A stretch of 37,357 nt of DNA, taken from the IMG/VR virus record IMGVR_UViG_3300013286_000027, positions 1-37,357 of that record. One strand, 5' to 3'. Positions 1 through 37,357 of this stretch are shown here, piece by piece. The DNA comes from a virus. Position 1 is the first letter of the stretch. Each line of letters starts with the position of its first letter. Made by a program: the position numbers and the translations under genes. Below the pieces are notes generated by a model. It was not told the DNA's origin. It was given only the letters and a program-made list of their open reading frames with translations, and did not search any database.

Positions 1-1
1 T

Positions 2-2155
2 GCAGGTAGCATCTATTCAAATGGCTCACTAGTTGGCGCCAATACGGGAACTACCAGTACATTTTTTATCAATAATACAACTGCGTCAACTGGTACTAGT
101 TCTGGAGCACTGGTAGTTGCTGGGGGTGTTGGAATTGGCGGGCCATTATTTGTTAATACTACTTCATATATTGCTGGAGCACAAATACTTACCAGTGCTA
201 CAGTCAATACATTTGTATTAAAAACAGTAATAACTGCGGGTACTGATACTGTTGTTAGTGATAGTACTGGCAATATTACAATTTGGAATAACAGTACACT
301 ACAAACTATTACAAATAGGGGTAATAGTACCAACAATTCCATACTTACTTACAATGTAACTAGTTCAACTTTTGATGCTGTATCCAACCAAATGCTAAAT
401 GTTTATGGTCTTGAAATGGGGTCAGCAGCATTACAAGTACAAGGCGGCGTGGGCATTGGTGATAATTTAAATGTTACAAATGGGATTATATCACGTCAAA
501 ATGGTATTGGCTTAGGCCCAGATTACGTAACAACTAGCTCTAGTCTAACTCTAGCGGTTGCCTCTTCTCCTACCTCTAAAGTTGATTCTAGTCCTGTAAA
601 TTGGACAATTACAAGCAGTGTTAGCCCGCCAACATATAACGCCGCAGCGCCAGCAGTTGGCGGCGGCAGTATATTTTTTAATGGAGCATCAAGTCAATGG
701 TTGAAAGTTCTTGGGTCTGGAGTATTTGGGGATCCATTAGACTTATCATACGGACAACCCAATTGGACTGTAGAATTTTGGTTTAATGCATCTAATACAA
801 CTGGTACCAAATATTTGATTGATTCTCAAAGCGGACCAGGTTGGTCAGCATTATTTTCTTTATATCTTGTTAATTCAGCATTATATTGGCAAGTTGGAAA
901 CGGGACAACTAATGGAGGTGTAACAGTTAGTACTGCCCCTATTGTAGCAACCGTTTGGTATCATGTGGTACTGATGCGCCATGCAAACAAAATGTATTTC
1001 TATCTCAATGGAGTTCCTAATTCTTCAACTACAATTACTAATGTTGGATCTGTTGGATTGCAGCTCACCAGCGGGTATCCATTATTGATTGGTGCAAAAT
1101 ATGCGTTAAGTCCTGGTAGTTTTTTTACTGGATATATCACACGATTAAGAATAGTTAAGCGTGCCCTGTACCAGCCACTTATAACTATAAGTCCAATTAA
1201 TGCCAATTTTCCAAATGTTGCATCTCCTGGAAAATTTGCTTTAGGTATTAATTATTTTACTGGAGATTTGGAATTTACACCTAATGTAAATGTTGTTTCT
1301 GCTAATACTATCGTTACCCCCGCATTATCAATATCAAACGCTGGCATAGTAACCGTTAATAGTACTGCAACCAGTGCATATGCTTTGAATGTGGCAGGTG
1401 GAGTTAGCATCGGCCAGATTTTAGATGTTGGTGGCAATTTTAGTGCTCCGGGATTTTTCACAAATCCTACTACGGTCTTTTCTATAAGTCCTCATGTGTT
1501 TTTTAATGGTTTGCAAGTTAGTAGTGGCAACACCATATTATCTGATACAACAAAATCAACCTCAACCACTACAGGAGCGTTAACAGTCGCAGGTGGAATT
1601 GGAGTTGGCGGCGATTTGTTTGTTGGTGGTAATATTACTGCTAACAAACTAACAATACAACTAACCACTGTAACAACTACTAATGTAACAACTGATGATA
1701 TAATATCTACATACAATAATAGTGACGCTAGTAGCACTGCTACTGGAGCACTACGAGTTACTGGCGGTGCAGGAATAGGTAAAAATTTATTTGTTGGTGG
1801 TAGTTTAAATATTGGCGGCGCACTTAGTGTTGGATTAGCTCCTAATACAGGTACTAACATTGTTTATTTTGACTCAACTACCGGACAATTTACTTATGGT
1901 CCTAATTATGGAAGTGCAGGTGTAAACCAAGCATTAATTGGGAATCAATTCCCAAATATACTTTATATTACTAATCAAACCACTTCTACTGATGCTGGTA
2001 CTGGAGCACTGAGGATAGAGGGCGGAGTTGGTGTAAAAGGTAGTATTTACACAGCTCAAAAAATAGGGTGGACCGCGTTCAATAACCCAACAGTTAGTCA
2101 AGTATATCAATTTTATAATCCCACTACCGGCAGTCTTGATACAGTATTTGGATAA
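2..2155 (+). CDS. Tail fibre / virion structural protein with GALxVxGGxGIG repeats and a LamG domain (5' end missing)
   Basis: The reading frame is open from base 2, so the gene begins before the window; about 717 residues are present. The first visible ATG (392) is internal, because the repeat pattern already runs upstream of it. Six copies of a short repeat of the form TGALxVxGGxGIGxxLxVGG lie near 86-154, 415-480, 1350-1455, 1546-1650, 1720-1830 and 1974-2060. Between copies two and three (about 650-1200) is a LamG/concanavalin-like domain with WTVEFWFN, WYHVVLMR and FYLNG strand motifs. This repeat type is typical of trimeric fibre shafts in T4-like aquatic phages, and LamG domains often bind sugars. 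It probably acts at the virion surface in host recognition. The TAA is 3 nt before the next ATG, so the genes are translationally coupled. The exact fibre (long, short or whisker) cannot be told. Confidence 0.8.
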   Translation, partial: AGSIYSNGSLVGANTGTTSTFFINNTTASTGTSSGALVVAGGVGIGGPLFVNTTSYIAGAQILTSATVNTFVLKTVITAGTDTVVSDSTGNITIWNNSTLQTITNRGNSTNNSILTYNVTSSTFDAVSNQMLNVYGLEMGSAALQVQGGVGIGDNLNVTNGIISRQNGIGLGPDYVTTSSSLTLAVASSPTSKVDSSPVNWTITSSVSPPTYNAAAPAVGGGSIFFNGASSQWLKVLGSGVFGDPLDLSYGQPNWTVEFWFNASNTTGTKYLIDSQSGPGWSALFSLYLVNSALYWQVGNGTTNGGVTVSTAPIVATVWYHVVLMRHANKMYFYLNGVPNSSTTITNVGSVGLQLTSGYPLLIGAKYALSPGSFFTGYITRLRIVKRALYQPLITISPINANFPNVASPGKFALGINYFTGDLEFTPNVNVVSANTIVTPALSISNAGIVTVNSTATSAYALNVAGGVSIGQILDVGGNFSAPGFFTNPTTVFSISPHVFFNGLQVSSGNTILSDTTKSTSTTTGALTVAGGIGVGGDLFVGGNITANKLTIQLTTVTTTNVTTDDIISTYNNSDASSTATGALRVTGGAGIGKNLFVGGSLNIGGALSVGLAPNTGTNIVYFDSTTGQFTYGPNYGSAGVNQALIGNQFPNILYITNQTTSTDAGTGALRIEGGVGVKGSIYTAQKIGWTAFNNPTVSQVYQFYNPTTGSLDTVFG
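86..2060 (+). repeat. Six degenerate protein-level repeats (GALxVxGGxGIGxxLFVGG type)
   Basis: Six copies of a roughly 20-residue motif are encoded in one frame. The best are near 1546-1650 (TGALTVAGGIGVGGDLFVGG) and 1720-1830 (TGALRVTGGAGIGKNLFVGG). DNA identity between copies is moderate, so this is a protein shaft repeat and not a DNA repeat array. Spacing is irregular, and a LamG domain interrupts the series. Confidence 0.75.
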
Positions 2156-2158
2156 ACT

Positions 2159-3787
2159 ATGACAATAGCATATTATTATGCCGGTTCAACTTTCATTGTT
2201 CCTTCAGATTTTAATCCCAGTTTAAAGAATAGCGTTGAAATGTGGGGCGCCGGCGGCGGCGCTGGCGATTATAAAGAATATGATTGTAGTAGTCCAAGAC
2301 AAGTTAGATTTGGCGGGGGCGGCGGTGGCGGCGGGTATATTCGATATGATTGTATAGATTTTCGACCTGGTCAATATGTAGGCGGGCAAATTGGCCGTGG
2401 CGGCGGCTGGGTACGTGGATACTATATAGGATGTACACACGGTACCGCCGGCGGTGGAACTGGTTTTGGTAGCGCCTTTGCCGGCGGCGGCGGGGGCGGA
2501 AGTTTTGGTTCCTATGGCGTCGGACAAGGAGTTGGTGGAGCAGGCGGGTCTTTTTCTGGTAGCCTTGGCCAATGGCCGTATTATACAAAAAATGGAAAAA
2601 CTACCTTTGTAACTGGATCGTATGGAGGTACAGGCTCCGTTCTTGGTGGTGGCGGCAATGGCGCCTACTACGGTGGAAACAGTGTTGTACCAGGCTGGCA
2701 AGGCGGTAGTGGCGGCAGCTATGGATATGCTGGTAAGTGGTTTGGCGGCGGCAGCGGCGCGTGTCGTTCTTACTGTGGATTACCAGTCATTCAATGCGGC
2801 GGCGCTCCTGGTGTTTTAATTTTAACATATAATTATGGCGACATTACATCGAGATTGACCAACGATGGTCGGTTGTTACTAAATGGAACATATGACGAAG
2901 TTACTACATCAACCATAAGTCTAGCTCGGCCAGGTATTCTTGGACGAACCACCGCTACATACTATGCAAACGAATTGGATGACTACACGTTATCAATACC
3001 AAATGGTAGTATATCTTTTAATAGCGGAACAACAAATCAAAATCTTATTGTACCCGGAACTACACTTGATGCAGACCCATTAAATTTAGCAACACTGACT
3101 ACACCGTGGTGGACTATCGAATTCTGGATTAAATTTAATGCAACAAATTTTGCAACAGATCAAACTATATTTGATTTAAATTCTGGTATAATTGAATCAT
3201 GTATTACCATAATAAAATATAGTAGTGGCAATATACAAGCAAACATTGGCAGATCTATTAAGATAAATATTGGAACCGTAATTTCAGACAACTGGTATCA
3301 TATTGCGCTCATATGTCGTTCAAATACATTAATTGGTATGATTAATGGTAATAGAACTGCAACGGCACAATTGTCGTCACCCGTTGATCATAGCAGCACT
3401 ACCAGTACAGCACTTACAATAGGTGCGTATACTAACCTCCAAACGTTGGGTATCAATAACCAAATACAACAATTTAGTGGACTCATTACTGATTTTAGAA
3501 TCACTAAAGATGCATTGTATAACACTACAAGTACTGTTTCATTTACTCCAACGGTGGCATTACCAGTTATACCAAAAACTTCAATATTATTTTCAGCATC
3601 ATCATCTACAACATATTTGACAGATAATGGTCCATATAGTCTTGCGGTTATTGGAAATTTTCCTAATTTTAGTACAGATTTTCCTGTAGGTAATATATTT
3701 GCTGTTAGAAAACGAGAAACTAGAACTGGAACTTTGATGGTATCTGGAGAATTAAATGAAATAAATGTGCCACATGCACTTTATTAA
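2159..3787 (+). CDS. Glycine-rich tail adhesin with C-terminal LamG domain
   Basis: The product is 542 residues. Residues about 1-30 form a beta-rich start (AGSTFIVP ... SVEMWGAGGG) typical of phage glycine-rich adhesin domains. Residues about 30-225 are packed with glycine runs (up to eight in a row) separated by aromatic, Arg and Cys-containing segments. Residues about 300-450 are a LamG-like domain (WWTIEFWIKFN, WYHIALICR, GLITDFRITKDALYN), clearly related to the LamG in the preceding gene. T4-group phages use glycine-rich motifs in gp38-type adhesins to set host range, so a receptor-binding role is likely; this gene is not a recognised gp38 orthologue. The start ATG lies 3 nt after the previous stop with no separate Shine-Dalgarno, which points to coupled translation. 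Several cysteines in the glycine-rich part could form disulfides. Confidence 0.72.
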   Translation: MTIAYYYAGSTFIVPSDFNPSLKNSVEMWGAGGGAGDYKEYDCSSPRQVRFGGGGGGGGYIRYDCIDFRPGQYVGGQIGRGGGWVRGYYIGCTHGTAGGGTGFGSAFAGGGGGGSFGSYGVGQGVGGAGGSFSGSLGQWPYYTKNGKTTFVTGSYGGTGSVLGGGGNGAYYGGNSVVPGWQGGSGGSYGYAGKWFGGGSGACRSYCGLPVIQCGGAPGVLILTYNYGDITSRLTNDGRLLLNGTYDEVTTSTISLARPGILGRTTATYYANELDDYTLSIPNGSISFNSGTTNQNLIVPGTTLDADPLNLATLTTPWWTIEFWIKFNATNFATDQTIFDLNSGIIESCITIIKYSSGNIQANIGRSIKINIGTVISDNWYHIALICRSNTLIGMINGNRTATAQLSSPVDHSSTTSTALTIGAYTNLQTLGINNQIQQFSGLITDFRITKDALYNTTSTVSFTPTVALPVIPKTSILFSASSSTTYLTDNGPYSLAVIGNFPNFSTDFPVGNIFAVRKRETRTGTLMVSGELNEINVPHALY

Positions 3788-3804
3788 ATGGTAAATATTA
3801 GACT

Positions 3805-6800
3805 ATGGCACTATTAAAATCTGGAACAAGAATATATGGCTGCGCCGCCGTATGTAGCAATATTACGATAGGCGGCAATGCTTATGCAACAGGTTCGTTT
3901 GTTGATTCACAAGATAATAATTATTTTGTTAAACCATCTACTTTAAGCAAAATTACAAATTTGACACTGCGTGGAACAGAAGTTCCGTCTGGTGCAGAAT
4001 TGCAATTGGGTGTTATATCAGTAACTCGTCAAGGAATTAGCAGTGCAAATACTACTACTTTTTACGGGCTTTATAATAAAACAGGTGGCGCTACAATACC
4101 ATTTGCTGGAATAGGTTTAGATAGTTCCAGTAATTTATGGTTCGGAAAAGTAACCAATGCCGGAGGATCTTCACAAAGAGCAAGCAATTTATTTTATAGT
4201 GATCCACTAGGAAATTTTAACGCCACTGGCAATATAATTGCTGGAGGATCTTTTAGATCTAAGGGTAGTTATTCTGATGCTAACAATACTAGTTTTTATT
4301 TAGATCTCACCACTACTTCAGCAACTAACCATACTATACTAGCAACTGGCGTGAATACAGACACGCTAGGTTATAATAATCTATGGGGCGTATATTTAGG
4401 GGGTACTGATAATCGATACATATCAAACGGAACAGCAAACACTGGACCACTTTGGATATACAACGGCAATATATATCCAATATTAAACACATACAATGCA
4501 GTTACTGTTCAAACGTCCTCAACATTCACTAATCCAGTATTAATTAAATTAAACAATAATGATAGTACTGGTGCAACTGCCACTACACATTTAACATTGG
4601 CCAATCAAACTGGACAAAGTACAGGCATATATTGGAGATTTGGTAATCAAAACACTGTAGCTGCCAGTATACGTGCAAATGATTTAGGCGATATTACATA
4701 TAATTCTGTTAGTGGTAATTACAGATTCCAACAAGATTTTGGACCATATACTACAAATTTTTATAATACTTCAACGGCATTTATGAGCGTTGATGCGTTG
4801 GGTAATATTACACATCCTAAAAATGTTTACGCTGCAAAATTAATTGACTACGATGATAATACATACTTTGTAGATCCAAATGCAGCGTCAACTATAAATC
4901 AGTTGACTCTGAAAGGTGTGTTCACTGCTACCGTAGCAGGCACGGCAGGTACTTGGACTGACGTGGTACTTGTTACCGCAGCAAACGGCGGAACTTATAT
5001 TTCTGCGTCTCGTCCATTAAGGTCTACGGGCGAAGTTGGATATAAATGGATGACTAATACTAGTACCATTTGGTCAAACTATATACCAATCAATGATGAT
5101 TACACACTAACTTGGAGATTTAACGGTGTACCTCAGTACACTATGAATAGTGCAGGCACATTAGCTGCAATAAATCCAGGCGCATCATCAGTGCAAGCCG
5201 TGACATTTGCAGATGTTAATAATTCTGGATATTATGTTAAGCCCGCTAGTTATTCATATATAAACTCGATGGTATTGGGCGGCGGAGTTACTAGTGTCAC
5301 CACTGCAACTGGATTAAAAATTGTTACTCCAAATTCTGATGCATACTATAATACATTATATTGGAATAATTGGAATTGGCAAACTGATGCTAGTGGTGCA
5401 GCAACACTATGGATTGGAACCAGCACTCGTACTGTAACAATTAATGGCAACGGAGCCTGGGCGTTTAATCAAACAACGGTACCTGGTGATATGGGTATGA
5501 TTGGTGGCATAGTAGTCAATGGCACAGGCAGCACTCAACTCAGTGTTATGAAAGGTACTACTTCTGGCTTTGCTGTTAGAGTTTCAGATTCAGTAGTTGG
5601 AGATTTTTCACTTTATGATAAAGCCTATGCAAGTGCAAGCGTATGGCGTAGATCTATTAATTCTAGAGAAGGCACTGTTGGTATTAATGCAAATGCCAAC
5701 CCCACATATGGGTTAACTGTTGGTGGCGCTATATCTGCAAATAGTATAGTTAATGATTTCAATCCTGCATATACAATAAATTTTACAGGCACATCCGTAT
5801 TAAGTTCATTAAACGCAGTTCAATATGGTTGGTATTTAAATACTGGCACAGGACTTGCTCTTACGGCAGGCAACACATTTGAAACTTCGGCAGTATTTGG
5901 TTCAGATTACGTTTTAGGTTCAGGAAGTTTAATAGATTTATTACTTTGGAATTTTCCCACAACTGTTGAAACTTATAATTCATTAAGCACTGCATGGACA
6001 GTAGACGCCGTAACTGATGTTAAGCCTCTATTCACTAGTCAAAAATCTCTTAACAGTGCGGCTACTGGCAACTACGTATTACCCTCTGGTGTTAGTAAAC
6101 AAAGCGTTAGATTTACGTGGGCAGCATTTAGTAATAGAACATGGGATGCTTTATTCATCACTGCCGTTTCTGGAACAACTCCATTATCTATAATTATTGA
6201 AAGTGCTACATCTTCAGGTGGTCCGTGGACGACTCATGTAAACAACACGAGTATAGGTACTACTGGTGTTTCAGGATATCATTATCTTAGAACTCAGGGT
6301 ACTGTAACTGGAGCATATTTTAGATTGACCATTGTAGGTAACGGAGCTTCTGCCGTTACTCTTTACAATATAAGTTTGTTGGGGTCAAGGGGCGGAGCAT
6401 CTGGTTTTGCTAATCGATTGTTAAATTGGGATGTAAACAAAAACATCACCACATATGGTAATATAACAACTAAAATTGTTTATGATACCAATAATACAGC
6501 ATACTATCTAGCACCATCGGTTACTTCTAATTTATATACAGCAACTTTTGCTGGTGATGTACTTACACAAGGACAGGGAAGATTTACTGGATGGAAAGAT
6601 GTTCCTAATATTGCAGCAACTAGATACAGTGGAATTGGAGTTGAAGTTGGTGTATCGGGAGTCACTGGATTAATTTATTCAATTGATAGGACGTCAGGAG
6701 TCTACTCTCCACTTGAGATATATGGATCTAATATTAGTTTATTACCAAGCACTGGTAACGGATTGTATTTGGGTGGCACATCCTGGTACGACGTAGACAA

Positions 6801-9285
6801 CGCTAATTATTATGTAAAACCCAGTAGAAATACGGTAATTTCTAATTTAAAAGCATTTGGTACTGTACAGTTTGTTAATACTAGCGGTAATAGTTACAAT
6901 GAAAATATTAGGTTGCCAAGAGCCAATGACGGTATTGCAGACATTAGCCTAGCAACTGATCAATCAGGCGCTGGAAATATTACTGGTCAATGGAATATTC
7001 AAGTATTCCCATTACCTGGAGTAAATCCAGCATGGACTGGTCAACTTGCCATTTCTAATCAAACCGGCACCGCAATTACTATTGCATTATCAAATAATGA
7101 AACTACATTTGGCAGTAACATATACGCACCAAGATATTATACTAATCCTCCAGACGCAGCCAAATATTATTACCTATCTCCATCATCACAATCATATCTA
7201 TATGCATTAAAAGTTGGCCCTACTTCTACCACAGCATATGATGTATTAACTCTAAGTCCTGATGATGTTACTAGTCCATATCTATCATACGCACATACTA
7301 ATATAGGAACCGTTGATGTTGGAATTGATCTTAATGCTTCACTTTTTACAAAATATTCTTATATAGGATCTTTAAGTGCTAACGCAAATACCCCTATTGG
7401 CAGTTATTGGTATACACTATATCAAGCACGTCATAGGGGGGGTGCAGGGGATGGTACCCAGTATGGCAGTCAAATTGTCATACCAATGACAGGCAGTGCC
7501 GCAAACTTTACCAGAATGTTTTATAGAGGTCAAGGAGTTATTGGTGGTATAGGTGCTAGTTGGACAAGCTGGGCAGAAGTATTTACAACGGGTGCAACAA
7601 ATTATGCACAACAATATACCATATATGCTGCAAAATTAATTGATGCTGGGAACACTAGCTATTTGGTAATTCCTAGTGGGACATCAAATTTTAAAACAAT
7701 TAATGTTAACAATGATATTCAAGGTTGGTTGAGTGCAGCACCTGCTACTGGAACGCCAGAAGCACCTAATTTGCCTAAATTAGGATCTTCTGAATGGGTA
7801 TACCCTAGTGTAAGTGATAGTAATATATATGCAGCAACCGTAAGAAATGCTTATAGACAAGGGTTGTATACTTGGGTAACTGCTGCAAGTCCAAATAGTC
7901 CAACAGGATCAACCAATCCATATTTTGCAGGGGTTGGATTTGGCCAAGGCACTAACGGATCTGCAGAAATTGCTGCTTACTACGTTCCTGATGTCAATTC
8001 AAATGCAACCGGATTATATTTTAGGACACTACGAAATTCTAGTAGTGGATGGTCTAACTGGACAAGAGTGCTTAACATTGTTACAGATTTTTATGCGGCT
8101 AACATGAATCAATATGTAAGGACAACTGATAGTCCAACATTTAGCAATATAACCTTAACTAATACCCCGTCATTAAACAGAATAATTGTAAAATCTGTAT
8201 GGACTTCTGATTATGATGCTACCAATAGTGTCTTAGCTAGATTTGTAATGCCTTGGTTTACAGTTACAGCTGGACAAGGCGCTGGAGGAATTGGCCCATT
8301 TACTGACGGTGCTGCAACAGGATTTAAATTTGATGCAGTTTCAACAACTCCTGCTGCAAGTCCACGCGAAGGACAAAATGGATATCTAGGTGCTACAAAT
8401 ATTAATATTTGGATTGGGTCAAGTAAAATAATAACAAATTCAGGCGATAGAATAAATGCAAATTCTTTATATGGAAGGGATAACCCTGGCTATTATCTAA
8501 CCCCAGCCGGTTCTTCAAATCTTAATACGGTAAATTCTGATGGAGGATTTTTTGTAGTTGGCGCCGCCAAATTTGGCTTTCCAAGTAATAGATCATTAAT
8601 CAGCATTGATCAAAATCTTGATGGGGGATTTGCAAATAGTGTTTACGGAACTGTTGCTACTCAAGGATACGGACTTGGTCTTAATATTGGAAATTTTTCT
8701 GGATATTCAATATCATCGCAAAGCGGCACAATATCTGCTGAATTTATTAAAAAATGGGGTAGCAGTAGATTTGGTTTACACTCGACAGGCAGTGCTAGCG
8801 GCGGCTCTGGTTATTGGTGGTTAGTTGTAAATGGAAATACCAGTAACCCTAAAATGATATTAAATCCGGCAACTGATAGTGATGCTGATCAAAGTTTTGG
8901 TATAACTGCAACTGCAATGGCTTATTCTGTATTTGTAAAAGGATCGCTTGCTGCCAGTGACAACGTATATGCGTATTCAGATAAGCGTAAAAAACGTGAT
9001 ATTGCCACTATTGAAAATGCCTTAGGTACAGTTTTAAAACTTAGAGGTGTTACTTATTATAGAATTGATCCACAACCCGAAGATGTTGATCATAGACAAA
9101 CGGGTGTTATTGCTCAAGAAGTACAAGAAATATTTCCAGAAGTAGTAAAAAGTTCTGGAACTAATGATGAGTTATCTGTCGCTTACGGAAATATGGCAGG
9201 CATTTTTATCGAAGCAATCAAAGATCTTAAGAAAGAACTTGATGACTTAAAAGCAGAATTAAATATGCTCAAGGGCAATAAATAA
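3805..9285 (+). CDS. Large tail fibre with C-terminal S74 intramolecular chaperone
   Basis: The product is 1826 residues. The shaft holds nine copies of a repeat like DxxNTxYYVxPxxxSxxNxLxxxG. Between them lie a jelly-roll-like stretch (residues about 745-866) and two pyocin-knob-like segments (about 1190-1262, ending in GASWTSWAEVF, and 1337-1425, ending in SSGWSNWTRVL). The C-terminus is a peptidase S74 / endosialidase-type chaperone: SDKRKKRDI places the expected Ser-Lys dyad at S1725 and K1730, followed by GVIAQEVQEIFPE and a final coiled coil. In this family the domain trimerises the fibre and then cuts itself off just before the Ser. A late-like GTAAATA box (3791-3797) ends 7 nt before the ATG and no Shine-Dalgarno is visible. 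The product is probably a long tail fibre or a second receptor-binding fibre. Confidence 0.88.
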   Translation: MALLKSGTRIYGCAAVCSNITIGGNAYATGSFVDSQDNNYFVKPSTLSKITNLTLRGTEVPSGAELQLGVISVTRQGISSANTTTFYGLYNKTGGATIPFAGIGLDSSSNLWFGKVTNAGGSSQRASNLFYSDPLGNFNATGNIIAGGSFRSKGSYSDANNTSFYLDLTTTSATNHTILATGVNTDTLGYNNLWGVYLGGTDNRYISNGTANTGPLWIYNGNIYPILNTYNAVTVQTSSTFTNPVLIKLNNNDSTGATATTHLTLANQTGQSTGIYWRFGNQNTVAASIRANDLGDITYNSVSGNYRFQQDFGPYTTNFYNTSTAFMSVDALGNITHPKNVYAAKLIDYDDNTYFVDPNAASTINQLTLKGVFTATVAGTAGTWTDVVLVTAANGGTYISASRPLRSTGEVGYKWMTNTSTIWSNYIPINDDYTLTWRFNGVPQYTMNSAGTLAAINPGASSVQAVTFADVNNSGYYVKPASYSYINSMVLGGGVTSVTTATGLKIVTPNSDAYYNTLYWNNWNWQTDASGAATLWIGTSTRTVTINGNGAWAFNQTTVPGDMGMIGGIVVNGTGSTQLSVMKGTTSGFAVRVSDSVVGDFSLYDKAYASASVWRRSINSREGTVGINANANPTYGLTVGGAISANSIVNDFNPAYTINFTGTSVLSSLNAVQYGWYLNTGTGLALTAGNTFETSAVFGSDYVLGSGSLIDLLLWNFPTTVETYNSLSTAWTVDAVTDVKPLFTSQKSLNSAATGNYVLPSGVSKQSVRFTWAAFSNRTWDALFITAVSGTTPLSIIIESATSSGGPWTTHVNNTSIGTTGVSGYHYLRTQGTVTGAYFRLTIVGNGASAVTLYNISLLGSRGGASGFANRLLNWDVNKNITTYGNITTKIVYDTNNTAYYLAPSVTSNLYTATFAGDVLTQGQGRFTGWKDVPNIAATRYSGIGVEVGVSGVTGLIYSIDRTSGVYSPLEIYGSNISLLPSTGNGLYLGGTSWYDVDNANYYVKPSRNTVISNLKAFGTVQFVNTSGNSYNENIRLPRANDGIADISLATDQSGAGNITGQWNIQVFPLPGVNPAWTGQLAISNQTGTAITIALSNNETTFGSNIYAPRYYTNPPDAAKYYYLSPSSQSYLYALKVGPTSTTAYDVLTLSPDDVTSPYLSYAHTNIGTVDVGIDLNASLFTKYSYIGSLSANANTPIGSYWYTLYQARHRGGAGDGTQYGSQIVIPMTGSAANFTRMFYRGQGVIGGIGASWTSWAEVFTTGATNYAQQYTIYAAKLIDAGNTSYLVIPSGTSNFKTINVNNDIQGWLSAAPATGTPEAPNLPKLGSSEWVYPSVSDSNIYAATVRNAYRQGLYTWVTAASPNSPTGSTNPYFAGVGFGQGTNGSAEIAAYYVPDVNSNATGLYFRTLRNSSSGWSNWTRVLNIVTDFYAANMNQYVRTTDSPTFSNITLTNTPSLNRIIVKSVWTSDYDATNSVLARFVMPWFTVTAGQGAGGIGPFTDGAATGFKFDAVSTTPAASPREGQNGYLGATNINIWIGSSKIITNSGDRINANSLYGRDNPGYYLTPAGSSNLNTVNSDGGFFVVGAAKFGFPSNRSLISIDQNLDGGFANSVYGTVATQGYGLGLNIGNFSGYSISSQSGTISAEFIKKWGSSRFGLHSTGSASGGSGYWWLVVNGNTSNPKMILNPATDSDADQSFGITATAMAYSVFVKGSLAASDNVYAYSDKRKKRDIATIENALGTVLKLRGVTYYRIDPQPEDVDHRQTGVIAQEVQEIFPEVVKSSGTNDELSVAYGNMAGIFIEAIKDLKKELDDLKAELNMLKGNK
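3901..8545 (+). repeat. Nine degenerate fibre-shaft repeats (D..N..YYV.P type)
   Basis: Nine in-frame copies lie near 3901-3975, 4270-4350, 4846-4917, 5209-5283, 6481-6555, 6790-6861, 7144-7218, 7639-7710 and 8476-8545. Cores include DNNYFVKP, DDNTYFVDP, NNSGYYVKP, NNTAYYLAP, DNANYYVKP and DNPGYYLTP. Two copies also share the preceding words IYAAKLID / VYAAKLID, suggesting a duplicated larger block. The conservation is at protein level. Confidence 0.75.
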
Positions 9286-9300
9286 AATTAGGAGAATAAA

Positions 9301-9714
9301 ATGACAACTAGTATTCCAGAAACACAACCAGTAGTTTATAGTGATGGTACACCTTCGTATATTACATATTCTTGGAAAATAACCCGATTAAATACCAAAA
9401 AAGAAAACGGATTTGAAAACGCAGTAGTACAAACTTTTTGGAATATAATTGGTGTAGATACTCAAAATAAAACAGCACAGTTTGATGGGGCAACTCCATT
9501 TAACACTGCTGGGCAAACTGAGTTTATTGAATTTCAAAATTTACAAGAAGCTGATGTGTTATCTTGGATTCAGGATCAAGTAACAGGGTCTTACGCTGAC
9601 CACATTATGGGACAAATTTTTAAAGATTTAGATATACAGCATAATGTAGTGCATAATGCTCCATTACCTTGGGCACCACCTGAAGATGTTATTAATCCAG
9701 AAACGCCACAATAA
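9301..9714 (+). CDS. Small conserved protein downstream of the tail fibre
   Basis: The product is 137 residues with a good Shine-Dalgarno (AGGAG, 7 nt before the ATG). It has a beta-strand-rich N-terminal half (YITYSWKITRLNT, AVVQTFWNIIGVD), then GATPFNTAGQ, an acidic helix (LQEADVLSWIQDQV) and a proline-rich tail. Proteins of this kind follow tail-fibre genes in T4-like aquatic phages, but I know of no established function. It could be a fibre chaperone or a minor structural protein. The position, directly after the S74 fibre with a 15-nt gap, favours a role linked to fibre assembly, but that is inference. Confidence 0.6.
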   Translation: MTTSIPETQPVVYSDGTPSYITYSWKITRLNTKKENGFENAVVQTFWNIIGVDTQNKTAQFDGATPFNTAGQTEFIEFQNLQEADVLSWIQDQVTGSYADHIMGQIFKDLDIQHNVVHNAPLPWAPPEDVINPETPQ

Positions 9715-9755
9715 TTTTTTTATAGGTATAAGTACTGTTAAATTAAGGAATACTT

Positions 9756-9929
9756 ATGGAAAAACTTACACTTACAGTTGATGCTCAAACATTTAATATT
9801 ATAATGACAGGTTTGGAAGAATTACCACATAAAATTAGTCGTAAAATAATTGATGAACTTGTACAACAAATTCAGCCACAAGTAAAAGACAAACCGCAGG
9901 GTCCTTTGTCTGATAAAGTTCTTAATTAG
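9756..9929 (+). CDS. 57-residue hypothetical protein
   Basis: This is a short gene with an AAGGA Shine-Dalgarno before its ATG. The protein begins MEKLTLTVDAQTFNIIMTGL and continues as a predicted amphipathic helix (ISRKIIDELVQQI) with a polar tail. The pattern, a strand followed by a helix containing LEELPHKIS, resembles tiny conserved genes next to fibre genes in related phages; no function is known. The last 8 nt overlap the convergent Nudix gene. The clear ribosome site and coherent composition argue that it is real. Confidence 0.55.
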   Translation: MEKLTLTVDAQTFNIIMTGLEELPHKISRKIIDELVQQIQPQVKDKPQGPLSDKVLN

Positions 9930-10371
9930 TTTTAAAAATATCTAATAACACTTCTAATTTGGCCTTAACGACTTTATTGTTAAGGCTATTTTTTACGCCT
10001 TGATGAAGTGGTTTTGGCCAGCAATCATAATTGCACCAAGCATATCCATTATGTTCAGAATTTAATATAGGAATAAATTCTTTTTCAACAATCAGCACGT
10101 ATGTGTTATATTGAAAATTATTATCATTAGAAGTAAACAATTCTAGTGGAATAATTTTTTTTATTTTAGGTTTAAAACCTATTTCTTCTTGAATTTCTCT
10201 ATGTAAAGAATCTACAACTGTGGTATCAGATGGTTCTTTTTTGCCACCCACTAGTCCCCATGTACCTAAAGTTTTTTCATGGGTGCGCATTAGCAATAAA
10301 AATCGTTGAGTATCTTCAGCTAAGAATAATCCGCCACTACATATAATTTGATTTAAAGTACTAACCGCCAT
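9922..10371 (-). CDS. Nudix hydrolase
   Basis: The product is 149 residues from the ATG at 10371; a TTG 6 nt upstream (10377) is a possible alternative start. The core is a Nudix box: GGKKEP (42-47) then REIQEEIGF (58-66), with the metal-binding REx2EE residues intact. The spacing between the Gly and the REx2EE part is one residue longer than the textbook box, and the acidic residue in that stretch is Asp rather than Glu. Nudix enzymes hydrolyse nucleoside diphosphate-X compounds; the substrate (oxidised dNTP, capped RNA, ADP-ribose or other) cannot be read from sequence. It overlaps the end of the gp15 gene by 19 nt, so it is co-transcribed with neck genes and probably expressed late. The C-terminal coding part contains the opposing operon's terminator. 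Confidence 0.85.
   Translation of the reverse strand: MAVSTLNQIICSGGLFLAEDTQRFLLLMRTHEKTLGTWGLVGGKKEPSDTTVVDSLHREIQEEIGFKPKIKKIIPLELFTSNDNNFQYNTYVLIVEKEFIPILNSEHNGYAWCNYDCWPKPLHQGVKNSLNNKVVKAKLEVLLDIFKTN
9962..9994 (+). terminator. Rho-independent terminator of the tail-fibre operon
   Basis: A perfect 8-bp stem GCCTTAAC / GTTAAGGC (9962-9969 with 9979-9986) and a 9-nt loop are followed by TATTTTTT. The U-tract is on the + strand side, so it stops rightward transcription from the fibre operon. It lies inside the 3' part of the convergent Nudix gene. Confidence 0.75.
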
Positions 10372-11738
10372 GACCAATTATTATATAATCCCTCAAAACT
10401 CTTGCTCCAATGCCCATCGTCCCACTTGTATTGTATACCCGTATATGAATTAGTTATATAGGTAGTGTCAGTAACCGTTGCAGAATTGAATATAATTGAC
10501 CATTGTTCGCCATCCCATTCAATTATATCGTTAGCATATGCCACAAAATCAGTTCCAGTACTATTCTTCCAAGCAGCGGGGCCGCTATAATTTGGTAGTG
10601 CATGATCAGGATTTATATCTTCTAATATTAAATATCGCGTATTGGCAACTTTACTACTAGGATTAAAAGTATCAGGATTAATAATTGCATCTACAGATCC
10701 CCTGCCATTGATTAAGGTATTACCAGGAATAGTATCTACATCAAAATTTAACAACATTTTTGTTTCATCATTAGCATCAAGTGTTATAAACGCTACTATT
10801 TCACTACCACTGGGCGTAGTTAACCGTATTTGACTTAATCTTGCTGTAAATTTTCCTGGATATTTGTCTAAAATAGACAGCCAAGAGACTGGTGGTTGAT
10901 TAACGTCATCACCTTGAGATGAATAAGATACAGATTCTAATGTTGCAACACCGTTTAATACCAAAAGGTTAAAATTATTAGGAGTAATTATAACATTAGT
11001 TGTAGGTTCTGTAAATATCTGTGCAGCATATCCAGATCGTAAATCATCAAGTGCCGTATCACTGTTTATAGGTAAAAATACATTACTAATAATTTTAGTA
11101 ATTACATTCATTTGTTTAACTTTAGCTGGAGGAGTAATCCAAACTGGGGCCTCAAATACTAAACTAGATATTTCTAAATTTTCATCTAGACCTTGCGGGA
11201 CTGTCCTAGTACTCCACTGACCTTGATCAGTAAGAGTTAACATACTTAGACTAGTCCAATCAATATAGTTGTCTGTAGTTTGTAAATCCAAAGCAGGATT
11301 AAAAATGTAAGCAATTTGTTCTACAATTTGAAATTTTTGATCGCTATTTGTAGTCCATATATCTGCAGAAAAATTTATTTTATATGGACTAGGCATTATA
11401 CGTTCTACAGTATAATTGGCACCTTGAGTATTAAGTAAATTTCCGTTAGCGTCAACATCACGTTCTCTAATATTAACTTTACTGACAAATGTGGGATCTT
11501 GTAATCTGCTACGATCGTATTTAAAATCTTTTATATAACAAGCAATAAACGGTGCAGATGATAGTACATTTTCACTACCTTTCTTTAATACTTGGGCTGT
11601 TTGCCTAGTTAAGTCGCCATATCTGACTGGGATTTGAATTAGGTTACCCTTGCCATCTTTATAGCTAAAGTTGCTCATGACTCTTATAAATTGAGTCACG
11701 TATCTTCGTATTTGTCCGTCATAAAAATAATCTGACAT
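10353..11738 (-). CDS. gp15: Tail sheath stabiliser / tail completion protein, gp15-like
   Basis: The product is 461 residues; T4 gp15 is 272. The N-terminal half matches the gp15 pattern: YFYDGQIRRYVTQ (4-16; T4 has YFYNSSFRRYATL), MPSPYKINF (115-123), FQIVEQIAYIFNP (136-148) and FEAPVWITPP (195-204). In T4, gp15 forms a hexamer at the top of the finished tail, holds the last sheath ring, and joins tail to neck. Residues about 220-461 are an extension absent from T4 and present in long aquatic-phage versions. It ends with two aromatic motifs (IIEWDGEQW, YKWDDGHW). The ATG follows the gp14 stop by 1 nt, so the two are translationally coupled. Confidence 0.85.
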   Translation of the reverse strand: MSDYFYDGQIRRYVTQFIRVMSNFSYKDGKGNLIQIPVRYGDLTRQTAQVLKKGSENVLSSAPFIACYIKDFKYDRSRLQDPTFVSKVNIRERDVDANGNLLNTQGANYTVERIMPSPYKINFSADIWTTNSDQKFQIVEQIAYIFNPALDLQTTDNYIDWTSLSMLTLTDQGQWSTRTVPQGLDENLEISSLVFEAPVWITPPAKVKQMNVITKIISNVFLPINSDTALDDLRSGYAAQIFTEPTTNVIITPNNFNLLVLNGVATLESVSYSSQGDDVNQPPVSWLSILDKYPGKFTARLSQIRLTTPSGSEIVAFITLDANDETKMLLNFDVDTIPGNTLINGRGSVDAIINPDTFNPSSKVANTRYLILEDINPDHALPNYSGPAAWKNSTGTDFVAYANDIIEWDGEQWSIIFNSATVTDTTYITNSYTGIQYKWDDGHWSKSFEGLYNNWSWRLVL

Positions 11739-11739
11739 A

Positions 11740-12954
11740 TTAATTATCTGCTTTAGGTTTTAGTGCTTTACTTAATGCTTGTTTTTGATTTACAATTTTA
11801 CCAGCAATAGTTGAAGTTGAATTGTTGTTAATAAATCCAGTTTTTTGAGTTTTCCTAACTTGTGCGCCCATCGTTATGGCTGCATAATCATTAGCACCAG
11901 TATTATCCATGGTCATCCTAACTTTTTCCTCAAACATTTTCCAATGTTGTCCATTGTATCTAAACAATCTATTAGGCAAATAGTCAGTTCTTAAATAAAA
12001 TTGACCATTAACTGCGGATCTAGGAAATTCAATACCTTGTCCAAAAGGAATGCCATTTGGCGGAACTCCGTCACCAGTCAAATATCCTACATACATATCT
12101 CTAGATGGACTTTGTAATACTATGCTGGCATCATAATTTGAATTTTCAATGCTAACATCAATATTATTATTAGATACATCGGCAATATCTATTAATGCAT
12201 CATCCTTCAATGGCAGCACATATAACGCTTTGGTGTCATACCCACTTTGTGGAGCATCAAGTTCGGCTTGTGCAATAATTTGATTATTAATTTCAATGCT
12301 TTTAGAATATGTGCTAAGTAAATCTCTGAGTGTACTGCCGTTGCCGTTACCGCTGTCAACATCTAAAATTTCTTTAAATTCTTGACTATCAACTAATGGC
12401 GAACATTTGGCTTTTAATAAATGTGGATACCATGTAGGACTAAATCCTGCTGCTGGCCTAGTTACTTCTTGCACTACGTAAAATCTTTTTAATGCTCGAA
12501 TATTATCTTGATCTAACCCGTATTCGTCTTGTAAATGCGGCAATTCTAAAACATCCCCTGCCATAAGTTTTCGACTTAATGCATCAACACTGCTTTTAAT
12601 GTGAAAATGTATCATAATATTGTCAGTGTTCAACATAATACCAAATTGTGTAAGATTAAAATCTAAATCTTGCATGGTATAAATTCCACGAATTACATAA
12701 ACATCTGGATCATATTTTCTATCCCTATTTTCCATCAATAAAACATCTTGAATTCCTAACTCAGGAATAAGATTTCCACTAGTGTTAGGCTGTGAAGGTG
12801 AGGATTCGCCCCCGACTTCATCGGGACTAAGGGGGCCTAAATATTTGTGAATATAGATATCAGTCCCGCCCACTTGGAATTGCTCGTTAATTACACGATC
12901 TATAAATTTAAAATCATTGCCCTTTTCAGGACGGTACATTGAGAGTCTAGGCAT
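11740..12954 (-). CDS. gp14: Neck protein gp14-like
   Basis: The product is 404 residues; T4 gp14 is 256. The N-terminal half fits the gp14 family: TDIYIHKYLGP (31-41), QDVLLMENRDRKYDPDVYVI (69-88), FGIMLNTDNIMIHFH (104-118) and AGDVLELP (132-139). In T4, gp14 sits with gp13 between the portal and the tail and is needed for head-tail joining. Residues about 200-404 are an extension; residues 317-338 hold the word FYLRTDYLPNRLFRYNGQHW, found in long aquatic-phage gp14 proteins. The gene is the first of a leftward operon (gp14-gp15-Nudix). Its ATG is 7 nt from a late-like TTAAATA box and has no Shine-Dalgarno. Confidence 0.82.
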   Translation of the reverse strand: MPRLSMYRPEKGNDFKFIDRVINEQFQVGGTDIYIHKYLGPLSPDEVGGESSPSQPNTSGNLIPELGIQDVLLMENRDRKYDPDVYVIRGIYTMQDLDFNLTQFGIMLNTDNIMIHFHIKSSVDALSRKLMAGDVLELPHLQDEYGLDQDNIRALKRFYVVQEVTRPAAGFSPTWYPHLLKAKCSPLVDSQEFKEILDVDSGNGNGSTLRDLLSTYSKSIEINNQIIAQAELDAPQSGYDTKALYVLPLKDDALIDIADVSNNNIDVSIENSNYDASIVLQSPSRDMYVGYLTGDGVPPNGIPFGQGIEFPRSAVNGQFYLRTDYLPNRLFRYNGQHWKMFEEKVRMTMDNTGANDYAAITMGAQVRKTQKTGFINNNSTSTIAGKIVNQKQALSKALKPKADN

Positions 12955-12961
12955 AGTACTG

Positions 12962-12968
12962 TATTTAA
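12962..12968 (-). promoter_or_regulatory. Late-type promoter box for gp14 (TTAAATA on minus strand)
   Basis: TTAAATA, read on the minus strand, resembles the T4 late promoter TATAAATA. It ends 7 nt before the gp14 ATG, and the text following it (cagtact) contains no Shine-Dalgarno. It abuts the oppositely oriented box for gp13. Confidence 0.5.
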
Positions 12969-12975
12969 CTAAATA
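12969..12975 (+). promoter_or_regulatory. Late-type promoter box for gp13 (CTAAATA)
   Basis: CTAAATA ends 5 nt before the gp13 ATG with no Shine-Dalgarno between. With T4 spacing (box centred near -10) transcription would begin at or next to the start codon. With the adjacent minus-strand box it forms a near-palindrome TATTTAACTAAATA. Confidence 0.5.
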
Positions 12976-12980
12976 ATCAT

Positions 12981-13739
12981 ATGACTGATACCGAAAACGC
13001 CCGACACATAATTATAGAATACGTTAAAACCTTCCTAGGTAGTGGTATGATTGACGTGGAATTAGACCCCGTTCATTATAATGTTGCAATTGACAAATCA
13101 TTAGCAAAATATCGTCAACGCAGTAGTAATGCTGTAGAAGAAAGTTTTGGATTTTTAACCTTAAACACAGACACTAACGATTATGTAATGCCCAAAGAAG
13201 TTGTGGAAGTTAGACAATTATTTCGTAGAAGTATTGGCAGCAGAACTGGAGGTGGAGATGGAGGCAGCTTATTTGAGCCATTTAATTTAGCCTACAGTAA
13301 TACATATCTTTTAGCCTCTACTAATATGGGCGGACTAGCAACTTATTACGCATTTGCCAGCTATCAAAAACAAGTTGGAAAAATGTTTGGAGGTGAGATC
13401 AATTTTACCTACAATAAAACTAGTAAAGTTTTGAATATAATGCAACGTCCCAGATCAGGCGAAGAAGTTTTAGTTTGGATGTATAATTATCGTCCAGATT
13501 TTAATCTACTAGATGATGTCTATGCAGGGCAATGGATTAAAGACTACGCACTGGCCAATGCTAAGGTAATTTTAGGCGAAGCTAGAGAAAAATTTGGAAC
13601 CATTGCTAGTCCTCAGGGAGGAACACAGTTAAACGGCACCACCTTGAAAACTGAAGGCAAAGCTGAAATGGAAATTTTAGAGCAAGATTTAATTAATTAC
13701 AAAGAGGGCGGCACCCCGCTAACTTGGGTAACTGGATAA
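12981..13739 (+). CDS. gp13: Neck protein gp13-like
   Basis: The product is 252 residues; T4 gp13 is about 309. Family signs are the N-terminal helix (ARHIIIEYVKTFLG), DVELDPVHYNVAIDKSLAKY, NDYVMPKEVVEVRQLFRR and the C-terminal block WMYNYRPDFNLLDDVYAGQW then DYALANAKVILGEAREKF. T4 gp13 binds the portal vertex and, with gp14, closes the filled head and accepts the tail. Here it points away from gp14/gp15, which it precedes on one strand in T4. The ATG is 5 nt from a CTAAATA box and lacks a Shine-Dalgarno. Residues 93-100 contain a Gly-rich loop (GGGDGGS). Confidence 0.82.
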   Translation: MTDTENARHIIIEYVKTFLGSGMIDVELDPVHYNVAIDKSLAKYRQRSSNAVEESFGFLTLNTDTNDYVMPKEVVEVRQLFRRSIGSRTGGGDGGSLFEPFNLAYSNTYLLASTNMGGLATYYAFASYQKQVGKMFGGEINFTYNKTSKVLNIMQRPRSGEEVLVWMYNYRPDFNLLDDVYAGQWIKDYALANAKVILGEAREKFGTIASPQGGTQLNGTTLKTEGKAEMEILEQDLINYKEGGTPLTWVTG

Positions 13740-13742
13740 AGG

Positions 13743-13771
13743 TTGACTTGCAGGAACTTTTACTGTAAACT
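13743..13771 (+). promoter_or_regulatory. Sigma70-type promoter for the glycosyltransferase-like gene
   Basis: TTGACT at 13743-13748, a 17-nt spacer, then TAAACT at 13766-13771. The architecture and -10 hexamer are identical to those at 14548-14576. The -10 ends only 6 nt before the ATG at 13778, so the transcript would be nearly leaderless. Confidence 0.6.
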
Positions 13772-13777
13772 TCATTT

Positions 13778-14551
13778 ATGCGTCAAATTGAAGTTTTTTA
13801 TCACGTATTAATACCATCAGATATTAGGGCGTGTCATTGGCCTTGGTTAATAGATTTACAATTATCTTTAATTAGAGATAGTCAACTTTCATCTATTGCC
13901 AAAATCAATATGGCTATTACTATGCCAAAATACTGGGCATTCATACATTCGCCTACTATATCGTTTACAAAAAATAAAGAAAAACATATTGGAATTAGTT
14001 TTGAAGATAAAGTTAGGGAATATATCAATTTAAGATATCCCTTTGTCAACATATTAGAAATTAGAGATAGCGGCGATGTTAATTTATGTGAAGGGCAGAC
14101 ATTAAAATTGCTTTGGGACAGGTGTAATCAAGTTGATATTGATGTTCTTTATATCCATGGTAAAGGTGTAATAAGTTCATCAGCGCCCGTTGCAAACTGG
14201 CGAGATATATTAAACTATTATTGCATTACAAAATGGGTAAATGCTGTTGCACATTTACAGGGCGCAGATGTAATAGGGATTAAAGACGGCACACCAGAAA
14301 CCGAAACACTTATGACCAGTGGTAACTTTTGGTGGTCTAAATCAAGTCATGTACGCAATTTGCCTAATCCCCTACTTTCACAGCATTATATGGAAAATCC
14401 TGTATTTCATCCAGACGGTCCAAGCTATAGATGGGCAATGGAATATTGGATTAGATTAAATGATCCATCCTTTTATTGTTTAGTAGATACTAAAACGTGT
14501 CATTTTGACGACTATTGTTTCTTGGAAGATTTGTTAAAAACAAATCCTTGA
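13778..14551 (+). CDS. Glycosyltransferase-like protein (putative)
   Basis: The product is 257 residues. It resembles a group of phage and bacterial proteins with a glycosyltransferase-like layout: VLYIHGKGV (123-131), a Trp-Arg-Asp segment (141-143), ADVIGIKDG (163-171) and SGNFWWSKSSHV (181-191), with an acidic/His C-terminus (CHFDDYCF). The middle words match the pattern 'tyr-x-his-x-lys-gly ... ser-gly-asn-phe-trp-trp' that I associate with sugar transferases acting on surface polysaccharides, but no DXD motif is certain. It could modify phage DNA, virion proteins or host surface glycans. It has its own sigma70-type promoter, unlike the late genes around it, so it may be expressed early. 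No Shine-Dalgarno is seen before its ATG. Confidence 0.5.
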   Translation: MRQIEVFYHVLIPSDIRACHWPWLIDLQLSLIRDSQLSSIAKINMAITMPKYWAFIHSPTISFTKNKEKHIGISFEDKVREYINLRYPFVNILEIRDSGDVNLCEGQTLKLLWDRCNQVDIDVLYIHGKGVISSSAPVANWRDILNYYCITKWVNAVAHLQGADVIGIKDGTPETETLMTSGNFWWSKSSHVRNLPNPLLSQHYMENPVFHPDGPSYRWAMEYWIRLNDPSFYCLVDTKTCHFDDYCFLEDLLKTNP

Positions 14552-14576
14552 CATTGTAATACTATTGCAATAAACT
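14548..14576 (+). promoter_or_regulatory. Sigma70-type promoter for the dNMP kinase gene
   Basis: A perfect -35 TTGACA (14548-14553), a 17-nt spacer and TAAACT (14571-14576). The -35 overlaps the stop codon of the preceding gene. About 20 nt of leader with the Shine-Dalgarno CAGGAG then precede the ATG at 14597. This is probably an early-type promoter read by unmodified host polymerase. Confidence 0.7.
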
Positions 14577-14596
14577 ATTATTACTCAGGAGATGTT

Positions 14597-15244
14597 ATGA
14601 TTATAGGAGTTTGCGGGTTTATTGGCTCAGGTAAAGATACCATTGCTGATTATCTAACCAACTATCACGGATTTCGTAGGGAAAGTTTTGCAAATAGTCT
14701 TAAAGATTGCGTAGCTCAAGTATTTGGGTGGGATCGAACTATGCTTGAAGGCCGTACAACCCAAGCACGTGAATGGCGCGAAAAAGTAGACACCTGGTGG
14801 GCAGAGCGATTAGGTATACCTAATCTTACCCCGCGTTGGGTATTACAATATTGGGGTACAGAAGTTTGCCGCAAAGGTTTTCATGATGATATCTGGATTG
14901 CTAGTTTAGAACATAAGCTCTTATACAGCAGTGATAATATTGTAATTAGTGATTGTAGATTTCCCAACGAAATTAAAAGCATTCGTAATGCTGGTGGCAT
15001 GGTAATAAGAGTTAGACGGGGAGACGAACCCACTTGGTATCAAGATGCAGCAGATATGAATGCAGGCGACCGATGCTCTAACTATATGATTGCAAAAACA
15101 CGGATTCAAAAATTAGGAATTCATGCCAGTGAAACTGCTTGGGTTGGCACTAAATTTGATCATGTGCTAGACAATAACAGCAGTATAGATGATTTATTTC
15201 TGCAGATTAAAGGTCTGGTACCAAATCTCCCTGACGCCATTTAA
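14597..15244 (+). CDS. gp1: Deoxynucleoside monophosphate kinase, T4 gp1-like
   Basis: The product is 215 residues. It has a P-loop GFIGSGKDT (7-15) right after the first strand, then FANSLKDCVAQVFGWDR, a Trp-rich segment, LQYWGTEVCRKGFHDDIW and ISDCRFPNEI (115-124). This is the layout of phage dNMP kinases such as T4 gp1 (241 residues), which phosphorylate dNMPs to dNDPs in the cytoplasm to feed phage DNA synthesis and can take modified bases. The start is set by CAGGAG 7 nt upstream. The 3' end overlaps the convergent zinc-protein gene by 38 nt. Confidence 0.82.
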   Translation: MIIGVCGFIGSGKDTIADYLTNYHGFRRESFANSLKDCVAQVFGWDRTMLEGRTTQAREWREKVDTWWAERLGIPNLTPRWVLQYWGTEVCRKGFHDDIWIASLEHKLLYSSDNIVISDCRFPNEIKSIRNAGGMVIRVRRGDEPTWYQDAADMNAGDRCSNYMIAKTRIQKLGIHASETAWVGTKFDHVLDNNSSIDDLFLQIKGLVPNLPDAI

Positions 15245-15542
15245 CACCTTCCTTGTGCAGTATGCGTTGACAGTTAGCGCATACAGTCTTTAAATTTATA
15301 TGTCGATGATTTTTTAAATTTCCGTCAACATAGAATACGTTAAACTGTTCAGAAAACTTTGATGTGAAATTACATTTTTCACAAATTAATTTTTTCTTAT
15401 AACCTGCCTGCTCCCATAGTGGTTTTTCTTGTATCCTTCCTCGGCTACAATGGTCGCACTTGGACCTATAAAACGCCATGCCTTCCTTGTAGTAGTTAAT
15501 TGCTACTGGTCGTTGGCCACATTCTTTACATAAATTTCTCAT
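15207..15542 (-). CDS. HNH-like zinc protein, probably without nuclease activity
   Basis: The product is 111 residues with four CxxC pairs: C5/C8, C29/C32, C54/C57 and C88/C91. The second half follows an HNH-nuclease scaffold (CEKC ... VDGNLKN ... NLKTVCANC), but the residues normally forming the catalytic Asp-His before 'DGN' are Phe70-Tyr71, and the His after the last CxxC is Gln92. It is therefore more likely a DNA- or RNA-binding or regulatory zinc protein than a working endonuclease. It is transcribed leftward. A TTAAATACTATT sequence lying 30 nt upstream is very close to the T4 late consensus. It shares a 99-nt divergent region with the sheath gene. Confidence 0.65.
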   Translation of the reverse strand: MRNLCKECGQRPVAINYYKEGMAFYRSKCDHCSRGRIQEKPLWEQAGYKKKLICEKCNFTSKFSEQFNVFYVDGNLKNHRHINLKTVCANCQRILHKEGVKWRQGDLVPDL

Positions 15543-15572
15543 ATCCGCCCTTTTAGTGCCCTTTTGTAATAG

Positions 15573-15579
15573 TATTTAA
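15573..15579 (-). promoter_or_regulatory. Late-type promoter box for the zinc protein (TTAAATA)
   Basis: On the minus strand the sequence reads TTAAATACTATT, close to the extended T4 late consensus TATAAATACTATT. It lies 30 nt before the ATG at 15542, leaving room for a normal leader. Confidence 0.55.
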
Positions 15580-15602
15580 CCGCTAATTTTTTGGTTTTAC
15601 TG

Positions 15603-15609
15603 CTAAATA
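15603..15609 (+). promoter_or_regulatory. Late-type promoter box for the tail sheath (CTAAATA)
   Basis: CTAAATA is followed by 32 nt that include the strong Shine-Dalgarno AAGGAG before the sheath ATG at 15642. Predicted initiation is near 15615. This is the conventional leader-plus-Shine-Dalgarno version of the box seen elsewhere in the window. Confidence 0.6.
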
Positions 15610-15641
15610 AAACAAAGTAATCCACTAAGGAGATTTTACTC

Positions 15642-18600
15642 ATGGCCAATCTAAGTTCACCAGGAATCCAAGTTAAAATTATCGATGAGAGTTTTTATAC
15701 TCCCGCTGCGCCTGGAAGCACACCTCTTATTTTTGTTGCATCGGCTGAAAATAAATCCAATGTTTCTGCAACTGGAACTGCTCAAGGCACATTAAAACAA
15801 AATGCAGGAGCAGTATATGTTATCACAAGTCAACGTGATTTAACAAATACTTTTGGTACGCCAACATTCCAATCAGACACTTCTGGAAATCCAATTCATG
15901 GAGATGAAAGAAATGAATATGGACTGCAAGCAGCCTACAGTTTATTAGGTATCAGTTCTAGAGCATATGTTGTACGTGCTGATTTGGATTTAAATCAACT
16001 AAAACCCACATCTACGGTGCCTACTGGTGTTCCAGAAGCAGGGTCATATTGGATCAATCCTGCACAAAGTAAATTTGGTATTAATGTTTGGTCAACTGTA
16101 ACTAATCAATTTACGCTGGTAACTCCGTTAATTATTAATGATGAAAATCAAGATACTGCAATGAATACTCTTGGTACTGCTCCTGCTGATTCTTTTGGGC
16201 AACAAGGCAATTTTGCAATGCGTGCCACAATGAATAACGGATGGGAAGGCATATCAAATGCAGTTTGGTATAAAACAATTGCTGCAACAAATGCATGGGT
16301 TCCTGTAGCCGGCGGATTTGATGGCGGTAAAAAAGTAAAAATGTCTCCGCATACTGATTATCCAGACTTTACCAGGGGCGGCGCAACACCTGCAATAACA
16401 GGCAGTGTTTGGATTAAAACAACAACTCCTGGTAATGGTTCTAACTGGAATGTAAAATATTACAACGGCTCTACCAATCAGTGGACTACTAAACTTGCAC
16501 CAGTGTATACTAGTTCTAAAGATGCTCTTTATGCTTACGATTCTGCTGGAGGTGGTAAGAACATTGCAACAGGTACATTATTTGTAGAAGCAGATCCTAA
16601 TCATTATGGACTTACGACCGCTACTAATGCTACGGCCCAGTTCTGTGTTTGGAGATATAATGGATCTGGAACAACTAGCATCACTAGTGACGCATCAACT
16701 TTCAGTACTTCAACTCAGTCAACATTTTATATTAGACAAACTACAGCGGGTAGTAATATATGGGGATCAACCATAGCAATTGCTGTGTCAGGTGATCCAA
16801 TTAATCCTGTAGCAGCAAACGTTCCAGCAGCAATCAGTGCCGCTGGATTGACTAATATAGTTTCTACATTTGATGCAACTACCAATAAGCTAACAATTAC
16901 ACATACAACTGGTGGAAATTTTGAATTAGCAAATGGTACTACAAATATTTTAACATCATTAGGATTTAATCCCTACATTTATACCCCGTCAACTATGATG
17001 GCTCAGGGCACTACAAATTTATATAGAGCCCCACTTGCTGATTTTGATGGTCGTTACTTTAACTTTATTGCAACCAGTTGGATGCCATTGATGTATGATG
17101 CAACTACTGCAACTCCATCGACTGCTCCTAAAGACGGTACACTATGGTTTGACAGTGATATTAAATCAGTAGATATTATGTATCACAATGGTACTAATTG
17201 GATTGGTTATAAAACAGCGTTCCCATCAACTGACCCAAACGGTCCTATTATTTCCGCAACTGAGCCTACTAAAATTGGTGGACACAGCGATGGTGGAAAT
17301 TTAGCAACTGGTGATATCTGGATCAGTACTGCTAATCCAGATCATTATGGTCAAGACATTTATGTCTGGGATAATGTTGCAACTGAATGGGTTAAACAAG
17401 ATCCTACTGATCAACATAGTCCAAATGGTTGGGTTTTTGCTGATGCACGCTGGAGTGGAGCGGGCGACGATGTAGTTCCTGATTCTACACAAAAATTATT
17501 AACATATGATTATGTAGATCCAGATGCTCCAGATCCTGCACTGTATCCTCGTGGCACACGTTTATGGAATACACGTAGAAGTGGCAATAATGTTAAACAA
17601 TATCACTCAGCATATATTGACAAAATGGGAACAAACCCAAGGATGTCTAACGTAAGCATGAGCGGATACTTTGCCGATCGTTGGGTTTCTGTACATAACG
17701 TTAATGAAGATGGTTCAGGAATTTTTGGCCGTTATTCTCAACGTGCTCAAGTTGTTCAAGCATTTAAGGCATTGATTAATACTAATAATGCAATACGCGA
17801 CACTGAAACATTAAGATTTAATTTAATTGCTTGCCCTGGCTATGCAGAAACAATTGCTAATTTGGTTAATTTTAATACAGATATTGGTCAAACAGCATTT
17901 GTATTAGGTGACACACCATTCCGTTTAGAACCAACTGGCACAGCATTGACTGCTTGGGCCAATAACTCACACAATGCTTTGGATAATGGCGAAGTTGGAG
18001 CAGTTACTAGTGACAGTTATCTAGCATTGTTCTATCCAAGTGGTTATACAACTGATAATGTAGGAAAAAGTATTGTGGTCCCTCCAAGTCACATGATGTT
18101 GAATACTATCGTTAACAGTGACAGTTTAAGTTATGAGTGGTTTGCCCCTGCAGGATTACGTAGAGGTGGCATTATTAATGCTACTTCTGTAGGTTACATT
18201 AATGACATGGGTGAATTCCAAAAAGTAAGTCTATATCAAGGATTGCGTGATGTTTGCTCACAGATTAAACTTAATCCATTGGCTACTATGACAGGGGTTG
18301 GTACAATCAACATGGGACAATACACAAGGGCAGCGGCAGCAAGTTCTTTAGATAGAATTAACGTTGCTAGACTAGTAGCTTACTTACGTAGACAACTAAG
18401 TGTATTATCAAAGCCTTATTTGTTTGAACCTAATGATACACAAACACGTAATGAGATTCGAGGAGCTGTAGAAAGTCTACTACTGGAACTAGTTGGTCAA
18501 CGAGCATTGAACGACTTTGTGGTAGTATGCGACACTTCAAATAACACTCCGGCAAGAATTGATCGAAGCGAATTATATGTAGATATTGCGATTGAGCCAG

Positions 18601-18701
18601 TTAAGGCAGTGGAGTTTATTTACATTCCATTGCGTTTACTTAACACTGGTGCAATTGCATCTGGAAATTTGGGAGCAGGTTTCCCAGGTTCAACTAATTA
18701 A
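15642..18701 (+). CDS. gp18: Tail sheath protein gp18-like (enlarged)
   Basis: The product is 1019 residues; T4 gp18 is 659. The N-terminus is sheath-like: LSSPGIQVKIIDES (4-17), RDLTNTFGTP (65-74), YGLQAAYSLLG (93-103) and YVVRADLD (109-116). The C-terminal core is also typical: YADRW-type segment FADRWVSV, GLRDVCSQIKLNP, SLDRINVARLVAYLRRQL, FEPND and a final AIEPVKAVEFIYIPLRL. The sheath polymerises around the tube and contracts on infection. Residues about 130-600 are a large insertion at the surface-exposed region, with recurring G-x-x-W units at residues 134, 254, 311, 499 and 557. It has a strong Shine-Dalgarno (AAGGAG) and a late-type box upstream, and is followed 15 nt later by the tube gene. 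Confidence 0.93.
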   Translation: MANLSSPGIQVKIIDESFYTPAAPGSTPLIFVASAENKSNVSATGTAQGTLKQNAGAVYVITSQRDLTNTFGTPTFQSDTSGNPIHGDERNEYGLQAAYSLLGISSRAYVVRADLDLNQLKPTSTVPTGVPEAGSYWINPAQSKFGINVWSTVTNQFTLVTPLIINDENQDTAMNTLGTAPADSFGQQGNFAMRATMNNGWEGISNAVWYKTIAATNAWVPVAGGFDGGKKVKMSPHTDYPDFTRGGATPAITGSVWIKTTTPGNGSNWNVKYYNGSTNQWTTKLAPVYTSSKDALYAYDSAGGGKNIATGTLFVEADPNHYGLTTATNATAQFCVWRYNGSGTTSITSDASTFSTSTQSTFYIRQTTAGSNIWGSTIAIAVSGDPINPVAANVPAAISAAGLTNIVSTFDATTNKLTITHTTGGNFELANGTTNILTSLGFNPYIYTPSTMMAQGTTNLYRAPLADFDGRYFNFIATSWMPLMYDATTATPSTAPKDGTLWFDSDIKSVDIMYHNGTNWIGYKTAFPSTDPNGPIISATEPTKIGGHSDGGNLATGDIWISTANPDHYGQDIYVWDNVATEWVKQDPTDQHSPNGWVFADARWSGAGDDVVPDSTQKLLTYDYVDPDAPDPALYPRGTRLWNTRRSGNNVKQYHSAYIDKMGTNPRMSNVSMSGYFADRWVSVHNVNEDGSGIFGRYSQRAQVVQAFKALINTNNAIRDTETLRFNLIACPGYAETIANLVNFNTDIGQTAFVLGDTPFRLEPTGTALTAWANNSHNALDNGEVGAVTSDSYLALFYPSGYTTDNVGKSIVVPPSHMMLNTIVNSDSLSYEWFAPAGLRRGGIINATSVGYINDMGEFQKVSLYQGLRDVCSQIKLNPLATMTGVGTINMGQYTRAAAASSLDRINVARLVAYLRRQLSVLSKPYLFEPNDTQTRNEIRGAVESLLLELVGQRALNDFVVVCDTSNNTPARIDRSELYVDIAIEPVKAVEFIYIPLRLLNTGAIASGNLGAGFPGSTN

Positions 18702-18716
18702 TCAAGGAAGAATAAA

Positions 18717-19352
18717 ATGGCAGTTTCAAGTTTAAGTAATTTTACAGTTCCATTATCAACTAATCAGAGCGCAAGTGCTCAAGGGTTGTTAATGCCAAAA
18801 TTAAAGTTTCGTTTTAGAGTAACGCTAATAGGATTTGGGGTAGCAGGAACTCCTACCACGGAACTAACTAAACAGGTTATGAATGTAACTCGTCCAGAAA
18901 TTAGTTTTGAGGAAATTAAATTAGCAGTTTACAACAGCACAGTTAAATTAGCAGGAAAACATAGCTTTCAGGATATTAAACTTACTCTACGCGATGATGT
19001 TTCAAATGCAGTTTCTAATAAAGTTGCAGAACAGATGCAGAAACAATTTGATTTCTTTGAACAAGCAAGTGCAGCATCTGGAATTGACTATAAATTCCAA
19101 ACCATTATTGAGATATTAGATGGCGGCAATGGTGCTACTGCTGTGGGAGTTTTAGAAACATTCCAACTAGATGGTTCCTGGATTAAACAAGTAACATATC
19201 AAGGTGGTGATTATTCCAGTGCAACCGATCCGTTAGATATTTCTTTAACAATTTGCTACGATAATGCACTACAAGTTGACGGTACTGGTAATGCTTCTGG
19301 CTTAGGACAAAGTGTTGGACGTACTGTACGTACATCAGCATTAGGCGGCTAA
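18717..19352 (+). CDS. gp19: Tail tube protein gp19-like
   Basis: The product is 211 residues; T4 gp19 is 163. The pattern is that of tail tube subunits: KFRFRVTLIGFG, TRPEISFEEIKLAVYNSTVKLAGKH (strand-loop-strand joining neighbouring subunits), FQDIKLTLRDDVSNAV, and a C-terminal LDGSWIKQVTYQGGDYSS then DPLDISLTICYDNAL. It forms the inner tube through which DNA passes. It sits directly after the sheath, as in T4, with Shine-Dalgarno AAGGA. A terminator closes the sheath-tube unit 24 nt after the stop. Confidence 0.87.
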   Translation: MAVSSLSNFTVPLSTNQSASAQGLLMPKLKFRFRVTLIGFGVAGTPTTELTKQVMNVTRPEISFEEIKLAVYNSTVKLAGKHSFQDIKLTLRDDVSNAVSNKVAEQMQKQFDFFEQASAASGIDYKFQTIIEILDGGNGATAVGVLETFQLDGSWIKQVTYQGGDYSSATDPLDISLTICYDNALQVDGTGNASGLGQSVGRTVRTSALGG

Positions 19353-19375
19353 TCTTAAATTCCGCAAAACAATAG

Positions 19376-19398
19376 ACCGGGTAATGCCCGGTTTTTTG
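19376..19398 (+). terminator. Rho-independent terminator after the tail tube gene
   Basis: A perfect 6-bp stem ACCGGG / CCCGGT with loop TAATG is followed by TTTTTTG. It ends the sheath-tube transcript and lies 4 nt before the next late-type box. Confidence 0.85.
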
Positions 19399-19401
19399 TT
19401 G

Positions 19402-19409
19402 GATAAATA
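19402..19409 (+). promoter_or_regulatory. Late-type promoter box (GATAAATA)
   Basis: GATAAATA, 6 of 8 to the T4 late TATAAATA and intact over its last seven bases except the first, lies between a terminator and the next ATG. Only 5 nt (attat) separate it from the start codon and no Shine-Dalgarno is present. Confidence 0.6.
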
Positions 19410-19414
19410 ATTAT

Positions 19415-22400
19415 ATGAACAAAGCTTTCAATGATTTTTTGAGTGGTGTTGGTGAAGGATTAGCGGGCGCCGGCGGCCCCAACATGAAAAATTATACTCA
19501 TGCAACAAAATTATATGTTGAAGGTAGTTATGCTCGCGCCCCAAAATTTAATCATTTATATTTTGTAGCATTCAATTTTAATGAGAAAGTAATAAGAGAT
19601 CCAAGTTGGTTAAAATCTGGAGTTAGAGAAGTTGGATTATTGGTTAAAAGTTTTTCATTACCTAGGTTTAAAATTAAAACTGAGGAGATGAATCAGTATA
19701 ATAGAAAAACCCAAGTACAAACTAAAATAACTTATGACCCGGTTACTTTAGAATTTCACGACGATAACAGTGAAATTACCAATGGACTTTGGAAAAATTA
19801 TTATAGATATTACTATACAGATAGTATATATGGTGGTAAAGACGACGTTGCTCAAGTAAAACCTAGTCAAATAAGTTTAGGCGAAAAATTATTTGGAGGA
19901 ATATTCAAACCTGGATCTAAACGTACAGCAACACAACAATTAACTAAATTTCCAGAGGCATTTACCAATAACAAATATGGAGAAAAAACATATCCATATG
20001 GTTTGGATAATAATCAAAGTTTGCCATTTTTTAAAAGCATAGATGTTTTTATTTTACATCAACAAAAATTTACACAAATGACTTTGATTAATCCTAAAAT
20101 TACCAGCTGGGATCATGACGAAGTTAGTCAAAGTGACAGCTCAAAAGTCATGAAAAATAAAATGACAGTGGTTTACGAAAGCGTATTATATAATGATGGG
20201 AGAATTGGCAAGGGCAGTGACTCTGGAGTATTTGCAGAAGCATTTTATGATACTGAGCCTAGCCCATTGAGTATAAGTGGACTGGGGGCAGCATCGCTAC
20301 TTGGGCAGGGTGGACTAATAGCAGGTTTTGAAGATATATTTGGCGCCGATGGATCTGTTGCACAAGGAAATTATTTATCGGCTATATTACAGGCAGCAAC
20401 CCTATCTAAAAATTACGATAAACAAAGTCCTGAACAAAGAGGAGCTGAAGGTTATAGCATGTTAGCCACCGGTTTAAGAATTGCGGCATCATCAAGAGAA
20501 ATATCAAGCGATCTAGCATCTTATTATTCTAATGGCGGGTTTGGAATTTACACTAATCAATTTTCAAAAAATAATTTAGAAGAAATCCCTACAGCGCCAG
20601 TGGTCTTATTACCGCCTGTGCTAGCACCTGTACCAGCAACGGGGTTACCGCCGGGCACTGGGTATGGCAGTGCCAACGATCTAGCCCAGTTCCCCACAGT
20701 TCTACCTACTGGAGCATTAGCTAGTCCAGTAGAAGGCGCCAAAGCTGATTCTTTACAAGAAATACAAACGGAAATAGCTTCCCTTATTACATTTAAGAAT
20801 AATTTGAATAGTCAAAAGGTGACCGCAGACCAATATTATGCCCAAATAGATGCAAGTACACCCACAGCGTATCAAATAGCTGATGGCGATTACATTCGTG
20901 GTAGTAATTTTTATATATTTGCTATTCAACAAGGAAAATCTCCAGATGATGCCTTCGCCCTCGCTGAGCAAGATGCAAAGGCAAGACTTGAAGAGGGCAA
21001 TAATGCGTTAAAGTTTGTTCAAGGTGTTCAGACAACTATTGCATCCAATATAGCAAAAATAGATAAGACTAGTAGTAAGCTGAATGATTTATCTTTAGAC
21101 ATAAACACAAATTCTAATTTATATACCGCAGAATATATTCAAAATAATAGAGAGTTTGGAGCCGCCGTTTACGGAATCCAGGGCGATGTAACCATAAATG
21201 CAGTCATGTTGGAAATAATAAAAAGTCAAAAACTTGGCGAAATACTTATAAATTCTGCGCATATAAAAGATCAGATAACTGCCAACCGAGAACAACAAAC
21301 TATATTTAACAACGATCTTAATGGGGCTGTTTCTAGTTATAATAGCATTGAGAACGAGACTAAAAAACATTGGGCTGCGGTCAACGAAGATAAAAAATAC
21401 CCTGTCACAGACAGGCTTGAAGAAGTTTATTGGAAGTATTCCGGAAATAATTTTTTAAATTCGGATTCGTCTAAAGATAAAAAGATAGCGACAATTGCAA
21501 GTGTGATGAATATAACTAGTGAGCAAGCGACAGTAGAATACGATAAAATAATTGCTCAGGGTCAAGAAAATTATTTTGCCGAATTAAATAAATTCAAAAA
21601 TAAAATTTCAGATTTATCATCAAAAATCAATAACTTACATTCTGATAATAGTGACAACATTGCGAATAAAACTGAAAGTAATATGAAAATTGGCACAAGT
21701 ACGATTGTGATAGGCGCTCCTATCAAAAATTCAGCTTCATCTCAGAATATCGCTCCTAGTAACCCTGATAGTTCGGGAGTAATTACTACTGGAGATACTA
21801 CTGTTGTCCCCAGTGTTGCTCCAGCAGTAACCGGCAACCCTACTATTAGCCCTACAGCCAATACAGTTGATCAACTGAAAGCCGAAATCGAAGCAATTAA
21901 AGCGCGCCAGTCCGCAGCAAAAGACGCAGTTGCTGCTAGTACCGCCCAGCTTGCTAATCTACAAGCCAACGCTGACGCACTCAAGGCTCAACCTACTGTT
22001 ACTGAAGCAACAGTTACTAAAATGGTTGAAAGAGCAGCAAACACAACAGCATGGGGAGGTGAATTAACTCCTGAGGAGATGGCGTTCGTAATAGATCCAA
22101 AAAAAAGTATACCAGAAATATCAATGGGAGATTTAGCAAAAGAATCAACAAAGTTACTGGCCGCTTACGATGCCGCCTACAAACAAGGTAAGGAAATACA
22201 AAAATTAGCTGATGCCAAAATTAAACAATTGGAAGCGGCTGAAAACTCTAATAATAAAACAAAGATTGCCCAATTTAAAGCTGAAACTGACGCATTGCAA
22301 AATGCCCTAACTAGTGTGATTGAATATCAAAATAATATTAATGCACAATTACAAAAGAATACCAATATAAGAAACAGTTTCAATGACCAGGGACAAACGT

Positions 22401-22753
22401 CTGCACCAGTAACAAAAACATCAGCCGCTGTTACGTACGATCCAATTAACAATGAAACTAACGTTATTATTACAGAAGGTAAACCCCCAGACTACAAACC
22501 TAGCGCTAAAGAAGTGGCGCAACGGACAGCAGGCCAAGCGGCTCTTGAGGCACAAATTGCCCAAAATAACGCAAAACTTGATGGACAAGCAATTACAATA
22601 TTTAAATATTTTCAAAAAACCAATCCTTCTATTAAAACTCCAGAAGATGCAGTACGTTATATACAACAATGGAATAATACTCCAGGTAATTTTCCAATTC
22701 CAATAAATCCAGGCGTTATCCGGCATATTCTTAAAATTAAAATAAACAAATAA
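19415..22753 (+). CDS. Tail-tube-fold baseplate/tube initiator-like protein with long coiled-coil extension
   Basis: The product is 1112 residues. Residues about 35-290 look like a tube-fold domain: HLYFVAFNFN (42-51), LLVKSFSLPRFKIKTEEMN, KITYDPVTLEFHDDNSEITN, then SIDVFILHQQKFTQMTLINP and MKNKMTVVYESVLYNDG. That layout fits T4-like tube caps or initiators (gp48/gp54), which link baseplate hub and tube. A proline-rich linker (about 395-425) follows, then long helical, coiled-coil-prone regions (about 440-720 and 816-1010) with a low-complexity Ser/Pro/Thr linker between. T4 gp54 is only 320 residues. It could be an initiator fused to a tape-measure-like part; no transmembrane segment is obvious. 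The exact orthologue is uncertain. Confidence 0.6.
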   Translation: MNKAFNDFLSGVGEGLAGAGGPNMKNYTHATKLYVEGSYARAPKFNHLYFVAFNFNEKVIRDPSWLKSGVREVGLLVKSFSLPRFKIKTEEMNQYNRKTQVQTKITYDPVTLEFHDDNSEITNGLWKNYYRYYYTDSIYGGKDDVAQVKPSQISLGEKLFGGIFKPGSKRTATQQLTKFPEAFTNNKYGEKTYPYGLDNNQSLPFFKSIDVFILHQQKFTQMTLINPKITSWDHDEVSQSDSSKVMKNKMTVVYESVLYNDGRIGKGSDSGVFAEAFYDTEPSPLSISGLGAASLLGQGGLIAGFEDIFGADGSVAQGNYLSAILQAATLSKNYDKQSPEQRGAEGYSMLATGLRIAASSREISSDLASYYSNGGFGIYTNQFSKNNLEEIPTAPVVLLPPVLAPVPATGLPPGTGYGSANDLAQFPTVLPTGALASPVEGAKADSLQEIQTEIASLITFKNNLNSQKVTADQYYAQIDASTPTAYQIADGDYIRGSNFYIFAIQQGKSPDDAFALAEQDAKARLEEGNNALKFVQGVQTTIASNIAKIDKTSSKLNDLSLDINTNSNLYTAEYIQNNREFGAAVYGIQGDVTINAVMLEIIKSQKLGEILINSAHIKDQITANREQQTIFNNDLNGAVSSYNSIENETKKHWAAVNEDKKYPVTDRLEEVYWKYSGNNFLNSDSSKDKKIATIASVMNITSEQATVEYDKIIAQGQENYFAELNKFKNKISDLSSKINNLHSDNSDNIANKTESNMKIGTSTIVIGAPIKNSASSQNIAPSNPDSSGVITTGDTTVVPSVAPAVTGNPTISPTANTVDQLKAEIEAIKARQSAAKDAVAASTAQLANLQANADALKAQPTVTEATVTKMVERAANTTAWGGELTPEEMAFVIDPKKSIPEISMGDLAKESTKLLAAYDAAYKQGKEIQKLADAKIKQLEAAENSNNKTKIAQFKAETDALQNALTSVIEYQNNINAQLQKNTNIRNSFNDQGQTSAPVTKTSAAVTYDPINNETNVIITEGKPPDYKPSAKEVAQRTAGQAALEAQIAQNNAKLDGQAITIFKYFQKTNPSIKTPEDAVRYIQQWNNTPGNFPIPINPGVIRHILKIKINK

Positions 22754-22755
22754 TC

Positions 22756-23130
22756 ATGACCACTTCATTGACTAACATTCCCTATGCTAATATTAGTTCG
22801 TCTGATCCAACAGTTCAGGCATTTAATAACTATTATGCCAGTCCCATAGAGTTACATTCAGGCACATTAAATGCATTAACTGGATTTTTTACATCGCGCG
22901 GGTTTGAAGAAACTTCGGCACAAACTATATCTGTAATTATTATGACACAGGCAAAAAAAGATAAACTAAATCCCATGTCAATACTGGACACGTTAGGTGG
23001 TTATCAAGCAGTTGAAGTCAGTGCATTTGTAACTACACTATTAAATTTTAACAGATACAAGACAAGTTTTTTAGGATTTTCATTAACTTTTAGGCCTAGA
23101 GATGTAGTAGCAAGAAACATAATAGCATGA
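22756..23130 (+). CDS. Conserved small T4-like phage protein, function unknown
   Basis: The product is 124 residues. It begins with LTNIPYANISSSDPTVQAFNNYY, then a helical core (LNALTGFFTSRGFEET, AQTISVIIMTQAKKDK, SILDTLGGYQAVEVSAFVTTLLNFNRYKTS) and ends in ARNIIA. The pattern is familiar from aquatic T4-like phages beside head-completion and baseplate genes, but I know no assigned role. It starts 3 nt after the previous stop and overlaps the next gene by 4 nt (ATGA), so it is made together with the tube-fold protein and the gp4-like protein; a minor virion component is the natural guess. Confidence 0.6.
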   Translation: MTTSLTNIPYANISSSDPTVQAFNNYYASPIELHSGTLNALTGFFTSRGFEETSAQTISVIIMTQAKKDKLNPMSILDTLGGYQAVEVSAFVTTLLNFNRYKTSFLGFSLTFRPRDVVARNIIA

Positions 23131-23570
23131 GTTTAAAATTTAGCCAAGGCATATACAATATAAAAAACCCTGACAAGTATGTCGGTCTAGGTGAACCTAG
23201 ATTTAGAAGTAGTTGGGAATTTACCTTTATGAATTTTTGTGACACTAATGAAAGTGTTACTAAGTGGTCCAGCGAGCCTGTAAAAATTCCCTACAAGGAT
23301 CCGCTAACTGGTAAACAAACTGTTTATATTCCAGACTTTTTAATCACATACGTTGACAAGGCCCGACGAGAATTAGTAGAAATGATTGAGATCAAACCTG
23401 CTAATCAAACGCTAGTGGAAAAGGTAGGAAAGAATCCCTACAATCAAGCTCAGTATGTTAAGAACATGGCCAAGTGGCAAGCTGCCAGTGCTTGGTGCGG
23501 GGAAAAAGGTATTAAATTTCGTATCATAAATGAAACCGATATATACTACAATCCCAAAAGAAAGAAATAA
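23127..23570 (+). CDS. gp4: Head completion protein gp4-like (TnsA/PD-(D/E)XK fold)
   Basis: The product is 147 residues; T4 gp4 (also called gp50/65) is about 150. It has SSWEFTFMNF (28-37), YIPDFLI (67-73) and EMIEIKP (85-91), giving an E31...D70...E88-x-K90 nuclease-like arrangement as in TnsA-type endonucleases. The family finishes the packaged head and may trim DNA ends before tail joining. All the putative catalytic residues are present here. The gene overlaps the preceding one by 4 nt and is followed by the small terminase gene, consistent with a packaging/completion cluster. Confidence 0.8.
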   Translation: MSLKFSQGIYNIKNPDKYVGLGEPRFRSSWEFTFMNFCDTNESVTKWSSEPVKIPYKDPLTGKQTVYIPDFLITYVDKARRELVEMIEIKPANQTLVEKVGKNPYNQAQYVKNMAKWQAASAWCGEKGIKFRIINETDIYYNPKRKK

Positions 23571-23578
23571 GTAAGTTT

Positions 23579-24064
23579 ATGACTAAACGACTTAATGAAA
23601 TTTTTGACCTCCCTGACACTAAAGAACCTTTAGTAATTCCTGAAGTTGAAGAAACTTCCTCCACACCAGTGATTGATCTACAAGATCAGTTAGAAGAATT
23701 TGATAAAATTGCAGCGGCATTGCCCAGAGTAAAGGGGCTGGGCGATATGAGCGACCAGGAACTGGACGGATTAGCTAGTAAAGCTGAACAAGCCTATGAT
23801 GATTTAATGGATCTAGGTATGAATGTTGAGCCAAAATATGGTGCTAGAATGTTTGAAATTGCCGCACAAATGATGACAGCCGCTATTACTGCTAAGACTA
23901 ACAAGATTGATAAGAAGCTAAAGATGGTTGATTTGCAACTGAAAAAGCTGGCAATTGATAAGAAGGGCGGTAACCAAGAGAGTGGTAATACCGTGGAAGG
24001 ACAGGGATACATCCTAACAGATCGCAATAGTATCCTAGAAAGATTAAAGAAATTGGATAAATAA
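23579..24064 (+). CDS. gp16: Small terminase subunit gp16-like
   Basis: The product is 161 residues, near the 164 of T4 gp16. It has an acidic disordered N-terminus (IFDLPDTKEPLVIPEVEE), a long central helical pair (DQLEEFDKIAAALP; YGARMFEIAAQMMTAAITAKTNKIDKKLKMVDLQLKKL) and a C-terminal tail with GQGYILTDRNSILERLKK. T4 gp16 forms rings that recognise concatemeric DNA and stimulate gp17. Gene neighbourhood supports this: the large terminase lies two genes downstream. Initiation is weak (no clear Shine-Dalgarno), 8 nt after the gp4-like stop. Confidence 0.8.
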   Translation: MTKRLNEIFDLPDTKEPLVIPEVEETSSTPVIDLQDQLEEFDKIAAALPRVKGLGDMSDQELDGLASKAEQAYDDLMDLGMNVEPKYGARMFEIAAQMMTAAITAKTNKIDKKLKMVDLQLKKLAIDKKGGNQESGNTVEGQGYILTDRNSILERLKKLDK

Positions 24065-24070
24065 AGTATC

Positions 24071-24667
24071 ATGAAAAATTTTAAAGAATATCTATCAGAA
24101 TCCATTGCTGACAAAAAATATAATTTTCGTGTCAAAGTGGCGGGTGATTTCTCTGCTGATCAAGAAACTAAGTTAAAGACCATGCTTGAGAAATTTCAAG
24201 TAGATGACTTTAAAAAGTTAAGTGTGACGCCGGTGCAAAAGTTTCCTCTAGACTTTCCACAAATTAAAAACTGCGAAGTTTCTATTTTTGAAGTTACAGT
24301 AAACTACCCAACCACCCCACAAGAATTAAAAGAATATTTAGGCGCAGGATTAGCAGTTAATGCATCCATGTTAGCTGTAGTAACTCCTGGTATGCCTAGC
24401 GAAGAATACCAGCGTGAAGAACCCAAACGCGAAGGCGCACTACTAACTGATAGTGAATACAAAGAAGCACCAAACGCAAATTTTGATGACTACTATGGTT
24501 CAAAATACAATAGTGGGTTTGTCAAAGAACTCAACGATATCTTAAAATTGCAGCGTAAAGAGCGCGGCGAAATCATACCAGAAACTGCCGCCGCTGTTTA
24601 TAATACTGACACTGATGGAACTAAAACAGAAATTTTAAAGTTTCAGTCACAAGACCTAAGGAAATAA
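24071..24667 (+). CDS. Head-associated hypothetical protein with targeting-like N-terminus
   Basis: The product is 198 residues. The first ten, MKNFKEYLSE, resemble the capsid-targeting peptide of T4 internal proteins (MKTYQEFIAE), and LSE fits the (L/I)xE site cut by the prohead protease gp21. The rest looks like a small alpha/beta domain (YNFRVKVAGDFSADQETKLKT; VSIFEVTVNYPTTPQELKEYL) followed by a polar tail (YGSKYNSGFVKELNDILKLQ). No function is recognised. Position between small and large terminase supports a head/packaging role. A GATAAATA sequence lies 7 nt before the ATG but is also the end of gp16, so I do not call it a promoter. Confidence 0.6.
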   Translation: MKNFKEYLSESIADKKYNFRVKVAGDFSADQETKLKTMLEKFQVDDFKKLSVTPVQKFPLDFPQIKNCEVSIFEVTVNYPTTPQELKEYLGAGLAVNASMLAVVTPGMPSEEYQREEPKREGALLTDSEYKEAPNANFDDYYGSKYNSGFVKELNDILKLQRKERGEIIPETAAAVYNTDTDGTKTEILKFQSQDLRK

Positions 24668-24671
24668 AATT

Positions 24672-25745
24672 ATGCAAATGATCGACGTAATGAAGCGTTT
24701 GGCCGAACTTGATTCAACAAACAACAATGTTATTAAAGAAAGCGCTGGTATAAAAGAATGCGGCCCAATGGGCATGATGGACAGCATGGGTGGTATGGAA
24801 AAGCCAAGCACTCCTGCTAGCATGAATATCACAGCTGGCAGCGGCGACGAACTGGCACATATGTTGGCCACTATTATGCAAATGTCAGGCGGAAAGAAAG
24901 ATTCTCCAGGCCAGATGGGCGCTGAACCTGGCGTTGAAATCATGACTGCTGAGCCAGAAATAAAAGTTGAGCCAATGAGCGGCGGCGATGCAATGCGTTC
25001 TATGATTGACAAATTAAATCCAATGGATGATGAAGGTGGCGATGATGTGAGCAAAGCACACGGCGACTTTGACAATGACGGCGATCACGATATGGATGAT
25101 CATGAGAAAGAAAAAGACGACGAAGAAGAAACTGACGAAAGTTACGATAATTCTCCAAATCCTGAAACTGAAGGTTACGGAGCATTTGCAGCTCATGGCG
25201 ATATGGACAAAAATCCAGCAGGTGGTGGTGATGTTCCAAAAGATCACGATTCCCGTCCACGTGTACGCACACAACCAGTTGCTACATTTGAATCATTGAT
25301 GGATGATTACAAGAAGTTTGTTGCAGAGACTCAATTAGATGAGATCAGTGATCAATTAGCAAATCGATCTTTTAATAAGAGACAGGCAAACTATGACGCA
25401 GCTAAACAAAAATATGGTGATTCAGAATACGGTTCTGCAAACGATGCTAGATTGAAATACTTAGGCAACCAAGATAAACAAACAAATAGAATACGAAAAA
25501 ACGACGCAACCGGACCAAATGCAACTGGTCAGATGGGCAGTATCAAAACTCGAGCACAGGCTGCTCCGGACCCGTACCGCAATAGTAGTGGTAGTATGGA
25601 AGAAGGCGAAGGAAAGACCATGAGTCGTGCAGCCAAAGGCATAATGAAATACGGTAAAGATGGTATGCAGGCGTTACGTGACGCAGAGGCAGAAGGCAAA
25701 GATTTAGATAAAGTAAGAGACAAGTACAACAAATACAAAAAATAA
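24672..25745 (+). CDS. Acidic, Met/Gly-rich structural-type protein with Ca-binding-like loop
   Basis: The product is 357 residues with Shine-Dalgarno AAGGA. The N-terminus MQMIDVMKRLAE then VIKESAGIKE contains three (L/I)xE sites like gp21 cleavage sites (E12, E23, E29). A Met/Gly-rich part follows. Residues 132-143 (DFDNDGDHDMDD) fit a DxDxDG calcium-binding loop within a strongly acidic stretch (about 115-160). A central helix FESLMDDYKKFVAETQLDE precedes a basic region, and the C-terminus (317-357) is MSRAAKGIMKYGKDGMQALR plus KDLDKVRDKYNKYKK, a module I recognise from other aquatic T4-like virion proteins. It is probably an internal or scaffold-core head protein; the specific role is unknown. 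Confidence 0.6.
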   Translation: MQMIDVMKRLAELDSTNNNVIKESAGIKECGPMGMMDSMGGMEKPSTPASMNITAGSGDELAHMLATIMQMSGGKKDSPGQMGAEPGVEIMTAEPEIKVEPMSGGDAMRSMIDKLNPMDDEGGDDVSKAHGDFDNDGDHDMDDHEKEKDDEEETDESYDNSPNPETEGYGAFAAHGDMDKNPAGGGDVPKDHDSRPRVRTQPVATFESLMDDYKKFVAETQLDEISDQLANRSFNKRQANYDAAKQKYGDSEYGSANDARLKYLGNQDKQTNRIRKNDATGPNATGQMGSIKTRAQAAPDPYRNSSGSMEEGEGKTMSRAAKGIMKYGKDGMQALRDAEAEGKDLDKVRDKYNKYKK

Positions 25746-25764
25746 AAACGTTAAGGTATAATCC

Positions 25765-25792
25765 AAATAGCCTCTTCGGAGGCTATTTTTTT
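25765..25792 (+). terminator. Strong rho-independent terminator (UUCG loop)
   Basis: A perfect 10-bp stem AAATAGCCTC / GAGGCTATTT is capped by TTCG, a very stable tetraloop closed by C-G, and followed by a run of T to 25792. It ends the operon that begins at 19415 and lies 1 nt before the next late-type box. Confidence 0.9.
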
Positions 25793-25793
25793 C

Positions 25794-25801
25794 ATTAAAT
25801 A
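25794..25801 (+). promoter_or_regulatory. Late-type promoter box for the large terminase (ATTAAATA)
   Basis: ATTAAATA begins 1 nt after the T-run of the terminator and ends 5 nt (acagc) before the gp17 ATG. No Shine-Dalgarno is present. The terminator-box-ATG order repeats the arrangement at 19376-19415. Confidence 0.55.
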
Positions 25802-25806
25802 ACAGC

Positions 25807-27399
25807 ATGGCAAACAAAAATCTCGACGGCGTTCTAATAAAGAAAGCAAATACCACTCAAAAGTGGACTGAAAAAGACATTGAGGATCTATTGAAATGTC
25901 AAGATCCTGTAACAGGTCCTGAATATTTTTTAAAGAACTTTTTCTTTATACAGCACGCTACGCTAGGTAGAATCAAGTACGACGCATACACATATCAAGA
26001 AGAACTATTACACAGCTATCACACCAATAGATTTAGTGTTAATATGTTAGGTAGGCAGATGGGTAAGACTACCACTGCCGTAGGATACTTGTTATGGTAT
26101 GCAATGTTTATGCCCGACAGCACAATTCTTATTTGTGCCCACAAGTACACTGGCGCACAGGAAATTATGCAACGTTTAAGGTATGCGTATGAGACTTGCC
26201 CAGACTGGATACGAGCAGGTGTTATTAACTATAACAAACAAAGCATTGAATTTGAAAATGGTTCACGTATTGTGGCACAAACAACAACAGAAACAACGGG
26301 TCGTGGTATGTCTGTATCATTGCTATACTGCGACGAGTTTGCCTATGTTGAACCTAATATTGCCGTAGAGTTTTGGACATCCATTGCACCAACACTGGCA
26401 ACTGGTGGTAAAGCCATTATTACCAGCACGCCAAACAGTGACGAGGACCAGTTTGCGCAGATCTGGAATGAAGCTAACAAACGCACTGATGAATATGGTA
26501 ATACCACCAAGCTGGGAAAAAACGGTTACTATCCTTACATGGCCATATGGAGTCAGCATCCAGACCGTGATGAAAAATGGGCTGGGGAAATGCGCAGTCA
26601 GTTAGGTGACGATCGGTTCAATCGTGAGCACGAATGCAAATTCCTAATCTTTGACGAAACATTAATCAGCGCATCATGTTTAATCGCCTTAGAGGGACAA
26701 GAGCCCACTATGAAAATGGGTCAGGCACGTTGGTATAAAAAGATTAATCCCACAAGCACATACATTATCAGCTTGGATCCTAGCCTAGGAACTGGTGGAG
26801 ATAATGCTGCTATCGAAGTAATAGAAGTTCCTAGCATGGATCAGGTAGCGGAGTGGCATCACAATCTAACTCCCGTGCAATCTCAGGTTAGAATATTAAG
26901 AGATATAGCAAATCATATTGAAGAAAAATGCCAAGCGGCGGGTGTAACATCCAGCATTTATTACAGTGTAGAAAATAATACGCTGGGAGAAAGTGCATTG
27001 ATTGCTATTGAGGCATTGGGTGAAGAATCATTTGCTGGCTTGTTTTTAAGCGAACCAGTTAAACGCGGACATGTTAGGAGATTCCGTAAAGGATTTAATA
27101 CTACTCATAATAGTAAAATTGCAGCCTGCTCCAAATTAAAGCAGATGATTGAAACTAAAAAACTTAAAATACGCAGCAAGCCTTTCATCAGCGAGTTAAA
27201 AACTTATGTAGGTGAAGGTGTTACTTTCAAAGCCAAAGCTGGTCATCATGATGATCTAGTATCATCTATGCTGTTGGCCGTAAGGATGATCATGACTTTA
27301 CAGGAATGGGATCCTACAGTTTACGATAAAATGCGGGATCAAGAAGGGTTAGAAGACCATGATTTACCCATGCCTATATACATCAGTACGCCCTTTTAA
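25807..27399 (+). CDS. gp17: Terminase large subunit gp17-like
   Basis: The product is 530 residues; T4 gp17 is 610. ATPase half: Walker A GRQMGKTT (82-89), Walker B LLYCDE (171-176, with D175 E176) and coupling motif TSTPN (206-210). Nuclease half: SLDPSLGTGGD (D324), SVENNTLGE (E389) and GHHDDLVSS (D482/D483), the expected three acidic residues of the RNase H-like headful nuclease. The protein pumps DNA into the prohead and cuts concatemers. The N-terminus lacks part of the T4 leader, which explains the shorter length. The promoter and terminator context suggests its own late transcript. Confidence 0.95.
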   Translation: MANKNLDGVLIKKANTTQKWTEKDIEDLLKCQDPVTGPEYFLKNFFFIQHATLGRIKYDAYTYQEELLHSYHTNRFSVNMLGRQMGKTTTAVGYLLWYAMFMPDSTILICAHKYTGAQEIMQRLRYAYETCPDWIRAGVINYNKQSIEFENGSRIVAQTTTETTGRGMSVSLLYCDEFAYVEPNIAVEFWTSIAPTLATGGKAIITSTPNSDEDQFAQIWNEANKRTDEYGNTTKLGKNGYYPYMAIWSQHPDRDEKWAGEMRSQLGDDRFNREHECKFLIFDETLISASCLIALEGQEPTMKMGQARWYKKINPTSTYIISLDPSLGTGGDNAAIEVIEVPSMDQVAEWHHNLTPVQSQVRILRDIANHIEEKCQAAGVTSSIYYSVENNTLGESALIAIEALGEESFAGLFLSEPVKRGHVRRFRKGFNTTHNSKIAACSKLKQMIETKKLKIRSKPFISELKTYVGEGVTFKAKAGHHDDLVSSMLLAVRMIMTLQEWDPTVYDKMRDQEGLEDHDLPMPIYISTPF

Positions 27400-27412
27400 T
27401 AAACTAGATTAA

Positions 27413-27419
27413 CTAAATA
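27413..27419 (+). promoter_or_regulatory. Late-type promoter box (CTAAATA)
   Basis: CTAAATA ends 4 nt (cagt) before the ATG at 27424. No Shine-Dalgarno lies between. The string TAAATACAGTA is shared with the gp14 upstream region on the minus strand. Confidence 0.5.
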
Positions 27420-27423
27420 CAGT

Positions 27424-29772
27424 ATGGACGCTATTAAAATTATCTCCCAAGATCTTTTCGACAAGATTAGAAGTCGCTTTTCAAATTTAGAAATGGGCGA
27501 TGACGCCGGCGGCGTTACAATTGATCCTTCAAACGCCTACTACTTTGATTTTGATTTTATCATAGAAGGCAGCAATTTAGGACGAGTTAGCATTAGCTTG
27601 GGTGATCTAGGCAGCTTAAAAGTATATTACAGTCAGGGTATTACTGAAAATCAAGATGACCCTGTTAAGAAACAATGGTATAGTTTCTTACGTGAAATGA
27701 GATTTTTCGCCATGCGCAGAAAACTTCGATTTGACACTAGAGACATAACTAAAACGAATCTCGATAAAAACGATTTTCAACATCTGGCCGCAACACAAGG
27801 CCCTAAGGAAGAACCAGACATGACCACTACTATGAACGAATCCCGTTGGAGCGAAAAAAGCTCACGCAAAACTAGCCGCGCTGTTCAAGGCAAGACTGAA
27901 GTTATTGTACGTCACGCAAGTCCAGTAGACGAAACATACGCAGGCGCACGTAGTCAGCGTAAAAATATCAAAGCAATTTTTATTCAAAATTGTGACGGCG
28001 AAAGATTCAAGTATCCATTTATTCATCCAGCAGGTGCGTTTGCCATGGCACAACACGTGGACCATGGCGGTACTCCTCATGATCCAGCAGGCAAGGCTAT
28101 CATCGACATGAGCGAGCAAATTGCCAAATTAGGTGAATTTCATCGCAAAGTAAATGCAGCACAGATGCATCCTGATGCACATCACATCTCTGAACGTGCA
28201 ATGGCACATTTGTCAGAACTAAAAAATCGTGTGGGCATGTTAAGCAAGCGTCATCATTATCAACAATGGATGTCAGAATTCCAAGAGCCACAAGATGCAG
28301 CAGTAACTGAATTAGATGCTGTCACAATGGAAGACTATAAGAGTAAATTTACACAAACTAGTTTCCAAGAAGAATTAGCAGGATACTTCCCATTACTACA
28401 TAGAATTATGGGCGAAGCAAATACCGTTGACCTTGAAGAATATGTATCAGAGCAAGATATAGATGAAGCCACTGCTCTTCAAAGTTTAGGAGGTAATCCT
28501 AGATTTAATCAAAACCGTCCAATGCCACAACAAGGTGCAGCACCTTGGGAAGATGATGGTGCTTATTATGTAATGCATACTAATACTGGTGATTCGTATC
28601 CATACAAGGGACCGTTTGCTAGCGAGCAAGAAGCACAAGCATGGATTGATTCCGAAACTCCTGATCCAGAAACATACTCTGTAGGTACTCCTGGGAATAT
28701 TGGTAAAATTGAGCACGGAAAACCAGTTAACGAACCTTCTAATTTCAGCAAACCAAACAATCCAAATCGTACAGGCATGGACTCTGCTCGAGCACTAGCA
28801 CAGCGTGGAATGTCTCCAGCAGAAAGCATTGACGCTTTCGAGGAATGGGCCACAGCCACTGAAAGCGGCGAGATCACTGATGATCAAGTTGGACAACTAG
28901 CTGATGCTATTGCCAAATTACCTACAGGTGATAGTGGCAAGCCAGAATTAAAATTAGGTCAAGATGGTAGCGAAGCTATCATGTTCTTTAGTGAATATGG
29001 TTTAGACAGCATGGATCTTCAGACTAAATTAAAAGATGCTGCAAGCGGTGATGAAAATGCAGACCCATTCCAAGTGTTAAAATCTTGGGCAGTAGATGAT
29101 AAAAACTATCCAGAACTAATGCAACGTATTGGGATGACAGATGCTGAACAACCTCCTGAACAAGAACCAGCAGCAGTACCTGCAGATCCAGCAGCAACTC
29201 CTCCTGAACAGGGTGAAGAAGGTGCAGGCGAAGAAACAGAAGAACCACAAGGTACCATGTTTGAAGAAATTGCTAAAATAGTTAGTGGACGTTTTAACAA
29301 AGACAACAAGCAACTTGGTGCATTTAACGGCGAAACAAATATTGCATTAGAAGTTAAGAAAGAAATTTCTGAAAAATTTGGAGAGGAAGCAGGCGAAATG
29401 TCTGAACAACTAGCATTACAATTTATGGAAAAACTTAGCGCAGAACGAGATCATGGCCCAGTAGGCGATGATGGATTGGCACGTATGAAAGAAATCATGC
29501 GTCATATGGGCGCCAAAGTAGAAGGCATGGGACAATCTGAAGACGGTCCTAAGCCCAGCGAGATTCCAGCGTGGAAACGTAAGGAACAAGGCAAGGCACC
29601 TTTGACTACTCAGGATTTAGATAACGAACGTAACCAAAGTAGAACAACTCAGAAAGGGTTAGATGCACACGCAGCCAAAATTGGTGTAGGTCAAAAGCAT
29701 CAGCATCGCCAGCAACAACAAGAAAATGCTGAATTGGAAACCATTTTAAGGCTTTCCAACTTTAAAAAATAA
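27424..29772 (+). CDS. Large conserved virion-type protein, function unknown
   Basis: The product is 782 residues. Residues about 1-130 form a compact domain (FDFDFIIEGSNLGRVSISLG, WYSFLREMRFFAMRRKLRFD). A linker follows, then a second domain with FKYPFIHPAGAFAMAQHVDHGG (split by the frame about residues 196-217) and several helices. The later part is acidic and low-complexity, rich in Glu, Pro and Gln (about 560-620), with LxxILRLSNF at the very end (tail 771-782). I recognise the YPF-x-HPAGAxAMAQHVDxGG word from T4-like aquatic phages, where it is not assigned a function. It sits between gp17 and the gp32 operon behind a late-type box, so a structural or packaging-linked role is likely. It has no catalytic motif I can see. 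Confidence 0.6.
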   Translation: MDAIKIISQDLFDKIRSRFSNLEMGDDAGGVTIDPSNAYYFDFDFIIEGSNLGRVSISLGDLGSLKVYYSQGITENQDDPVKKQWYSFLREMRFFAMRRKLRFDTRDITKTNLDKNDFQHLAATQGPKEEPDMTTTMNESRWSEKSSRKTSRAVQGKTEVIVRHASPVDETYAGARSQRKNIKAIFIQNCDGERFKYPFIHPAGAFAMAQHVDHGGTPHDPAGKAIIDMSEQIAKLGEFHRKVNAAQMHPDAHHISERAMAHLSELKNRVGMLSKRHHYQQWMSEFQEPQDAAVTELDAVTMEDYKSKFTQTSFQEELAGYFPLLHRIMGEANTVDLEEYVSEQDIDEATALQSLGGNPRFNQNRPMPQQGAAPWEDDGAYYVMHTNTGDSYPYKGPFASEQEAQAWIDSETPDPETYSVGTPGNIGKIEHGKPVNEPSNFSKPNNPNRTGMDSARALAQRGMSPAESIDAFEEWATATESGEITDDQVGQLADAIAKLPTGDSGKPELKLGQDGSEAIMFFSEYGLDSMDLQTKLKDAASGDENADPFQVLKSWAVDDKNYPELMQRIGMTDAEQPPEQEPAAVPADPAATPPEQGEEGAGEETEEPQGTMFEEIAKIVSGRFNKDNKQLGAFNGETNIALEVKKEISEKFGEEAGEMSEQLALQFMEKLSAERDHGPVGDDGLARMKEIMRHMGAKVEGMGQSEDGPKPSEIPAWKRKEQGKAPLTTQDLDNERNQSRTTQKGLDAHAAKIGVGQKHQHRQQQQENAELETILRLSNFKK

Positions 29773-29793
29773 TTGGCAATTTTAACTCAATAT

Positions 29794-29823
29794 TTGCACC
29801 CTTTTAGGTTGCATGTATAAATA
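29794..29823 (+). promoter_or_regulatory. Promoter region of the gp32-uvsX operon (TTGCAC-16-TATAAA; exact TATAAATA)
   Basis: TTGCAC (29794-29799), a 16-nt spacer and TATAAA (29816-29821) form a sigma70-like promoter. The last eight bases, TATAAATA (29816-29823), are an exact T4 late-promoter box, so the same site could be read by both forms of polymerase. Initiation would fall near 29829, inside the hairpin that follows. A 90-nt leader precedes gp32. Confidence 0.6.
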
Positions 29824-29824
29824 G

Positions 29825-29864
29825 ATGTGTGTATACTTAACCGTATGCACACATTTTTCTTTTT
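29825..29864 (+). terminator. 12-bp hairpin with T-run: terminator or gp32 leader element
   Basis: ATGTGTGTATAC (29825-29836) pairs with GTATGCACACAT (29843-29854) over 12 positions with one G-U wobble and a 6-nt loop (TTAACC). It is followed by TTTTTCTTTTT. It fits a terminator for the upstream gene. It also lies in the leader of gp32, whose T4 counterpart is autoregulated at its leader RNA, so a regulatory role is possible. Confidence 0.6.
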
Positions 29865-29919
29865 AGTCAGTTGGCTTTAAAGAAGAGGCATAATATTACA
29901 TTTATTAAGGAAAAACATT

Positions 29920-30918
29920 ATGGCAACTTTAGCAGAAATTCGCGCGAAGCTTCAAGCTTCATCACAACAAAATACTGGCACAGGCGGTGGAGACAATGGC
30001 ATATTTGCCCATTGGAACATTGCAGAGGGACAAACAGCAACAGTTCGTTTCCTTCCAGACGCAGACACCAACAACACTTTTTTCTGGATCGAACGTGCAA
30101 TGATCAAATTGCCATTCGCTGGAGTCAAAGGTGACACTAACAGCAAGCCTGTTACTGTACAAGTTCCTTGTATGGAAATGTGGGGAGAGCAATGTCCAGT
30201 ACTAACAGAAGTACGTCCTTGGTTCAAAGACAAATCTTTGGAAGACATGGGTCGTAAATACTGGAAAAAGAAAAGTTACTTGTTCCAAGGAATGGTAATT
30301 AACTCACAAATGCAGGAAGATAAAGTTCCTGAAAATCCAATCCGTCGCTTCATCATGAGCAGCCAAATTTTTAACATTGTTAAGAATGCGCTAATGGATA
30401 ATGAGATTGAAGAAATGCCCACTGACTTTGTTCGTGGCTTAGACTTCAAGATTGCTAAGACAAGTAAAGGCGGTTATGCTGACTATACAACATCTAGCTG
30501 GTCACGTCGTGAACGTGCATTGAGCACAGAAGAATTGGCAGCTATTAAGCAATATGGTCTGTTTGATTTGAAATCGTTTCTTCCTAAGAAGCCTAACGAT
30601 GCGGAGCTAAATGCCATTAAAGAAATGTTTACAGCCAGCGTTGATGGCGAAGCATTTGATATGGATCGCTGGGGACAATACTACAAACCAGATGGTATGA
30701 AGGGTAACTTCCAAGCACGTAACGAAGCGGCAGCAGCACCAGTAGCTCGTCCTGCACCAGCAGCAGCACCAATTGAGGATGACGACGTCCCTTTTGAACC
30801 TGCGGCAGCAACTCCCGCTAAAGTGGTTGCACGGGAAGAAGCTAAGCCAGCAGGCGAAGCAGGTTCACGTGCAGCAGACATTATTGCAATGATTCGCAAA
30901 CGTCAGCAAACTCAATAA
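29920..30918 (+). CDS. gp32: Single-stranded DNA-binding protein gp32-like
   Basis: The product is 332 residues; T4 gp32 is 301. It has a basic N-terminal start (MATLAEIRAKLQ), the OB-fold core with TATVRFLPDAD, KKKSYLFQGMVI, NPIRRFIMSSQIFNIVKNAL and a C-terminal low-complexity tail. gp32 coats single-stranded DNA and organises recombination and replication proteins. The T4 zinc ligands C87-x2-C90 correspond to C92-P-V-L95 here, so one cysteine is lost; C84 and C92 remain. The tail has DDDVPF at 287-292, like the bacterial SSB tip, followed by a basic end (RKRQQTQ). Shine-Dalgarno AAGGA is present. The operon continues directly into uvsX. Confidence 0.9.
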   Translation: MATLAEIRAKLQASSQQNTGTGGGDNGIFAHWNIAEGQTATVRFLPDADTNNTFFWIERAMIKLPFAGVKGDTNSKPVTVQVPCMEMWGEQCPVLTEVRPWFKDKSLEDMGRKYWKKKSYLFQGMVINSQMQEDKVPENPIRRFIMSSQIFNIVKNALMDNEIEEMPTDFVRGLDFKIAKTSKGGYADYTTSSWSRRERALSTEELAAIKQYGLFDLKSFLPKKPNDAELNAIKEMFTASVDGEAFDMDRWGQYYKPDGMKGNFQARNEAAAAPVARPAPAAAPIEDDDVPFEPAAATPAKVVAREEAKPAGEAGSRAADIIAMIRKRQQTQ

Positions 30919-30932
30919 TTAGGAGATAGACA

Positions 30933-31988
30933 ATGGGAAAGGCTTTTGATATAAGCAAGTTCCGGAAGTCTATTACTAAGTCCATTGACGGGCTTGGTAT
31001 CGGATTTAATGATCCAACTGATTGGATTTCTACCGGAAACTATGCACTAAATTATCTTATCTCAGGCGACTTCAATCGCGGAGTTCCTTTGGGTAAGGTT
31101 ACTGTATTTGCGGGTGAAAGTGGTGCTGGAAAGAGTTACATCTGTTCTGGTAACATTATTCGTCACGCACAAGAACAAGGCATCTTTGTTATTCTAGTTG
31201 ATAGTGAAAATGCTCTTGATGAAAAATGGTTGTTGGATCTTGGTGTTGATACCAGTGAAGATAAACTGCTTAAACTTAACATGGCCATGATTGATGATGT
31301 AGCAAAGACTATTTCTGAATTCATGAAAGAATACAAAGTTATGCCCGAGGAGTCACGTCCTAAGGTAATGTTTGTGATTGATAGTTTGGGTATGTTGTTG
31401 ACTCCAACTGACGTTAATCAGTTCGAAGCAGGTGAGATGAAGGGTGATATGGGTCGTAAGCCTAAAGCACTTACATCACTTGTTCGTAACTGTGTTAATA
31501 TGTTTGGCTCGTGGAATGTTGGTATGGTTTGTACTAATCACACATACGCAAGTCAGGACATGTTTGACCCAGATGACAAGATCTCAGGTGGTCAAGGTTT
31601 TATCTATGCAAGCTCTATTGTAGTTGCTATGCGTAAATTGAAATTAAAAACTGACGAAGATGGTAATAAAACTACCACCGTAAATGGTATTCGTTCAGCC
31701 TGTAAGATTATGAAAACACGCTACTCTAAACCTTTTGAAAGTGTTCAAGTTGAGATTCCATACTCAACCGGTATGAGTCCATTTAGTGGTTTAGTTGATT
31801 TGTTTGAAGCCAAAGGCAAGTTGAAGAAAGAAGGCAACAGTCTTGTTTATACAACTAAAGATGGCGAGATCATCAAACAATTCCGTAAAGCATGGAACAG
31901 TAATGACAAAGATGGACTAACTACAATTATGGCTGAATGGGTGGAAACAACACAGCCAATAACTATAGACGAAACAGAGGAAGCATAA
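30933..31988 (+). CDS. uvsX: UvsX recombinase (RecA-like)
   Basis: The product is 351 residues. It has Walker A GESGAGKS (61-68), a catalytic region LVDSENALDEKWL, and Walker B VMFVIDSLGML followed by the L1/L2-like segments GDMGRKPKALTSL and CTNHTYASQ. C-terminal IKQFRKAWNS is typical. UvsX forms filaments on gp32-coated single-stranded DNA with UvsY and carries out strand exchange for recombination-dependent replication. It is 15 nt after gp32, with Shine-Dalgarno AGGAG. The stop overlaps the next ATG by 1 nt (TAATG). Confidence 0.95.
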   Translation: MGKAFDISKFRKSITKSIDGLGIGFNDPTDWISTGNYALNYLISGDFNRGVPLGKVTVFAGESGAGKSYICSGNIIRHAQEQGIFVILVDSENALDEKWLLDLGVDTSEDKLLKLNMAMIDDVAKTISEFMKEYKVMPEESRPKVMFVIDSLGMLLTPTDVNQFEAGEMKGDMGRKPKALTSLVRNCVNMFGSWNVGMVCTNHTYASQDMFDPDDKISGGQGFIYASSIVVAMRKLKLKTDEDGNKTTTVNGIRSACKIMKTRYSKPFESVQVEIPYSTGMSPFSGLVDLFEAKGKLKKEGNSLVYTTKDGEIIKQFRKAWNSNDKDGLTTIMAEWVETTQPITIDETEEA

Positions 31989-32233
31989 TGGAAGAAGATC
32001 TAATCATTGAAATCTGGGATGTGTTCAAAGAATATATCTCTGAGAAAAATAAGGAAACTGCTGCAAATCATTTTGTAGATTTTCTATTAGGTAAAGACGT
32101 AGAAACTGATGTACTAAAATCATTAGTGGGATATGATGCAGCATTGGATGAGGCAATTGAATTGGTTATCGATGAAGACGCTGAAGACGGTGTTGAAGAT
32201 GACGATCTCGATTACTACGAAGACGAGGACTAA
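31988..32233 (+). CDS. Small acidic protein between uvsX and uvsY
   Basis: The product is 81 residues, starting MEEDLIIEIWDVFKEYISEK at the ATG that overlaps the uvsX stop. A longer in-frame start at 31937 lies inside uvsX and is unlikely. The first 60 residues look helical (ETAANHFVDFLLGKDVETDV; ALDEAIELVI), and the last 20 are nearly all Asp/Glu. Similar proteins sit in recombination clusters of aquatic T4-like phages. The acidic tail could bind basic partners such as UvsY or mimic DNA, but no function is known. Confidence 0.7.
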   Translation: MEEDLIIEIWDVFKEYISEKNKETAANHFVDFLLGKDVETDVLKSLVGYDAALDEAIELVIDEDAEDGVEDDDLDYYEDED

Positions 32234-32235
32234 CA

Positions 32236-32691
32236 ATGTCCTGGTATGCTAAAGTCAGCAAAGACATAGCACACCTTCCAGATTGTCTAGATCATTATTA
32301 CAATGAGATAGAACTTGCGCGGCGAGAAGTTAAAATCCACGGTAGTGTGGAAAAAGCTTCTGCCGCCTTGCCTGGAATTGTTGAACAGAGATTTAATCAG
32401 CTTCAAGAAATTGAAGCTGTACTGGAATACCTCAACATTGAACTACGTCGGATTAAATCCAAAACTTTTAGAAAATATCTAGAAAATTATCAACGTGCTC
32501 TAAGCAGCAGAGACTGTGAAAAGTTTGCCGAAGGTGAACCTGATGTTGTAGATATGGAAAAAGTTATCAACGAATTTGCCATGTTGAGAAATCAATGGCT
32601 AGGCATTATTAAAGCCTTAGATATCAAACAATGGCAATTGAGTAATATTATCAAATTAAGGGCTGCGGGTCTTGAAGATATCTCATTATGA
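32236..32691 (+). CDS. uvsY: UvsY recombination mediator
   Basis: The product is 151 residues; T4 UvsY is 137. It is largely helical: an N-terminal DIAHLPDCLDHYYNEIELAR, a middle ...LNIELRRIKSKTFRKYLENY with the basic KSKTFRKY patch like the T4 DNA-binding segment, and a C-terminal LRNQWLGIIKALDIKQWQL hexamerisation-type helix. UvsY loads UvsX onto gp32-coated DNA. It lies in the same transcript as gp32 and uvsX, 2 nt after the acidic gene. The identity rests on length, context and the helical/basic pattern. Confidence 0.82.
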   Translation: MSWYAKVSKDIAHLPDCLDHYYNEIELARREVKIHGSVEKASAALPGIVEQRFNQLQEIEAVLEYLNIELRRIKSKTFRKYLENYQRALSSRDCEKFAEGEPDVVDMEKVINEFAMLRNQWLGIIKALDIKQWQLSNIIKLRAAGLEDISL

Positions 32692-33870
32692 GTGTATAAT
32701 GTTACTATGTATATTGAAGATTTCATCACATCTCTAATCCACAATCGTGTGCCGTTAAACGCCTACGATAGTAATGTGGTTAATAGTTTTTACTTTCAAA
32801 TTCTCAGTATGAATGGATTTACTGAAAAACAGTCAGTATTGGCTATAAGGATCAGTAATAGATATGCAGCAGCACTATCAAGGATTGCAGGTAAAGACGT
32901 AACTTCTTTTTTAGCAACACCTAAATTTAAATATACTATTAGAAAAACTGTGAATACTAGAAGCGTCAATATTGTTGAAAATGAATTTTTTGAACGTGTA
33001 ATTGAAGCACGATTTCCCTTTGATGAAACTATAATTGCAGAGATTAGGAAATTTAAAAATCAAAATTACGACAATCTAGTCACATGGGATAAGGAAAAGA
33101 CAGCATGGGTATTCCATTTAAATGAGCCAAATATTAAATTTGTAGCAGACTTGTTTAAAAATACTGACGCTAATTTTGACGAAGAATTTCAAAACTATTC
33201 TGATCAATTAGAAAAAATTATAGAAGATATGGACAATCATATCCCTATGCTAGTTGTTGATAATGGCGTTACAAAAATAATAAACGCCACTAAAAATATG
33301 CCTGAGATTGATCCCAATGATTTATTAGAAGCTGTTTTCAAAGCTAGGCAGTATGGTGTTACCATGTGGGATGATGAAATTAATCAATTTGTAGATACTA
33401 TTGACCCTGCTACTAGGAAATTTTTAAATACAGGATTTACAGAAACAACTCGATTAGATGCTGATTGGGCAGGAATAACCTGTTTAAAAAATATTTCAAA
33501 ATTTTTGGGTCCAATACTGTTTATTATTCCAGGTGGCAGTGAATTTAGAAAAATACAACAAATATATACAATACTCAGTGACATAGGTATATTGAATAAA
33601 AACATGAGTGTTTTGTTCAGATTAAGCAACGAAACTGGTAAAGATTTTAATGATTTTGTTAAAAATCATCAATTAAATAACACAATTTGTACAGATACAC
33701 AAGCGGTGTTTGTAAGTGGTAAATTGCCAAAACCGTTAATTGAATCTAATATAAAATTTAACAGTGTAGTGAATGTGGGATTTAACAATGCTCACTATAC
33801 ATTAAAAGAATACTCAAAGAACCATCAAAATGTTGTGTATTTTGAATTAGAAAAAAACAGTAAGGATTAA
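32692..33870 (+). CDS. Conserved protein between uvsY and uvsW, function unknown
   Basis: The product is 392 residues if the GTG at 32692 is used, or 387 from the ATG at 32707. The GTG directly follows the uvsY TGA, so coupled initiation is plausible. The C-terminal half has words I recall from T4-like aquatic phages: VTMWDDEINQFVD, GPILFIIPGGSEFRK, MSVLFRLSNETGKDFNDFVK and AVFVSGKLPKPLIESNIKFN. No Walker motif or catalytic signature is evident. Its stop is followed by uvsW in the same reading frame, with only one codon between stop and the TTG start. It probably acts with the recombination proteins. Confidence 0.6.
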   Translation: MYNVTMYIEDFITSLIHNRVPLNAYDSNVVNSFYFQILSMNGFTEKQSVLAIRISNRYAAALSRIAGKDVTSFLATPKFKYTIRKTVNTRSVNIVENEFFERVIEARFPFDETIIAEIRKFKNQNYDNLVTWDKEKTAWVFHLNEPNIKFVADLFKNTDANFDEEFQNYSDQLEKIIEDMDNHIPMLVVDNGVTKIINATKNMPEIDPNDLLEAVFKARQYGVTMWDDEINQFVDTIDPATRKFLNTGFTETTRLDADWAGITCLKNISKFLGPILFIIPGGSEFRKIQQIYTILSDIGILNKNMSVLFRLSNETGKDFNDFVKNHQLNNTICTDTQAVFVSGKLPKPLIESNIKFNSVVNVGFNNAHYTLKEYSKNHQNVVYFELEKNSKD

Positions 33871-33873
33871 GTT

Positions 33874-35334
33874 TTGCCAAGTTGTAAAGTTGTTATTAAA
33901 GATGAAGTCAATGTTAAAATTGAAAATTTAGACTTGGATACTCGTAAGGCTTTGGTCAAAAAATTCAAATACGAAGACCCATCTGCTCGCTTTAGGCCTA
34001 GCTACAAACTAGGGCGATGGGATGGCAGCATTAGCTTTTTTGGGCTAGGCGGAACTACCTACATGAGTATGCTAGGTCCAGTATTAGAATATTTGGAAAG
34101 TAAGAATTTTTATATTGAAGTAGAAGACCATAGAACCAGTGAACCTTTAGAATTTTCTGAAATCTTTGAAGACTTTTGGGGAGATCAAACATGGCCAGAA
34201 GGGCATAGGTTTGCTGGAGAAAAGATTAGACTACGTGACGATCAAGTAGATGTCATTAATAAATTTTTAGAAAACCCGCAATGTATTCAAGAAATTGCTA
34301 CAGGATTTGGTAAAACTATCACCACAGCTACACTATCAAAGATATGTGAAAAGTATGGACGCACTATAACCATTGTTCCCAATAAAAGTCTTGTTGAACA
34401 AACTGAGGAAGATTTTGTTAACTGTAAATTAGATGTAGGTGTTTATTACGGAGATAGAAAAGATCTAAACAAAACACATACAATCTGCACTTGGCAAAGT
34501 TTAAATATTTTAGATAAAAATTCTAAAAATTGGGATGAAGCTGCATGTGCTAGATTAGAAATGTTATTAGATAATGTGCAATGCGTTATGGTAGATGAAG
34601 TACATATGGCCAAGGCTGATGTATTAAAAAATCTACTGACTCGCAACTTATCTAAAACTCCAATACGTTGGGGGCTAACGGGCACTATACCCAAAGCCGA
34701 ACATGAGTTTCAAAGTATTCGTGCAAGTTTAGGTGAAGTGGTTAATAGAGTTGCTGCCCACACTTTACAAGAATCAGGAGTATTGAGTAACTGTCATGTT
34801 AACATTGTACAGACTGGTGAATGGAAAGAGTTTGGCAGCTATGCTGAAGAATTAAAATATCTAGTTACTGATAGCACAAGGATGAAATATATCAGTAACA
34901 TGATTCGCAATATTGCAGCATCGGGAAATACCTTAGTCTTAGTGAATAGAATTGACTCAGGTAAATTTATTATTGAACAAATACCAGAAGCGGTGTTTGT
35001 TTCAGGTCAAGTTAAAACTAAAGATAGAAAAGAAGAGTACGATGAAATTAGAACAAGTGATAACAAGATTATTGTGGCGACTTTTGGTGTGGCCGCTGTG
35101 GGTATTAATATTCCTAGGATTTTTAATCTGGTTCTTTTGGAGCCCGGAAAGAGCTTTGTCCGAGTTATACAATCAATTGGGCGCGGCATTAGAAAAGCTG
35201 ACGACAAGGACTTCGTCCAAATCTGGGACATGACAGCCGCTAGCAAATACGCAAAAAGACACTTAACCGAAAGAAAGCGCTTCTATAAAGAAGCCAAATA
35301 TCCATTTACAATTGAAAAGGTCAAATACCAATAA
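33874..35334 (+). CDS. uvsW: UvsW-type superfamily 2 helicase
   Basis: The product is 486 residues; T4 UvsW is about 503. The start is TTG at 33874, because the family N-terminus (VVIKDEVNVKIENLD ... YKLGRWDGSISFF) begins there and no ATG fits. Motif I is ATGFGKT (142-148), motif II DEVH (241-244), motif III LTGT, and motif VI QSIGRGIRK (433-441). UvsW unwinds R-loops and branched DNA and switches origin-dependent replication to recombination-dependent replication. A Shine-Dalgarno-like AAGGA lies 9 nt upstream. It overlaps the next gene by 1 nt (TAATG). Confidence 0.92.
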   Translation: MPSCKVVIKDEVNVKIENLDLDTRKALVKKFKYEDPSARFRPSYKLGRWDGSISFFGLGGTTYMSMLGPVLEYLESKNFYIEVEDHRTSEPLEFSEIFEDFWGDQTWPEGHRFAGEKIRLRDDQVDVINKFLENPQCIQEIATGFGKTITTATLSKICEKYGRTITIVPNKSLVEQTEEDFVNCKLDVGVYYGDRKDLNKTHTICTWQSLNILDKNSKNWDEAACARLEMLLDNVQCVMVDEVHMAKADVLKNLLTRNLSKTPIRWGLTGTIPKAEHEFQSIRASLGEVVNRVAAHTLQESGVLSNCHVNIVQTGEWKEFGSYAEELKYLVTDSTRMKYISNMIRNIAASGNTLVLVNRIDSGKFIIEQIPEAVFVSGQVKTKDRKEEYDEIRTSDNKIIVATFGVAAVGINIPRIFNLVLLEPGKSFVRVIQSIGRGIRKADDKDFVQIWDMTAASKYAKRHLTERKRFYKEAKYPFTIEKVKYQ

Positions 35335-35837
35335 TGCAGATTTTAACTTTAGATAACAAGACCATGTTCTTGAATGACCTTCCCAGCGAGATCGATGACG
35401 ATTTACGGTTTGCCATACTAGATAACAGTGATAGTTCTAATCCAGATCACTTTTTTATTCCTTTAATATTTTTAGAAAGTTTTACAGGACCAGCAGTGGT
35501 CCTAAAAATAGGACCACATGAGCTTACCATGCCTTTAGATTGGTGTACCATTGTGGGTGACCCTGAAGGTCCTGATATGGAAATACTACCACTGACCAGT
35601 TTGAACGACAGAGGTTTTAGAACGTTTTGTTTTAACCCACGCAGCAGTTTCCGTCCAGAGTTTTTAGACATTGATATTATCGATGTTTACCAAGATGTCA
35701 AATGGTACTTTCCAAAAATGCGTCCTGGCCATTTGCTATGTACACCATTAGAGGCTGGCGATAATCCACGATGTGCGTATTTTGTCAAAGAAGTAAGCCG
35801 TCAAAATGAACTTGTAGATTATACTAAGTGTTGGTAA
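35334..35837 (+). CDS. Conserved hypothetical protein downstream of uvsW
   Basis: The product is 167 residues. It is mainly beta-strand with features I recall from T4-like aquatic phages: MQILTLDNKTMFLNDLP at the start, IFLESFTGPAVVLKIGP, MPLDWCTIVGDPEGPDMEIL, then LTSLNDRGFRTFCFNPRSSF and FRPEFLDIDIIDVYQDVKWY. No catalytic motif or known function is apparent. It starts on the uvsW stop (TAATG overlap), so it is expressed with the recombination genes. The fold and role remain open. Confidence 0.65.
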   Translation: MQILTLDNKTMFLNDLPSEIDDDLRFAILDNSDSSNPDHFFIPLIFLESFTGPAVVLKIGPHELTMPLDWCTIVGDPEGPDMEILPLTSLNDRGFRTFCFNPRSSFRPEFLDIDIIDVYQDVKWYFPKMRPGHLLCTPLEAGDNPRCAYFVKEVSRQNELVDYTKCW

Positions 35838-35840
35838 GTT

Positions 35841-36038
35841 GTGGACATTATACCCGGATGTTATAGTAGGCCACCTCGTAATCTTCATGCGGATATAATG
35901 GAAAGTAAACTATGGGGAGATATCCATCGTGCAGCAAAGACTGATCCTGCTTTACAAGCGGCATTAGATCGTGTTAAAATAACATATTACCTAACAGCAG
36001 ATTACGAGAAAAGATATGGCAACCGCAAAAAAAGTTAA
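35841..36038 (+). CDS. 65-residue hypothetical protein (GTG start)
   Basis: The gene starts at GTG 35841, 3 nt after the previous stop, with no ATG in a better place. The sequence begins MDIIPGCYSRPPRNLHADIM, then ALQAALDRVKITYYL and a basic end. It overlaps the next gene by 23 nt. Nothing in it points to a function; it could be a small partner of the replication proteins beside it. Confidence 0.5.
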   Translation: MDIIPGCYSRPPRNLHADIMESKLWGDIHRAAKTDPALQAALDRVKITYYLTADYEKRYGNRKKS

Positions 36039-36504
36039 ACCCAAAGCTGAACCAAAACTTGATTTAACCAAAACTCTTGATGCGGTTAATCGTAGAGACT
36101 ATGGGTTTTATAAAACATTAACCGATGATGAGTTAAAAGGTTTTAGCCCGTATGTATTGATGAGATACATATCAAATGCCAAGGGTCGTAGTTTGCAAGA
36201 ACATTTTATAGAACAGACTAATGAAAGAGTAAACAAGAATCATTGGTTGTTAAGTAAAGAACATAAGGAATTGCTTTGGAAATTATGTGCTAGTGTAGGA
36301 ACTGGTGACAACGTATATCATCCGTATCTTAAAGGACCCGGAAAAGAATCAGCTAATAAGATTGAAAAATTATTATGCGAACTATATCCAGCAATGAAGA
36401 TGGGAGATATTAAAATTTGGGCATCCATGATGGATAAAAAAGATCGAGAAGAACTCTTTGATAAAATGGGGTTTGATAAAAAACAACGGAAAGACTACGA
36501 ATGA
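36016..36504 (+). CDS. gp62: Clamp-loader small subunit, gp62-like (probable)
   Basis: The product is 162 residues; T4 gp62 is 187. After a Lys-rich start (MATAKKVKPKAEPK), the pattern FYKTLTDDELKGFSPYVLMRYIS (residues about 31-53) followed by helices (HKELLWKLCASVG; KIEKLLCELYPAMKMGDIKIW; DREELFDKMGFDKKQRKDYE) fits the phage clamp-loader A-subunit family: a short FxxYL/PYV-like motif then a 'polymerase-cluster' helical body. gp62 with gp44 loads the gp45 clamp. gp44 and gp45 are not in this window, and the call rests on pattern and length only. It overlaps the upstream gene by 23 nt and the downstream one by 4 nt. Confidence 0.6.
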   Translation: MATAKKVKPKAEPKLDLTKTLDAVNRRDYGFYKTLTDDELKGFSPYVLMRYISNAKGRSLQEHFIEQTNERVNKNHWLLSKEHKELLWKLCASVGTGDNVYHPYLKGPGKESANKIEKLLCELYPAMKMGDIKIWASMMDKKDREELFDKMGFDKKQRKDYE

Positions 36505-37196
36505 TAGCGTTAGTGGAACAACCTTATACTTGCGTACATTGCGGTAAGAGTTTTATGAAAAATAAAACTCTAGTAGCGCATATGTGCGAACGTAAACGTC
36601 GTGCCCTACAACGAGATGAGAAGCGTGTTCAAGCAGGCTTTATGGCATTCAATCGCTTTTGGCAATTAACTCAAAATAATAAAAAACCTAAATCCTATGA
36701 CAACTTTGCCGACAGCAGTTACTACAATGCCTTTGTAAAGTTTGGCGGATTTGTTAATAATATAAATCCATTATACCCTGATAAGTTTATTGATTATGTG
36801 ATTAAGAGTGGAGTTAAGCTGGATCACTGGTGCAAAGATGAGTTGTATGAGCGTTACCTACTTGACATGATCAAAGTCGAACCAGTTGAAAGCGCAGTAC
36901 AACGCACTTTAAAAACTATGATGGAATGGGGAGATGAACATGGACAAGAGTTTTCACAATACTTTTCACAGGTAAGTTTGAGTAAGGCTGTATATGATAT
37001 ACAAAATGGAAAAATTAGCCCTTGGGTTATTTTAAATAGCACGTCGGGTCAATCTATGGTGCGTGGCATGAGCGATGAACAATTGGAAATGATAGCAGCA
37101 TCCTTTGATGTGCCCTACTGGTTACGTAGGTTCCGTGAACTGCCAGCTGATACTGCATTAGTAAAAGAAATATGTGCAGAGGCAGGAATAAAATGA
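36501..37196 (+). CDS. Zinc-finger protein in the replication cluster, function unknown
   Basis: The product is 231 residues. The N-terminus is a zinc finger, YTCVHCGKSFMKNKTLVAHM then C (C11, C14, H27, C29; a C2HC type), followed by a basic helix (ERKRRALQRDEKRVQ). The body is helical with FMAFNRFWQLTQNNKKPKSY, PLYPDKFIDYVIKSGVKLDH and NGKISPWVILNS. I recall this family in T4-like phages, where it is unassigned. A DNA-binding or polymerase-partner role is plausible from the finger and from its position after the clamp-loader subunit. It overlaps the previous gene by 4 nt (ATGA) and also the next one (ATGA). Confidence 0.65.
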   Translation: MIALVEQPYTCVHCGKSFMKNKTLVAHMCERKRRALQRDEKRVQAGFMAFNRFWQLTQNNKKPKSYDNFADSSYYNAFVKFGGFVNNINPLYPDKFIDYVIKSGVKLDHWCKDELYERYLLDMIKVEPVESAVQRTLKTMMEWGDEHGQEFSQYFSQVSLSKAVYDIQNGKISPWVILNSTSGQSMVRGMSDEQLEMIAASFDVPYWLRRFRELPADTALVKEICAEAGIK

Positions 37197-37357
37197 GTCA
37201 GGAAAATGTTCAAAAATTTGTGCAATATCATCGTATACAAGTTATTGATGATAACAAACGTGCCCATAGAATGACACGTATGCATGTGAAATATTTTAAC
37301 AACCCTGCTGACTATAACGAATTAACAGCAATGAATGCTATGAATTTTGAAACTGAA
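37193..37357 (+). CDS. Hypothetical protein, 3' end cut by window
   Basis: The ATG at 37193 overlaps the preceding stop (ATGA), giving at least 55 codons with no stop by the window end. The start reads MSQENVQKFVQYHRIQVIDD, then a basic patch (RAHRMTRMHVKYF) and a Met/Asn-rich stretch. It is too short to assign. The tight overlap shows it belongs to the same operon. Confidence 0.5.
   Translation, partial: MSQENVQKFVQYHRIQVIDDNKRAHRMTRMHVKYFNNPADYNELTAMNAMNFETE

Follow-up and report, generated by a model that had tools for sequence, protein, structure and literature searches.

The neck-gene gap and its two boxes

The window, by which we mean the whole 37,357-nt stretch of DNA analysed here (IMG/VR virus record IMGVR_UViG_3300013286_000027), holds a 26-bp gap at 12955-12980, with the letters AGTACTGTATTTAACTAAATAATCAT, between two divergent neck genes, a gp14-like ORF on the minus strand and gp13 on the plus strand. 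The features at this locus are as follows.

12955..12980, both strands: entire divergent intergenic gap; 26 bp, nearly all of it made up of the two boxes
12962..12968 (core 12962-12967), minus strand: putative late-promoter box toward gp14; reads TTAAATA on the minus strand and ends 7 nt before the gp14 ATG; gp14-facing core in 77/77 gaps
12969..12975 (core 12970-12975), plus strand: putative late-promoter box toward gp13; reads CTAAATA and ends 5 nt before the gp13 ATG; gp13-facing core in 77/77 gaps
12981..13739, plus strand: gp13, head-tail adaptor Ad2 (phrog_211, E 1.1e-31); ATG at 12981, with a transcription start predicted from T4 spacing on the A of that ATG (12981)
11740..12954, minus strand: gp14-like virion structural protein (phrog_11591, E 3.1e-80); ATG at 12954-12952, with a transcription start predicted at 12956-12954
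10353..11738, minus strand: tail sheath stabiliser gp15, second in the leftward unit (PF16724 T4-gp15_tss, E 5.2e-25; phrog_227)
9922..10377, minus strand: Nudix hydrolase, third in the leftward unit (PF00293, E 6.2e-12; phrog_1198)

An earlier sequence-only reading of the window had gp14, gp15 and Nudix pointing left, unlike T4, where 13-14-15 lie on a single strand, and the three ORFs (11740-12954, 10353-11738 and 9922-10377) are indeed all on the minus strand. The T4-like single-strand order is present in HTVC008M and Aeh1. The least secure of the neck names is gp14, for which PHROG gives just "virion structural protein"; we assigned it from its position in the neck cassette together with a weak match in a profile comparison with three T4-type gp14s (E 0.0012, probability 19%). 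The AlphaFold model of this protein was poor (pLDDT 44.5), and a PDB profile search with it returned two chance-level matches and nothing useful.

TATTTAA (12962-12968) and CTAAATA (12969-12975) abut directly, with their cores, TATTTA and TAAATA, 2 nt apart. The sequence-only reading had described these as opposite late boxes touching within 26 bp between gp13 and gp14-gp15 and forming a near-palindrome; the sequence confirms the arrangement, which recurs in 77/77 readable gaps, and TATTTAACTAAATA is nearly symmetric. T4-type late promoters need no -35 element, and for either box the place where one would be expected is taken up by codons of the opposite gene. No Shine-Dalgarno (SD) sequence was found upstream of either gp13 or gp14 in the window. 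Across the whole window the T4 late-promoter motif TATAAATA (up to one mismatch) was not enriched (100 found, 114.65 expected), so the case for the boxes rests on their position. By position, 7/31 window genes carry a TAAATA core 4-8 nt upstream of the ATG (P about 2e-12, using the window's own motif frequency), and each of the nine TAAATA sites in intergenic DNA of the window points to a start codon at most 100 nt downstream.

In their TAAATA core with variable first bases, facing virion genes downstream, the candidate neck boxes match T4-type (gp55) late promoters. We regard the gap as a real and conserved pair of predicted divergent late promoters, in which the box is ordinary and its fusion to both start codons is unusual. 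With 5 nt between box and ATG at gp13 and 7 nt at gp14, T4 spacing would make the two messages leaderless or give them a leader of about 2 nt. We therefore favor, with fairly good confidence, a compact divergent T4-type late-promoter pair whose messages would be leaderless or nearly so and translated without an SD sequence.

Conservation and spacing of the box pair

A scan of viral contigs yielded 587 confirmed gp14-like relatives, from which the best 80 of 587, that is, the closest relatives, were used. Four loci (L002, L031, L049 and L057) were left out because the contig carried no gp13 match, and L001 is the window itself; 76 relatives, with gp14 63-88% identical to that of the window, plus the window gave 77 gaps, comprising 56 distinct sequences. 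A TAAATA core faced each gene in every one of the 77 readable gaps (the window and 76 of the best 80 of 587 relatives). Relatives of like gene order lacking both boxes, which the sequence-only reading had named as evidence against itself, were searched for and none was found, the boxes being present in 77/77.

The distance from box to start codon is also conserved. The gp13 box lies exactly 5 nt from the ATG in 73/77 gaps, as measured by script, and the same distance applies in L009, L011 and L076 if an in-frame upstream ATG is used as the start. The exception is L021, which has no canonical box close to gp13; the nearest canonical core lies 84 nt from that gene. All 73 near-box gp13 rows start with ATG, and four of them carry an SD-like string. 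The gp14 box is at most 8 nt from the ATG in 65/77 gaps, most commonly at 7 nt (54/77), and these near-box rows all start with ATG (65/65) and lack an SD (0/65). ACT directly before the gp14 ATG is invariant, which could reflect a 3-nt leader instead of none. Among the 12 rows with a distant gp14 box, 11 have an SD, eight start with ATT and two with TTG. The SD-led, distant-box gp14 genes with an apparent ATT start are at L010:5001, L016:5001, L023:4460, L028:3102, L043:5001, L048:895, L067:5001 and L076:5001, and those with an apparent TTG start are in L017 and L018; no in-frame ATG, GTG or TTG was found within 12 codons upstream of the ATT starts.

The divergent neck order with both boxes was also found in three marine contigs from two MAGs (L204:3480, L205:4956 and L206:4957; MAGs labelled Rickettsiales and Pelagibacter), where gp13 is 57-58% identical and its box is 5 nt from the ATG. 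The MAG labels hint, though weakly, at alphaproteobacterial hosts, or else reflect mis-binning; as binning of phage contigs is weak evidence for a host, we claim none.

The spacing between the two box cores falls into three ranges: 2-6 nt in 45 of the 56 distinct gaps, 15-40 nt in six and 483-680 nt in five. Six loci have gaps longer than 500 nt. Four of these hold NUMOD/HNH endonuclease ORFs between the boxes (L008:1259-1687, L021:513-1193, L028:2353-3096 and L029:4270-4995), L025 holds an Mtd_N ORF, and L076 an ORF without assignment. Within L028 and L029, it is the inserted ORF that seems to have acquired the gp14 promoter (TAAATA followed by 7 nt that finish with ACT and lead into ATG), and gp14 is SD-led.

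These spacings bear on the proposal, made in the sequence-only reading, that a polymerase at one box blocks the other and so balances neck-protein production. Considering footprint size and the 26-bp gap, two polymerases could probably not occupy both neck boxes together, and the tight 2-6 nt spacing of most distinct gaps speaks for a function of their closeness. Bacterial bidirectional promoters described by Warman and colleagues (PMC12825309) share with the neck gap pseudo-symmetric DNA, divergent transcription and mutually exclusive binding; they differ in that host polymerase binds one symmetric promoter in two orientations, whereas the window has two complete, abutting candidate phage late boxes, both placed at leaderless distance. 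In the available part of that study, one binding event excludes the other at such promoters in E. coli, and competition arises if one direction is strongly activated, in which case the other can be repressed, but none was seen at basal activity (PMC12825309). Moreover, the boxes persist at 15-40 nt (6/56) or 483-680 nt (5/56), and gp13 is far from gp14 in PA5oct, PBECO4, K64-1 and Vibrio 2.275.O. Blocking may occur at the neck pair, but it is not required, and since the boxes are mostly kept when parted, exclusion is not what appears to conserve them. That closeness is itself functional, with one polymerase at a time setting gp13 against gp14-gp15, strikes us as rather unlikely, and it would be an addition to the favored promoter pair and not its opposite.

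The almost symmetric TATTTAACTAAATA would also suit an operator bound by a dimeric regulator. The distance between the half-sites ranges from 2 to 680 nt, for which reason this candidate was rejected; lone boxes also precede other genes, and we consider an operator highly improbable.

Near-box genes across the phage group

The leaderless distance of the neck boxes from both ATGs, which the sequence-only reading had missed, appears to be a property of the whole phage group. We examined a genome-wide set consisting of the window and 12 long relatives (12 of 16 relative contigs, some minus their last bases), with 846,051 bp and 666 ATG ORFs of at least 90 aa. In 97/666 ORFs (hereafter near-box) a TAAATA core stops 4-8 nt short of the ATG; these ORFs belong to 23 families and include neck, terminase, tube-like and fibre-like proteins. 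There were 99 such occurrences against 10.4 expected from upstream positions 9-63, with 51 at exactly 5 nt, and because the 666 ORFs include orthologues from related contigs, P values overstate independence. Eight near-box families are recurrent, each being present in at least 7 of the 13 sources. A second, broader group of boxes lies 12-45 nt before the ATG (far-box). In the window itself, boxes were found before these further genes.

3792..3797, plus strand: box upstream of the fibre-like ORF (ATG at 3805); box-to-ATG distance 7 nt
19404..19409, plus strand: box upstream of the 1112-aa ORF (ATG at 19415); box-to-ATG distance 5 nt
24058..24063, plus strand: box upstream of the 198-aa ORF (ATG at 24071); box-to-ATG distance 7 nt
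25796..25801, plus strand: box upstream of the terminase large subunit (ATG at 25807); box-to-ATG distance 5 nt
27414..27419, plus strand: box upstream of the 782-aa virion ORF (ATG at 27424); box-to-ATG distance 4 nt
15573..15609 (cores 15573-15578, minus strand, and 15604-15609, plus strand): second divergent box pair; 30 and 32 nt from the ATGs, an SD having been found only toward the sheath gene; not a leaderless-type pair

The 1112-aa ORF (19415-22753) directly follows a 211-aa tube gene, and its tail-tube matches are confined to the N-terminal part (phrog_4542, residues 40-263).

The near-box ORFs differ from the others in several respects. An SD-like string precedes 1/97 near-box ORFs, compared with 71/97 far-box and 185/465 boxless ORFs, and with gp13 and gp14 excluded the near-box count is 0/79 (79/641 ORFs). 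Under the same exclusion, the upstream neighbor is divergent for 22/74 near-box and 35/426 boxless ORFs, and a co-directional gap of at most 10 nt precedes 13/52 near-box and 210/391 boxless ORFs; near-box genes are located at what would be the starts of transcription units. With gp13 and gp14 again excluded, a pyrimidine directly precedes the ATG in 77/79 near-box ORFs, compared with 51/97 far-box and 259/458 boxless ORFs, as expected if transcription places a pyrimidine at -1 and a purine at +1. As the genome-wide sets took ATG starts only, they cannot test start-codon choice. In a coarse count, the triplets that stand 4-8 nt downstream of a box and begin a long frame were ATG in 65/96 and other codons in 31 (ATA 11, GTG/TTG/CTG 0); many of the 96 may be there by chance.

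Since near-box genes all but lack SD sequences (1/97), some other aid to translation would be needed, and TAAATA near the ATG could be that aid, an A/T-rich unstructured stretch for ribosome binding with transcripts that begin further upstream. Against this, composition-matched hexamers are much rarer in that position if shifted registers of the motif are set aside (TAAATA 97, ATAAAT 53, AAATAT 42, ATAATA 17). In addition, near-box genes are found at unit starts, an identical box occurs 12-45 nt upstream of SD-led genes, and at the neck a promoter further upstream would have to sit inside the other gene, the gap being 26 bp. We consider this reading improbable.

The boxes might instead be promoters that start transcription off the T4 rule, or be joined by a second promoter, so that leaders are longer and the messages not strictly leaderless. 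T4 spacing is, after all, borrowed, and the gp14 spacing is mostly 7 nt and not 5. Against longer leaders, the most purine-rich position after far boxes is offset 6, both in the clade (73/95) and in T4 (26/32), a pyrimidine precedes the near-box ATG in 77/79, and there is no SD for a longer leader to serve; we judge longer leaders unlikely, if less so than a translation signal. With the favored leaderless reading, the T4 rule (-13 to -6) and a purine at offset 6 would place the start on the A of the ATG at 5-nt spacing. The clade-wide leaderless class is the most interesting part of this analysis; we infer it from sequence, where the internal contrasts are strong.

Predicted late transcription and its counterparts in other phages

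In the favored mechanism, host RNA polymerase carrying a gp55-like late sigma factor would read each TAAATA as a -10 element, sending transcription leftward through gp14-gp15-Nudix and rightward from gp13 onward. The first nucleotide would be the A of the AUG or lie about 2 nt earlier, and ribosomes would bind the 5'-terminal AUG, so that both messages would be translated free of SD. We infer promoter activity, start sites, leaderless translation and gp55 dependence from the DNA letters and their comparison. The gp55 families phrog_234 and phrog_12791 were each found in 9/25 records, namely G001 (a 164-kb relative), the jumbo relatives W01-W07 and T4. The window, a 37-kb fragment, gave no gp55 match, nor did 15/16 IMG/VR relative contigs searched; such absence from the window and 15 shorter relatives may be what is expected of fragments. 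The gp45 clamp family phrog_223 was found in 2/8 records searched (T4 and Vibrio 2.275.O) and not in G001.

The late genes of T4 provide the textbook example of a sigma switch in transcription followed by SD-led translation. The T4 late promoters (TATAAATA at -13 to -6, read by gp55 with gp33 and gp45) resemble the window clade in having a TAAATA core before virion genes, a gp55 family in the lineage and a purine-rich offset 6. They differ in that 21/24 far-box ORFs of T4 are preceded by an SD and 0/180 of its ORFs have a near box, compared with 97/666 in the window clade. According to the sections available, late boxes span -13 to -6 in T4 and late promoters read CTAAATA in Aeh1 (PMC1524935), and jumbo phage CBB has a gp55-like factor and 35 sites with ATAAATA upstream of structural genes, with gp33 and gp45 undetected (PMC5259590). 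The late promoters of CBB and GAP32 (ATAAATA) and Aeh1 (CTAAATA) thus use the same box as the window clade, but those sections report neither leaderless spacing nor abutting neck promoters for these phages (PMC5259590, PMC1524935).

We also counted near-box ORFs in other phages, with records that are all partial except that of T4: T4 0/180, Atu_ph07 2/514, PA5oct 1/260, Phosso 0/203, Vibrio 2.275.O 1/188, PBECO4 1/154, SCTP-2 4/134, K64-1 0/73, HTVC008M 2/52 and Aeh1 0/43 (49 kb of Aeh1). The near-box share is therefore 0-4% in T4 and the nine other phages; the three marine MAG contigs, also partial, have 2/14. Like the window, Atu_ph07 and Phosso have divergent gp13 and gp14 with outward boxes, the cores being 4 nt (Atu_ph07) and 14 nt (Phosso) apart. 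They differ in having longer leaders, with a plain SD before Atu_ph07 gp13 and both Phosso genes, and so would not be leaderless. In PA5oct, PBECO4, K64-1 and Vibrio 2.275.O a box precedes gp14-gp15 and gp13 is distant, and in SCTP-2 no box was found just upstream of gp14. For phage AR9, the part of the source available gives leaders of 26-491 nt, and its authors remark that phage transcripts are often leaderless; AR9 aside, we found no pertinent report of late promoters of the leaderless kind in jumbo or T4-like phages in the open-access literature searched, nor any paper on Atu_ph07 there.

A late box fixed near the ATG in at least eight recurrent families would couple late transcription to leaderless translation. 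The clade would also supply a genomic test set of leaderless and SD-led orthologues (e.g., gp14) for what a virus gains from a leaderless start, and the near-ATG box would sharpen start-codon calls on such contigs. A more speculative scenario, to which we give only a small chance, is that an environmental jumbo-phage clade hard-wired the late-sigma box to the start codon and split its late regulon into leaderless and SD-led genes, with an altered ribosome or initiation-factor state directing late translation to leaderless virion mRNAs; the neck pair would then be the most compact form of this design.

Divergent box pairs were seen at other loci as well. The second pair of the window lies at 15542-15642, flanked by the sheath gene on one side and a 111-aa ORF on the other, and seven long relatives have divergent gaps of 94-105 nt with boxes about 27-37 nt from the genes on both sides, their correspondence to this interval being by layout. 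In two relatives, a leaderless-type abutting pair separates a divergent phrog_36119 protein from a 186-189-aa protein, for which no PHROG match was found, at L172:611-1890 and L189:5267-6543.
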